Virus record (IMG/VR): IMGVR_UViG_3300023170_002258
Span: 1-52,480 of that record
DNA length: 52,480 bases
Strand: one strand, 5' to 3'
Origin: a virus
The position numbers and the translations under genes are program-made. Of this stretch, positions 1 to 52,480 are shown piece after piece. The notes beneath the pieces were generated by a model that was given only the letters and a program-made list of their open reading frames with translations, was not told where the DNA came from and searched no databases. Positions within the stretch are counted from its first letter, which is position 1; every line of letters begins with the position of its first letter.

Positions 1-113
1 ATTTCAAAATTTTCATCAGCAGTTTCTTCATGATAGCTGATTTGTATTACATCCAACAATGTATTCTCCAATGATTCTTTATTATATTTTATTTTTTTAA
101 AAAAGTCAAACAT
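1..113 (-). CDS. Hypothetical protein, N-terminal part only (runs off the window)
   Basis: An open frame starts with ATG at 113 on the minus strand and stays open to the window edge, giving about 37 residues that begin MFDFFKKIKYNKESLENTLL. It begins seven bases after the stop of the small gene at 120-236, in the tight head-to-tail packing seen throughout the island. A GAG about nine bases upstream could serve as a weak ribosome binding site. I do not recognise a family. Lys-rich and Glu-rich residues suggest a soluble protein. A competing ATG at 127 gives only 12 codons before a stop. Confidence rests on packing and the open frame alone. Confidence 0.45.
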   Translation of the reverse strand, partial: MFDFFKKIKYNKESLENTLLDVIQISYHEETADENFE

Positions 114-119
114 AAATTT

Positions 120-236
120 TTACTCATATATAAAAGGATCTTGCTTTCGCAGTTCTTCTAATCTTTTTTTCAATCGTTTGCGTTCTTGATAACGAGTGTA
201 GGGAGATATTATCCATCTCCAGATTCTGGTAAACAT
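120..236 (-). CDS. Small basic hypothetical protein (38 aa)
   Basis: A 38-residue protein starting MFTRIWRWIISPYTRYQERK and ending in QDPFIYE. It has an aromatic/basic start (Trp6, Trp8) and then a helix-forming run of Arg, Lys, Glu and Leu. The start is supported by GGAG at 244-247, seven bases upstream. It overlaps the last 28 bases of the carbamoyltransferase gene in another frame, which fits translational coupling. I do not recognise a named family; an accessory partner of the carbamoyltransferase or a small membrane-surface protein is conjecture. Confidence 0.6.
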   Translation of the reverse strand: MFTRIWRWIISPYTRYQERKRLKKRLEELRKQDPFIYE

Positions 237-1702
237 ATTTTAACTCCGTATTTTTCTTTCCATCGAGTTGCATCTTCTCTAGTATTAACTAAAGGTTCGC
301 CTTTAATGTTCAGACTAGTATTTAACAGCACAGGGCAGCCTGTTTCTTCATACCATCGTTCTAGCAGTTTTCTAAAGCCCATGCTTTGATCAATAGGAAC
401 TGTCTGAACCCTAGAGCTGCCGTCCCTGTGTACAATAGCTGGTAATCCAGAATTTGTGCAAGTCGACGTGTATTGCATAAAAGGTCCAGTTCTTCCTTTG
501 AAATAATCTTTGGCATACTCGGCGAGGATCGCTGGAGCAAAGGGTCTGAAAAGCTCTCTGTGTTTGATGTCGTTGACTCTGTCTTTGATCTCTGGTCTTC
601 TTGGGTCTGCGAGTAAACTCCTGTTACCAAGAGCACGAGGACCAAACTCAGCACGACCAGCGGCAACACCCACAATACCCGTTGTAAGTAATTCTTGTAA
701 TAGTTGCTCAACTGGATAGTCTCCTTCTATATTGTGTCCTGTATAAGCATTTGGAAACTCCATAAATTCTCGTTTATGAGCAAGCACACATCCTATTGCA
801 CTACCTGCATCTCCAGGATTTGGCATTATCCATACCTCTTTAAAGTACTTATATGCGATACTGTTAGCAACACAATTAAGTGCACATCCTCCCATTAATA
901 CTAGGTTTTTACTGTCTACTAGTTCTGCAGTTGCTTTTACAAACTGTTCAAATATTTCTTCATATATACGTTGGGTGGCTGCAGCAATGTCAGCATAGTC
1001 TTGTATAGTATTCAAATCAGTACGCCAATCTGTACATCCTCTGTGACAGTTACGTTTGAATAATACACGTGGATCTTTTGCACTAGGCATTTTTTCGATA
1101 AAGTCTTGTTTAACGAGATCATAATACTTATCTGCATCACCTATTGCAGCCATGCCCATGAGGATGTATTCGTGTTCTTGTGGCTTTAGTCCAATACGTT
1201 GTGTCATAGCACTATACCATATACCCACACTGTGTGGATAACGCTGACTCCAACGCTTACGTAGTTTAGTACCTTTACCTTCCCATATACTAACTGTATC
1301 CCATTCACCTATACTATCAAGTACAAGTACTGCAGCATGTGCACGATCGAAAGGATTAGTATAGTATCCAGCGGCAGCATGACTTAAATGATGACTAGTT
1401 GTAGTACAACGAGGTGCATCTTTAAGGTATTTGCGCATATATGTAGTAGGAGATTCTTTACCAAGTAACGTGTATTGTCCTGCGTATAGTTGTCTTGTCT
1501 TTTTAAGCCAAGGTTTTTCGTAAAAGTAAATACGATCCGGCTTACCGTATTCGAGTGCTTCTGTAATCAAGTCTGGGTGTAAGTTTCGATCGTTTTTAAT
1601 ACGACTGTAGCGTTCGCTGTGTGCAGCAAATTCTAGTCCGTTATCGTTAAAAACTGCAAGGCTGGCATCATGTGCCATTCCTGTCCAGCCCCAAGTAATC
1701 AT
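209..1702 (-). CDS. NodU/CmcH-family carbamoyltransferase
   Basis: A 497-residue protein of the carbamoyltransferase family, which moves a carbamoyl group from carbamoyl phosphate to a hydroxyl, often of a sugar, through a carbamoyl-adenylate intermediate. Visible family marks are the N-terminal HDAS motif (about residues 11-14), SHHLSHAAAG (about 103-112), GGCALNCVANS, and the C-terminal EFGPRALGNRSLLADPR and RPFAPA blocks. Both the Kae1-like N-terminal domain and the C-terminal carbamoyltransferase domain appear present, though total length is somewhat short for NodU. Its start overlaps the stop of the GDPD-like gene (ATGA), so the two are probably translated together. The likely substrate is a sugar made by this island, but that is inferred. 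The family call is secure; the acceptor is unknown. Confidence 0.93.
   Translation of the reverse strand: MITWGWTGMAHDASLAVFNDNGLEFAAHSERYSRIKNDRNLHPDLITEALEYGKPDRIYFYEKPWLKKTRQLYAGQYTLLGKESPTTYMRKYLKDAPRCTTTSHHLSHAAAGYYTNPFDRAHAAVLVLDSIGEWDTVSIWEGKGTKLRKRWSQRYPHSVGIWYSAMTQRIGLKPQEHEYILMGMAAIGDADKYYDLVKQDFIEKMPSAKDPRVLFKRNCHRGCTDWRTDLNTIQDYADIAAATQRIYEEIFEQFVKATAELVDSKNLVLMGGCALNCVANSIAYKYFKEVWIMPNPGDAGSAIGCVLAHKREFMEFPNAYTGHNIEGDYPVEQLLQELLTTGIVGVAAGRAEFGPRALGNRSLLADPRRPEIKDRVNDIKHRELFRPFAPAILAEYAKDYFKGRTGPFMQYTSTCTNSGLPAIVHRDGSSRVQTVPIDQSMGFRKLLERWYEETGCPVLLNTSLNIKGEPLVNTREDATRWKEKYGVKICLPESGDG
244..247 (-). promoter_or_regulatory. Ribosome binding site (GGAG) for the 38-aa gene
   Basis: GGAG on the minus strand lies seven bases before the ATG at 236. 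It sits inside the end of the carbamoyltransferase gene and is the main reason for calling the short gene real. Confidence 0.5.
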
Positions 1703-2127
1703 TTTTTATCCCCGCATATTCCATATATGCCTGTTGTGTCTTCTGGTAAAGGTATATCTTCTAAGTCTAACCAAACTGCTCGTTTGTGACGAGGAAAGTT
1801 GCCCGGGTAACACCATATGTGTCCATCGTTAGTTAGTGTAACTGTATCCGTGTCGTGCCAAAAGCAACGAGTACGCATGTCTAATAGCATTTGTAGTGCG
1901 TCTAAATCTTTTGCATGGCACCATACACCCGGCTGTTGTAAAAAATTTGTATTGGCAACTTGCAGTGGCTCATCATGTCCTAAGTATAGTATTCCACGAT
2001 GTGCACGTACATCTAATTCAACGTCATACCCTTTGTCATAGTATGCAAATTCTACATAGTCTTTAGTGTTCTCCCATGCAGATTGTACACCGTTGTAATT
2101 TCCTCTATGTGCTATGAATTTAACCAT
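1699..2127 (-). CDS. Short glycerophosphodiester phosphodiesterase-like protein
   Basis: A 142-residue protein with GDPD-fold marks: IAHRGN at the N-terminus (catalytic His-Arg), EN at about residues 19-20, VELDVR (metal-binding Glu/Asp, about 36-41) and GHDEP (second catalytic His). A typical GDPD domain has 230-300 residues, so this is a compact version, perhaps with only part of the TIM barrel. A phosphodiester or phospho-sugar substrate is plausible but unproven. It overlaps the nucleotidyltransferase upstream by 16 bases and the carbamoyltransferase downstream by 4, which places it in one translation unit with sugar genes. Confidence 0.7.
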   Translation of the reverse strand: MVKFIAHRGNYNGVQSAWENTKDYVEFAYYDKGYDVELDVRAHRGILYLGHDEPLQVANTNFLQQPGVWCHAKDLDALQMLLDMRTRCFWHDTDTVTLTNDGHIWCYPGNFPRHKRAVWLDLEDIPLPEDTTGIYGICGDKK

Positions 2128-2807
2128 AACTCTAAATCCTCTGGTGTTCCGACTCCATACATCCGATCAATGGGAACTCTTACAACACGCCCTCCAACAG
2201 CAATAGTTTGGTTGTATGTTGGCGCAAGATAAAACTCGCCGTTTACACGTTCGTTGTTTGCAATCATTCTGTTAGCACTGTTCTTAAATGTGATCCAATG
2301 ACTCCAGTAATAGTGTCCGCTTGTACCATATGTACTAATAGGATTTTTTTCTGCTACTTCTACAACTACGTCATTTTCTGTTCTAGCATAACTCCACTTA
2401 GGATCACGCTCTGGACAATCAAAGGTCATAATAACTCCATCGTTGTCCATTTGCTCTGAAAACAAACTACTATCCCAATCAATAAACTGATCACAGTTTG
2501 TAACAAACATAGCATCTTCCGGGTTCATGTAAGGGTCTGCAGTAAGTACACTACATGCTGCACCTTCTGTTAGTGCATCAAGTTCAACAACATGTGCACG
2601 TGGATAATAGTCACGTATTCCATCTGCTATGTCATGTTCTTTACGAGTAATAAAGATATGATTGTCAAACTCTAAGTCGACACTTTCTACTGCTCGAACA
2701 AACATAGGTTTCCCACGTACATCTATTAGAGGCTTCGGAGTTGTATATCCTTGTTCACGAAAGCGACTGCCTTCGCCTGCCATCGGCATAATTAAATTAA
2801 AATTCAT
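2112..2807 (-). CDS. Sugar-phosphate nucleotidyltransferase (GT-A type)
   Basis: A 231-residue protein with the nucleotide-binding signature of sugar-1-phosphate nucleotidyltransferases: MPMAGEGSRF (about residues 7-16) and TPKPLIDVRGKPM (about 23-35). A later NCDQFIDWD region fits the metal-binding Asp. It should make an NDP-sugar from NTP and a sugar phosphate; neither base nor sugar can be told from sequence. It is the first gene of a minus-strand set with the GDPD-like and carbamoyltransferase genes. An AGAGA precedes the ATG, and a CATAAATA late-type box lies about 41 bases upstream at 2848-2855. Confidence 0.88.
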   Translation of the reverse strand: MNFNLIMPMAGEGSRFREQGYTTPKPLIDVRGKPMFVRAVESVDLEFDNHIFITRKEHDIADGIRDYYPRAHVVELDALTEGAACSVLTADPYMNPEDAMFVTNCDQFIDWDSSLFSEQMDNDGVIMTFDCPERDPKWSYARTENDVVVEVAEKNPISTYGTSGHYYWSHWITFKNSANRMIANNERVNGEFYLAPTYNQTIAVGGRVVRVPIDRMYGVGTPEDLELWLNS

Positions 2808-2839
2808 GATTTTCTCTATAGTTAGTTAAGTACTATGTT

Positions 2840-2847
2840 AATAAATA
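2840..2847 (+). promoter_or_regulatory. T4-type late promoter box AATAAATA (plus strand)
   Basis: AATAAATA differs from the T4 late consensus TATAAATA at the first base only. It ends five bases before the ATG at 2853, so transcription would begin at or very near that start codon. It shares a perfect 14-base palindrome (2841-2854) with a box on the other strand. Confidence 0.5.
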
Positions 2848-2855
2848 TATTTATG
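2848..2855 (-). promoter_or_regulatory. T4-type late promoter box CATAAATA (minus strand)
   Basis: CATAAATA on the minus strand, one mismatch from TATAAATA, points toward the nucleotidyltransferase gene that starts at 2807 and leaves a leader of about 35 bases. It is the other half of the palindrome at 2841-2854. Confidence 0.45.
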
Positions 2856-3233
2856 CAACACAGAATTAAGAAACTTAATCCCGAAATAAATCCCATTACT
2901 TTTAAAGATGGTAGAGGTATTATTCAAACGTATTACCCGGAACAATATAATATTGTTGAATGGAATTATATTGTAACACTTAAAGGTGCTGTTCGTGGAC
3001 ATCACTATCACAAAGAGTTTGATGAATATATTATGTTTGTCGAAGGAGAAGGTGTATATACCGAATTGACAGACGGCGAAGAATTAGTAACACCAGTCGG
3101 CGCAGGTGATTGCATTTATTTGCCGTTGGGTGTACCACATACATTTTATCCAACTGCTGACTGCAAAATGATAGCAATGATAACTAAACGATGGAATGAT
3201 TGTGATGAACCAATAACAAAGGTAAAAATTTAA
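2853..3233 (+). CDS. Cupin-fold protein, sugar 3,4-ketoisomerase/epimerase-like
   Basis: A small cupin (126 residues from ATG 2853; an ATG at 2835 would add six). RGHHYHKEFDEYIMFVEGEG matches the metal-binding first cupin motif, and GDCIYLPLGVPHTFYP the second. The pattern is closest to WxcM/FdtA-type or RmlC-like cupins that rearrange NDP-ketosugars. I prefer 2853: neither start has a good Shine-Dalgarno, but a late box stands five bases before 2853 and relatives begin near this point. Its stop overlaps the next start (TAATG), so it is coupled to the following gene. Confidence 0.8.
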   Translation: MQHRIKKLNPEINPITFKDGRGIIQTYYPEQYNIVEWNYIVTLKGAVRGHHYHKEFDEYIMFVEGEGVYTELTDGEELVTPVGAGDCIYLPLGVPHTFYPTADCKMIAMITKRWNDCDEPITKVKI

Positions 3234-3766
3234 TGCAAGAGCCATATGCAATTGTCGTCATTGACGTTTGGGATACAAATAATTTAGTAAACAAGAACTT
3301 AATAAGTATGTATGAACAGATGACTCAACGTATCTGTAAGTTAATTCAATCTTTGCCAAATAAACATCAAAATCGTGTTTTAGTTAGTAAGTATAACTTA
3401 GAAACTTATCATATTCATCGTAATTTAGAAAGTGTAATTTATGATTATGGCAAGAAAAAGTATTATGATTATTGCTTATATACCGATGATCAGGACGAAG
3501 CCATTAAATGGCTCAATGATAATAAGATTAAAAAATTATACTATACTGGATCGAGTATGCCCGGTTGTGTTACTGATAGACCACTGGGTCTGAAAAATAT
3601 GCCAGACAGTTTTGATAAAGCTGTGGTATTAGATGCAGTGTCATTGACTACTGCTTTCGACCACCATAGCGAGTGGGCAGTGTTACACCATATGTATCAA
3701 ATGTCTGCAGCATTGTCAAAAGAATACGGCTGGGAATTAACATGGACAAATCAAATATTAAAATAA
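3233..3766 (+). CDS. Possible isochorismatase-like cysteine hydrolase (uncertain)
   Basis: A 177-residue protein. The beginning, AIVVIDVWD with Asp11, and the later YYTGSSMPGCVTDRPLG (Cys112) followed by AVVLDAVSLTT, recall the layout of isochorismatase-like hydrolases (Asp, Lys, Cys triad; a CV-T segment after the nucleophile). The match is weak and I cannot place the Lys with confidence, so treat the function as open. It is coupled to the cupin upstream through TAATG and lies 12 bases before the epimerase, which suggests a role in the same small pathway. Confidence 0.55.
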   Translation: MQEPYAIVVIDVWDTNNLVNKNLISMYEQMTQRICKLIQSLPNKHQNRVLVSKYNLETYHIHRNLESVIYDYGKKKYYDYCLYTDDQDEAIKWLNDNKIKKLYYTGSSMPGCVTDRPLGLKNMPDSFDKAVVLDAVSLTTAFDHHSEWAVLHHMYQMSAALSKEYGWELTWTNQILK

Positions 3767-3778
3767 GGATAATATAAA

Positions 3779-4675
3779 ATGCGAATAGCAATTACCGGAG
3801 GTGCCGGCTATATAGGCTGCAGACTTAGTGAATATTTTCTACAACAAGGACACACAGTTGACTGCATCGATTGGCTTAAATGGGGTGTAGAGCCTGTACT
3901 AAACATTGTAGATCATCCTCGTTTCCATTTGCACAAAATAGATATTTGTACACCAGAAGTTGAACCTTTACTAGCACAAGCTGATGCTGTAGTACACTTA
4001 GCAGGTATCATTGGTTTTCCTGCATGTAATGCCGAGCCTGATCTTGCTTACAGAATTAATGTAGAAGGTACTAAAAGAGTCGTAGATGCAAGTGCAGATA
4101 AACCTTTTGTGTATGCAAGTACTGGAAGCGTATACGGTGCATTAGATAGCATATGTACAGAAGAAGCTCCAACTAATCCTATTAGTACGTACAGTGTATA
4201 TAAAATTGTAGGAGAAGAATATTTACAAGGTTCAGATGCTGTGATACTTAGACCTGCTACTGCATTTGGTGTTAGTAATAGATTGCGTAATGATTTATTA
4301 ATCAATGACTTTGTGCGCAAGGCATGTATGAATGAGCACATGACACTATTTGAAGGACATTTCAAACGAACTTTTATCAGTGTAAATGATCTTGTACGCA
4401 GTTTTGCGTGGGGTGTCGAAAAATACGACGACATGAAAGGACAAGTCTGGAATGTAGGTGATGAAACACTAAATCATACTAAACTAGAAATATGCGAAAC
4501 GATTAAAAAACACATACCTACATGGACATATGATGTAAACAATACACTAGCTCATGACCAAGACGGCAGAAATTATTTTGTTGATTATACTAAAATACGT
4601 AAACTAGGATTTACTGCAAATGAAACATTAGATCAAGGAATACAAAACTTAATTAAAGTTTATCGTACCATCTAG
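3779..4675 (+). CDS. NAD-dependent sugar epimerase/dehydratase (extended SDR)
   Basis: A 298-residue extended short-chain dehydrogenase. It has the Rossmann motif GGAGYIG (residues 7-13), an acidic residue ending the second strand (CIDW), NVEGT, a STGSVYG strand carrying the catalytic Ser/Thr, and YSVYK as the YxxxK pair. It should act on an NDP-sugar as a 4-epimerase, dehydratase or reductase. AAGGA at 3766-3770, about eight bases upstream, is a good ribosome binding site. Its last 23 bases overlap the end of the convergent aminotransferase gene, so no terminator fits between them. Confidence 0.9.
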   Translation: MRIAITGGAGYIGCRLSEYFLQQGHTVDCIDWLKWGVEPVLNIVDHPRFHLHKIDICTPEVEPLLAQADAVVHLAGIIGFPACNAEPDLAYRINVEGTKRVVDASADKPFVYASTGSVYGALDSICTEEAPTNPISTYSVYKIVGEEYLQGSDAVILRPATAFGVSNRLRNDLLINDFVRKACMNEHMTLFEGHFKRTFISVNDLVRSFAWGVEKYDDMKGQVWNVGDETLNHTKLEICETIKKHIPTWTYDVNNTLAHDQDGRNYFVDYTKIRKLGFTANETLDQGIQNLIKVYRTI

Positions 4676-6797
4676 TATGATGATCGTCAACAACATTTGT
4701 GTGATTTCGCAATAATAACGTTGACATATCTCCCCAGATTTGTTCAGATTCTGATGAAAATTTCATTGAATAATTATTGTCTAAGAAAAAATCAGATACA
4801 GACACTTCCGGCTTAGTATTAAAATGTTCGATATCTGTTGAGATCAAATGTTTTCCGACAAGAGGCGACAAATTACGAGCCAAATGATAATTAGAAATTT
4901 CTTTAGCAAATAAAATAAATCCGTTTTTGTCAAAAAAGTGCGAGTAATCAGGTGAAAATATTTTTCCTTTTATTACCGATCGTGTTATGTTTGAAAACAT
5001 TAGTACAATCGGCGACAAATCCAATTTGACATTTTCAAAATTAAACACTTGATATTTTTTTCCAACTACATTTTCGTCGAATCCTACAAAATTAGTAGTT
5101 GTAGGTCCTAAAAAATTCCATAACGATCCAGTAGCTATACGACCATTGGATGAAATTATTACGTCAGGTCGTGTCCTGAATACATATGAGTTTTCACTTA
5201 AATTATCAAAATAATCTTTAAAAGAATAGTATATTTCATGCGCATGACAAAACGGATTCATCCATTGTAAACTATCAGGTGTAGCAAAATGCTCTATATT
5301 ATTTTGTTTAAAATATTTTTTATGATTTTCTAATTCATAGTATGGATCTATATAAGCAAAGTTTACACTGTCTGCAAAATCGAATACAGTTGTCATATAT
5401 TTTTCAAATTTTTCTTTTTGTAAAACACGAAGAGGTGTTAGTGTAGTATCTGTATTTTGTTTTACTATATCAGTTTTTATAGTTGTCGTATCCGTTACAT
5501 CATAATGATTTGTCCCAATAAAAATGTCAATGGGAACATCATGTTCTTCTTTAGTTTTTTTTATTATATCAACGAAACATTGTTCCCATTCCGCTGTGCC
5601 TACGTATCTCGGCTGCCCTGTAATTACAACTGCTATTCTTTCTACTTCTTTATAAAGAGAATCGTAGTATTTTTTAAATGTTGTTTTTCTATGCTTTTCG
5701 GCATAATAATCTTCAATTACTCCGACAATCTTAATCATATCATTGTCGTCTAGATTAGACTGTCCGGGAAGTTGTATGCCTCTTTCGTAAACATAGTTTG
5801 TATTTGGAGTATCTGTTTTCCATGCACTATGAAAAGGCTGGCTACTTAAACTTTGATAAACACTTCTGTTACCTATATCAAATTCCGATAGTTTTTTCAT
5901 AAGCGGATACTTGTCGGCTGGATCTTTTACTAAAATGTCCGGATACGTTACTGTTGTGAATCTATCGTTAGTTTCAGGAATCATAATGTCTCCACGAATT
6001 ACTAAAGGCATTAAACCATGTCTATATTGATTATAAATTCCTTTTTTTCTTTTTACAATGTCAGGAAATTTTTTCATTTGCTCTACACCAAACGCTGCTT
6101 GTAAATCTGTAAATTTAAAATTCATTCCCATTACATTATAAGTTTCGCCGGTTACTCCTACACTTCTGCCAAAGTTTTTTATTGCAAAAATACGATCAGA
6201 AAGTTCTTTACTATTAGTTACAATACAGCCGCCTTGTCCTGTAGTAATTATCTTAGGTGCTCCAAAACTGAATACACCCAAATCTCCCATTGTTCCGCAG
6301 TGCTTATGAGTAATAGACCAACTACCTAATGCTTGTGCAGCATCTTCAATAACAAAGTGTCCTTTATCCTTTAGTTTTTTTATTTTATCTTCAATATCCG
6401 GAGGATACCTGCCGTTAATACTACTAATAAACACAACTCTACAATCTTTAGGTATGTTATTAAAATCGATAGTATGATAAACTGGATCAATGTCGACGAA
6501 TACCGGCTTGGCACCCATTAGTATTGCACCATTAACTGTTGCTGCTTGTGTATATGCACTAGCACAAAAAACTTCATCTGGCTTAATATCTGCTACCATA
6601 GATGCAAGTAATAGTCCCGCAGTAGCACTAGGTACCATATGTGCGTACTTTGCTTTTGTATAATCGCAAATCAACTTTTCTAATTCTCTAGTTTTTGTAT
6701 GCTCCATAATCCAACCTTCGCTGTTAATATAATTAACAACGCTTTCGATTTCTTCACTTCCGTATACAGGATTCATATGACTGTTAGGTGTTATCAT
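4653..6797 (-). CDS. DegT/DnrJ/EryC1-family aminotransferase fused to a glycosyltransferase-like domain
   Basis: A two-domain protein of 714 residues from ATG 6797 (a TTG at 6821 would add eight). The first 370 or so residues are a sugar aminotransferase: VIEDAAQALGS binds the cofactor, and SFGAPKIITTGQGG carries the PLP lysine (Lys182 from this start). It should convert an NDP-4-ketosugar to the amino sugar. From about residue 387 a second domain begins with RIAVVITGQPRYVG and contains VFRTRPDVII; this resembles WavE-type or related glycan-synthesis domains, but weakly. DegT proteins normally end near 370-400 residues, so the fusion is unusual. It overlaps the epimerase gene upstream by 14 bases. 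Confidence 0.87.
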   Translation of the reverse strand: MITPNSHMNPVYGSEEIESVVNYINSEGWIMEHTKTRELEKLICDYTKAKYAHMVPSATAGLLLASMVADIKPDEVFCASAYTQAATVNGAILMGAKPVFVDIDPVYHTIDFNNIPKDCRVVFISSINGRYPPDIEDKIKKLKDKGHFVIEDAAQALGSWSITHKHCGTMGDLGVFSFGAPKIITTGQGGCIVTNSKELSDRIFAIKNFGRSVGVTGETYNVMGMNFKFTDLQAAFGVEQMKKFPDIVKRKKGIYNQYRHGLMPLVIRGDIMIPETNDRFTTVTYPDILVKDPADKYPLMKKLSEFDIGNRSVYQSLSSQPFHSAWKTDTPNTNYVYERGIQLPGQSNLDDNDMIKIVGVIEDYYAEKHRKTTFKKYYDSLYKEVERIAVVITGQPRYVGTAEWEQCFVDIIKKTKEEHDVPIDIFIGTNHYDVTDTTTIKTDIVKQNTDTTLTPLRVLQKEKFEKYMTTVFDFADSVNFAYIDPYYELENHKKYFKQNNIEHFATPDSLQWMNPFCHAHEIYYSFKDYFDNLSENSYVFRTRPDVIISSNGRIATGSLWNFLGPTTTNFVGFDENVVGKKYQVFNFENVKLDLSPIVLMFSNITRSVIKGKIFSPDYSHFFDKNGFILFAKEISNYHLARNLSPLVGKHLISTDIEHFNTKPEVSVSDFFLDNNYSMKFSSESEQIWGDMSTLLLRNHTNVVDDHHTRWYDKL

Positions 6798-7674
6798 AAT
6801 ACCACTTATATGTTTTTTCAAATGCTTCTTCTAATGTAAATTCTTGCTGCCATCCAAGATTTTTAAGTTTAGAATTATCAATTGACCTATTTTTTATTCC
6901 TTCAGGTCTTTCTGTATTAAACCACATGTTACCGTTAAAGCCACTGACTGATAATAATGTTTCAGCTATTTCTCTAATAGTAACTTCTTTACCACTTGCA
7001 ACGTTTACATTATTATACTTATTATTATTTAAAATAAGGTCCATTGCATTTACTGCGTCTTCTATATACAATATGTCTCTGCTTTGATTTCCGCTTCCCC
7101 ATATTTCAATTTTTGTATGATTATGTTTAACAGCATCGACAAACTTTTGCATTAGTGCACCGATTACATGAGCATGTTCTCCTGTTCTGTCACCTGGGCC
7201 AAACATGTTAGTACATATTGCAGTGCGCCAATTTGTTTGTCGTTTATCGTTACTTGCCATACACTGATACATTCCTACTAGTTTCGGAAGAGCAGTAGTC
7301 ATATATCCTTCGTAAGGTTTTCCTGTAAGTAACTGTTCTTCTACAAACGGTTGCTCACCAAATTCAGGATAACTACACGTACTTCCTTGTAGCAATACTC
7401 TATTGATATTCAAGTTAGAACAAACTTCAAACAAATTATTTTGAATTTTTAAATTACGTAACATCAATTCGAAGCTTCGATCTAAATCTTCTTGTAATCC
7501 ACCAACGGTTGCTGCATTAATTATGACATGTGTAGGATTAGCATCAGTGATATGTTTTAATGTTTGTGCGTAATCTGTATAATCTACAGTACTTGTATTG
7601 CCGCCTGTTCCGGCAATTTTTTTTGCATAGTTTTTTCCGACAAGCCCTCTGTTTCCTGCATAGTAATACTTCAT
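6784..7674 (-). CDS. GDP-L-fucose-synthase-like epimerase/reductase
   Basis: A 296-residue extended SDR close to GDP-L-fucose synthase (Fcl): AGNRGLVG near the start is the NAD(P) motif, ATVGGL follows, and LLQGSTCSYP and VIGALMQKFVDAV match Fcl blocks. Fcl converts GDP-4-keto-6-deoxymannose to GDP-fucose. One oddity: where Fcl has YAIAK, this protein reads TALPK, so the Lys is kept but the catalytic Tyr position is Thr; a Tyr lies four residues earlier. Either another residue serves, or the reaction differs. It overlaps the methyltransferase fusion upstream by 4 bases (ATGA). Confidence 0.85.
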   Translation of the reverse strand: MKYYYAGNRGLVGKNYAKKIAGTGGNTSTVDYTDYAQTLKHITDANPTHVIINAATVGGLQEDLDRSFELMLRNLKIQNNLFEVCSNLNINRVLLQGSTCSYPEFGEQPFVEEQLLTGKPYEGYMTTALPKLVGMYQCMASNDKRQTNWRTAICTNMFGPGDRTGEHAHVIGALMQKFVDAVKHNHTKIEIWGSGNQSRDILYIEDAVNAMDLILNNNKYNNVNVASGKEVTIREIAETLLSVSGFNGNMWFNTERPEGIKNRSIDNSKLKNLGWQQEFTLEEAFEKTYKWYYDNT

Positions 7675-9140
7675 TTTCTTATCACCAGATAGTCAATATA
7701 TGGATTATCGACAGGAATATTATCAATTTGGAATTGTTTTAAGTAATCTCGTGTTTCGTGATATGCAGGTATTTTATCATATGCCCACGGGTCAGGATTT
7801 ACAATAGCAACTCCATCGTCGGTTAAGTATTCTCTAATATTCTCTACAAAGAATTCCCAATCTTGTTTGTTGTACAAAGTAAAATATGTATGTGTTTTGC
7901 CATCTTCGCCTTTGTTTTGCCAAGATGTGTTAATTTCATTATTGTCATAATGAACAACTTCTTCAGTTTTCCAAAACACGTTTGATTTCATAATAGTTAT
8001 TAAATCATATTTCTTGTCGAGCTCGAATTTTTTATGTGGTCTTATTTCTAATTCTTGTGGAGAAATTCCAAATGCATTCCAAAGTTTATCAAAATATTCA
8101 TTGTAACCTTCTCTATGTACTTTACAATCGGTTGTTTCGATATTAACAAATCCATATTCTTTAACTATAAACGGCATAATACCAAACCATACTCCGATAT
8201 CTAACCATTTAATATTTTTATCTAAATGATCGATGCCAATCGAGTTTAGTGCTGTTAAGTGCACGTTCCAGTAATACATACCTTGATAATTTAAATCGGT
8301 TATTCCTCGAAAGTATTCATTCTCAGGATTTAATTCATACAATGGATCCCAATTATAATTTCCGATAAATTCTTTGTACCATGTACGTAAACTACGACTG
8401 CTTGCTTCCCACAGTTCTTGACATTTTGTTAAATCAAAATTCATTGAAATATTATTTTTTACATAATCACTACTTGACAAATCTAAATCTTCATAGTACA
8501 CAGTTTCTGGATTAAAAAAAGAAAATTCTTCATCAAGCCATTTGTCGTTTTCTCTAACATCATAACAGCATTTAGAGAATATCTTGTAATCTATATCGCC
8601 GATATTATTATCCAACTGATTATTTTTTTCATTATGCCATAGCTGAGATTGTGTCGCTTTGGTCATACTGATGGCTTGCTGTACTTTGTCTTTTCGTTTA
8701 AGGACATAAGTTTTATCAGACATAGTAATCATTTCATGTAATATATGTTCAGGAATACTTTGATACATAATTATTTTAATGCACCAACTATCGTGTAATT
8801 TTTGAATGTTTGTCCATCTTAATTGTTGCTCGGACAATAACTGTTCAAACGAAGGATAACTATACAATCTAATTTTTTCCAAATATTCAGAAAATCCTAA
8901 AAAATGATGTTTTTCTTTGTCAAATTCTGGTTTATTGTTCCATGCCAATTCCCAATTATTTTTATTGATTGCATCTAAAAAAATTTTACTACAGATACTA
9001 AAATCGATACTATCATCTTTTAGTCTAGGTAACAGCATATCTTCGATGTTCATGATTTCAGATAAATCAATGTCAACGGGCTGTATGTTTGAAAAGGCAT
9101 GACTTCCTGTTCTAGGTGCTGCTGCTATTACTATTTTCAT
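7671..9140 (-). CDS. Stf0-like sulfotransferase fused to a class I methyltransferase
   Basis: A 489-residue two-domain protein. The N-terminal half has APRTGSHAF (residues 8-16), a PAPS-binding 5'-loop, and LKRKDKVQQAISMTKATQ (about 147-164) followed by LWH, the 3'-phosphate-binding block typical of Stf0/LPS sulfotransferases. The C-terminal part has WLDIGVWFG (312-320), a slightly altered SAM motif I, then ETTDC as motif II and DGVAIVNPDPW near motif IV. It could both sulfate and methylate the same sugar. No PAPS-making gene is seen in the window, so the host would have to supply it. It overlaps the C-methyltransferase by 29 bases. Confidence 0.78.
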   Translation of the reverse strand: MKIVIAAAPRTGSHAFSNIQPVDIDLSEIMNIEDMLLPRLKDDSIDFSICSKIFLDAINKNNWELAWNNKPEFDKEKHHFLGFSEYLEKIRLYSYPSFEQLLSEQQLRWTNIQKLHDSWCIKIIMYQSIPEHILHEMITMSDKTYVLKRKDKVQQAISMTKATQSQLWHNEKNNQLDNNIGDIDYKIFSKCCYDVRENDKWLDEEFSFFNPETVYYEDLDLSSSDYVKNNISMNFDLTKCQELWEASSRSLRTWYKEFIGNYNWDPLYELNPENEYFRGITDLNYQGMYYWNVHLTALNSIGIDHLDKNIKWLDIGVWFGIMPFIVKEYGFVNIETTDCKVHREGYNEYFDKLWNAFGISPQELEIRPHKKFELDKKYDLITIMKSNVFWKTEEVVHYDNNEINTSWQNKGEDGKTHTYFTLYNKQDWEFFVENIREYLTDDGVAIVNPDPWAYDKIPAYHETRDYLKQFQIDNIPVDNPYIDYLVIRK

Positions 9141-10299
9141 TATCTACTACCTCAAGTGATGGCATTGCGAATATCATTTTGCCGCCTCGTTCTATCCATG
9201 TTTTTTCTTTAGCTAGGAATAAATCTTTAAACCCAAAATTTGGAACAAAAAATACGTCTGCTAATTCTCTTGCATTATTTTCATCCACAATGTGTATATC
9301 TGTCCCTACTGTATATCTGCCAATTTTGTCTGTATGTATTTCTGCTGCGCCTTCAAAACAATTTCCTATATCCCAATATTGCAACATAGTATTTCCTTTG
9401 GTACTAGCACCATATACATAACATTTTTTTCCGGAATTTTTTAATTGTAATAATTTTTCTTTAAGCAAAGCCCCATTGACCTTAACATTATCGAAAAAGT
9501 TGTGCAGTTCCGATACATCTTCTTCATATTGTATACTACCTTTTGTATAATGTCTAGCCCAAATTTGATAACTTCCTCCTTGTATATCGTTTTCTTCTAC
9601 ATGATATATTTCAAGACCGTTGCGTTCGTATAGTTCCACTAAACTTTTATATGTATAGTATTCTAAATGCTCGTGACATATATTTCCTAAATCGCACATT
9701 TTTAACATCGGTGCTAGTGTCATTAACTGTGCAATAAAAACGCCATCCTCACTTAATGAATGCTTAACGCTATTAATAAAATCATTAGGATCATCCATAT
9801 CATAAAACATGCCAATGGCTGTTATAACTTTTGCGAGTTTATTCTCCATGTACTTGTGGTGCCACATATTTGGAATTACTATATCTGCATATTTTGCTAA
9901 ACTATCTGTCAGATTAGGAGCGGGCTCGCATCCTATTTTTAACCTGTCAGGTAAAATTCCGCTTATTAAAGTTCCGTCATTTGCTCCGATATCTAAAACT
10001 ATGTCGTTTGTATCAGTTAATGCGTTTACTTTATTTGCAATATCTAATAAGTTTTGTTTTAATTTTGGATTTAGCCCGCTTTGATACCAGTAATGTTCTC
10101 CGTATAATATGTCCGGATCAACTGTATGTCTTAGTTGAACTAATGTACAATTTGTACATTGATCAATCACAACAGGTGCTGTTCCTTTTGAAATGCCAGG
10201 CTGTTCTGGAAAATCATTAATATGTAACTCTCCCAAATCTGCTACTTGAACAATGCTGCTTTTACAAATGCGACATGTTTTTGCTTCGTTTACTATCAT
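9112..10299 (-). CDS. SAM-dependent sugar C-methyltransferase
   Basis: A 395-residue protein with the three-part layout of NDP-sugar C-methyltransferases (TylC3/NovU type). There is an N-terminal zinc site, CRICK (residues 9-13) with a second pair CTNC near 49-52; a central SAM domain with VLDIGANDGTLI; and a C-terminal domain with YVYGASTKGNTMLQYW. The family adds a methyl group to C3 or C5 of NDP-4-ketosugars. The ATG directly abuts the stop of the sulfotransferase-dehydrogenase gene. The family call is strong; the sugar is unknown. Confidence 0.9.
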   Translation of the reverse strand: MIVNEAKTCRICKSSIVQVADLGELHINDFPEQPGISKGTAPVVIDQCTNCTLVQLRHTVDPDILYGEHYWYQSGLNPKLKQNLLDIANKVNALTDTNDIVLDIGANDGTLISGILPDRLKIGCEPAPNLTDSLAKYADIVIPNMWHHKYMENKLAKVITAIGMFYDMDDPNDFINSVKHSLSEDGVFIAQLMTLAPMLKMCDLGNICHEHLEYYTYKSLVELYERNGLEIYHVEENDIQGGSYQIWARHYTKGSIQYEEDVSELHNFFDNVKVNGALLKEKLLQLKNSGKKCYVYGASTKGNTMLQYWDIGNCFEGAAEIHTDKIGRYTVGTDIHIVDENNARELADVFFVPNFGFKDLFLAKEKTWIERGGKMIFAMPSLEVVDNENSNSSST

Positions 10300-11898
10300 T
10301 TATTCTTTCCATAAATTTATAACAACACTATTACTACTCGGCACGTGTCCATAAAAATCATCGTGTGCTAATACGTAGCAAAGATCTTCTTGTGTTGTTG
10401 GTTCATCTTCCCATGTGACTTGTATATTATGCTTTTGTAATAACTGTTCTACAATCAAACTATAACTTCCTGTAGTATCAGTTGTATTTTTCTTATAAGA
10501 TTTTCCTAATATACGTACTGGTAAATTTGTTTTAATTATGCGCTTAACTAACAATTCGGCTTGTTTAATTCTTGTAATATGATTATTCATTGCTGGATCA
10601 TAATCTAAACAATGTTTGTTACTTAGCCAGCTCATCATTAAATTATCTCTTGGATGACAAGGGCCGCCGTCTCCCCAGCCTGGCAACATATATGCACTAC
10701 TTGTAATTAATTTATTACTATCTGCTAACCATTTCATTATTTGATTACTATTAGCATTTCCAACTGCACGAGACAAGTCTCCTGCCCAGTTAGCAAAGTT
10801 AATTTTTTGAATAATCCAACTGTTATATAATACTTTAGCTAATTCAGCTTCTTCTAACGTACCCTTGTTAACTTTACTATTACTGAATGTAGATAGTAAA
10901 TCTAATACAATACTATCATTGATATTATCCGATCCCAAAAACCAACAATCAGGATTTTGCAATCCGTTTTGTATATCCCCTTGACTTATTAAAAATGGCA
11001 TATAATATAAAGGACCGCTATACTCCAGTTCTCTGCAAGTGCCAGGACTAACTGTGCATCCTACAATAACTGGGGTATTATTAATATTAGACAAAACATT
11101 TTTCAGATTATCTATATTGTAGTCACTCGGCGCATCGTTTACATTATCTCCCCAGCCAACTGTTGGAGTGTCAACACAAATCCAAATTAAATCAGATGAT
11201 AATGTATTATCTAATCCATCTGCATTATTTTTAATATCATACCCTCTAACTTTTACACCGCAACTTTTTAACAAGTTATACAGTGTATTGCCTATATTTC
11301 CTAATCCAATTATTCCTACAGTTTTAAATTGTTTAAAATATAACTGAATATCTTGTTTATAATAAGATCTGATAATATCATGATACTGTGTATTTTCATT
11401 TAAGTATGTTTTGACTTTATTTGAAAATTCATTATCAAGTTGACTGTCTTTAACTTTTATTGGTTGTTTTAATACCTCTATAATTTTATCGATTGTACTA
11501 TGATTTACAGGTTGTAAATTATCTAAATCTAAATAATACTGTATATCATAATTTGCTAAAAAACTACACTGTGTATCCATGTGTACGTCTACACTAATAT
11601 TTTTTTCTAAGTTTGAAAGCACATATTCTATTGAAAAATTTTGGTTAACACATGCTCTCCAAATTTGTCCTGTTATTCTTTTCTCAGGATGACGTATTAT
11701 AGTGAATCCAGTATAACCTGTCAGATCGACATTTTTTTCTAATAAAAATCCAAACTGTTCTGCAATATTATTCATAAAACTGGTATTCGCATTTCTCCAA
11801 ATTGGAATAAAAAATAGTTTTTCACTGTGATTGACCCACACAGAATTATTCCATATTTCCATTTCTACTACTCTGTCTATTACTTCTTTCGGATGCAT
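10300..11898 (-). CDS. Sulfotransferase-like domain fused to a UDP-glucose/GDP-mannose dehydrogenase
   Basis: A 532-residue fusion. Residues 1-185 resemble a sulfotransferase: FIPIWRNANTSF (30-41) sits where the PAPS loop should be, though it lacks the usual Lys-Thr, and IIRHPEKRITGQIWR (67-81) matches the RHP block. Residues 192-532 form an NDP-sugar 6-dehydrogenase: VGIIGLGNIG (194-203), EAELAKVLYN (350-359, with the family Lys and Asn), GGPCHPRD (411-418, catalytic Cys414) and ILGKSYKKNTTDTTGS (463-478). It probably oxidises an NDP-sugar to a uronic acid. The dehydrogenase call is firm; the sulfotransferase call is moderate. The upstream gene's stop overlaps the ATG by one base. Confidence 0.83.
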   Translation of the reverse strand: MHPKEVIDRVVEMEIWNNSVWVNHSEKLFFIPIWRNANTSFMNNIAEQFGFLLEKNVDLTGYTGFTIIRHPEKRITGQIWRACVNQNFSIEYVLSNLEKNISVDVHMDTQCSFLANYDIQYYLDLDNLQPVNHSTIDKIIEVLKQPIKVKDSQLDNEFSNKVKTYLNENTQYHDIIRSYYKQDIQLYFKQFKTVGIIGLGNIGNTLYNLLKSCGVKVRGYDIKNNADGLDNTLSSDLIWICVDTPTVGWGDNVNDAPSDYNIDNLKNVLSNINNTPVIVGCTVSPGTCRELEYSGPLYYMPFLISQGDIQNGLQNPDCWFLGSDNINDSIVLDLLSTFSNSKVNKGTLEEAELAKVLYNSWIIQKINFANWAGDLSRAVGNANSNQIMKWLADSNKLITSSAYMLPGWGDGGPCHPRDNLMMSWLSNKHCLDYDPAMNNHITRIKQAELLVKRIIKTNLPVRILGKSYKKNTTDTTGSYSLIVEQLLQKHNIQVTWEDEPTTQEDLCYVLAHDDFYGHVPSSNSVVINLWKE

Positions 11899-13082
11899 TA
11901 TTTAAAAATTCTTTCTAACTTTTTTACTTCACTATTGTAGTAATTATCATAGTAATGATTCCAATTATACTCGATAGTATCTTTTAATTCTTTACTGTAA
12001 CCCGATTGCCAATCACTATTATACAAGTCAGCAATTGTTCTGATTGCACTATCGATTCTTTCTTTGGCTGTAGGTAGACTATCGTATGATTCATCCCAAA
12101 ACGAATCAAATGTTTTAAATCCCATCTTTTTAATTTCAGCAAGAGAATTTCTATCACCTAAGACTATAAATGGTTTTCTCATTACAATACTTCTGGCAAC
12201 TTTTTCTGTTAAAAACGTTTTAGTGTCGCTACAATTATATTCATTCACAACTTCTAAAAAACAATCTTTACTTTCTATATTTAATTTTACAGCTTCGTCT
12301 ATATATTGATTATCCTGTTTTACATTATACGTATCATCTAAAGATTGTGTGTTATAATAATCTAATATATTAGTATCTACGTCATCTATATCCCACTGTT
12401 TAAGATAATGATTCAAATAATTTAGTTTATCTTCTGTTGTCGACATTGTTTCATCGTAAAAATGAAATGTATATTTCATGTCGTTTATTATTCCTAACTG
12501 AAACAATTTATAAAAACTGTAAAGTCTATGCGGTCTCGGTCTTCTATTAAGAGTGAATATAAATTTTTTAAAAGTTGTAGAATCTAAATCTACCATTAAA
12601 TCTTTAAAAGCAAAGTATCTATTAAACGATTCATGATAATCAATGATAGGAAATTCTTTATAAACAAACGTGTCGTCTATACTAACAGGAGAAGAAAATA
12701 CTGCATATTTTAATAAATTTGCATTCTTTAAATGATTGTATATCCATTTGTAAATATCGTAGCTAACTAAATTTCCACTTAACTCTCCAGATTTTTCTTT
12801 GTTATTACAAAATCCCCACCAATCAACAAAAAAGAAAATTAACTTTATTTTCTTAGATACAATGTCTTCTTTATTTTTTAAAACAATATCTAAAAAATTT
12901 CCTTCTTCGTAATATTTTTTTTGACTAAACACGTCTTGTGTACTATTTGGCAAATGAAAAGGCGTAGATAAAATTAAAAAATTGTCGTAAGATCCATTTA
13001 TATTTGCTAATAAATTTTCATTTTGTGATCTTGATAAATTATCAACAATTCCAAAATGACTGTCAGGATGAAATTTCAACAT
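11898..13082 (-). CDS. Glycosyltransferase-like protein (family uncertain)
   Basis: A protein of 394 residues from ATG 13082; TTG 13118 or ATG 13112 would extend it by up to 12. The C-terminal third carries FLTEKVARSIVMRKPFIVLG and then FKTFDSFWDESYD, a pattern I associate with phage and bacterial glycosyltransferases that bind a nucleotide sugar through a conserved Glu-Lys. The N-terminal half is Asp/Tyr-rich with no motif I recognise. It follows the first radical SAM gene (reading right to left, the last of seven) with a 20-base overlap. Confidence 0.65.
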   Translation of the reverse strand: MLKFHPDSHFGIVDNLSRSQNENLLANINGSYDNFLILSTPFHLPNSTQDVFSQKKYYEEGNFLDIVLKNKEDIVSKKIKLIFFFVDWWGFCNNKEKSGELSGNLVSYDIYKWIYNHLKNANLLKYAVFSSPVSIDDTFVYKEFPIIDYHESFNRYFAFKDLMVDLDSTTFKKFIFTLNRRPRPHRLYSFYKLFQLGIINDMKYTFHFYDETMSTTEDKLNYLNHYLKQWDIDDVDTNILDYYNTQSLDDTYNVKQDNQYIDEAVKLNIESKDCFLEVVNEYNCSDTKTFLTEKVARSIVMRKPFIVLGDRNSLAEIKKMGFKTFDSFWDESYDSLPTAKERIDSAIRTIADLYNSDWQSGYSKELKDTIEYNWNHYYDNYYNSEVKKLERIFK

Positions 13083-14304
13083 TTTGCCAATAATCTCTAA
13101 ATTCTGGAACATAATCAAAAATATTACTGTTTCTAACTTTATCGAGTTTGTTTGTTTCTACTATCATAGTTTCCCATTGATCGATATCTCTTTCGGTAGA
13201 AATAACATAGTCTGCTAAACTTTTAATATTTGTTACTTGCCAATCATTTTTACCTTTAATAGATTGCATTATATCATTATACCCTTTTTGCTTAATCTCA
13301 TATGGCATATGAATGCAATCCATATAACTAGGCTGATTCACTTGAATAACAAATGGAAATTTATACACTATCGGCAATGTTTGACACCAATCTAACAGTT
13401 GTCCAAAATTAAGCCAAGTCAGACTACTCATTGTACTATGTATTTGTAAAATTAGTTTGTCGTTGCCGCCTAACTCTCTTTGCCAATTTATAATTTTATC
13501 TAAGTTTCTCAAAAATTTATCCCATTTTCCAGGATATCTAACATATTCGTTTACTTTTTCAACGCCGTCGCAACTTATATTTGCACTCACTGTTTTAAAA
13601 TTCTTCCATAAATCAAAGTTCTTATCTTGTAATGCTAGTAAATTTGTGTTGAACTGTAGACTTACTTCATGCGATCTTCCGCTATCTACAATACGTTGCA
13701 GTATTTCATAATACTTTTGATTGAATAAAGGTTCTCCTCCTAACATATTTAAATGCTTTATAGTTGGTATAATTTCATCTAACAACTTATCAAATTCTGG
13801 CGTATTATACCATTCAAAATTTAAATTATCAACTTCTGCATTCCAATAGTTTAGTTCCGGATTTTTCTTTATATCTTCAAGCCATAGGCTACTGCTCCAA
13901 GGATTACACATCCTACACTGAATATTACATTTATTACCTAGTGTCATTTCCAAGTACTCAACGTTAACAGTATCCAAAAACTCTCTATTTTGGCTATCTA
14001 TAAATGCATTGTTCCAATCTTGTCTATAGCTGTGACCGCCACCTTGCTCGACTACCCAGCATCTATCGCAAAACGTATGTTTTTTATTTTCGGTAATATC
14101 TTTTCTTAATTCAGTATGTGCTTTTCCGTTAAGTAATTCTGCAATCGAATGACCGTCTTGTACATTTAAAAACTGCCATTGATCTTTAGGAAATGCTTTA
14201 TGATGCTGGTTATAGTTACAACACGGACGAACTTGTCCTACTGGATCTATACTTAAATGATTGAAAGGCAGTACGCAATAAGTGTCTTTATGCATTAGTT
14301 TCAT
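13063..14304 (-). CDS. Radical SAM protein with N-terminal twitch-type iron-sulfur domain (1)
   Basis: A 413-residue radical SAM enzyme. The iron-sulfur/SAM motif is C126-x3-C130-x2-C133 (GNKCNIQCRMC), followed by LGGEPLF. In front of it is an auxiliary cluster domain: Cys10 in YCVLPF, Cys28-Cys29 in VRPCCN and CDRC (79, 82). This is the order of a SPASM/twitch domain but placed at the N-terminus rather than the C-terminus, as in the 'twitch domain-containing radical SAM' group. Such enzymes often act on peptides or sugars; nothing here tells the substrate. It is the most downstream of seven tandem radical SAM genes. Confidence 0.88.
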   Translation of the reverse strand: MKLMHKDTYCVLPFNHLSIDPVGQVRPCCNYNQHHKAFPKDQWQFLNVQDGHSIAELLNGKAHTELRKDITENKKHTFCDRCWVVEQGGGHSYRQDWNNAFIDSQNREFLDTVNVEYLEMTLGNKCNIQCRMCNPWSSSLWLEDIKKNPELNYWNAEVDNLNFEWYNTPEFDKLLDEIIPTIKHLNMLGGEPLFNQKYYEILQRIVDSGRSHEVSLQFNTNLLALQDKNFDLWKNFKTVSANISCDGVEKVNEYVRYPGKWDKFLRNLDKIINWQRELGGNDKLILQIHSTMSSLTWLNFGQLLDWCQTLPIVYKFPFVIQVNQPSYMDCIHMPYEIKQKGYNDIMQSIKGKNDWQVTNIKSLADYVISTERDIDQWETMIVETNKLDKVRNSNIFDYVPEFRDYWQNVEISS

Positions 14305-15286
14305 ATCCCTTTTTAAACTTAGTTATATAAATGTCAGTTCCACAATGACAATGGCTTTTAGGACATGTGATACTGTCTGGCAGATCTAATTCTAAGTTTT
14401 CATCGTATAAGTTTCCTACTCTCGGCATAACTCCGCAACTTCCCATATCAATGTGACCTTCACAATTAATAAAAATACTTTCTGTAGGAATCATACATTT
14501 CCATCCTTTAAAAAAGTTTTTTCCTTCTGCTACTAATCTATTACAGTTAATAGGAAATTCGGTACCATCGCTATAAACTTCTAAACTACCCATGCCGTTC
14601 GCTTTAGCAGGTACATATTCTTTAATGTTTTCTTCTAAATTAGTTGTTTCTAAAAATTTCTTGTGCTCAGGATTTTTATAATTATATGGGCGTGTTGTAT
14701 GACTAAGTTCTTCAAAAATAGGAACATATTCTACACGCCAATTTAAATTTTCATCGTCGCATTCTTGTTTTAGTCTTTTACTAAAGTCTATAACTTCATC
14801 CCAACAAGGCTCATGCATCATCATACGACCGCAGAGATAGTTAACTTTTTTACTTAAGAATTTGTATACTTTTAAGTAATGTTCGGTATCTACATATTCC
14901 GGATGATAGCTTGCAACAACATCGTCGAACAAATGTACATGCTCTTCCCACCAACTTAATTTGTTACTCAGATTGGTGTTTACTGCAAACTTTACTTCAG
15001 ACATTCCAGAATTTTTTATATGCTCAATAATGGGAATTAACGGTTTCCAGTAGCCAGGTTCGCCGCCGCTAAAAAAAACTTTAAGTCTGGTATATCCTTT
15101 TTTTAATTCATAGTCGATAATTTTATCTAAGCCTGCTTTTACTTTATCTGCATCTAAGTTTTTATTACTGCCATTCCAATTCCATTCATTGCAATATGTG
15201 CAACGAAAGTTACATAAATTACTTACTTGCCAAGTAATATTAACAAAAGGATCTCCGCCTTGTACAATTTTTACTAACTCAGACAT
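14288..15286 (-). CDS. Radical SAM protein with C-terminal cysteine-rich domain (2)
   Basis: A radical SAM enzyme of 332 residues. I start it at ATG 15286, with AGGA at 15294-15297 seven bases upstream, rather than TTG 15319. The motif is C25-x3-C29-x2-C32 (SNLCNFRCTYC), with FSGGEPGYW after it. The C-terminal end has several Cys, including a CPKSHCHCGTD group and MGSCG, which suit a SPASM-like auxiliary cluster in the normal position. It is therefore built differently from its N-twitch neighbours. It overlaps the B12-type gene by 8 bases. Confidence 0.87.
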   Translation of the reverse strand: MSELVKIVQGGDPFVNITWQVSNLCNFRCTYCNEWNWNGSNKNLDADKVKAGLDKIIDYELKKGYTRLKVFFSGGEPGYWKPLIPIIEHIKNSGMSEVKFAVNTNLSNKLSWWEEHVHLFDDVVASYHPEYVDTEHYLKVYKFLSKKVNYLCGRMMMHEPCWDEVIDFSKRLKQECDDENLNWRVEYVPIFEELSHTTRPYNYKNPEHKKFLETTNLEENIKEYVPAKANGMGSLEVYSDGTEFPINCNRLVAEGKNFFKGWKCMIPTESIFINCEGHIDMGSCGVMPRVGNLYDENLELDLPDSITCPKSHCHCGTDIYITKFKKGYETNA

Positions 15287-17405
15287 TCCACGTTCCTGTC
15301 CCTTGCCATGTATGTTCAAAACTTAAATCAGTTTCTCGAATTTTAACAAATTCTTTTTTCTGTTGATTAAATTCTTCCATATCAAATGCATTCCAAGGGT
15401 CTCTATTTTTAAAAGTTTCATCGCCTTTCCAAGCAAGTTTTCTTGCTCGTACAGCACTATTACTGTTGTCAGTAAAAAAGTTTACAATACCCCAGACCGG
15501 ACCCCAGGTATCAGGTTCGAAGTGTTCATTGTTGTGCTCATCTGTCCAGACTGAATCATTCCATTTGTAATCTAAATGATCTTGTTGGTATTTCCATTTA
15601 AAATCTGCATTCCAATTTCCATTGTCATCTATTTCAAACAAGTATTCTGCATCAAGAGGCGCTGCAGCACGTGAACCCCATTCGGCATATTCCCATTCAG
15701 GTACAAATAAAAGTTTTAATTTATATCCTCCACGAGCACGCCATACTGTTCTTAAAAATGGCCATATTTCATTTACAAGAGTATTTACAAAGTTTCCTTT
15801 GTCAGTTTTAATAATGTTGTAATCAAAATCATGATAATCATAATCGATTTGATTAAGAGTTTCAGGATTATTAAACTCAATAGTATAGTGACGTTCTGCT
15901 AAATTGTGTCTAGTAGGTTTAGCACATGCAGGATCAGTAACAAGCAAATCTGTAAAGATACTAAACATTTTTTGCTTAACCATTTTATGAACAATGCTAA
16001 GTCCGAAGTCTTCTCTGATCCAATGGTCATAATAGTAAAAATTAGATAAACCAAATCTTTTTAAATTTTGACCTACAATACCATCTACACCAACACCAAA
16101 GCCTGGACCTTGTCCAATAGACAGTAACCCTTTATCACGCTGGCGCCATAAAAATGTTAAGCTATCTTCAAAGTCTACAGGACGTTCATTTGGAAAAGCG
16201 GTAATCCAATTTGTATGTGCTTTAACTCCTGTGATATTACCATCACGAAAATTATCTTCCATTTCTTTAATTGTAACACGTTTATCCATTGCATCTAAAA
16301 CTGACTGTGATCCACTTTCGATACCATAGTTTAATGCATAACATCCACTATCTGCCAATGCCTGATAAAACTCTAAATCCATTCTGCCATCGCAACGTGC
16401 ATACCCAGTCCATTTAATGTCTAGTCCTTCTGCTTTAACACCTTCGGCAAATGCTCTTAGTTCTCTCAGATTTCCGTTTACTAAACTATCTGTAAACTGA
16501 AAAACTCGTGTTCCATAGTTATGATACATAAAACGAACTTCGTCCAGTGTACTAACTGCAGTACGCTGTCTATATTTGTAGTAGTGTGTTTCTTCGCAGA
16601 ATGTGCATTTCGCAGTACATCCTCGACTTATCGCACATAGTGCACCGTTTGCAAATCTATATTCTTCCATTGGAAAATCAGAATAATCTGGAAACGGTAG
16701 ATTGCTTAAATCTAATCTACTATCTATAGCTTGTCGAATAATTAGCGTATCGTTGTTTTTATCCGAGTACGTTATTTCTTTATCAGTTTCAAAACTTTCT
16801 AATAGTTCTAACAAAGGCTTTTCGCCTTCTCCGTTGATTACATAATCATATGAATCCTTTGTTTCGAAATAACTATAGTGTGTGTTTGGACCGCCGATTA
16901 GTATTTTTATATCTGATCGTTTTTTAATCTGATCTATCATATAGTGCACTGGCTCGATATTACAGTAATATAATGAAAAACCAACTACTTCTGGACTAAA
17001 TTCTAATATTTCTTCAATCGCTTCGTCTAATACTGGTTTAACGTATTCATGTAATTCTTCCCAATAGCTATCACCTATCCATTTCCAATCATAAGGACCA
17101 TCCCACGGATTATACCAAAGCGGCCACTTTTCGTTTCTATATTTTAAAAAAGATTTAATATTTAAATCAAATGATTTACATTGATAGCCTGCGCTCTTGA
17201 CTACACCGGACAATCGTGCAATATTATAAGGAGGAAAACTAGGATCCCACTCTGGACACATAACTAAACATAATTTAGTTTTTCTATTAATGTCATATGA
17301 TATGTCTAGTTTTTCTAAACCTCGCTGCGGCTTACCTGCATATTTTTCCATTGCTCGCATGGTTAGTGTACTGCGGTCTTCTAAATACGTACCGTTATCG
17401 CTCAT
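15279..17405 (-). CDS. B12-binding-type radical SAM protein (3)
   Basis: A 708-residue protein. Residues 45-210 look like a cobalamin-binding Rossmann domain (GVVKSAGYQCKSFDLN, VVGFSLYYCNIEP, IKILIGGPNTHYS, YVINGEGEKPLLEL). The radical SAM motif follows at C263-x3-C267-x2-C270 (SRGCTAKCTFCEE). The DxHxxG histidine that coordinates cobalt in many B12 proteins is replaced: residues 80-85 read DLNIKS. The layout is shared by B12-dependent methylases, ring-forming enzymes and MiaB-like relatives. Residues after about 480 form a long C-terminal region rich in Trp and Asp that I do not recognise. It overlaps gene 4 by 11 bases. Confidence 0.88.
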   Translation of the reverse strand: MSDNGTYLEDRSTLTMRAMEKYAGKPQRGLEKLDISYDINRKTKLCLVMCPEWDPSFPPYNIARLSGVVKSAGYQCKSFDLNIKSFLKYRNEKWPLWYNPWDGPYDWKWIGDSYWEELHEYVKPVLDEAIEEILEFSPEVVGFSLYYCNIEPVHYMIDQIKKRSDIKILIGGPNTHYSYFETKDSYDYVINGEGEKPLLELLESFETDKEITYSDKNNDTLIIRQAIDSRLDLSNLPFPDYSDFPMEEYRFANGALCAISRGCTAKCTFCEETHYYKYRQRTAVSTLDEVRFMYHNYGTRVFQFTDSLVNGNLRELRAFAEGVKAEGLDIKWTGYARCDGRMDLEFYQALADSGCYALNYGIESGSQSVLDAMDKRVTIKEMEDNFRDGNITGVKAHTNWITAFPNERPVDFEDSLTFLWRQRDKGLLSIGQGPGFGVGVDGIVGQNLKRFGLSNFYYYDHWIREDFGLSIVHKMVKQKMFSIFTDLLVTDPACAKPTRHNLAERHYTIEFNNPETLNQIDYDYHDFDYNIIKTDKGNFVNTLVNEIWPFLRTVWRARGGYKLKLLFVPEWEYAEWGSRAAAPLDAEYLFEIDDNGNWNADFKWKYQQDHLDYKWNDSVWTDEHNNEHFEPDTWGPVWGIVNFFTDNSNSAVRARKLAWKGDETFKNRDPWNAFDMEEFNQQKKEFVKIRETDLSFEHTWQGTGTWNV

Positions 17406-18663
17406 TGTTTTCCCTATATTGCTTTAAAAAATCTAATTCCGGAATTGCCTGATACCATTTTTCAGATCGTATTTCGTCCCAATTTTCCCATTCAGTAAGA
17501 GTATCGTTTATTAAGCTAGTTAAACTTTGCTTATTTAAAAATTCTACTGTTCCTCTTGCACTTGTTTCCCAATAAGGATCATTTTCATTAACAAATTCAG
17601 GCAACGATACAACGTAGTCGATATAATCATTCCATTTTTTTGTTACAACTTTTTTAAATTCATCAGGCAATACTTGCATACAGAAATATTTAGGATCTAA
17701 TAAATTATTAAGTCGTATGCCATTTGGTTTTACATAACCTAATTCTATCCACTCTTTATGAAAATCTGGCAAATGCCATACGTTCATTATGCTAACTGTA
17801 GGTGTTATTGTAAAGTTAACTTCAGGCGCTTGCTCTAATAACATTTGTCTATTTTTTACAATATCGTTCCATACTGTTCCACTGCGTATGTATTCTGCTC
17901 TTTCATAACTAGCATCTAAACTTGCTGCAACATTTACATTTTTGAATTTTTTCCAAAGATCGATTACATTTTGTCTTTTGTAAAACAACTGACTAAAATT
18001 AGTTGTATAGTTAATTGTCATTACTTCACTTTGGCCAGTTTCGACCCAGTAGTTCATAATATCCCAATGTACATCCGTAATAAGAGGTTCTCCGCCAGCC
18101 CAGTAAACTTCTTCTACTGTGTCTAACAAAGGCCATAGTTCATCCATAAACCCTGGTTTGTTTTTTAATTGTAAAAACTTTTGTTGATCTAATGTTCCGT
18201 ATTTTTCTAAATAATCGTCATACCAGCTAGTACTAAAAATAGGCGAACAAGATCTGCATTTCATATTACACAAATTACTAAACCTAAAATCCATGTATGT
18301 AAAATTAGGATTGTTATGAGTTCCATCTTCTTTTGTATCTAGCACTTCATCAAACTTATGTCCAAATTTGTTATTCATATTTTTTCTTAGTGTATATGCA
18401 TCTGCGTCGGCTTCAAGTTCGTAGCACCGTTTACATGTTTCACTAGGACAATCGGACAACATGTTTTTTCTTAGCTCTTTGGCAAGATTGCTGTTCCAAA
18501 GTTCTTTTATAGTACTAATATTTGTATTACCATAATTTTCTAATGCAGGATCACTTAAACAACACGGAAACGAAGTGCCGTCGGGCCATACATGCATATG
18601 TATCCACGGTGCCATGCAAAAATTTTTACTTTCTGACAGCAAGTATTCTTTGTCAATTTTCAT
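17395..18663 (-). CDS. Radical SAM protein with N-terminal twitch-type domain (4)
   Basis: A 422-residue enzyme with motif C132-x3-C136-x2-C139 (SNLCNMKCRSC) and AGGEPLI after it. The N-terminal auxiliary domain is clear: FCMAPWIHMHVWPDGTSFPC (residues 15-34), Cys35, ISTIKELWNS, then C72, C77 and C80. The PDG and ELWNS elements are classic SPASM-domain features in an N-terminal position. It overlaps neighbours by about 11 bases on each side. The substrate is unknown. Confidence 0.88.
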   Translation of the reverse strand: MKIDKEYLLSESKNFCMAPWIHMHVWPDGTSFPCCLSDPALENYGNTNISTIKELWNSNLAKELRKNMLSDCPSETCKRCYELEADADAYTLRKNMNNKFGHKFDEVLDTKEDGTHNNPNFTYMDFRFSNLCNMKCRSCSPIFSTSWYDDYLEKYGTLDQQKFLQLKNKPGFMDELWPLLDTVEEVYWAGGEPLITDVHWDIMNYWVETGQSEVMTINYTTNFSQLFYKRQNVIDLWKKFKNVNVAASLDASYERAEYIRSGTVWNDIVKNRQMLLEQAPEVNFTITPTVSIMNVWHLPDFHKEWIELGYVKPNGIRLNNLLDPKYFCMQVLPDEFKKVVTKKWNDYIDYVVSLPEFVNENDPYWETSARGTVEFLNKQSLTSLINDTLTEWENWDEIRSEKWYQAIPELDFLKQYRENNER

Positions 18664-19957
18664 GTTTTTCTTTATCCAATTCGAATATATGTTTGTTTAA
18701 CCTGTCAAACGTCACACGCCAATCTGTCTTGCGACTTTTATCTAACGTGTCATTATAGTGTACAAATTTTTTTCTTAATTCTTTTGCATGTTCTTCTGTA
18801 TGAAAATCGCTTTCTAAAAATTTTATAATTTGAGTTAATCCATGCTTCCAATAAGTATTATCAATCTCAGAATTTTCATTTAAGTACATACTTAATTTAT
18901 TTATAACATAATTTTTATTGGCTTTTGGCAAAATACGAGCGTCTAGATATTTTGGATTTTCTAATATAATAGGACTCCAAATATATACTCGCTCAGACTC
19001 TGCTTTATGATATGATCGATGTAACTTTACCCAATCAATTATATTAGTTATATTGTCATAATTATATACTTGAAATACAGTGTAGTGTTTAATTATCCAG
19101 TTAGTAGGAAACTTGTAGTACAACTTCACAATATTTTCTTCTACGTGTTTCCATTGAGTAGGATATCGTATATAATGATTTCTTTCAAACACATCGTCTA
19201 TACTAATCTGTATTTCGCCATGTTTAAATTTACTCATAGTGTTGAAAAATTCTTCGTTGTAGTTTGTTAAATTAGTAGTAAGTGCAATATAACAATCAGT
19301 ATTACCGCTATCTAAAATATAATTCATAATTTCTATATTTTTTGCTATCAGAGTAGGTTCTCCACCAGTTAAATATAGTCTTTTTAATGAAGGTGCTAAT
19401 TTTTCTATTGTACTTAAAAACGTAGGATTTTCCCACCAACGCCATTCTTGTTGGTCTGCCAAATTGACTTCTTTGCTCCATTCTTCCAAGAGCCAATCAT
19501 TTTCAGATTGTTGTTTGATTAGTTTGTGTCTTTCATCTCTTATACGATCGCTACTTAAACTCCAACAACTGTTGCATCTCAGATTACAAAAATTTCCTAG
19601 TCTTAGTTCTAAACTACTAGGCAATGGAGGATCAACTTTTTTAATTTCTTTTAAGTTATAATCTGCATGTTTAAATTCTTGCCATGCACTTTGCCTAGAA
19701 CTTTGTACCCCGATATCTTCTAAACGCCAGCATACATCACACGCAGAAGGACGTTCACCGTTTAACATTTGCCGACGAACATTTTTCATATATTCACTGT
19801 TCCAGATTTCTTCGATTGAATTTGTTCCAAAATTCAATTCTTTTTTGTCCGAGCCATGAACATGTAGATTTTCGTTTATACTACAGCATAACTTAACACT
19901 ACCTTCGGTATTGCTGTTTAAATTTACAAAAGGATATAGGCAAAATGTATTGCTCAA
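18653..19957 (-). CDS. Radical SAM protein with N-terminal twitch-type domain (5), TTG start
   Basis: A 434-residue enzyme with motif C124-x3-C128-x2-C131 (GNFCNLRCNSC) and LTGGEPTLI. The N-terminal cluster Cys are C6, C24-C25 and C73/C76 (CDVCW), with SIEEIWNSEYMKN between. Translation must start at TTG 19957: no ATG lies before the Cys6 segment, the TTG overlaps the previous gene's TGA (TTGA), and GGAG stands at 19965-19968, seven bases upstream. This points to coupled translation. Confidence 0.87.
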   Translation of the reverse strand: MSNTFCLYPFVNLNSNTEGSVKLCCSINENLHVHGSDKKELNFGTNSIEEIWNSEYMKNVRRQMLNGERPSACDVCWRLEDIGVQSSRQSAWQEFKHADYNLKEIKKVDPPLPSSLELRLGNFCNLRCNSCWSLSSDRIRDERHKLIKQQSENDWLLEEWSKEVNLADQQEWRWWENPTFLSTIEKLAPSLKRLYLTGGEPTLIAKNIEIMNYILDSGNTDCYIALTTNLTNYNEEFFNTMSKFKHGEIQISIDDVFERNHYIRYPTQWKHVEENIVKLYYKFPTNWIIKHYTVFQVYNYDNITNIIDWVKLHRSYHKAESERVYIWSPIILENPKYLDARILPKANKNYVINKLSMYLNENSEIDNTYWKHGLTQIIKFLESDFHTEEHAKELRKKFVHYNDTLDKSRKTDWRVTFDRLNKHIFELDKEKHEN

Positions 19958-21609
19958 CTATAATCTCCAATTAATATATCTTTCGAATATATTTTTGTGG
20001 AATAGTTATTTATTTTTCTGTAATTTATCAATGATTCTGCTAATTTCGGATGATGCCAAACAAAATCGTCTTCGTAATGAAATTCAATCGGTGCAGATTT
20101 CATCATTGCTTTTTTAACATCATCGTTATATCCCATGTTATTGATATCAAACAATGTACTACACAAGTCATAATAATCTTTCATTTCCGGAAACACTTTT
20201 AAAAAATTTGTTCCTCTTCGTTTGTCTGTTCCTCTAATAAAAAGAAACCAATTTCTTCTAGCATCGTCAATTTGCCGAGGTTCTAGGTAATGATCTGTGT
20301 TTACTTTTGAACGCTTTTCTTTAATTTCGTTCCAATATTGTTGCACTCTTTTCCAAATTTTAATTTCCTCGTCACTAAAAAAATTAAAATATTGATCTGC
20401 ATGTTCTTCTTCGGCAAACTGTTCCCAGTTTGATCGCCATGCAAACATATCAAAAAACTGGTCAATTTTATCAAAGTAATGATCATACGAATCAGGTAAA
20501 CCAATTAGCGTCCAATGATTTGGTTCAGTACAATGTGGTGTGTCAAATGTAATTTTAGGAAAACGCTTACCTCTTTGTAAATCAATACGCCATTCAATAA
20601 TTTTTTCTAAAAACTCCACATAGCTTGTTACACACATAATATTAAATGTGTTCATAATTTTAATTCCATTAAATTTATCGACGCTATGGTAGCTCATTTC
20701 TTTCATTATAGTTCTTAAGTTAGTTTCAAAGAGTTCCAAGTCTAATCCATTTCTGGTATAAGACGCACGTTCTCCCCAACTTTCAACACTACTAAAAATT
20801 TGGAAATTTTTGATTTTATTGTCATCTATCAGTCCATTAACAATAGTACATAATCTCTTAACTAATTTGTTTTTTACATTAAGATTTGTATTAAGTTGTA
20901 CAATCATATCTGCGCATTCGTTTGTTTTCTCTAATCTATCTAAAAATTTCCAAACGTTTTGCTGCAGTAGCGGCTCACCGCCTGTGATACGAATTACTTT
21001 TAAAGATTTGCGAAGCTCAGGCCACCATTTCCAAAATGCGTCTACATATGGATTATCTTCTTCTGGATAGATTTTTTCGTCTAATACCTGTAAGTGATCT
21101 GCAAATTCCAACGGACCGTTATCGTTCATTTCTTTCATCCATGCACTACTAGCTTTAGGATGACAGTACGCACATTTCATATTACATTCGTTACCGAAGC
21201 TAATTTCTAAGTATGTAGGACGATATGTGTGATCCCAGCCATTCTCTTTAATTTTTTCATGTGCATCCGGTGTAAGTAATATCTCGTTTTTACTTTTAAT
21301 TATTCTGTCGCTAATATACTCATTTCCCATATCTTCAACACGCCAACAATAATTACATTCGCTAGGACGTTTGCCTGTTAGCATTTCTTTTCGACGAGCA
21401 ATTTTGTGCTTAGTATTATGTAATGCACTCGGATTGTCTTTAATTTCACTTAGTTGAATTTGATGAGGTAGCGGATGATAACAACTATGCGTTTGCCCAC
21501 TTTGTAGATATATTGTACTAGTAAAAAATTTTGCAGTACACATTGTATCGCACTGATAAATTTCTTTCATATTTTCACGTTCGGAATAATAGTCTATGTT
21601 TTTATACAT
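19954..21609 (-). CDS. Radical SAM protein with N-terminal twitch-type domain (6)
   Basis: A 551-residue enzyme with motif C142-x3-C146-x2-C149 (GNECNMKCAYC) and ITGGEPLLQ. The N-terminal Cys are C20, C24, C43 and C85/C88 (CNYCW), and the spacing departs from genes 1, 4 and 5 (no CC pair). It is a close paralogue of gene 7: NPYVDAFWKWWPEL is identical and the DNA for it holds a 38-base exact repeat. Extra length lies at the C-terminus (HDKRR/TDKRRGTNFLKVFPE-type block). The start overlaps gene 7's stop by 8 bases. Confidence 0.87.
   Translation of the reverse strand: MYKNIDYYSERENMKEIYQCDTMCTAKFFTSTIYLQSGQTHSCYHPLPHQIQLSEIKDNPSALHNTKHKIARRKEMLTGKRPSECNYCWRVEDMGNEYISDRIIKSKNEILLTPDAHEKIKENGWDHTYRPTYLEISFGNECNMKCAYCHPKASSAWMKEMNDNGPLEFADHLQVLDEKIYPEEDNPYVDAFWKWWPELRKSLKVIRITGGEPLLQQNVWKFLDRLEKTNECADMIVQLNTNLNVKNKLVKRLCTIVNGLIDDNKIKNFQIFSSVESWGERASYTRNGLDLELFETNLRTIMKEMSYHSVDKFNGIKIMNTFNIMCVTSYVEFLEKIIEWRIDLQRGKRFPKITFDTPHCTEPNHWTLIGLPDSYDHYFDKIDQFFDMFAWRSNWEQFAEEEHADQYFNFFSDEEIKIWKRVQQYWNEIKEKRSKVNTDHYLEPRQIDDARRNWFLFIRGTDKRRGTNFLKVFPEMKDYYDLCSTLFDINNMGYNDDVKKAMMKSAPIEFHYEDDFVWHHPKLAESLINYRKINNYSTKIYSKDILIGDYS
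19965..19968 (-). promoter_or_regulatory. Ribosome binding site (GGAG) for a TTG start
   Basis: GGAG seven bases before TTG 19957, inside the end of the upstream radical SAM gene; it decides the non-ATG start. Confidence 0.55.
21017..21054. repeat. 38-base exact direct repeat, copy 1
   Basis: The sequence 21017-21054 is identical to 22431-22468. It lies in radical SAM gene 6 and encodes the NPYVDAFWKWWPEL segment. The copies are 1414 bases apart. Confidence 0.9.
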
Positions 21610-23062
21610 TATACTTTTCTTTCCATTCTAAAAATGTATCAGTAAATTCTGGAAAAACATTTTTGAAATTCGTATTTCTTCTTTTGTCGTGTTCTTGAAA
21701 AAATCTAACAAAATTTTCTTCTGCTTCTTCTCGTTCAGTTGAATTATCGAATCCTTGTTTCATAAATTCAATGCTTCTGTCAAATCTTTCAATTTGGTGC
21801 GGCTTAAACCCAACCCATCTGCTTTCTCTGTGTTTATCCGTATTTGCTTTCATAAAATCTAAAGCGTCATCAGCATAGTGCCAGTATTTCTCAGGAGTGA
21901 GCTGTAAACTTTGCCAATGAGGATATCTCAACATAGGAGTATCAATGAATACTTTATGATGTCCATAAACAATAATATTTCCGTTTTTATCACGTCTGCT
22001 TTTACTAACATTATGAACTCGTTGTAGTTCTAATATACCTTTTAATAACTTTTGTATACTAGGCAAACTTAACATATTAAATGTGACAATAAATGTAACA
22101 AGGCCTTCGTCTACTCTACTTAGATAATTATGAACATTATTCCACATACGATCAAAATCTAATCCATGTCTGATGTACTCTGCTTGATCACCCCAGCCAT
22201 CTAAACTGACAAATATTCTAAAACGTTTTAATTTTTTGTGTTCACTAATAAAGCTAACTTTATCAACAAAATTATTCCACAGCTTGTCAGGAACACTAGC
22301 ATTAGTAGTTACTGCTATTTCTAAATCTTCTCGTGGATTATCGATAACATGATCTAATACACGAAATGTATTTTTATCCATCAAAGGCTCGCCGCCTGTC
22401 ATTCTGAAGTTCTGTAGTTTAGGATATAATTCAGGCCACCATTTCCAAAATGCGTCTACATATGGATTTTCTTCTCTATTTGGAATCGGATATTGATTAA
22501 TTTGTTTAAAATAATCTATACTATTATGAGGAACAATTGTAGGATAAGGTCCATTTTGTTCGATATCTTCTGCCCACTTTGAACTTAAATGCGGACTACA
22601 ATAGCTACATGCTAAGTTACATGCGTGATTAAAATTAATTTCCATAAAACGAGGCTCAATATCCCCATCGGGTCCTTTTTCCAATACATCATCCCATCCA
22701 GCTTGTGCCCATGGCTCCGACGAACGATAATGTCGATCACTTAAAAAGTCTCGGCCCATCGATTCAATATTCCAACAGTAACTACATCCGTCAGGCTTTT
22801 CACCTCGCATCATCATATTACGTTGTTCTTTTTTCTCAGGAGTATTATGCAAACCTTTTGGATTATTAACAATATTTTTTGGATCAATTTTATGTATTGG
22901 AGGCAAGAAGCAACTGTTAGTTGTTCCATTGGTTAAATGAATACTAGTCCATAGCCATTTTGCCATGCACATACTTGGACTAATTTTATTTAATTCTGGA
23001 GCAATTTTTTCTGCTGCTATTTGTGGATCTGGATCTACTTCGAAATTATTTTTATTTGTCAT
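21602..23062 (-). CDS. Radical SAM protein with N-terminal twitch-type domain (7)
   Basis: A 486-residue enzyme with motif C148-x3-C152-x2-C155 (NHACNLACSYC) and MTGGEPLMD. The N-terminal Cys are C32, C51 and C93/C96 (CSYCW). It is paralogous to gene 6, sharing the LHNT, CxYCW, YCxPxxSxxW, PYVDAFWKWWPEL and HDKRRNTNFKNVFPEF segments. It is the first of the seven radical SAM genes in transcription order, directly after the nucleotidyltransferase-cupin fusion, which it overlaps by four bases (ATGA). Confidence 0.88.
   Translation of the reverse strand: MTNKNNFEVDPDPQIAAEKIAPELNKISPSMCMAKWLWTSIHLTNGTTNSCFLPPIHKIDPKNIVNNPKGLHNTPEKKEQRNMMMRGEKPDGCSYCWNIESMGRDFLSDRHYRSSEPWAQAGWDDVLEKGPDGDIEPRFMEINFNHACNLACSYCSPHLSSKWAEDIEQNGPYPTIVPHNSIDYFKQINQYPIPNREENPYVDAFWKWWPELYPKLQNFRMTGGEPLMDKNTFRVLDHVIDNPREDLEIAVTTNASVPDKLWNNFVDKVSFISEHKKLKRFRIFVSLDGWGDQAEYIRHGLDFDRMWNNVHNYLSRVDEGLVTFIVTFNMLSLPSIQKLLKGILELQRVHNVSKSRRDKNGNIIVYGHHKVFIDTPMLRYPHWQSLQLTPEKYWHYADDALDFMKANTDKHRESRWVGFKPHQIERFDRSIEFMKQGFDNSTEREEAEENFVRFFQEHDKRRNTNFKNVFPEFTDTFLEWKEKYNV
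22431..22468. repeat. 38-base exact direct repeat, copy 2
   Basis: Second copy of the 38-base repeat, at the matching place in radical SAM gene 7. Flanking bases diverge quickly, which suggests strong protein constraint or recent exchange between the paralogues. Confidence 0.9.
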
Positions 23063-23829
23063 TTTCTTTCTATATCCTCTTCAACACAACGAGTCCCAAA
23101 TTGTACTTCTAATATATGTGCTGGTATGTTGCCTTTGTTTGTGGTTTTGTGCCACCAGTTTGGTCTTATTAAAAAATCTGTGTGTTGTGTTAGTCCTTGT
23201 ATTTGCCACTGACCATTTGGGAATTCTAAATCAATCCATACTTCACCTTGTAGTACATACCAATGTTCACTTCTATCTTTGTGTCTTTGATTACTTAAAC
23301 TGCATCCAGGGTTAATAACAAGTTCTTTAACTTTTATTCCTTCTTGCGGTTGTTTATCATCTAACACACGCCAGTAACCCCAGTCTCTTTCTGTCTTATT
23401 AGTTTTCCATTTATCTAGTATCCAACTGCTAGAGTTTTGCTTGTGTTCACCTCCTACACCAAAAGCAAACGTAACATCGGGATGATTTTTATAACGAAGA
23501 TATTCAGGAGTTGTTGTATCATTACGATCTCCACCATTTGCAAATACTATTTCATTATCTGTGCTATTTAATATTTGTTGAATTGCATCGCAAGCACTAC
23601 CATCTGTATCATCAAACTCAATGGTATGGTTTACATATTCTAATGCTTCGACAATTATTTTTCTTTCAGACAATGGAAGAAATGCATATCCTTTTTTTCT
23701 AGAAAGCCACTCATCACTATTAAGTCCAACAATCAAACTATCTCCAAGGCGGCGAGCTTCTTTTAAATATGAAATATGACCGCTGTGCAACGGATCAAAT
23801 CCTCCAGTGACAAGTACAGTTTTTTTCAT
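23059..23829 (-). CDS. Cytidylyltransferase-type nucleotidyltransferase fused to a mannose-6-phosphate-isomerase-type cupin
   Basis: A 256-residue fusion. Residues 1-135 carry the nucleotidyltransferase motif GGFDPLHSGH (9-18) and LSERKIIVEAL, as in RfaE/TagD/glycerol-phosphate cytidylyltransferases. Residues 165-256 match the type II phosphomannose isomerase cupin: VKELVINPGCSLSNQRHKDR, then SEHWYVLQGEVW and HILEVQFGTRCVEEDIERK. That cupin normally forms the C-terminus of ManC, so the pairing with a TagD-type domain is uncommon. The product should be an NDP- or CDP-linked sugar precursor. It ends four bases into the first radical SAM gene. Confidence 0.86.
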   Translation of the reverse strand: MKKTVLVTGGFDPLHSGHISYLKEARRLGDSLIVGLNSDEWLSRKKGYAFLPLSERKIIVEALEYVNHTIEFDDTDGSACDAIQQILNSTDNEIVFANGGDRNDTTTPEYLRYKNHPDVTFAFGVGGEHKQNSSSWILDKWKTNKTERDWGYWRVLDDKQPQEGIKVKELVINPGCSLSNQRHKDRSEHWYVLQGEVWIDLEFPNGQWQIQGLTQHTDFLIRPNWWHKTTNKGNIPAHILEVQFGTRCVEEDIERK

Positions 23830-24813
23830 TTAACTTTCAATCGAATCTTTAACCTGATCTTCTCGAATTTGAGGGCCTAGTCTACTAGGATTGCGATATA
23901 CTGTTTTCCAAAAACGTGACCCTTCTACTCCGACATCAGCTATTTCTAAATCTAGTTTACCACGCAGTTCACTGCCTAGTTCTAGTGTACGAGCTTTAAG
24001 TTTTTCTGGACACCAACTAACGCCTGTACGTGGACATAATTCAACTCCGTCTGCAAATTCAGGTAATAATTCTGTGTTAAAATAATTACTTAACCAATCA
24101 AAGTCACGGACATTTCTCCAATCCCAATCGTGTCGTGTAATATTTGTCATATATGCACCAAGACGTGCACCGTAAATAGCCCATAGTCCGTTTGTTGTAT
24201 CTTCCCCGATTGTCATCCATACCATTAAACGTCTGTAGTTTTCTCTAAAAATTTGTTTAAGTTTCTCAGGAGGAACAACATCGCCGTTTTCTAACCCCAT
24301 TTTAACACCTTCACGGAAACCAGCACGCCATGCTTGTAGAGGACTACCATTATTATGTACCCAACTATACCAATTGTTCATTTGTACATAATGAATATTC
24401 CAGCAAAAATCTACTTGTGCACGTTTATCGCTTTCAGGTGCCGCTTCATGTGTACGCATTCGATTCACAACATCTACGGGCCACATTTTAATCCCGCCGT
24501 TGCCGTATACCAATCCGTTTACTACATTTTTTGCTGCAAAACTAATAACGTGGTTTGCGCCCACTTTATCCATATCTAACTCAATATTAAAAAAATCGTC
24601 GTTAACAATATTATCAGCATCTACTGTAATGAAACGTTCGGTTTCACTCAGTGCTGCGGCAGCTTTGTGTGCTGCATCGCTTCCCCAAACACCATGACTA
24701 CGTTTGGCCCAGGGACACTTTTCTAGTAGATCTGCATAGTTTTCATCTGCATTAGGTTCATCATAGCTAATATATACTATGTCAAAATCATTTATACTAA
24801 CAATGTTAGACAT
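23830..24813 (-). CDS. GT-A glycosyltransferase-like protein (1)
   Basis: A protein of 327 residues from ATG 24813, chosen because GAGGA lies at 24822-24826, eight bases upstream; TTG 24828 would extend it by five. FITVDADNIV has the Asp-x-Asp metal motif of GT-A enzymes, and YGNGGIKMWPVDVV resembles the acceptor-side loop. I cannot place it in a CAZy family. Its stop directly abuts the ATG of the nucleotidyltransferase-cupin gene. Confidence 0.72.
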   Translation of the reverse strand: MSNIVSINDFDIVYISYDEPNADENYADLLEKCPWAKRSHGVWGSDAAHKAAAALSETERFITVDADNIVNDDFFNIELDMDKVGANHVISFAAKNVVNGLVYGNGGIKMWPVDVVNRMRTHEAAPESDKRAQVDFCWNIHYVQMNNWYSWVHNNGSPLQAWRAGFREGVKMGLENGDVVPPEKLKQIFRENYRRLMVWMTIGEDTTNGLWAIYGARLGAYMTNITRHDWDWRNVRDFDWLSNYFNTELLPEFADGVELCPRTGVSWCPEKLKARTLELGSELRGKLDLEIADVGVEGSRFWKTVYRNPSRLGPQIREDQVKDSIES

Positions 24814-25807
24814 TTTCCAATTCCTCAATTTTGAAAGTAATATTTTTACCTTCAGGACCTAGTAATATTTTACAAGTTGTAGGGTCAACTTTTGTTTTTA
24901 CAATATATTCTTGATTGTATCCAATACTAGTAAACGGTATAGTAATACTGTCTAATAATATATTCGGATTGTTTCCAGTCAAAAACATATTAATATCTTT
25001 ATATATTTTATGTTCGTGCGGATCGTTAAAGTTACTACGTATAATCCAACCTTGTGTACTTGGACTTACACTAAATGTTGCAAAATTTTCTACTTTACTA
25101 TCGTAAATATTAGTATGAAATCTTTTGTTGTTTTGTGCTAGTCCATAGTCTACTGTAACATAGTTTTGTTTAATTTTCAACCCATAACTTCTAAAAATTC
25201 TACGGGTTAAAATATCAATATCTGCAAGTGCAATTGTGTTTCGTAAATTAGAAAAATCAAAAAGTATATATCCTTTTTCAATTAAATCTACTGGATCAAT
25301 TTCTATAGTTTCTAACAATCTTATTGGGTTATTTTTTTCAACAATATAAAGTACAATTTTTTCGTAAGCATTATCTCGTTGAATTTTAACTTCACTAGAA
25401 TTAACTTTTCCTGTTAGCTGATATATTAAATCTGTACTAACATTTACTTCAACTTTGTAGTCCGACAAATATAACACAACGTTAAGATCTTTATTTACCG
25501 TTGGTTTAACTTTTGGTAGTTTACTTAAATAATTTTCTGCTTGTTTTATTCTGAGATAATTTTTCTTTTCGACAAGTTTAAATCCGTCTACTAGATCAGC
25601 AACAACATACTTTTTAGTATTTTTAACACCTTTCATAAGATCCATAACAACAGGATCAGTTGTTTTTAGATAAGGGTCGTGTAACTGTTCTCTAACTTTA
25701 TTAGAGATAGCGGTAATTTCTCCTGACCACTCGTCAAAATACACATAAAAATTATGCGGCTTCGATGGTGCTTTGACTTGTTCTATTAAACTTATTTCTG
25801 AGGTCAT
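24806..25807 (-). CDS. Hypothetical protein (333 aa)
   Basis: No family recognised. The protein begins with a region holding FYVYFDEWSGEITAI and HDPYLKTTDPVVMDLM, followed by a part predicted to be rich in beta strands and Asn, with many alternating hydrophobic residues. There is no signal peptide or membrane segment. The opening recalls virion-associated proteins more than enzymes. It sits between glycosyltransferase-like genes, overlapping the upstream one by 56 bases and the downstream one by 8, so it is translated with them. It could be the protein acceptor of the glycan, but that is a guess. Confidence 0.7.
   Translation of the reverse strand: MTSEISLIEQVKAPSKPHNFYVYFDEWSGEITAISNKVREQLHDPYLKTTDPVVMDLMKGVKNTKKYVVADLVDGFKLVEKKNYLRIKQAENYLSKLPKVKPTVNKDLNVVLYLSDYKVEVNVSTDLIYQLTGKVNSSEVKIQRDNAYEKIVLYIVEKNNPIRLLETIEIDPVDLIEKGYILFDFSNLRNTIALADIDILTRRIFRSYGLKIKQNYVTVDYGLAQNNKRFHTNIYDSKVENFATFSVSPSTQGWIIRSNFNDPHEHKIYKDINMFLTGNNPNILLDSITIPFTSIGYNQEYIVKTKVDPTTCKILLGPEGKNITFKIEELENV
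24822..24826 (-). promoter_or_regulatory. Ribosome binding site (GAGGA) deciding the start at 24813
   Basis: GAGGA eight bases before ATG 24813. An upstream TTG at 24828 overlaps this site and is therefore less likely to be used. Confidence 0.5.
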
Positions 25808-26633
25808 TTAATATTTCTTCATTGATAAAATCTTCATCTCTGTAATGAACGATTCCGCTTCTTATTAAACTATTTTCTATTAGTAATCCGTTTTCAATAT
25901 CAAACCAACTATTAAACAATTCTGTCCAGTTTTTAGGAACATCATTTGTCCACAGATGCTGACTTAATGTGTCTATATCGTAAAAATTATTTAAATTACA
26001 AACTATACTACTAGTAATGTCTAAATGTTCTGTTATGATATTACATATAATATTTTTATCAAAACTTTCTGGTTTTATTTCTGTAAACACTGTGTTGTAT
26101 ACAGATCTCCAATTTTGGAAATAAGGATCTGCTAACTTAAACCATTCTTGTGCTAAATCAGTTGACGAATCAAAGTACATTAACTGATTATATAAAAGAG
26201 GTAATTCATATTTTAGTTCAATTTCAAACGAATTGGCTTTGTTTGTTGGTAAGTTTTTATATGTTCTTGCAAAACTAGTAACAGCTAAATCATAATTTTC
26301 AAATTGATCCCAAAGTAAATCTATATCAACATTTAAAAATAGTGTATCATAATCAACATATATAGTTTCATCAAACGGTGTACAGTGAATCATTTGCCAT
26401 ATGTTGCTTCCATGAAAGCCATCGGCATGTCCTGTATTACCAAATGGTAGTTCGGTAATGTAGTCGAATGCACTAAAATATTTTGACGATACTAAATCAC
26501 TTTTACCAGCATCTACTACCAAACATACTTCTGCTGCAGGGTCACAGTTTTTGATACTCAATGCAAGTGCATAACTGTACTTGATTTTATCTAAGTCTGT
26601 GTCAATTCCTAGTGTAATAAATCCTCGGCTCAT
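25752..26633 (-). CDS. GT-A (GT8-like) glycosyltransferase-like protein (2)
   Basis: A 293-residue protein with CTPFDETIYVDYDTLF, holding a DxD motif after a strand, and an N-terminal GIDTDLDKIKYSYALALS that suits the nucleotide-sugar fold. VHYRDEDF near the end may carry the late metal-binding His. It shares the TPF-x-x-T-x-x-x-D-x-D pattern with the next gene upstream (26630-27535), so the two are probably ancient paralogues. It overlaps the hypothetical protein downstream by 56 bases. Confidence 0.72.
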   Translation of the reverse strand: MSRGFITLGIDTDLDKIKYSYALALSIKNCDPAAEVCLVVDAGKSDLVSSKYFSAFDYITELPFGNTGHADGFHGSNIWQMIHCTPFDETIYVDYDTLFLNVDIDLLWDQFENYDLAVTSFARTYKNLPTNKANSFEIELKYELPLLYNQLMYFDSSTDLAQEWFKLADPYFQNWRSVYNTVFTEIKPESFDKNIICNIITEHLDITSSIVCNLNNFYDIDTLSQHLWTNDVPKNWTELFNSWFDIENGLLIENSLIRSGIVHYRDEDFINEEILNDLRNKFNRTSQSTIEAA

Positions 26634-27535
26634 AGCAGTACCTCTTTAAGATTTTCTTCTATTTTATCAAAGTGTCTGCTGATTGCACGTTTGTTCATGG
26701 CATGTAAATTATAGTCTGTATTTCGAGTAAGTATGTTTTTCCACTGTTCTTGTCTATTATGACTTAGCAATATCCAATCATTCATTCCTTTGATTTCAAT
26801 TATGTCATCTTTTTGATCCATGTTACGCATTGGTATTCCCATAAAATCATGCACATAAGATTCATTGTTATATCCATTTAACAAATGAGTAGCGATACTT
26901 ACACAAAAGTCTGTTCTAAATAATGCTGGTGGGAATTGATATAATAGTGCATAGTAGTTCCAGTTTTCTCTAACATGATTCCACGTATCAAAAAATATAC
27001 GACTTTCTTCACTTTGATCAAAGTAAACAACTGTACTCCACCAGTGATGTATGCCGCCGTCTGACAGTGTCATTTCGTTCATATAAGGACGTTGGTGTTC
27101 TAAATATATAGCATTGCGATGCATAGCTATCGGAATTTCAGTATCAAACAGATAGTCGTAAAAATTATTTTTAATAATATAATCTGTATCTAATAACAGT
27201 GTTTTTTCAAACGGAGTTAGATCAAATACTTCATGCTTATTACTATTTAAAAATGGTGCGCTAAACTCAGTCCATGGACTATCAAAATGTTTACGTGGAT
27301 TTACTTCATGTTCAACATCATCAATTACAATATGATCAAAACATGCATCATGCCATTTTTCGTCAATACTTTCTTTAAGCCACGCATAACCGCCTGTGTC
27401 TGTTATAAGACAAGTCATATTATTTTTCATGTTTGCTTTTACATAGCCTGCTGCAACATGTGCGAATCGGATATAATCTAATTGGCTATTGTTGTAAGCA
27501 AAAAAGCATGTGCCTTTTTCTTCTTCTTTTGCCAT
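26630..27535 (-). CDS. GT-A (GT8-like) glycosyltransferase-like protein (3)
   Basis: A 301-residue protein with DLTPFEKTLLLDTDYIIK (DxD motif) and a start, CFFAYNNSQLDYIRFAHVAA, typical of enzymes that bind nucleotide sugars. WILLSHNRQEQWKN near the C-terminus may supply a metal-binding His. It follows the small hypothetical gene with no gap and overlaps the next gene by 4 bases (ATGA). Confidence 0.74.
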   Translation of the reverse strand: MAKEEEKGTCFFAYNNSQLDYIRFAHVAAGYVKANMKNNMTCLITDTGGYAWLKESIDEKWHDACFDHIVIDDVEHEVNPRKHFDSPWTEFSAPFLNSNKHEVFDLTPFEKTLLLDTDYIIKNNFYDYLFDTEIPIAMHRNAIYLEHQRPYMNEMTLSDGGIHHWWSTVVYFDQSEESRIFFDTWNHVRENWNYYALLYQFPPALFRTDFCVSIATHLLNGYNNESYVHDFMGIPMRNMDQKDDIIEIKGMNDWILLSHNRQEQWKNILTRNTDYNLHAMNKRAISRHFDKIEENLKEVLL

Positions 27536-27883
27536 TTACCAATCCATAATTTTTTTAATATTACGTGCTCGTTTAATTTTATCCATCTGAATCTTATATT
27601 CATTACTTGCTTCAGTGTACGCACTAATTAAAGAATCTTTAAAATCCGACAAATCTTCAATGACAATTGGATTTTCTTTTGTATCAATTACAATTGCACT
27701 ATCTTTATCTGATCTTAAAAGTGCATCTACAAAACTAATAGTTTTTTCATCCGCATAAAAAGCGCCGCCGCTATAATGAACAGCTTGCAGTACTTGCATA
27801 CGAGATCTGATATTTCTTTTTTGATTACTTAAGGTAGTACGATAATTTGCAAATTCGAGGGCTTTCTCGAGTCTCTCATCCAT
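27536..27883 (-). CDS. Small hypothetical phage protein (115 aa), first gene of the island
   Basis: A mostly helical, charged protein; it begins MDERLEKALEFANYRTTLSN and ends with an Arg/Lys-rich helix. I associate this pattern (LEKALEFANYRTTL, VIDTKENPI-ED) with T4-like marine phages but know no function. A GGAG at 27893-27896 stands nine bases upstream, and a sigma70-like promoter lies just before it. It is the first gene of a run of overlapping minus-strand genes reaching to 4653. Confidence 0.78.
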   Translation of the reverse strand: MDERLEKALEFANYRTTLSNQKRNIRSRMQVLQAVHYSGGAFYADEKTISFVDALLRSDKDSAIVIDTKENPIVIEDLSDFKDSLISAYTEASNEYKIQMDKIKRARNIKKIMDW

Positions 27884-27892
27884 AGTGAGTTT

Positions 27893-27896
27893 CTCC
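27893..27896 (-). promoter_or_regulatory. Ribosome binding site (GGAG) of the first island gene
   Basis: GGAG nine bases before ATG 27883, in a leader of about 20 bases after the predicted transcription start. Confidence 0.5.
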
Positions 27897-27911
27897 TTAT
27901 AATTAACTACT

Positions 27912-27941
27912 AATATAATATATTTAGTTATAAGATGTCAA
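27912..27941 (-). promoter_or_regulatory. Sigma70-like promoter at the head of the island
   Basis: On the minus strand TTGACA (27936-27941, a perfect -35) is followed after 18 bases by TATATT (27912-27917, five of six matches to -10). Transcription would start near 27905, leaving about 20 bases before ATG 27883. It would let the host RNA polymerase read the glycan genes early, apart from the late structural block. The 66-base gap here is the largest non-coding stretch in the window. Confidence 0.6.
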
Positions 27942-27949
27942 GTGATTTT

Positions 27950-29143
27950 TTAGTTATCGTCTGGACCCATAAATCCATCGCCTACCACTGCTGGCACAGG
28001 ATCTGGTGTAACATCAAACGTACTTGTATTAACAGTAATAATATCAGGCATTAAATATCTAGGTGTTACTGTTAATGTTCCATCCATTACTTGTTCAAAT
28101 GCAGTATCGTCAAATACTAGTTTGAAATGTACTTCTTTTCCATCGTCGGCCCATTTGCCATATAATTTAAAATATCTATTAGCATAACTAGATAGTCTTT
28201 CATCGCCGGTTAGATATACAGTAGGACAATATGCAGTACTTGCTGTATGATATGCTGTAGCATATGCAGTCGCAGCAGGAAAATTCACAAACCAGGCAGG
28301 TACAGTTGATGCATAACCATATCCATAGCCATAACCATATGCTGATATTTGTTGTGTTACACCAGCACTAGTAAACAATAAACCTTCATCATCTACTATA
28401 CCGTCCGGGTCACTGCCGTCGCCATAACGATCAGTTAAGTGATAAAATCCTTTGCCTTCACTAGTACCCGGAGTAATATATCCCTCACTTTGATATGTAT
28501 TATTCCAAGTAAATGTAAGTATTCCAACTTCGTTTATAATGTCAGCCCAGTTAAAAAATCCTGCTGTGCAGCCACCTTCAAGTGAAAGATCTATTTGTAG
28601 CTGTCCTCCACCATTAAAGAAGTATCTTGCATCGTTATATGTATTCCAAGACCATTTGTGCTCACTTTCAATTTTTTTCCACCAAGGTGTATTTCTAGAA
28701 TGAATTCCTGCAGTTCCTTGTAGTAAACTAGCATTAGTCGGATCAACTGTAGTGTGCATATTATTAGGTAACACAATGTTAGTAAACTTATCGTGTACTA
28801 AATTTAAATCTTCTGCACGTATTAAGTATCTAGGTCTAACGTCTGTGCGTCCTTGTGGTACACTAAACACAAGTACATGATCTTCATATGTTACGTGATC
28901 TAACATAACATTAGTATGTTCAACTAATAGTTGTAATCTATCTGCTTCGATTAGTACACCAACAGGTACTTGGTCATCTATATTTGGTGCACCCCAACCA
29001 TACTTGTGTGTATCTATTCTATTTGCGTCTGTTACTAAAGATGCAGGATAGTTATCGCCAAATATTAAGTTTGCGATATCTGCTACATAGTTGTATTCTG
29101 CAGCGTATACTATATTGCCTGGATTGACTGGTACCAGTGCCAT
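27950..29143 (-). CDS. Virion structural/tail-fibre-like protein with YG repeat
   Basis: A 397-residue protein. The N-terminus (VPVNPGNIVYAAEYNYVADIANLIFG) and HKYGWG resemble structural proteins of T4-like marine phages. Around 28311-28343 it has a Tyr-Gly alternation, AYGYGYGYGYA, and nearby AYATAY-type segments. There is no enzyme motif. It is the last gene of the structural block and is followed by the island promoter. A fibre or baseplate-attached role is inferred from position. Confidence 0.72.
   Translation of the reverse strand: MALVPVNPGNIVYAAEYNYVADIANLIFGDNYPASLVTDANRIDTHKYGWGAPNIDDQVPVGVLIEADRLQLLVEHTNVMLDHVTYEDHVLVFSVPQGRTDVRPRYLIRAEDLNLVHDKFTNIVLPNNMHTTVDPTNASLLQGTAGIHSRNTPWWKKIESEHKWSWNTYNDARYFFNGGGQLQIDLSLEGGCTAGFFNWADIINEVGILTFTWNNTYQSEGYITPGTSEGKGFYHLTDRYGDGSDPDGIVDDEGLLFTSAGVTQQISAYGYGYGYGYASTVPAWFVNFPAATAYATAYHTASTAYCPTVYLTGDERLSSYANRYFKLYGKWADDGKEVHFKLVFDDTAFEQVMDGTLTVTPRYLMPDIITVNTSTFDVTPDPVPAVVGDGFMGPDDN
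28311..28343. repeat. Short tandem TATGG-type repeat encoding alternating Tyr-Gly
   Basis: A run of imperfect six-base units gives AYGYGYGYGYA within the fibre-like protein. Such tracts can change length by slippage or form flexible adhesive loops. Confidence 0.7.
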
Positions 29144-29144
29144 A

Positions 29145-30080
29145 TTATTTTGCTCCTACAACTACTTCAATTACGCCTTCGCCACCTTCATGGTCTTCTA
29201 ATGCTCTGCCAATTATTGTTCTATAATCTAATAAGTCCGTCGGTAATGCAGCCATTGCATGTCCGTGAATTAAACTGCTTACTAGTCTGTCACCTTTGCG
29301 TATTTTACCAGATACTTTACAAGGAACACGACCAGCAAGTGCTACATAAGGATGTGTTTCATCTGTACCTGCTGCAGCATTCATTTCAAAACCCGGATTA
29401 GTTGATATAACACCAAACACCTCAACATCTGCTCTTGAACCAGTTGGAATAATTTCATTGGGACCGCCAATTCTAACAACTGTACCTGGTTCTAATACTT
29501 CGTCTGCAGCATAACGTTCTGCAAGGTCAGCATATTCTGCAGTAGTTGCTGTGCCACGGAATTTAAAATCTGTTCTGTTGGTCATGTTAATACCAACTTG
29601 CATTACAGGAAAGTTTGCACTTAGTAGTGTTGTTCCATCTTCTGCAAATTCTGTATTTGCAGGTGTCCATGCACTAGTGTCTGACGTGCCATTATCGTCA
29701 TATGGACCTACAGTGATATGGTTAATAACACCTTCTACAATGTGTACTAAACATCTATGTGATCTGCCATTTGTATCAATGATGTTTCTGACTTCAATTC
29801 TTGTATCGCCGGTAAATCCAATTGGATACCACTGTCCATTGTCATAGATATATAAAATACTATCTGCGTTATCGTACCACAGTGTTCCTTCAACTGGATT
29901 AACAGGTGGTGTTGCACTAGCAAAGTTTTCTAGCAAGTTTAAAAAGTTTTCATTTACAAACTCACCGAACCTTGTAGTGTTTTTACCAATTAGTTTAACT
30001 GGAGTACTTGTATCTACTGTACCGTCATTAACTACAATTGGAGTTTTGTTTGGGTCGCTATGATTAATCGAATATGGCAT
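29145..30080 (-). CDS. Tail fibre-like structural protein with C-terminal chaperone-type domain
   Basis: A 311-residue protein. FGEFVNENFLNLLENFAS then NPVEGTLWYDN is a common N-terminal block in T4-like marine phage structural proteins. The C-terminal half, TATTAEYADLAERYAADEVL, PGTVVRIGG, VISTNPGF, ALAGRVPCKVSGKIRKGDRL and IIGRALEDHEGGEG, matches the domain at the end of many phage fibres that folds with, or is cut like, Peptidase_G2-type chaperones. It ends one base before the next gene begins. AGGA precedes the ATG. Confidence 0.8.
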   Translation of the reverse strand: MPYSINHSDPNKTPIVVNDGTVDTSTPVKLIGKNTTRFGEFVNENFLNLLENFASATPPVNPVEGTLWYDNADSILYIYDNGQWYPIGFTGDTRIEVRNIIDTNGRSHRCLVHIVEGVINHITVGPYDDNGTSDTSAWTPANTEFAEDGTTLLSANFPVMQVGINMTNRTDFKFRGTATTAEYADLAERYAADEVLEPGTVVRIGGPNEIIPTGSRADVEVFGVISTNPGFEMNAAAGTDETHPYVALAGRVPCKVSGKIRKGDRLVSSLIHGHAMAALPTDLLDYRTIIGRALEDHEGGEGVIEVVVGAK

Positions 30081-30092
30081 TGTTTTTTCCTA

Positions 30093-30665
30093 TTATACTT
30101 CACTGTATGTTGTTCTAATCCTTAATGTGTATACCACACTTATTTTTCTATTTGCACTCTTTTGCACAGGATGGAAGATAACATGTGTCAACATATCATT
30201 ATTTGCACTATAAACTGCTAGTTCGTCGAAAACATAATCGCTGTTCATATCTGTTGTAGTGTCCTCAACATCTTGTCCTGTTGGTGTATTATAATCTAGT
30301 GTGCTTGTCATTACAACGTCACTGTATACTGTTCCGTTTACGTGATTAACTGTTGTAGAATCTATAGCTTGTGTATATGTTTCATTATATAGTCCACTAG
30401 TAATAGAACCTGTATTTGGTGCTTTGTATGTTACAACACCAGCTCCGTCTATTAGTGTTCCTCCATTACCGTAAGCCATTGAAGCTACATTATGTGTTCC
30501 GTTTGCTCCGGATTGATTAGCTAAAAGATTAGCAATAGCAACACTCATATTTTCAAAGTGTATTGCGTTACGTCTTTTTACTAGTACTTCACCAGAATCT
30601 GCATCTTGAATTAACAAGTGGCCTTCAATGTTTACTAAGGATTTTTCAACTTGTGATAAACTCAT
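30093..30665 (-). CDS. Hypothetical virion structural protein
   Basis: A 190-residue Ser/Thr/Asn-rich protein. The start LVNIEGHLLIQDADSGEVLVKRRNAIHFENMS and the end KISVVYTLRIRTTYSEV are common shapes in phage baseplate or fibre-attachment proteins. The position after the giant wedge protein is where T4 has gp8 onward, but I see no firm match. A perfect late promoter box lies 22 bases upstream and gives it a transcript start of its own. It ends in tandem stops (TAA TAG). Confidence 0.72.
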   Translation of the reverse strand: MSLSQVEKSLVNIEGHLLIQDADSGEVLVKRRNAIHFENMSVAIANLLANQSGANGTHNVASMAYGNGGTLIDGAGVVTYKAPNTGSITSGLYNETYTQAIDSTTVNHVNGTVYSDVVMTSTLDYNTPTGQDVEDTTTDMNSDYVFDELAVYSANNDMLTHVIFHPVQKSANRKISVVYTLRIRTTYSEV

Positions 30666-30686
30666 TTTCTTATTTCCATTATGTAC

Positions 30687-30694
30687 TATTTATA
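30687..30694 (-). promoter_or_regulatory. T4-type late promoter box TATAAATA (perfect)
   Basis: TATAAATA on the minus strand at 30687-30694 matches the T4 late consensus at all eight bases. It overlaps the end of the giant gene, with the expected start at about 30681, 17 bases before ATG 30665. It should drive the three smaller virion proteins late in infection. Confidence 0.75.
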
Positions 30695-33600
30695 TCGTTC
30701 CGGCGCCTGCGTTTCTAATGAAACGGTGAACTGATTCTGTGCTACTAGAACTTAAACTAACACCTGGTTCATTGTAAGCTGAACGCAATGTATCTCTATA
30801 ATTTCCAAGTCTTTCCCTAACTGGCAACTCTACTTGCAACCCTGCGTCAACAACAGTATCTCCTGCAGTGTGTGCTATTGCACTAGTTCCTAGTGTGCCT
30901 CTGCGACAATAACGTAATGTATTTCCATCTCTTGCATCGTATGAGATTCTTTCAGTTCCTATCCAAATTATTCCTGAATCATTACCTAATACACTTGCAT
31001 CATCTACAGTTATAGTTGTATCACTTTCTGTGATATTATTCGATATTGTAGTTTTATTTGCATCAAGTATTACAATGCTTTCTTGAATATCAAAGTTTGT
31101 AAACATATTGATTTGGAAACTACGTGTATCTGCATCTTCTGTACTACCTGAAGCATTTGTTTGTACTCTAATTCTTACGTTCTCTAGTAAATCGAGTCCT
31201 ACAAGTTCTTCACCTATTCTTTCATATCCGGGTTGTATAAACTCATTACCGTCATATAATACTTCTACAGTAGATTCAGGAGTTAAAAATTCATATGAAA
31301 GGAAATCATCTCTGAAATAATCACTTTCGACATATCCTTCTTCTGCATAATCTTCTTCAACAATATCTTCAGTAAATGTACCACCAGATAATAACACATC
31401 GCCATTCCAATGTCTAGCATAATCATTCATCTGTATTGTTATCTCTGAGTCTCTGCTGACTTCTGATAACTCAACTGTTGCTGAATCCATTACAGTCGGA
31501 CGTTGCTCAAGTGTGTGTAATTTAGTATGGAACGGTTTAATATCTGCAAAATATTTTTCAATTGCTGTAGTGCTATGATGCTGATATGTTACAGGATCAA
31601 GAATTAAAGGATGATCTACACCCAACTTAACATAAGTTGTTTTGAATGCAAAGTCATCTGCAGTTCCTTCGATTACTGCTTGATATAAACATCTAAACCA
31701 TAACTTATTATACTTGTCTTTATGTTGTCCGATAAAGATTTTATCTCTAAACAAATCAAACAATAAATTAATAATGTTTGCAACACCACTGTCGTATCCA
31801 CTAATATCAAAACCTGCTGCGTCAAACCCGTGTCCAAACTTGCTCTCAAGCCATAGCTCATCGCTTAGTTCGATAGTGCCGTATTTTTTCCAACGTAAAC
31901 TAAATTCATCGTTTTCTTTGTACCACATCTCAGGTCTATTAATTCCGTCACTGTGACGACTATATTTAACATACACATAGCTTCCATTTGGAACATCTAT
32001 TACGTTAGCATTTGCTTGTCTACTTATAATTTCATCGACAGTATCTACTACAAAATCAGCTAATGTACTAGTATCGTGTTCGTATGTTAACTCTGCACAA
32101 TCGCTGTATTCACGATAAGTCCAGTCTACAAAATTCCAGTAATGTTCTAACTTATATTCAACTTCACCTTCTGTATATTTTGTATAGAAAATATCATCCC
32201 AACTTGTCATACTTGCTGTTACACAAATATCTTTAAGATAGTCATTTGCTGCATCAACAAAGTTTTGTCTTGCTGTTGTAATATCTCTGTATAAACTTTG
32301 TACAGGTCTTGTTAAATGACCATATCTATTAAACGGATGCAATCTTAAATCTGGTACAGGTTGTCCTCTCCAAACTTCAATATCTGTTGCTTCAGTTTCT
32401 GGAGGTAATATATAATTATAAATTTTTGCCCAATTATATTCTAATGTATCTGTAGTTGGATTTCCGCCTGTTACAGAATCTTTTAAGCAAATAAAGAATT
32501 CGTTATCTTTAATCACAACACTTTCTCTGTTGTAAACAGTTGTTGCGCTCCATTCGGTATATGTATATAAATCACGATAATTGTTATATCCTGCTAAACT
32601 ATCACGTATTTTAATATGCAAATATTCTGGAATAGTTTCTGCTGGGTCACACTCTGCAAGCAATGTCCATTCGTTAAGTGGCAAACTATTACTTTCGTAT
32701 ATTTGATTTATTTGTGTTACAGTATCGTTTGTTACAAACTTGTCAGCATTAGCTAATAAAAGTGTGTTACTTGTACTTGCTGCAGCCCACGCAATTTCTA
32801 AATCTTTAAAGTTAGTCATGATATTTGCTAACTGTAGTACGTTATAGTTGCGGATACCACTTGCCGATTGCTTATTTTTAACCCAGAAATAATAATTTGT
32901 TTCAGATCTATTTCTAACAGGATTGTAGTAAGTTTTTTCTGTCCAGTAGTATCTAATCTCACCGTCGATTATTACACTATATGGTTCTCCTGATGCAACA
33001 CTTCCGTCGATTACACCTCCGCTAGTTACTAACTGTTCGTATTCTTCTGGCATCACTGGACTGCGAATCCATTCATAAATTTCAATCTCAGAACCTGGGA
33101 ATAATCTACCCCATTGCTGTTGTTGATATTTTTCTGGACCTTGTTCGTAATCTAAGTATATACTTGTTGCAAGGTTCCACCAACGCTTTCCAATCCACGC
33201 ATCAGTCCATGCATCGTCGATTTCCTCATAACCGTTATAACTGTCATAGTTATATACTGCCATATCTGCTGTTGATTTAAATTCAATTTCGCTTTCTACA
33301 AAACTTGGAATAATACCTTTAGCCGGATCATATATTTCTAATGCTGTAATAAGTGTACGTCTGTTAGCATCATATAACTTAACATTTTCAATTAGATCGT
33401 TTCTTGCTTGTGTAGGAGCCGATCTTACTTTAACCCATTCGCCGTCATAGTGTCCACTAGTTAACGACCAGCCTCCTGTCCAACGATATACTGCTGGTGC
33501 ACCATTATCATCATCGACAAATGCATAAATCGGATCGCCGTTGCTACGTTTACTAGCAAAATTGTAATTAAATATTGCAGGATTATTGTCTACTAAAGGA

Positions 33601-36600
33601 TTTACTTTAAATGTATTAAAGTTTGCGATTAAATCTGCATAACTGCTAAATCTAACACTTCTTAGAGGATAAACATTACCGCTATTACCTTCTTGATTTA
33701 TATATTCATCGATATAAAACTGATTAGGATTATCCGTATCAATTCTAGTAACACGATGTACACCGTCAACACTTGGTGTAGTATTACTGCCGGCGATCAG
33801 TACATAATCTCCAACATTTAAATTATGAAAATGTTGTAAATCATTACTATAGTCTGCTGCAGCGATTGTAATTTGTGCTTCATCTGCATCAAAGTTTCCT
33901 TCACATGCTTTTGTAATATGGAATCCAAAATGCATAGATTGATAAACATTGTAACCTGCATTAATATTAGATTGCTCACTGTTGTCTGCAGCCCAAATAC
34001 TAAAAATAAATGGATCAATGTCTACTCTGCTAAATGTACTTTCTCCGTCACTGCCAAGTTCATTAAAGACATTACTAATAACACTTTGTGTTGCATAGTA
34101 AACTTGCGCTGTAATACCAAGTGTACTATTCGCTGTACCTTCTCCAATTGTCATTGTTTCGTTTGTACTAACAATTCTAAGTCTGTTATTACTATTACTT
34201 GCTGTAATTCCAGGCAAGCTAGCATTGTTTATAGAACTAATTGTATCTGTTAAATCACTAGTACGGTCTACACTAATAACTGTTACTGTAGCAGGTATTA
34301 CACCTTCAGTGATACCCACAAATGTATTTGCATTACCTGGTCCTACAAATAATGTAGATGCACTGCAAAGTATTTGTAATTGACCCGATGCTAATCCGAC
34401 TGCACTAATGTTAGGAATGTTTGCAGCATTGATTTGATTAACTACTTCCGATAGTGTTAGATCCGGTGTATCAATAATTGTAATACCACTACTGTTAATA
34501 GTTTGATTTGCTGTTGCAAAACCTACATCACTATTTGCACTTGCTGCACTAATAGTTAAACTAAACGGTTGTGACGTATCATTTGTAGTTTTTGTTACTA
34601 TCAGATTGCCGCCTGTAGTTTGTCCAGCTGTAACATTCGGAATACTAGCATTATTAATTTTTTGTATAATTTCTGTTAAGTTATAAACTTTTCCGCTAGT
34701 ACCAGTTTCTGTTGCAATTACTTCACTTGCAGCAAATGTACTAGAAGAATTGTTTACTGCAAAGTTTCTGATATTAGTAATATATGGTGCAGAATCTAAT
34801 GCGTTTTTAGTTGCTGTTGTGTCTGATGCTAATATTGTAAAAGGATCTGTATAAGAGTTATTAGTAATAGAATTTACTAGTTCCATATCATTATTCGCTA
34901 ATGCATCTAATTCACTATCAAACGATCCGCCATAGAACGATTGTAGCACTCCAAAATTTAATCCAGATGCATTTGAAAAATAAGATGCTAAGAATGAATC
35001 CCATGAACTTAAACCACTTGTGTTAATAAATGCTTGTCTTAGTGTTTCAATTGCAGATATTCTAGCACTAACAAGTGTAGATATTTGACTAGTATTTGTT
35101 ACAAACGTTGAATTAAATGCTTGTGTAAATCCTTGTTGTATTGTTACGTTAGTAACTGAACTCTCAGAGTCATCAAATGAAATTGTTACACCGTCGATAA
35201 TTAATTCTTTGCCACTAGTCGGTCCACCAGTGATCGTTGGATTAACTACTGTTCCTGTTTTAGTTACATCTTGGAATACAATATTCGAAACTTCGTTATC
35301 AAACACAAGTGTTTGATTAACACTACTACTTTGACCTAGTATTAGTGTAGACCCATGCGGAACGCCAGATGTGTTTAAATTTTCTGTTCCTGTTAGTTCA
35401 ATAGTATTAAGTGTTGTACTTTCACTTGTTCGCTGAATCGTAACTACTGTTCCGTCAATTGAAATAGTTTGTCCGTCACTTGGAATAATAGGCAGTGAAT
35501 TTCTGCCAATAACTTCAATTGGATCGTTTGGTCTTTGTAGTCCACTTGATCCGTCTGGGTCACGCATTCTCCAAACATAGCCTTCTTGTATAACTTTGTC
35601 GTTGAATTTATAAGCTACACGATTATTCCATGCATCAACTTCTTGCCAGTCTCCGCTAAAGTCATATGCAGTTTTGTTTTCTACAGGAAATGCTGTAAAG
35701 TCTTCTTTGTTTATTACTCTATAGTCTGTTTCTGTTAATAATGGTAAGCCAGCAGTTACAAAATCATTTTCAAATTGATCCATGTCTGCTAAAGACTGTG
35801 TATTGTATTTTTTTGCAGCTCTAGTTCTAAACACATTTTCTGTAGAACCAGTAACTAATAAATTACTAGTAGGATCTATGTTAATGATATCTTCTGTAAT
35901 AATATCGCTAACATCATCTGCATGAAATTGCACAACTTGCGGACTAGTTGATAAAATGTCTGTATTAAGTTCAAACTCTACAGTATCTCTACTTCTGATA
36001 TCACCAAAGTCTGCTGTACGCAATGCCCACATTTCATATAAGTTTGCATCAGCTTGTCCGCCGAGCATACTTGTATTTCTCATAAATGCATTAAGTCCAA
36101 ATTTAGTACCTCTGTATTTTCTTGTACTTTTTGTAAAGTTGAATACAGTGTCGTTGTCTAAATTTAAATATTCGCTCCACTGCGGTTTATTATAACCAAC
36201 GTTAAATCTAGCAGTATCAGTCATTTGTGTATTATTAACACCTGCACTAGATTCGTTAAAGTATTCTAGTGTACTATTTGCTGTAGTATCAAAGTTATCG
36301 ATAATTGTATTATTGTTTACAAGATATCCAGGTGTATATAGTTTACCGTTCCAATCTTTTGTACGTGCACCTTTCCAAATAACACGCAAATGTCTTTGAC
36401 CTATTTCTGGTTTATAGATAACATCGTCAAAATCTGTTTCATTGTCAACAACAAGTACATGTTCTAGTTCAACACGGTATAAACGAAGTCCAAGTATATT
36501 TGTATCATCTGACTTTGTTTCAATTGTTGTAATAGGATCTTCCGAAGAGTTGATAGGTCTACTAACTACAATTTTGTTAGCAGGTACAGCACTACCTGTT

Positions 36601-39600
36601 TCATCTATTAGGTTATTAATTCCGTCATAACGATTTATAACAGTGTCGTAGTATCCTCTTGTTCCATCATTAATTTCAAACTTCTGTGTATCTGGAATAC
36701 AAACATATGTTTTGCCAACCTCTGCTGTTTCACTCCAACGAGCAAACAAGTCTGCTGTTGTTTTCCAATTTGTAATCCAACCTTCAGATTTTAAGTATTC
36801 GCCATGTCCTAATAGGAAACTGTATGCATCTTGTAAAGAATTAAATGTAGTGCCATAATATATTCTACTAGGTGTATTCAAAAACTTAGTATATCTAACA
36901 AGGGATGTATTTGCTAAATTTACATAAACTTGTCTACTGTTTTCTGCAGGTTTAAAGTAATTTGCATACAATGTATTTCTATCAATGCCTGCAACTCTGA
37001 ATCCAACTTCAAGTTTTGTAAATTGTAGTGCACCCATAAATGTTTCTTTGTTAGGCTGATTTAAGTAAAGTAGTGTTTGAATATTTTCTTCAGGTATAGT
37101 TACTTTACCTTTATCTTGACTGCTTTCTAGTACAACACTTTGTCTATTAGGATTAACAAACCCACCTGCTTTAATAATTGGCTGCATCGCTGCTCTTGTA
37201 AATCTATCAGCTAGTGTATTTGCATTAGTGTTATTATATTCTGCAAAGTCTACAATAGCATTGTTAAGTCCAGTTTTATAACGTTTAGCTCCTTGACGTA
37301 AAAATACTTCTGTAGTGATAGTTCCTTCGTCAAATACAAGACCCGGCTTACTTTGATAGTCTTTACCGGGATTGGTAACTGTAATGCCAACTACACGATT
37401 GTTTTCTACAATTGCTCGTGCAGCGCCTTCTGAACCATAGTTTCCAAAAATATTAATTGATGGTACAGTTGTTACATCAGAACTCGATTTTACAAGTATT
37501 CTTTCAATAATACTGTCGCTATAATTTATGTTTGAAATAATTTTATTTTTATAATTACCAAGTCCACGTAAGTCGCTATCAATAACAATGTCGTCTGGAA
37601 TATTAGCATTACTAATAATACTTCTATTAGTACTGTCATAATATGTATTTGTAACCCACAGTGGACGCAGTCTTAATAGTGCAAGTATTTGTAAAATTTT
37701 AAATTCGCTTGTTTTAACCCATTCAAATTCTACATTACCCATGTCGCCAAATGTAAAGTCAGCAGCACGTTCCACTGTACCAGGTGCTGTTACAATACCT
37801 GCTGTTACTGGGCCATTTAGTTCGCCACTTACTGTAACTAGTGTATTATTATCCCAATCATATCCTGTATAAGCATATGCTTTATTATATTTTGGAGCAT
37901 CATCTGGATTATTATAGTGTCCTGTTTTTAATGCATTAATTAGCGAGAAACGTCTTGCAGAATTTGTCCAATTATATTTTGAATCCCACCAAGTTGGCTT
38001 TGTATTATGACCTAACATTTCCCAAGGATGTGTATGAGGACGTACTGTATTGAAATAGTATGTATAGATTCCTTTCCAGCCTCCGATGCCGTTACCAACA
38101 CTGCTATAATTCCAAGTAAACTCATCTGCAGAATCAAATGAAGAATCAGTTAGTGTAGTTAAATTTTCAGTAACTGAATAATGTTTAAAGTCTGGTTCCA
38201 ATGCTGCAATAAAGTTGTCCCAATCGTAAGGAGTAGGTCTGTTTGCATTTGGCATTATTTCTTTATAATCAACTACAGTTGAAATATTTTCGTTTAAGTT
38301 GTTATAAATTCTTAGTTCTAAATCCCATAATGCAGCATCATTGATACTGAAGTCAACACTAGATCTATTTGTTAAGTTTGATCCTGATCTTTCAACAATA
38401 CTTCCGTCATGTCCTTCGATATAACTTGTGTCAACTGTAGGCTGATACATTTTAATAAGTCCTAGTTTAACTGCACTAGGAGGTACGTAACTTACAGTAT
38501 TTTGAGGATACCAACGTATGTGTGTAGCAACTGTATTGTTAGTTTTATATGTAACAGATTTAGTTATAGTGATTTTATTATCAGACAGTGTATAATCAAC
38601 GCCTTTAACTAAACTATGCCAACCGTCTGCATCTTCAACCCATGCTTGAATATGATTTTTAGCGTCATGATATGTGTTGATAATTTGTGGTAAATCAAAT
38701 ACAAGTGTTTCGCCTGATATGCTAACATAGTCTACACTTTCATAATCTTTAAACATTGCCATATTACTATTAGCATATGGACTGTTAATACTTTTTCCTA
38801 AATTAATACTTGCAAGTGCACCGTCAACAATTTCATGTACAGGTGTTTCAATTGGAGTCTGCTTGTGTAATTGTTCTACTTTACGTAAGAATTGTTTTTT
38901 AAATTTTTTATAACTACGGGCAGCATACTTTAAACTATTATAAACATTAGTGTCAATATCTGCACTCAATTGATTTAGTAGTGCTGTACTGTAAGGCTGT
39001 TTTCTAATTGTTCCATCGAAATCATGTGCGTGTGGCAAATCGACATAGTTGTTGTCACCAAAGTAGTCACCTGTAAAACCTGGCATACGTGTCATTCCAC
39101 GACGCAAATGTTCTTGTAAATCTCCAAAGCTAACTTCTGTTGCCCAGTCATTCATTGCATTATATAAATGTGTATCTGCTGGTACGAAATTGCCGTCAGC
39201 ATTAACAGATAATTCTGCATCACTATGCCAGTATACATCTACTGTATCATTATTGTTTGCAGTTACAGTTAGTTTGGTATTTGCAATTGTATAATTTGTA
39301 GATGTTTTACCATTAACAAAAACTTCAACGTTTTTATGATCGGTATTATCATTGATCCAAATTAAACCAGTATTAGTTGTGTTGCCTACTTCACGATATC
39401 TAATAACCGATCCTGTAAATGCAGCATTGACTTGAATTTCAGTGTTATATGCATCTGTGTTTATTTTTGTAAAATTAGAAAGTACGTTGCCGTCAAAGTC
39501 TGTAAACTCTAAATCATTTATGCTAAAGTTAGATTGTACATAGTATGTTCTATCTTTACTCATAAACAAGTCTGGATTAACATCTGATACGTTGTGTAAT

Positions 39601-41897
39601 CTTGTAACAGAATTTTCTGTGCTTGTAGTAGCAAATTTAAATCCGTTTTTGTCTTTGTGAACAACAAATTTATTATCTGTGTTTAGATCAGTTGTACCTA
39701 ATTCTACAACAACATCTCCTGTTGCAATAAAACTAGCATGACGTTTTACAGGCTGACCATTTCTTAATAATTTCCAGCCATTATAATATTTGTCAGCATC
39801 TAACATTTTATAGAAGTAATAACCTGTAATTTCTTCTATGTTTCCTGTGTCAAATGTTTGATGATAAGAATTATTTTCTTTAATAACATTGTACTCGTAG
39901 CGTTTTGCTCCGAGCTCTAAGTCGAAACTTAATCCAGGTGTATTGCCATAGTCGACATAACGTGGGGCAAACCCTAAACTTTCATCAACACGCCCAGAAC
40001 CTTTTCCATAGTCAAAAATTCTATCGCCTTTGAATGTACTATTTGGATAAACTGTTGTATCTTGTAGTTCTACTAAATCTGTATCATATAACTGGAACAA
40101 TGCACCTTGACTTGTATGTTCTTTTTGTTGTCCGTACACCCATGTTGTGCCATCCCAATACCATTCGCTTCCACTATAAATGTATCCGTTGTAGCTATCA
40201 TAAAATACAGCATTATATCCGTTAACACACATTATTTTATGACCTACTTCATAATCTGTTAAGTCGTATATAAGTGTTAAAGCTAAATTACCTGTTGCAT
40301 ATCCGCTTACACGGAATATTTTATTATTGTAATTTACATCTGTACAGTTAGTGAATAATACTAGTTCGTTGTCTTCTATTACTCTAGAATATATTTGATT
40401 CCAATATTTACGATTTTCATACTGTGTTGGGTCGAATGCTTCGCCATGTGTTTGCTTACAATCCCAATAAGTTATTTCTCCGCCGATTGTTCTTTTAACT
40501 AAGTCACCTTTATTGTATCCTTTATGAACCCATTCATCGGAAACTAAATGCCTTGCAATATCAAAGTAAGTTTGTCCAATAATATCATTTGCAGGATCTA
40601 ATTCATCAAACATATAATCAACAAATGTTAAATGTTTTGTGCCGTAATTATATTTTTTAATATTTGCTTTGTATTCGATAATAGGTCTTGTTGCACGGAA
40701 TATTTCTTTTGTGTATAGTGCAGGATCTTCATCTAAGAAATCACAAATATTTTCGATTGTGTTTTGTTTAACCCAAAGATTACTACGAGCCCATGCACTT
40801 TGATCTTGACTTGTGCGTTCTTCAACTGTATATTCACGTGCTTGCATTTTTAGTTCACGTAAATCAAAAGGTTTAAATTCAAAACTTTCCTCAACCTGGT
40901 CAAACCTAGTAGGAGCTCTTCCGCTGTAAATTGTTTGGTTAAACCATACTCGTTTACCGTAATTATCTACATTTCCTACCGGAACAAATTGCTGTGTAAA
41001 ACTAATACCTTCTGGTTTACCTACACCGTCGACAATGTAAATTTCTTCTTTTTTATGTGTTCCGCTAACAGTCCAGAAGCAATGTATTTCGATTTCATCT
41101 CCTAAGTTAGGCGCTGTAGTAAATTCATACTCAGTTGCACTAATTTTATTATAGTCAACTCCTTCTGTTTGTAAAACATTGTTTAAATAAACGTTACTTT
41201 CTGTTGGGTTACTAATAGGACTTGTAAATACTTGATTGTTTGCAACTGTCTGATGTATACGTTCAATATCGATACTTTCAAATCGAATACGCATGCCGTT
41301 TTCAAGTGTAAGTGTTTTACCATTACTTAATGCTGGAGATGTATATTCAAATTTTCCAATAATATCATCGATTGTAATAGGATTACTTGCATTTGGAATA
41401 AGATCAATAACAGGAATTGAATCCAGCACCCAAAAGTATTTGTGATAGTTTACAAACATATCATAATTAATTGGCAAGTCTAATGTATAGCCTTCTTCAT
41501 CAAAAACTCTGCTGTTTTGATTTAAGTGCACTCCACTAAAATTCATATTATGAAGTAGGTCATCATATGTAATAGCGTTGGTTACAGATCCGTTTGTGTC
41601 TTTGTTTACAAGACCCGGAACAAACTGATAAGGATCACTAGTTCTTCCATCTTCAACATATGAGTCATCAATATTTCTTGTGTGTGTTTTTGCACCTACA
41701 TAGTGATTAATAGCTTGTAAACTACCGCTACTCATCAATTGTTCTAGTGTACTATCTAAGAAACGTTTGTTTACTTGTGTTCTGAAAATCTCAGGCAACA
41801 ATCCTGTAACGTTACGAGTCCCTACATATTCTGTACTTTCGCCAGGTCTAGTAATTAGTGGGGCATCAATTGGATTTGCTCTGTAATTCTTGCTCAT
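30690..41897 (-). CDS. Giant virion/baseplate wedge protein (3735 aa), in gp7 position
   Basis: This is the largest gene here, following gp25 and gp6, where T4 has gp7 (about 1030 residues). The N-terminus (LPEIFRTQVNKRFLDSTLEQ, INHYVGAK) is the pattern of giant structural proteins in marine T4-like phages. Domains seen: three modules like carbohydrate-binding W-x(n)-Y-x-x-G/N folds near residues 470, 2090 and 3120; a repeat block at about 2400-2600 with three INNASIPNVTA-like units recalling flagellin/FliD 'IN' repeats; and a C-terminal TVDDASVLGNDSG to GERISYD-type module found in tail proteins. It probably forms the wedge and part of the fibre network. It overlaps gp6 by 4 bases. The gp7 name is by position only. 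Confidence 0.85.
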   Translation of the reverse strand: MSKNYRANPIDAPLITRPGESTEYVGTRNVTGLLPEIFRTQVNKRFLDSTLEQLMSSGSLQAINHYVGAKTHTRNIDDSYVEDGRTSDPYQFVPGLVNKDTNGSVTNAITYDDLLHNMNFSGVHLNQNSRVFDEEGYTLDLPINYDMFVNYHKYFWVLDSIPVIDLIPNASNPITIDDIIGKFEYTSPALSNGKTLTLENGMRIRFESIDIERIHQTVANNQVFTSPISNPTESNVYLNNVLQTEGVDYNKISATEYEFTTAPNLGDEIEIHCFWTVSGTHKKEEIYIVDGVGKPEGISFTQQFVPVGNVDNYGKRVWFNQTIYSGRAPTRFDQVEESFEFKPFDLRELKMQAREYTVEERTSQDQSAWARSNLWVKQNTIENICDFLDEDPALYTKEIFRATRPIIEYKANIKKYNYGTKHLTFVDYMFDELDPANDIIGQTYFDIARHLVSDEWVHKGYNKGDLVKRTIGGEITYWDCKQTHGEAFDPTQYENRKYWNQIYSRVIEDNELVLFTNCTDVNYNNKIFRVSGYATGNLALTLIYDLTDYEVGHKIMCVNGYNAVFYDSYNGYIYSGSEWYWDGTTWVYGQQKEHTSQGALFQLYDTDLVELQDTTVYPNSTFKGDRIFDYGKGSGRVDESLGFAPRYVDYGNTPGLSFDLELGAKRYEYNVIKENNSYHQTFDTGNIEEITGYYFYKMLDADKYYNGWKLLRNGQPVKRHASFIATGDVVVELGTTDLNTDNKFVVHKDKNGFKFATTSTENSVTRLHNVSDVNPDLFMSKDRTYYVQSNFSINDLEFTDFDGNVLSNFTKINTDAYNTEIQVNAAFTGSVIRYREVGNTTNTGLIWINDNTDHKNVEVFVNGKTSTNYTIANTKLTVTANNNDTVDVYWHSDAELSVNADGNFVPADTHLYNAMNDWATEVSFGDLQEHLRRGMTRMPGFTGDYFGDNNYVDLPHAHDFDGTIRKQPYSTALLNQLSADIDTNVYNSLKYAARSYKKFKKQFLRKVEQLHKQTPIETPVHEIVDGALASINLGKSINSPYANSNMAMFKDYESVDYVSISGETLVFDLPQIINTYHDAKNHIQAWVEDADGWHSLVKGVDYTLSDNKITITKSVTYKTNNTVATHIRWYPQNTVSYVPPSAVKLGLIKMYQPTVDTSYIEGHDGSIVERSGSNLTNRSSVDFSINDAALWDLELRIYNNLNENISTVVDYKEIMPNANRPTPYDWDNFIAALEPDFKHYSVTENLTTLTDSSFDSADEFTWNYSSVGNGIGGWKGIYTYYFNTVRPHTHPWEMLGHNTKPTWWDSKYNWTNSARRFSLINALKTGHYNNPDDAPKYNKAYAYTGYDWDNNTLVTVSGELNGPVTAGIVTAPGTVERAADFTFGDMGNVEFEWVKTSEFKILQILALLRLRPLWVTNTYYDSTNRSIISNANIPDDIVIDSDLRGLGNYKNKIISNINYSDSIIERILVKSSSDVTTVPSINIFGNYGSEGAARAIVENNRVVGITVTNPGKDYQSKPGLVFDEGTITTEVFLRQGAKRYKTGLNNAIVDFAEYNNTNANTLADRFTRAAMQPIIKAGGFVNPNRQSVVLESSQDKGKVTIPEENIQTLLYLNQPNKETFMGALQFTKLEVGFRVAGIDRNTLYANYFKPAENSRQVYVNLANTSLVRYTKFLNTPSRIYYGTTFNSLQDAYSFLLGHGEYLKSEGWITNWKTTADLFARWSETAEVGKTYVCIPDTQKFEINDGTRGYYDTVINRYDGINNLIDETGSAVPANKIVVSRPINSSEDPITTIETKSDDTNILGLRLYRVELEHVLVVDNETDFDDVIYKPEIGQRHLRVIWKGARTKDWNGKLYTPGYLVNNNTIIDNFDTTANSTLEYFNESSAGVNNTQMTDTARFNVGYNKPQWSEYLNLDNDTVFNFTKSTRKYRGTKFGLNAFMRNTSMLGGQADANLYEMWALRTADFGDIRSRDTVEFELNTDILSTSPQVVQFHADDVSDIITEDIINIDPTSNLLVTGSTENVFRTRAAKKYNTQSLADMDQFENDFVTAGLPLLTETDYRVINKEDFTAFPVENKTAYDFSGDWQEVDAWNNRVAYKFNDKVIQEGYVWRMRDPDGSSGLQRPNDPIEVIGRNSLPIIPSDGQTISIDGTVVTIQRTSESTTLNTIELTGTENLNTSGVPHGSTLILGQSSSVNQTLVFDNEVSNIVFQDVTKTGTVVNPTITGGPTSGKELIIDGVTISFDDSESSVTNVTIQQGFTQAFNSTFVTNTSQISTLVSARISAIETLRQAFINTSGLSSWDSFLASYFSNASGLNFGVLQSFYGGSFDSELDALANNDMELVNSITNNSYTDPFTILASDTTATKNALDSAPYITNIRNFAVNNSSSTFAASEVIATETGTSGKVYNLTEIIQKINNASIPNVTAGQTTGGNLIVTKTTNDTSQPFSLTISAASANSDVGFATANQTINSSGITIIDTPDLTLSEVVNQINAANIPNISAVGLASGQLQILCSASTLFVGPGNANTFVGITEGVIPATVTVISVDRTSDLTDTISSINNASLPGITASNSNNRLRIVSTNETMTIGEGTANSTLGITAQVYYATQSVISNVFNELGSDGESTFSRVDIDPFIFSIWAADNSEQSNINAGYNVYQSMHFGFHITKACEGNFDADEAQITIAAADYSNDLQHFHNLNVGDYVLIAGSNTTPSVDGVHRVTRIDTDNPNQFYIDEYINQEGNSGNVYPLRSVRFSSYADLIANFNTFKVNPLVDNNPAIFNYNFASKRSNGDPIYAFVDDDNGAPAVYRWTGGWSLTSGHYDGEWVKVRSAPTQARNDLIENVKLYDANRRTLITALEIYDPAKGIIPSFVESEIEFKSTADMAVYNYDSYNGYEEIDDAWTDAWIGKRWWNLATSIYLDYEQGPEKYQQQQWGRLFPGSEIEIYEWIRSPVMPEEYEQLVTSGGVIDGSVASGEPYSVIIDGEIRYYWTEKTYYNPVRNRSETNYYFWVKNKQSASGIRNYNVLQLANIMTNFKDLEIAWAAASTSNTLLLANADKFVTNDTVTQINQIYESNSLPLNEWTLLAECDPAETIPEYLHIKIRDSLAGYNNYRDLYTYTEWSATTVYNRESVVIKDNEFFICLKDSVTGGNPTTDTLEYNWAKIYNYILPPETEATDIEVWRGQPVPDLRLHPFNRYGHLTRPVQSLYRDITTARQNFVDAANDYLKDICVTASMTSWDDIFYTKYTEGEVEYKLEHYWNFVDWTYREYSDCAELTYEHDTSTLADFVVDTVDEIISRQANANVIDVPNGSYVYVKYSRHSDGINRPEMWYKENDEFSLRWKKYGTIELSDELWLESKFGHGFDAAGFDISGYDSGVANIINLLFDLFRDKIFIGQHKDKYNKLWFRCLYQAVIEGTADDFAFKTTYVKLGVDHPLILDPVTYQHHSTTAIEKYFADIKPFHTKLHTLEQRPTVMDSATVELSEVSRDSEITIQMNDYARHWNGDVLLSGGTFTEDIVEEDYAEEGYVESDYFRDDFLSYEFLTPESTVEVLYDGNEFIQPGYERIGEELVGLDLLENVRIRVQTNASGSTEDADTRSFQINMFTNFDIQESIVILDANKTTISNNITESDTTITVDDASVLGNDSGIIWIGTERISYDARDGNTLRYCRRGTLGTSAIAHTAGDTVVDAGLQVELPVRERLGNYRDTLRSAYNEPGVSLSSSSTESVHRFIRNAGAGTI
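34140..34730 (-). repeat. Three flagellin-IN-like protein repeats inside the giant gene
   Basis: Three units of about 67-76 residues share an I-N-N/A-A-x-I/L-P-x-I/V-T/S-A core followed by a short strand pair: QKINNASIPNVTAG, NQINAANIPNISAV and SSINNASLPGITAS. They resemble beta-rich insert modules of flagellar hook and filament proteins. Confidence 0.6.
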
Positions 41898-44800
41898 ACG
41901 ATGCTTACTCCGGAGTTAGCTGCAATACTTGTTGGATTTGCAACAAATGCATTTGTTATTGTAATATTAGAAGTATTTAAGATTGGAACAAATAGCTCGT
42001 CGCTGTCGCATCTAATTTCAAATAAGTTAGCTTCAAAATCACTAACTGGAGCAATTGTTACTTGACTTACTTGTCCGATCATGTTATTATGAATATATGC
42101 TGCTAGCTCAGTGAAATAGAAAGTTTCACCAAAATCCCAGTTATTAATATTGAAATAATCTTCTATTAAACGTACTACTTGTTGTTTAATTTCAGTATCA
42201 CTAAGTGTAGAATTACTTGTTTTTGTTACATTAAAACCTGCTTGCAATTCTTCACTTGCTAAGTCTCCAAACAATACCTTATACTTGACAGGTCTGTAAA
42301 TAACCTGATCACTAATTGTTTTTTTGCTATCTAATCTTGCAAACAAATCGTTTAGTTCGTGTACAGTTGGCGGATTAGGTTTTGTAAATTCTCTGCCATC
42401 ATTTTTAGCCCAAATTCTAAAATCATTATCATAGCTTTCTAGTAGTACAAATGTGTCAATAATATTTGTAATACTTGGATCAATGACCTGTCCTAAGTCT
42501 GCAATTCTATTATACTTTGTGTGCAATTTCGCTCTGCCAGGTACAATTTCTGTGCCGTTTGGATCCCATACTTTATACTGAAATCCGTCAACATATCTAA
42601 TACCTAGTTTAGTAGTTTGCGATGTAGCAATATCGTGATATGCTGCAGGGTTATCCGGGAATCCGTCGTTGTCTGGATCTGCTAGTGCTACTCTAATTTT
42701 GTGTGGATCTGTATAACCATCATTATACGTAAAATATCCTGTAGCATTAAACTTATAATCTTTATTGAGTGGTGTATGATCTGTGCCGCTAGATGTATTA
42801 ATACTCAATACTGTAACACTGTCTCGACTTGGTTTTAGTGTTTCGCTACTAAATGTTTCTGCAAAGTTTAAATTACCAAATTTAACTTTTTGATCACTGC
42901 CATATATAAGTCTTGTTTTTCTTGTTAATATTTCCCACTTGTCAGTCTGATAGTTAATACGTATAATCCAACTATTGTCGATACCTGTGTTACTTGCATC
43001 ACCTTCGTTGAATCTGCTCCAACTTGCTACACTGTTATTTGTAATTCCACTTGCAGGTAAATCTGCACTATCGACTACTAACCATTGTTGTCCAGCAGCA
43101 TCATATCTTAGTGCAAAACTATTATTATTTTCTAGTTTTGTTAATACTTCAGTTTTAATATTATCTGTAAGTTGTGATTCCCAACTTGGAACAATACGTC
43201 TGATACGTGCACCACTTGGTACAATTTTGTTTAATACAACTGCGCCACGACCACGCTCGTCAATACCAGTTGGAATACCAGTAGCGTCATCTATGCCAAG
43301 TCCTGTAATGTTTAAACTAACTACTCTTGTCCATACACTGTCAGCGTTCGCTACTTCTACTACTGCAACTGCTCCGCTGCCTCCAGTTGATTGTGCTTCA
43401 AATTCAATGCTGGTAGCTTCGTTATAGTTAATACCACTATTTTCAATGGTAACACTATGAACTGCACCATTGGCAACATCTGCAGTTAACACTGCGTCCG
43501 TGCCAACACCTTTAATTTTAACTATAGGAGCGTCTATATAACCGCTACCGCCATTTAAAATGTTAATACTTTTGATGTATCCGTCTTTAAATGGAAATGT
43601 TACAAATTCAACTAATCCGTTAATTTCTGCTTTACGAAGCGGGTGTTGTGCCATTTCGCCTAAACGCTGTGGAACACCGTTTAGTGTAATATTGCCTGTA
43701 CAAGTTTTATGACTTTTAGTAACTTGATTCCAACGATAAACATTTGTTTCTGTATTATCTGCAGTTACGTAAGTAATATAAGAAGTAGTGTCTGTATATT
43801 CTTTAGTAAAGTTATAGTTACCCAATGGACCATAATAATGTCTTGTATAGTAAAAGTTTTTAACTTCTGCATTATCTAGTAAAGGTCTTAAATGCTGTTG
43901 ATATAATGCTTCACTGTTTAAATTTGTTGGCAAGTTAACAACTTTACGACTAGTAACATCATCTGTATACAAATAACCATCGTCAAAATATTGAGTTGCA
44001 TCACTGTATGTTGCAGTTGGATCATTAAAATCTCTAAAGCGGCTGTGTCCGCTATGAATACGATTTACACTTTTAATTTTTCTAATGTTGTTGCTAACAG
44101 TGAGTGGATAAATGCTGTAATCTTCTGCTGTGACCATACGATCCTGTGTAGCAAAAAATCTACTTGCATTTGCTTTGATACTGTCGATACTTTCTCTTGC
44201 ACTTGCATTGTTTATAGTTTCTTTTAAACTACAGTCTAGTGTAGCTCTATACGTTGTACCATCATGTCCTACATAATCAAATACAATAGTAGTGTTACCA
44301 ATGTCACTAGGTAATAATCTATAAGTTAAGTTAAGACCTGTTCTGTACCAAACACGAATTGTTCCACGTGGAATATTACCAAAGTTACCGTCGGCAAAAA
44401 CAATACTTACTTGATCATTTTCTCTACTAGATACTGTATAAATGTCACGTTGATTATTTTGTAAACTATTATAAACTGCACTTAGTCCATACAGTCTGTC
44501 AATTTGTGTCCACGTTTTGAGAACTTGTCCTGCTTCGTCGATTGTTTGTACCCAAATGTTACCGTTAGCAATGTTTTCTGAATTAACATCTATTACCATG
44601 TTTGGTAAACCGTTTTCAATATTAAAATCTTTAAACTCTAGTGTACCTTGTTTCAATCCCATAAAGAATCCAGTGTTTGCACTGTCTGTACTACTGTTGT
44701 CGTTACGATACAACAAATCTATAACACCATAAGGATTAGGTGCTTTTTCTTCTAACTTTCCTAGTGTTTGATTATAGTAAACACTGTGTGCACCAAATGC

Positions 44801-45430
44801 TGCTCTACCGCCGTTTACTTTCCCTGTAAAATTAAAAACAATTTCGTTATTCAAACTGTTAGTTCTATAAATTTCATTACGTATATTATTACTATCTGTA
44901 AATTTAGCAAACGGCTGTCCAAACTGACTGTTGTTTTGTAATACTGAATTCATAACAGTTAAGAAATTTTGATAAGTATCTGGATTGTTTGTACCGCTAA
45001 ATTGTACAAACTTGTTTGCAAGGCTGTTGCCATTTACATCGTAAACTTCTTCTGTTGTTTTAATACTGTTTACTTTTAAATATCCGCTGGCAACGACATT
45101 TCTAGTAGGTGTATATCCTAAAAATTCTGCAATACGTAAGGCGCTTTCTCTACGCTCAGCAGTACTTAAAAAAGTCTCACGAGCATTTAAGTCGTTTCTA
45201 AATGCTAAGTTATGTCCAAGGAATGCCATAAGTTCCATTAAACTTACAAATTCACTTGAACTAATCCAGTCGTTAAAGTTTTCTGGATAATTATTGTTTA
45301 TGTATTCTACCATTGTATTACGAATGGTATCAAAATCATATGCTTGGAAATTTGCTTGTGCAAAACTTTCGTATATTACACTAAAGTCTTCTGCAGCAAA
45401 TAAACTGCTTTGTCTTGCGCCTTGTGCCAT
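41894..45430 (-). CDS. 6: Baseplate wedge protein gp6
   Basis: A 1178-residue protein. The N-terminal block YDFDTIRNTMVEYINNNYPE, FNDWISSSEFVSLMELMAFL and LAFRNDLNARETFLSTAERR is the T4 gp6/Baseplate_J signature. The middle contains DRMVTAEDYSIYPL, matching the 'VTxxDY' block of baseplate J-like proteins. T4 gp6 has 660 residues, so this is nearly twice as long, with extra beta-rich modules near residues 570-790 (GSGYIDAPIVKIKG repeats). It forms the ring of wedge arms. It overlaps gp25 by 1 base and the giant gene by 4. Confidence 0.9.
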   Translation of the reverse strand: MAQGARQSSLFAAEDFSVIYESFAQANFQAYDFDTIRNTMVEYINNNYPENFNDWISSSEFVSLMELMAFLGHNLAFRNDLNARETFLSTAERRESALRIAEFLGYTPTRNVVASGYLKVNSIKTTEEVYDVNGNSLANKFVQFSGTNNPDTYQNFLTVMNSVLQNNSQFGQPFAKFTDSNNIRNEIYRTNSLNNEIVFNFTGKVNGGRAAFGAHSVYYNQTLGKLEEKAPNPYGVIDLLYRNDNSSTDSANTGFFMGLKQGTLEFKDFNIENGLPNMVIDVNSENIANGNIWVQTIDEAGQVLKTWTQIDRLYGLSAVYNSLQNNQRDIYTVSSRENDQVSIVFADGNFGNIPRGTIRVWYRTGLNLTYRLLPSDIGNTTIVFDYVGHDGTTYRATLDCSLKETINNASARESIDSIKANASRFFATQDRMVTAEDYSIYPLTVSNNIRKIKSVNRIHSGHSRFRDFNDPTATYSDATQYFDDGYLYTDDVTSRKVVNLPTNLNSEALYQQHLRPLLDNAEVKNFYYTRHYYGPLGNYNFTKEYTDTTSYITYVTADNTETNVYRWNQVTKSHKTCTGNITLNGVPQRLGEMAQHPLRKAEINGLVEFVTFPFKDGYIKSINILNGGSGYIDAPIVKIKGVGTDAVLTADVANGAVHSVTIENSGINYNEATSIEFEAQSTGGSGAVAVVEVANADSVWTRVVSLNITGLGIDDATGIPTGIDERGRGAVVLNKIVPSGARIRRIVPSWESQLTDNIKTEVLTKLENNNSFALRYDAAGQQWLVVDSADLPASGITNNSVASWSRFNEGDASNTGIDNSWIIRINYQTDKWEILTRKTRLIYGSDQKVKFGNLNFAETFSSETLKPSRDSVTVLSINTSSGTDHTPLNKDYKFNATGYFTYNDGYTDPHKIRVALADPDNDGFPDNPAAYHDIATSQTTKLGIRYVDGFQYKVWDPNGTEIVPGRAKLHTKYNRIADLGQVIDPSITNIIDTFVLLESYDNDFRIWAKNDGREFTKPNPPTVHELNDLFARLDSKKTISDQVIYRPVKYKVLFGDLASEELQAGFNVTKTSNSTLSDTEIKQQVVRLIEDYFNINNWDFGETFYFTELAAYIHNNMIGQVSQVTIAPVSDFEANLFEIRCDSDELFVPILNTSNITITNAFVANPTSIAANSGVSIV

Positions 45431-45795
45431 TATGCTATCTCACCTACAAAATTTAGATATAGTTCTTCTGCTGTACCTGTATCAACGTATTCTATTTTTG
45501 CATGAACATTAATAGTGTGATCATCTGGTTTTTGTAAAAAGGTACTAATTAAATTCCAACGTGGATCATTATTAATAATTCTTTCCACATCTTCTTTGAT
45601 TACACTTTCTGTGTAAGAATCCATTGGTTCAAATAACATTTCCCAAATTATACATCCAAATCCTGGATTCATCACTCTTTCACCACGACGAGTGTAAAAG
45701 TGGTTTGTTAAGTCACGTTTTGCTAAATCCTTATCTGTAAGGATTCTACTTTCTGCTAATTGTCCAATTGAACTATATCCGATATATGTTGCCAT
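45430..45795 (-). CDS. 25: Baseplate wedge protein gp25 (gp25/GPW family)
   Basis: A 121-residue protein matching the T4 gp25 lysozyme-like-fold family: KRDLTNHFYTRRGERVMNPG, then FGCIIWEMLFEPMDS, and DVERIINNDPRW. T4 gp25 (132 residues) joins gp6 and gp53 at the wedge core and helps trigger sheath contraction. A GATAAATA late box stands five bases before the ATG, so it may have its own, almost leaderless late transcript. Confidence 0.93.
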   Translation of the reverse strand: MATYIGYSSIGQLAESRILTDKDLAKRDLTNHFYTRRGERVMNPGFGCIIWEMLFEPMDSYTESVIKEDVERIINNDPRWNLISTFLQKPDDHTINVHAKIEYVDTGTAEELYLNFVGEIA

Positions 45796-45800
45796 AATAA

Positions 45801-45808
45801 TATTTATC
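45801..45808 (-). promoter_or_regulatory. T4-type late promoter box GATAAATA before gp25
   Basis: GATAAATA differs from TATAAATA at the first base. Exactly five bases separate it from ATG 45795, the same spacing as the plus-strand box at 2840-2847, so the transcript would begin at or beside the start codon. Confidence 0.55.
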
Positions 45809-45834
45809 CATAAATTATGTGCTAATATAATTTA

Positions 45835-46734
45835 TTAAATTCTTATAATGGTGTTGATAATATCTTGGTCTTTTAGTGATTTTGTTACAATAATTTGTGT
45901 GCCAACAATTGTATAATCAAATATATTTTGAACCAAATCGCCATTTATGTAAACTTCTAATTTTTCCACTGGACTCATACTAGGAGCTGCTGGAATAGTA
46001 AATGTAGTTGTGGTTCCATCATATACAAACTTGTTAGTTAGTAATGTATTTTCATATTCTTTTACTAACTGCCTTTTATTACCTTCCGGAGTAAATGGTA
46101 AAAACTGTCTAGTTTCAGCATAGTATGCAAATCTTGCTCTTTTAAGTTCTTCTTGTGAATATAATGCAGTTTCGTTATTACTTCGCATTGCATGTATGCC
46201 TTGCGTTCTAAACCAACTACGAGGTTTATTTTTTCCGTAGTCTGCTAGTCGCAACATTGTTGCAGCTTTGATACACTGCTCTTTGTTGTATTTGCTTCTC
46301 ATCATCATACTAGCAACTGTGTTCCAGTCTTTATCTATAATATACTGTCTCATATCATAAGTTGTTTCGTTTGCGTATACAAAATGAATTTTGTTTACTG
46401 CCCAAAAGTAAAGCATAAGACCGTCATAAACACACTGCGGTAGTTCTGTTATGCCATATGATTTTAATTGTCGTCTATAGACTTGTAATTGTTTTTCAAA
46501 TTGATCAATCCATACATTGTATGCTTCTTGTTCTGTAATACCACGACTAACTGCGCCTTCACCGTAGCCAAAGCCGTCATAGCCAACGTACTTGCCAAAG
46601 TTTAGTGCAGCAAGTTTTCCCAGATCAGAAATTTCTATTGTTTCAATAGCAAGTTCAGTATTAAAACTAGCTTCGTCTAATACTGTAAAATCTGTCCATA
46701 TAGTTTTATATTGATTTTCAATAGTAGTTAACAT
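45835..46734 (-). CDS. Inactive lysozyme-like baseplate protein
   Basis: A 299-residue protein whose middle aligns with the lysozyme domain of the 48409-51048 protein: FGYGEG for IGHGSY, ITEQEAYNVWIDQFEKQLQV for VTRDQAYDLFKQQLSVYRER, and a matching Cys/Ala-rich helix. The Glu-x8-Asp-x-Ser/Thr catalytic set is absent, so it should bind rather than cut peptidoglycan, or serve a structural role. The last 70 residues (FVYDGTTTTFTIP, YINGDLVQ) form a beta-rich tail domain. It lies between spike and gp25. The relation to lysozyme is my alignment by eye. Confidence 0.72.
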   Translation of the reverse strand: MLTTIENQYKTIWTDFTVLDEASFNTELAIETIEISDLGKLAALNFGKYVGYDGFGYGEGAVSRGITEQEAYNVWIDQFEKQLQVYRRQLKSYGITELPQCVYDGLMLYFWAVNKIHFVYANETTYDMRQYIIDKDWNTVASMMMRSKYNKEQCIKAATMLRLADYGKNKPRSWFRTQGIHAMRSNNETALYSQEELKRARFAYYAETRQFLPFTPEGNKRQLVKEYENTLLTNKFVYDGTTTTFTIPAAPSMSPVEKLEVYINGDLVQNIFDYTIVGTQIIVTKSLKDQDIINTIIRI

Positions 46735-48407
46735 TATACATTCCTACGTAAGTCATTTCTAGCTTCCATCATTACATCGCTTTTCCAACCTCGACGAGTT
46801 CGTGGATTTGAATTTCCTTCAAATGTACGAGCTTCTCCTACTAGGGCTATCGTAGCTAGACCAGGAGATCTATCATAATATAAGTTTGCATCTGGCACAG
46901 TGTTTGGTTGCCCTGGTGCTTGTGCAATTTGACCTAAACGTGAGCCTCGTCTGCCGCCTCTGCCGTTTTGTGGACCTTGTGTAGTTTGAATATCTATACT
47001 GTTTCTGTCTATATGTTGGTCAATGTATTGATCAGAGTAAATGCTTGCACGTTCTTTTTCTTCTTCTTTTTGTGCGTCTCGTCTAACATTGCTACCACCT
47101 CTGTATCCGCCTCTTGCTCCAGAACTACTTCCTAAGCTAAAGTCATTTTCGTCTGGATCTACAGGATCACTTTTTGCTTGTGCAGCAATTTTATCAGACT
47201 GTGCAGCGTGTCCTCCCCAAGGTTCGTGTTCTGGTACACGATTTGTTATTGATTCTTTTACTTCTCTGTTAACAGCTAAAGATCCTACTGTAGGTCTTGT
47301 AGCACACGTTGCAGGCGGTCCGTTTAAATCTATTAAGTCTGCTGTTGCTTTCATGTGTGGTCCTGCACGTAAGTGCATAACACTTTTTGTACACAGTTTC
47401 ATATCATCTTGTGCATATAACTGTATTTGATCAACAGTGGATTCCATTTTTATGCCGCCATCGCCACGTGCTCTTATATTAATAGTTTCAGCATCAACAT
47501 TAAATTCATCGCCTGCATAGAAGTTTATACTTTCCTTGGCATGCATACTAATGTTGCTTTCACTGAATACGTCAATGTTTCCATCTGGATCTATTTCAAC
47601 CCAGCCTGTTCCGTTTTGGTTAATAATATAAACAATACCTGCACTATCGTTTAAAAGTATTTGTGCACCACGACCACTGCGTAATCTAATTAAGTTGTTA
47701 TCACCATCTTTGCGGTTCTTATCTGGTACAAAGTTTGTACCTTTTTTATATGACTCGGTACCGTCATCTAATACTAAACTGTGGCCGCCTGGACTGTTAA
47801 ACCCGCTTACTCTACTAGGTGATTCACGTCTAGCACCACTACTAGAATGTCCTCTGTGTGCATCTAACCCAAGTCCTTGTATTGCAATACCTTGCGACAC
47901 TGGGTGCTTTCTTCTGGTGCCATCATGCTTTTTTGAAACGTGGTGATCATATGCACTTTGTACATCACCTTCTAATGTATCTGGACTTGCAGGATATCCG
48001 CCTTGCATAGCATTTCGATTAATATCAGGAAGTACGCCTAATAAAAAACCTTCTTGTTCAGCACCAGTAAATGCAACTAGTACTTCTGTACCCGGCGCAG
48101 GCGGAGTCCAAGTAGCACCGTAGTTATTACTTCCTAAATCGCCCTGAATAGTACCCCCAAATGGACTCATTTGTCTAACTTTGTGAAACTTATGTCTTTC
48201 TTCAATTGTATCTTTTTTGCTTATAATCTCAGATCCAACTATGTCTACCCAAATGTGTTGTTGATAACGTTCGTCTGCAAAATCGACAACTTTAGCAATA
48301 AACACGCCGTTAAGTTTTCGCATACCTTGACTATTTTCTCTATCATAAAAGTCTGGAATACCAATTGAACTGCGATTAGATCCTGTAAATTTATTTGCAT
48401 TTGCCAT
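46734..48407 (-). CDS. Baseplate spike protein, gp5-like (OB fold and beta-helix)
   Basis: A 557-residue protein with an N-terminal OB-fold: GVFIAKVVDF, YQQHIWVDIVGS, and PPAPGTEVLVAFTGAEQEGF then LLGVLPD. From about residue 240 repeated short strands (GWVEIDPDGNIDVFSESNIS, INFYAGDEFNVDAETINIR, IKMESTVDQIQLYAQDD) form the triple-stranded beta-helix needle as in T4 gp5 and VgrG. Unlike T4 gp5 it has no lysozyme domain. After the needle comes a Gly/Arg-rich region (RGGYRGG, GRGGRRGSR), an unusual low-complexity tail for a spike tip. Confidence 0.87.
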   Translation of the reverse strand: MANANKFTGSNRSSIGIPDFYDRENSQGMRKLNGVFIAKVVDFADERYQQHIWVDIVGSEIISKKDTIEERHKFHKVRQMSPFGGTIQGDLGSNNYGATWTPPAPGTEVLVAFTGAEQEGFLLGVLPDINRNAMQGGYPASPDTLEGDVQSAYDHHVSKKHDGTRRKHPVSQGIAIQGLGLDAHRGHSSSGARRESPSRVSGFNSPGGHSLVLDDGTESYKKGTNFVPDKNRKDGDNNLIRLRSGRGAQILLNDSAGIVYIINQNGTGWVEIDPDGNIDVFSESNISMHAKESINFYAGDEFNVDAETINIRARGDGGIKMESTVDQIQLYAQDDMKLCTKSVMHLRAGPHMKATADLIDLNGPPATCATRPTVGSLAVNREVKESITNRVPEHEPWGGHAAQSDKIAAQAKSDPVDPDENDFSLGSSSGARGGYRGGSNVRRDAQKEEEKERASIYSDQYIDQHIDRNSIDIQTTQGPQNGRGGRRGSRLGQIAQAPGQPNTVPDANLYYDRSPGLATIALVGEARTFEGNSNPRTRRGWKSDVMMEARNDLRRNV

Positions 48408-48408
48408 T

Positions 48409-51048
48409 TTATCTCACGTAACCTCTCATTAATTCTTCGTACGTTAGTTGATTGTTTGTATTCGTATCTCTGTAAGACCTTAGAAGCATTGTAAATTCGC
48501 CGCCGTCATATCTTGCTTGTACTTGTAGTACTACGTACAATCCTGTAATTGTAAATTGACCAGTTGCTTCTCTACTACTTATACTGCCCATTAATCCCGA
48601 ATCCATGTCAGGATATGTTGGAAAGTTTAAATTTAAGAAATAATAAACTCCGCCGGTCATGTACTCAGCACCATTTGATTGACCTAGCCAATAGGGATCT
48701 CCTCTTATGAAAATCTGCTGTTGCATTAAATCGCCGAGTGCATTTAAGTTTAGCTCCATTGCACCTAGCATACTAGATCCAATGTCGTCGTTTTTCTTTT
48801 CAGGTCCGCCGTTGGCAAGTGAATTCACCGGAGCGTATTCAAATCTTTGCGGTAAATCTTCTCTTTCATTTGATACATTATAGTTTCCACTTCCTGAGAA
48901 CAATTCACTTTGTGTAATATATTTGTTTTCTATAGGAGGAATTCTAGTAGAACGGCCAGAATATCCTTCACGTTGTTGTTTTAGTGCAGAGGCATATGCT
49001 TCTTCTGCTTCTTTTAAATCTATTTTAAGTTGTCTAAGTTTAGCACTTATTTCATCTTGTTGATTGCGTAATTCAGTTATACGTTTTCGTTGTCTTTGTC
49101 CTTCGAAATCTCTAGGATCAGTATTATTAGTTTGTATTTCAATATCTTTATTAATTCTTTTAAGTTGAAGTTCAGCTGCTGATATTTGCCCTTCTAATAA
49201 TGATGATTGATTTTTCTTTTCATTTGTTTCTTGTTGTCCTTCGAAACTACTACCAGTGAATACATCGGATGTATTTCGAAGTGCACCACTATTAAGTGCT
49301 TGAATAGCATAGTATGCTGTATCTAATTTTATATCTAAATCTAAAACTTCTGTGTTTAGACCAGTCAACATATAATCAAATCTCTTTTTGAGTAATCCTT
49401 TTTCAAATATGTTAGCAAGCCTGTCTTGTTGAAGATCTTTACTTACATGAAGTCGTTTGAAACTAACTGGATCATGAATTAGCGTTGGCGCAATTATCGA
49501 ATCGGCACTGTATGTAATTTCTTTTTTATACTGTTTTGCAACAGCGTCATACATAAAATATTTTATATCAGTGTTGAACGAAACCCATTTTGTTAGTTCA
49601 GCTAGCTTAACAGGATCTGCTTCTCCTTCATCAGGGTCATTTTTTATAAACTGACCTTTGTCAGTTAATATTTGTTTAAATTCTCTAGTTTGGAATAACG
49701 CTGTAGCAATCGCTGCATTTAGTGCTGTACCTTGCGGCAAAGTAAATTTTAAAGTACCGTCTCCTGTTACACTAATACCACGAGTTTGCGATAGTGCTTC
49801 AGTATTAACTTGGTCAAACTTCCAATTAGCCCATTCTTCGGTTGTCTTAAAGAAATATCTATCACGTTCAACTTGTCCTTTATTTCTTGCTAATTGTTCT
49901 TCTAATTGTTCGTTGTGTCTTGTTTCAAGTTCTTTTAAAAAATCTCCAAATGTTGTAACATTATTAATATGAAGTTCTTCTTTTATATGTAACTCTAATC
50001 TGTTAAATGCTTCGGTTTTTGTTTCAATAAAATTTCCGTAATATGTACTTACTCCGTCTTTAAAATCAAAAGTTATTCCGGTACAAGTAGTTGAATAATA
50101 GAACGGTCCTGGACCGCTTACAGCTCTGTCACCTACCCAGCCTTTGAATTCCAACTTCATAATATAACAAGCAAGTAAGTGATTTTCTATACCTAATCTT
50201 TGTGCAGCTTCAACAATTCTATTGAATAATGTAAAACCGCCAGGTTCTACAAATGTAACTGCAAAGGTGTTAGCCGCTGCATTTCTATTTTCTTGTTCAA
50301 AACTTAATACTAAATCTTGTATAACTGATTGTAAACTAACTTCATCGTCTACACCAGTTTGACTTATGATAATAGAGTCGTCACCGTCAGCTATTTCTGC
50401 TAGGCGATCTTGTTCCATTTTCAGCGGATGTACCATGTATATAGTCCATTGATATGAAAATGTATCATACTGATTAAGAGGATTAGATATATAATGACTT
50501 GTACCTGCCGGACGTCTACTTCTGCCAGGTTCTTTACCTGCTTTTGTTTCATCTGTTACGTCTTCACCTGCGCCGCCGAATGCGTCTAAGTCAGATGTTT
50601 CAGCTTCTTCAGAACTTGCAGCAAGACCACCATTTAAGAATATTGCTTGTTCTTCTTTACGTCTGTTAAATAAACCTTGTGAAAATTCACCGCCTGCTTT
50701 GTTGTATTCCAACATTTTTTGAGCAATTTGTGATTTTGATCTAGTACCGTTTGCTGTTAACTGATCAATACTGCCTATGTTATATGCAAAACTAGTAAGT
50801 GCGTCTCGTTCTTGCGGCGTCCAGTTATATCTACTGTCGTACTTGTCTACTCTTTCCCGATATACAGAAAGTTGTTGTTTAAATAAATCATATGCTTGAT
50901 CTCGTGTGACTTGCATATTAGGTTTATTGTTAGGGTCTGTACTACCTGCATAAGAACCATGACCTATACTCCATTGTTGGACGTCCCAATACGGATCTGC
51001 ACTAAATCCTTCTTTTCTAATAATGTAGTCGATTATATCTTCAGCCAT
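48409..51048 (-). CDS. Baseplate hub protein with N-terminal tail lysozyme (GH24-like)
   Basis: An 879-residue protein. Residues 1-140 are a phage lysozyme: Glu13 (RKEGF), Asp22 (WD), Ser27 in SIGHG, then TRDQAYDLFKQQL and LTSFAYNIGS. The usual Thr is Ser and its gap from Asp is one residue shorter than in T4 lysozyme. Next comes a hub-like region (SNPLNQYDTFSYQWTIYMVH, LVLSFEQENRNAAANTFAVT), a coiled coil at about 615-690 rich in Glu, Lys, Leu and Gln, and a C-terminal beta region. It should sit at the tail tip and cut peptidoglycan on entry. In T4 the lysozyme is in gp5, not the hub. Confidence 0.86.
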   Translation of the reverse strand: MAEDIIDYIIRKEGFSADPYWDVQQWSIGHGSYAGSTDPNNKPNMQVTRDQAYDLFKQQLSVYRERVDKYDSRYNWTPQERDALTSFAYNIGSIDQLTANGTRSKSQIAQKMLEYNKAGGEFSQGLFNRRKEEQAIFLNGGLAASSEEAETSDLDAFGGAGEDVTDETKAGKEPGRSRRPAGTSHYISNPLNQYDTFSYQWTIYMVHPLKMEQDRLAEIADGDDSIIISQTGVDDEVSLQSVIQDLVLSFEQENRNAAANTFAVTFVEPGGFTLFNRIVEAAQRLGIENHLLACYIMKLEFKGWVGDRAVSGPGPFYYSTTCTGITFDFKDGVSTYYGNFIETKTEAFNRLELHIKEELHINNVTTFGDFLKELETRHNEQLEEQLARNKGQVERDRYFFKTTEEWANWKFDQVNTEALSQTRGISVTGDGTLKFTLPQGTALNAAIATALFQTREFKQILTDKGQFIKNDPDEGEADPVKLAELTKWVSFNTDIKYFMYDAVAKQYKKEITYSADSIIAPTLIHDPVSFKRLHVSKDLQQDRLANIFEKGLLKKRFDYMLTGLNTEVLDLDIKLDTAYYAIQALNSGALRNTSDVFTGSSFEGQQETNEKKNQSSLLEGQISAAELQLKRINKDIEIQTNNTDPRDFEGQRQRKRITELRNQQDEISAKLRQLKIDLKEAEEAYASALKQQREGYSGRSTRIPPIENKYITQSELFSGSGNYNVSNEREDLPQRFEYAPVNSLANGGPEKKNDDIGSSMLGAMELNLNALGDLMQQQIFIRGDPYWLGQSNGAEYMTGGVYYFLNLNFPTYPDMDSGLMGSISSREATGQFTITGLYVVLQVQARYDGGEFTMLLRSYRDTNTNNQLTYEELMRGYVR

Positions 51049-51350
51049 TAACGACTCCCGGTATTACGGAAAGATACAGGAACAACGATTTCTAATCCTG
51101 CTACAAAATCGTTTAATGGATCTTTAAGTTCTTCTCTATTATAATGTGCAATAACCCACCATAAGTTTGCATTACCAAACAAATCATATGCTAACAAATC
51201 AGGACGTCTGTCATACTTTGGTTCAACTTTCATAGTTCTCGTTTCAGGACTCAATGAGTCGATTGTTAATTTAGGATTATATATTTCTAAATATTTACGA
51301 TTTAAACTAGTTTTAGAATAGTTACTGTTATCTTTATAATTTATTTTCAT
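51048..51350 (-). CDS. 53: Baseplate wedge protein gp53-like
   Basis: A 100-residue protein with YDRRPDLLAYDLFGNANLWW and then WVIAHYNREEL, LNDFVAGLEIVVP, the gp53/LysM-like block of phage baseplates. T4 gp53 has 196 residues, so only the core domain is here, as in many marine T4-like phages. In T4 it links gp25 to gp6 and the sheath. It starts 1 base inside the end of the tail-tube junction gene and ends 1 base inside the hub gene. Confidence 0.82.
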   Translation of the reverse strand: MKINYKDNSNYSKTSLNRKYLEIYNPKLTIDSLSPETRTMKVEPKYDRRPDLLAYDLFGNANLWWVIAHYNREELKDPLNDFVAGLEIVVPVSFRNTGSR

Positions 51351-51946
51351 TAGATAAATCCTTCACCGTACAAGCTACCATTTAAAAATCCATGTTTACT
51401 AAACACTTGCTTTTGCCTGTCAGGATTTTGTTGCTGCATCAAGTCTATTGAAATAGTCTGTAATACTGGAACACTTTGACCATTTATTTCTACTAGATCA
51501 ACACCACTGTCATATGTTGTTGCAAAGTTTCCTACTATTACAGGAATTCTATTAAATTGCTGACTACCGAATGCACTAAATCTTAACACAGGCGGGGGAG
51601 TGCCAGCACTAGGATTAGCTTTTATATCTTTAGTACCATAGTACATTTTAGTAACACTACGTAAAAAATGTATCACTCCTAACACATATGCTAGTTCTTC
51701 TCGGGTAGTTTGTGCAAACTGTGCAGTAACTTGAATTTGAGCACTAGGTGTGTTTCTATAACTATGATACGAATAATTTGTATGAACTAAGTCGTATGTA
51801 TTATAGTTTACACTTTGTTGGTATGAAATATCAGGCTGATTAGGAAATAATATTCCTCTATTAGTTGTCAATGATACTGCAGGTCCTTGACAGTATAAAT
51901 CAGGTCTGCCTGTTTCTAATCTAGCTCTGTTATCACTGATCGCCAT
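51350..51946 (-). CDS. Baseplate/tail-tube junction protein, gp48/gp54-like
   Basis: A 198-residue protein with INVTAQF-type strands: IQVTAQFAQTTREELAYVLG and VIHFLRSVTKMYYG, followed by PPPVLRFSAFG and SIDLMQQQNPD. The AYVLGVIHFLRSVTKM block recalls T4-like gp48/gp54, which cap the baseplate and start tube assembly. It lies between the nucleotidyltransferase-like gene and gp53, as in other marine T4-like phages. The choice between gp48 and gp54 is not possible from sequence alone. The start overlaps the previous stop by 14 bases. Confidence 0.68.
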   Translation of the reverse strand: MAISDNRARLETGRPDLYCQGPAVSLTTNRGILFPNQPDISYQQSVNYNTYDLVHTNYSYHSYRNTPSAQIQVTAQFAQTTREELAYVLGVIHFLRSVTKMYYGTKDIKANPSAGTPPPVLRFSAFGSQQFNRIPVIVGNFATTYDSGVDLVEINGQSVPVLQTISIDLMQQQNPDRQKQVFSKHGFLNGSLYGEGFI

Positions 51947-52480
51947 TTAACTTATCCAATACAAATTCAAATACTTCTGGATTGAATGCACCAAAGAAAT
52001 CTTTAAACACACGTTGCTTTTCTGCTGCTTCTAAATCCATACGCATAGCATTACGGAATGTAGTTGCACTGCGTCCATCATCTTTAACAGGAACAGTGTA
52101 AATGTATCCTGCTTCATCACCTGTTGTTAGCGTTTCACCGTCTTTGTACATTCTGAGATAGCCACCGGTTTTTAAACGTCCAGCATCTTTTTCACTAAAC
52201 ACAAGTAAGATAGCAGTGTTAGAAGGATCTTTTCCTGTTAAACTTACATCTGGTTTGTAAGGCTGTGTGTTTAAAACTTTGTCAGCTGGTATATTAAACA
52301 TTTTGTTTGCAATCATTTTCTTTTCATCAAATGTAAATGGGTCTTTGTCGGGCGTTGCAGTTTTACTAACTGTAGTAGCGATAAATACGTTATCGGAACC
52401 AAACTTACGAACAAGGTCCATATATACTTGAAAATGTCCACTATGCATAGGCTGAAATCTACCGCCGTAAAATACAGCAA
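51933..52480 (-). CDS. Cytidylyltransferase-like nucleotidyltransferase (start outside the window)
   Basis: The frame runs into the right edge; the first visible residues are AVFYGGRFQP, then MHSGHF, so the ATG must lie a few codons beyond 52480 (the ATG at 52448 is internal). GGRFQPMHSGH is the HxGH motif of NadM/cytidylyltransferase-type enzymes. A gene of this kind beside the baseplate genes is seen in T4-like cyanophages, where it is called 'cytitidyltransferase'. A role in NAD or nucleotide metabolism is possible. The last 14 bases overlap the junction gene. Confidence 0.82.
   Translation of the reverse strand, partial: AVFYGGRFQPMHSGHFQVYMDLVRKFGSDNVFIATTVSKTATPDKDPFTFDEKKMIANKMFNIPADKVLNTQPYKPDVSLTGKDPSNTAILLVFSEKDAGRLKTGGYLRMYKDGETLTTGDEAGYIYTVPVKDDGRSATTFRNAMRMDLEAAEKQRVFKDFFGAFNPEVFEFVLDKLNGDQ

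Follow-up and report, generated by a model that had tools for sequence, protein, structure and literature searches.

A predicted Stf0-type sulfotransferase fused to a methyltransferase-like domain in a sugar gene island of large tailed phages

The Stf0 trehalose 2-sulfotransferase family (PF09037) is represented by structure 1TEX, which according to its title is Stf0 solved with trehalose. Its defining residues, as given in the available part of PMC11625862, are an Arg on the 5'-phosphosulfate-binding loop (PSB) and a Ser on the 3'-phosphate-binding (PB) helix. PAPS-type sulfotransferases of another Pfam family, Sulfotransfer_3, are reported from marine phages such as OM43 phages in PMC10580990, the available part of which describes no methyltransferase fusion and states that sulfotransferase function in phages remains unclear. 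In the glycan island of the lake Synechococcus phage DSL-LC02, a C-methyltransferase family lies among glycosyltransferases, between GDP-mannose dehydratase and GDP-L-fucose synthase. The protein described here, encoded in a 52,480-base IMG/VR virus record (the window, a 52-kb fragment), is like the Stf0 family in its PAPS loop with Arg, its 3'-phosphate block, its YEDL stretch, its C-terminal W motif and the match of the predicted fold of residues 1-247 to 1TEX. Unlike that family, it is only 13 to 20% identical to 56 bacterial Stf0 rows and carries a C-terminal methyltransferase-like domain. The latter resembles class I SAM methyltransferases of PF13489 in motif I, in the order of conserved blocks and in its profile-profile match, but the family cut-off is never reached. 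As for its surroundings, the same C-methyltransferase family adjoins GDP-L-fucose synthase in DSL-LC02, whereas in the window the fusion sits between the C-methyltransferase and the GDP-L-fucose-synthase-like gene; no sulfotransferase is annotated in the 17-kb stretch of DSL-LC02 examined.

Table 1. Features of the fusion gene and its operon neighbours in the window.
Feature	Position	Strand	Basis or remark
Fusion of predicted Stf0 sulfotransferase and probable class I SAM methyltransferase	7671..9140	(-)	489 aa, ATG start
N-terminal Stf0-type sulfotransferase domain (predicted), residues 1 to about 262	8355..9140	(-)	PF09037, hhalign, AF2 model
5'-phosphosulfate-binding loop (PSB), residues 8-16, APRTGSHAF	9093..9119	(-)	R10 and G12 invariant in 60/60 rows
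E28, candidate catalytic Glu	9057..9059	(-)	Invariant in 5 family members; placed by eye
3'-phosphate-binding block, residues 149-168, RxDKxxQAxSxxxAxQxxxW	8637..8696	(-)	Motif pattern and alignment
YYEDL, residues 215-219, matching the conserved YEDL of Stf0 proteins	8484..8498	(-)	Alignment
C-terminal methyltransferase-like domain, residues about 269-489	7674..8336	(-)	hhalign to PF13489 set
SAM-binding motif I, residues 312-320, WLDIGVWFG	8181..8207	(-)	Translation, family alignment
Second fusion: Sulfotransfer_2-like N half (residues 1 to about 190) and UDP-glucose/GDP-mannose dehydrogenase	10300..11898	(-)	
Upstream partner: sugar C-methyltransferase (Methyltransf_13/23/14)	9112..10299	(-)	Pfam; order kept in 5/5 records
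Downstream partner: GDP-L-fucose-synthase-like epimerase	6784..7674	(-)	PF01370
DegT-type sugar aminotransferase with C-terminal extension	4653..6821	(-)	PF01041, 214 bits

The fusion ORF is a single uninterrupted frame that shares 29 bases at its start with the end of the upstream methyltransferase gene and 4 bases at its stop with the following epimerase gene (Table 1). The initial annotation had read this frame as an Stf0-type sulfotransferase joined to a methyltransferase, and Pfam, profile-profile comparison with hhalign, and an AF2 model with its structure matches bear this reading out. Translation also places both PAPS blocks (residues 8-16, APRTGSHAF; residues 147-164, LKRKDKVQQAISMTKATQ) and the SAM-type motif (residues 312-320, WLDIGVWFG) where they had been put. 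The fusion, which was to be sought in other viruses, is present in four further viral contigs. The first close relative, in IMG/VR contig 3300017784_003611, is 56% identical over its full length, and a scan with the C half gave three more contigs, whose members (L131, L132, and L133) are 39 to 40% identical. L131 and L132 are nearly identical, so the five members represent three to four lineages. Scanning for close relatives with the window fusion alone gave none, adding the 3300017784_003611 member gave no further relative, and a scan with all five members added none; a scan with the second fusion yielded one extra contig, which breaks off within that gene, two genes before the Stf0 fusion would come. 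Among the 50,697 phage records of INPHARED, tblastn found no relative of the fusion, and neither its C half alone nor the P0002 N half gave a match. All five family members are encoded in one frame, and the idea of an artefactual fusion, which we considered, was dropped for this reason. Ka/Ks between L131 and L133 is 0.28 for the N half and 0.39 for the C half, and it stays below 0.6 in deeper pairs, where silent sites are near saturation; both halves are under purifying selection. The fusion is real, conserved, and coherent, a domain combination that is new in phages and made of known parts. No earlier description of an Stf0-methyltransferase fusion was found among the PMC titles listed.

Profiles and a structure model predict the N half to be a sulfotransferase of the Stf0 family (PF09037). 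In Pfam, the fusion protein matches PF09037 with 28.7 bits (cut-off 22, E 1.2e-6) over residues 146-179 only, and the relative in G001 (L004) also exceeds the cut-off with 28.6 bits; L131 stays below it at 14.6 bits, and L133 is absent from the PF09037 matches listed. The NCBIfam equivalog for trehalose 2-sulfotransferase (NF047724) scores 22.6 bits, not reaching its cut-off of 400. The window has a single match to the 20-residue Stf0 motif pattern, whereas 100 shuffles have none; the pattern was also found in 3 stretches of viral contigs and at least 120 stretches of genome contigs. An Stf0 profile was built from 81 proteins, the bacterial ORFs of 240 to 300 aa among 124 ORFs with the motif (among the matches listed), while 39 of the 120 genome ORFs fell outside this length range and were left out. 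Against this profile, hhalign gave the N half 97.0% over residues 143-217, while eight control profiles stayed at or below 0.6% and 100 column shuffles at or below 1.4%. Since the set had been chosen by the motif pattern, the motif of the 81 proteins is sharpened by selection.

Residue by residue, the correspondence was examined in an alignment of 60 rows, consisting of 4 family members (L132 left out) and 56 bacterial rows taken from 59 non-redundant Stf0 ORFs. Every one of the 60 rows has M1, R10, G12, R149, K152, Q155, S158, A162, W168, and W254, indicating a correspondence that extends over the PAPS loop, the 3'-phosphate block, and the C-terminal W motif. The Arg on the PAPS-binding loop is R10 and the Ser on the 3'-phosphate-binding helix is S158, both present in 60/60 rows. 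Within the block, the branch of L131 to L133 has Ser for D151, Cys for A156, and Tyr for Q164. The catalytic Glu of Stf0 we take to be Glu36, which agrees with the sequence of 1TEX, and E28, kept in all five family members, would be its putative counterpart; MAFFT does not align E28 with the Stf0 Glu. The AF2 model of residues 1-275, computed from the 60-row alignment, has a pLDDT of 70.0 and a pTM of 0.65. Both Foldseek matches with E below 0.001 are 1TEX (E 4.3e-4), and VIA-align superposes the model on 1TEX with Z 12.1 and an rmsd of 3.5 over 179 residues, the next matches being kinases with Z 9.8. A sulfotransferase fold for residues 1-260, on which the assignment had been staked beforehand, is not contradicted by the model, which has 1TEX as its best match; Stf0 rows are inside the alignment behind the model, so the fold match is support rather than independent proof.

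The C half is, judging from profile comparison, very probably a divergent class I SAM methyltransferase. Its match to a profile of 27 bacterial PF13489 proteins reaches 94.9% in hhalign over 131 columns, with at most 1.1% for eight other profiles and at most 5.8% for 100 shuffles; 3 of the 30 methyltransferase loci fell outside 180 to 350 aa and were left out of the set. The relatives L131 and L133 match PF13489 itself with 19.1 to 21.5 bits (E 2e-4 to 1e-3), not reaching its cut-off of 27. The SAM motif is conserved in all five family members. AF2 on the full-length fusion with 5 rows gave a pLDDT of 37.6, a model too poor for the fold to be read. Among the 124 Stf0-motif ORFs (among the matches listed), an HMM of the family C half detected this half only in the window fusion and the G001 relative; a control scan with an HMM of the 27 methyltransferases was insensitive and missed the window fusion too. 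A C-half scan of 385 and 369 genomes of two bacterial classes, run without a positive control, gave no match at 1e-4.

Both genes flanking the fusion are sugar genes, and the downstream epimerase is 32% identical to the annotated GDP-L-fucose synthase of Synechococcus phage DSL-LC02. The order second fusion, C-methyltransferase, Stf0 fusion is kept in 5/5 records, and the epimerase follows the Stf0 fusion in all four records that extend so far. A second sulfotransferase fusion had been claimed in the vicinity of the first, and profile-profile comparison agrees: its N half matches a profile of 12 bacterial PF03567 proteins (1 of 13 loci left out, being over 340 aa) at 90.9% in hhalign, against at most 1.9% for six control profiles and at most 1.8% for shuffles. 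In Pfam, the PF03567 match is weak and limited to one of the five members of this second family (E 0.0032), the window copy having none. The dehydrogenase half matches PF00984 with 45.2 bits, and its GGPCHPRD stretch is present in 4/4 aligned members. The N-half profile matches of the two fusions thus point to two sulfotransferase families, with a different sugar-modifying domain attached to each. A 406-aa gene (11898-13118) immediately precedes the second fusion, a position that it keeps in G001, L131, L132, and L133; neither Pfam nor INPHARED gave a significant match for it. The DegT gene differs in layout between related phages: its DegT domain is N-terminal in the window (residues 23-369 of 722) and in G001 (16-357 of 766) and C-terminal in L131 (394-727 of 733; L131 7854-10055), so that the domain order is swapped.

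We favor, with a probability of roughly 0.63, a glycan-tailoring enzyme with two activities, encoded by a large tailed phage of marine type; it would sulfate and O-methylate a phage-directed glycan. The Stf0-fold domain would bind PAPS through the loop with R10, G12, and S13 and the helix with R149, K152, and S158, and would transfer the sulfate onto a sugar or glycan hydroxyl; SAM would be bound by the C-terminal class I domain, which would O-methylate the same product at another position. The fusion would act in a translationally coupled operon with the second fusion, the C-methyltransferase, the epimerase, and the DegT aminotransferase, partners that would build the sugar. We infer the PAPS-dependent sulfation, the SAM-dependent O-methylation, the sugar acceptor, and the destination of the product on the virion or host surface; lying as it does among sugar-building genes, the fusion may aid the virus in producing sugars that bear both sulfate and methyl groups, and a glycan with both is the chemical prediction. 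Two sulfotransferase families, each fused to a sugar-modifying enzyme and two genes apart across several phages, form a concrete gene set. A broader generalization, that large marine phages have a full set of genes for their own sulfated, C- and O-methylated sugar, displayed on virions or the host surface, with sulfation coupled by fusion to methylation or sugar oxidation, is offered tentatively, and we consider it rather doubtful. If true, a phage sugar on the virion or host surface might, for example, block superinfection or allow escape from grazing.

Gene order is the strongest reason for a sugar acceptor, and the radical-SAM array upstream is the strongest reason to doubt it. The fusion might instead add sulfate and methyl to a peptide or other small natural product that the upstream radical SAM/SPASM enzymes would mature. 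Genes of the radical SAM kind (three by Pfam, four by eye) lie just upstream on the same strand, and in G001 a similar array was seen by eye ahead of the fusion. We regard such an acceptor as unlikely, though the least improbable of the alternatives, given that in every record seen the fusion is bordered by a sugar gene at either end and that the ligand in 1TEX, trehalose, is a sugar. Somewhat less likely still is that either domain, or both, lacks activity and acts in binding or as a scaffold, an idea that the altered 3'-phosphate block of the L131-L133 branch and the divergence of the SAM half would fit; it is opposed by the retention of eight residues of the loop and block (R10, G12, R149, K152, Q155, S158, A162, and W168) in 60/60 rows and of E28 and the SAM motif in 5/5 members.

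Doubt about the C half takes a different form, namely that it could be a Rossmann-type domain other than a methyltransferase. The window's own fusion protein has no Pfam methyltransferase match; PDB sequence searches with the fusion protein and with profiles returned nothing significant, the best methyltransferase having E 0.083 in a profile search; and hhalign found no match to two methyltransferase profiles from these phages, that of the neighboring C-methyltransferase (1.1%) and that of a G006 protein called a methyltransferase by eye (0.7%), both of which were among the eight controls and were small (4 rows and 1 row). Where PF13489 gives 94.9%, however, two epimerase profiles give 0.1% and 0.5% and the dehydrogenase fusion 0.4%, and we hold this third alternative to be quite improbable.

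For PAPS supply, the initial annotation had noted no PAPS-forming genes, and indeed the APS kinase and ATP sulfurylase profiles have no match in the 52-kb window, a fragment of what may be a larger genome; the proposed dependence on host PAPS is plausible. An APS-kinase-family (PF01583) match appears in 2 of 7 records (G004 and G006), about 8 to 10 kb from the fusion, with 33 to 34 bits (cut-off 21.1) over a partial stretch of the profile (4-91 of 152), and the protein's score as a generic AAA kinase is almost equal. Relatives that are 41 to 50% identical occur in 5 phage records, of Stenotrophomonas, Xanthomonas, and Clavibacter phages, and in the one record examined the gene adjoins NADAR and DNA methyltransferase genes. 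A phage-borne PAPS supply is accordingly rejected or at least weakened by the ambiguity of the kinase, its near-equal AAA score, and its NMN-adenylyltransferase-like and NADAR neighbors; the closest phage relatives point elsewhere, so the kinase of G004 and G006 proves nothing about dependence on host PAPS. In G006 (L143 12804-13662), the APS-kinase-type P-loop kinase overlaps the NMN-adenylyltransferase-like gene.

Genes for a carbamoyltransferase, the DegT aminotransferase, and nucleotidyltransferases belong to the island too, as does another epimerase-like gene. Sulfation had been proposed as a main theme of the island, which is overstated: two sulfotransferase fusions are there, but most neighbors are nucleotide-sugar, glycan, and radical-SAM genes. 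Seven tandem radical-SAM-like genes occupy 13063-23062 on one strand, of which 13063-14304, 14288-15319, and 15279-17405 were tested with Pfam and the other four were recognized by eye; similar arrays were seen by eye in G001 and G006. One radical-SAM gene has distant homologues, about 22 to 23% identical among the matches listed, in 24 INPHARED records, 23 of which are Vibrio phages. The gene at 23059-23829 joins a cytidylyltransferase-like domain to a cupin of the mannose-6-phosphate-isomerase type. In the island of G006 (L143 10036-12528), a ribulose-phosphate 3-epimerase, a nucleotidyltransferase-like protein, and an SIS-domain protein stand together, the last being most like the 6-phospho-3-hexuloisomerase HxlB while staying below the HxlB cut-off.

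The other half of the window encodes baseplate and virion genes of a tailed phage. Its gp6-like wedge protein matches 62 of the 50,697 phage records, and the 15 matches listed are large phages, including Atu_ph07, SCTP-2, and PA5oct, with 36 to 42% identity. The phage is presumably of marine origin, judging from metagenome numbers. Amid the virion genes lies a single ORF of 3735 aa (30690-41897).
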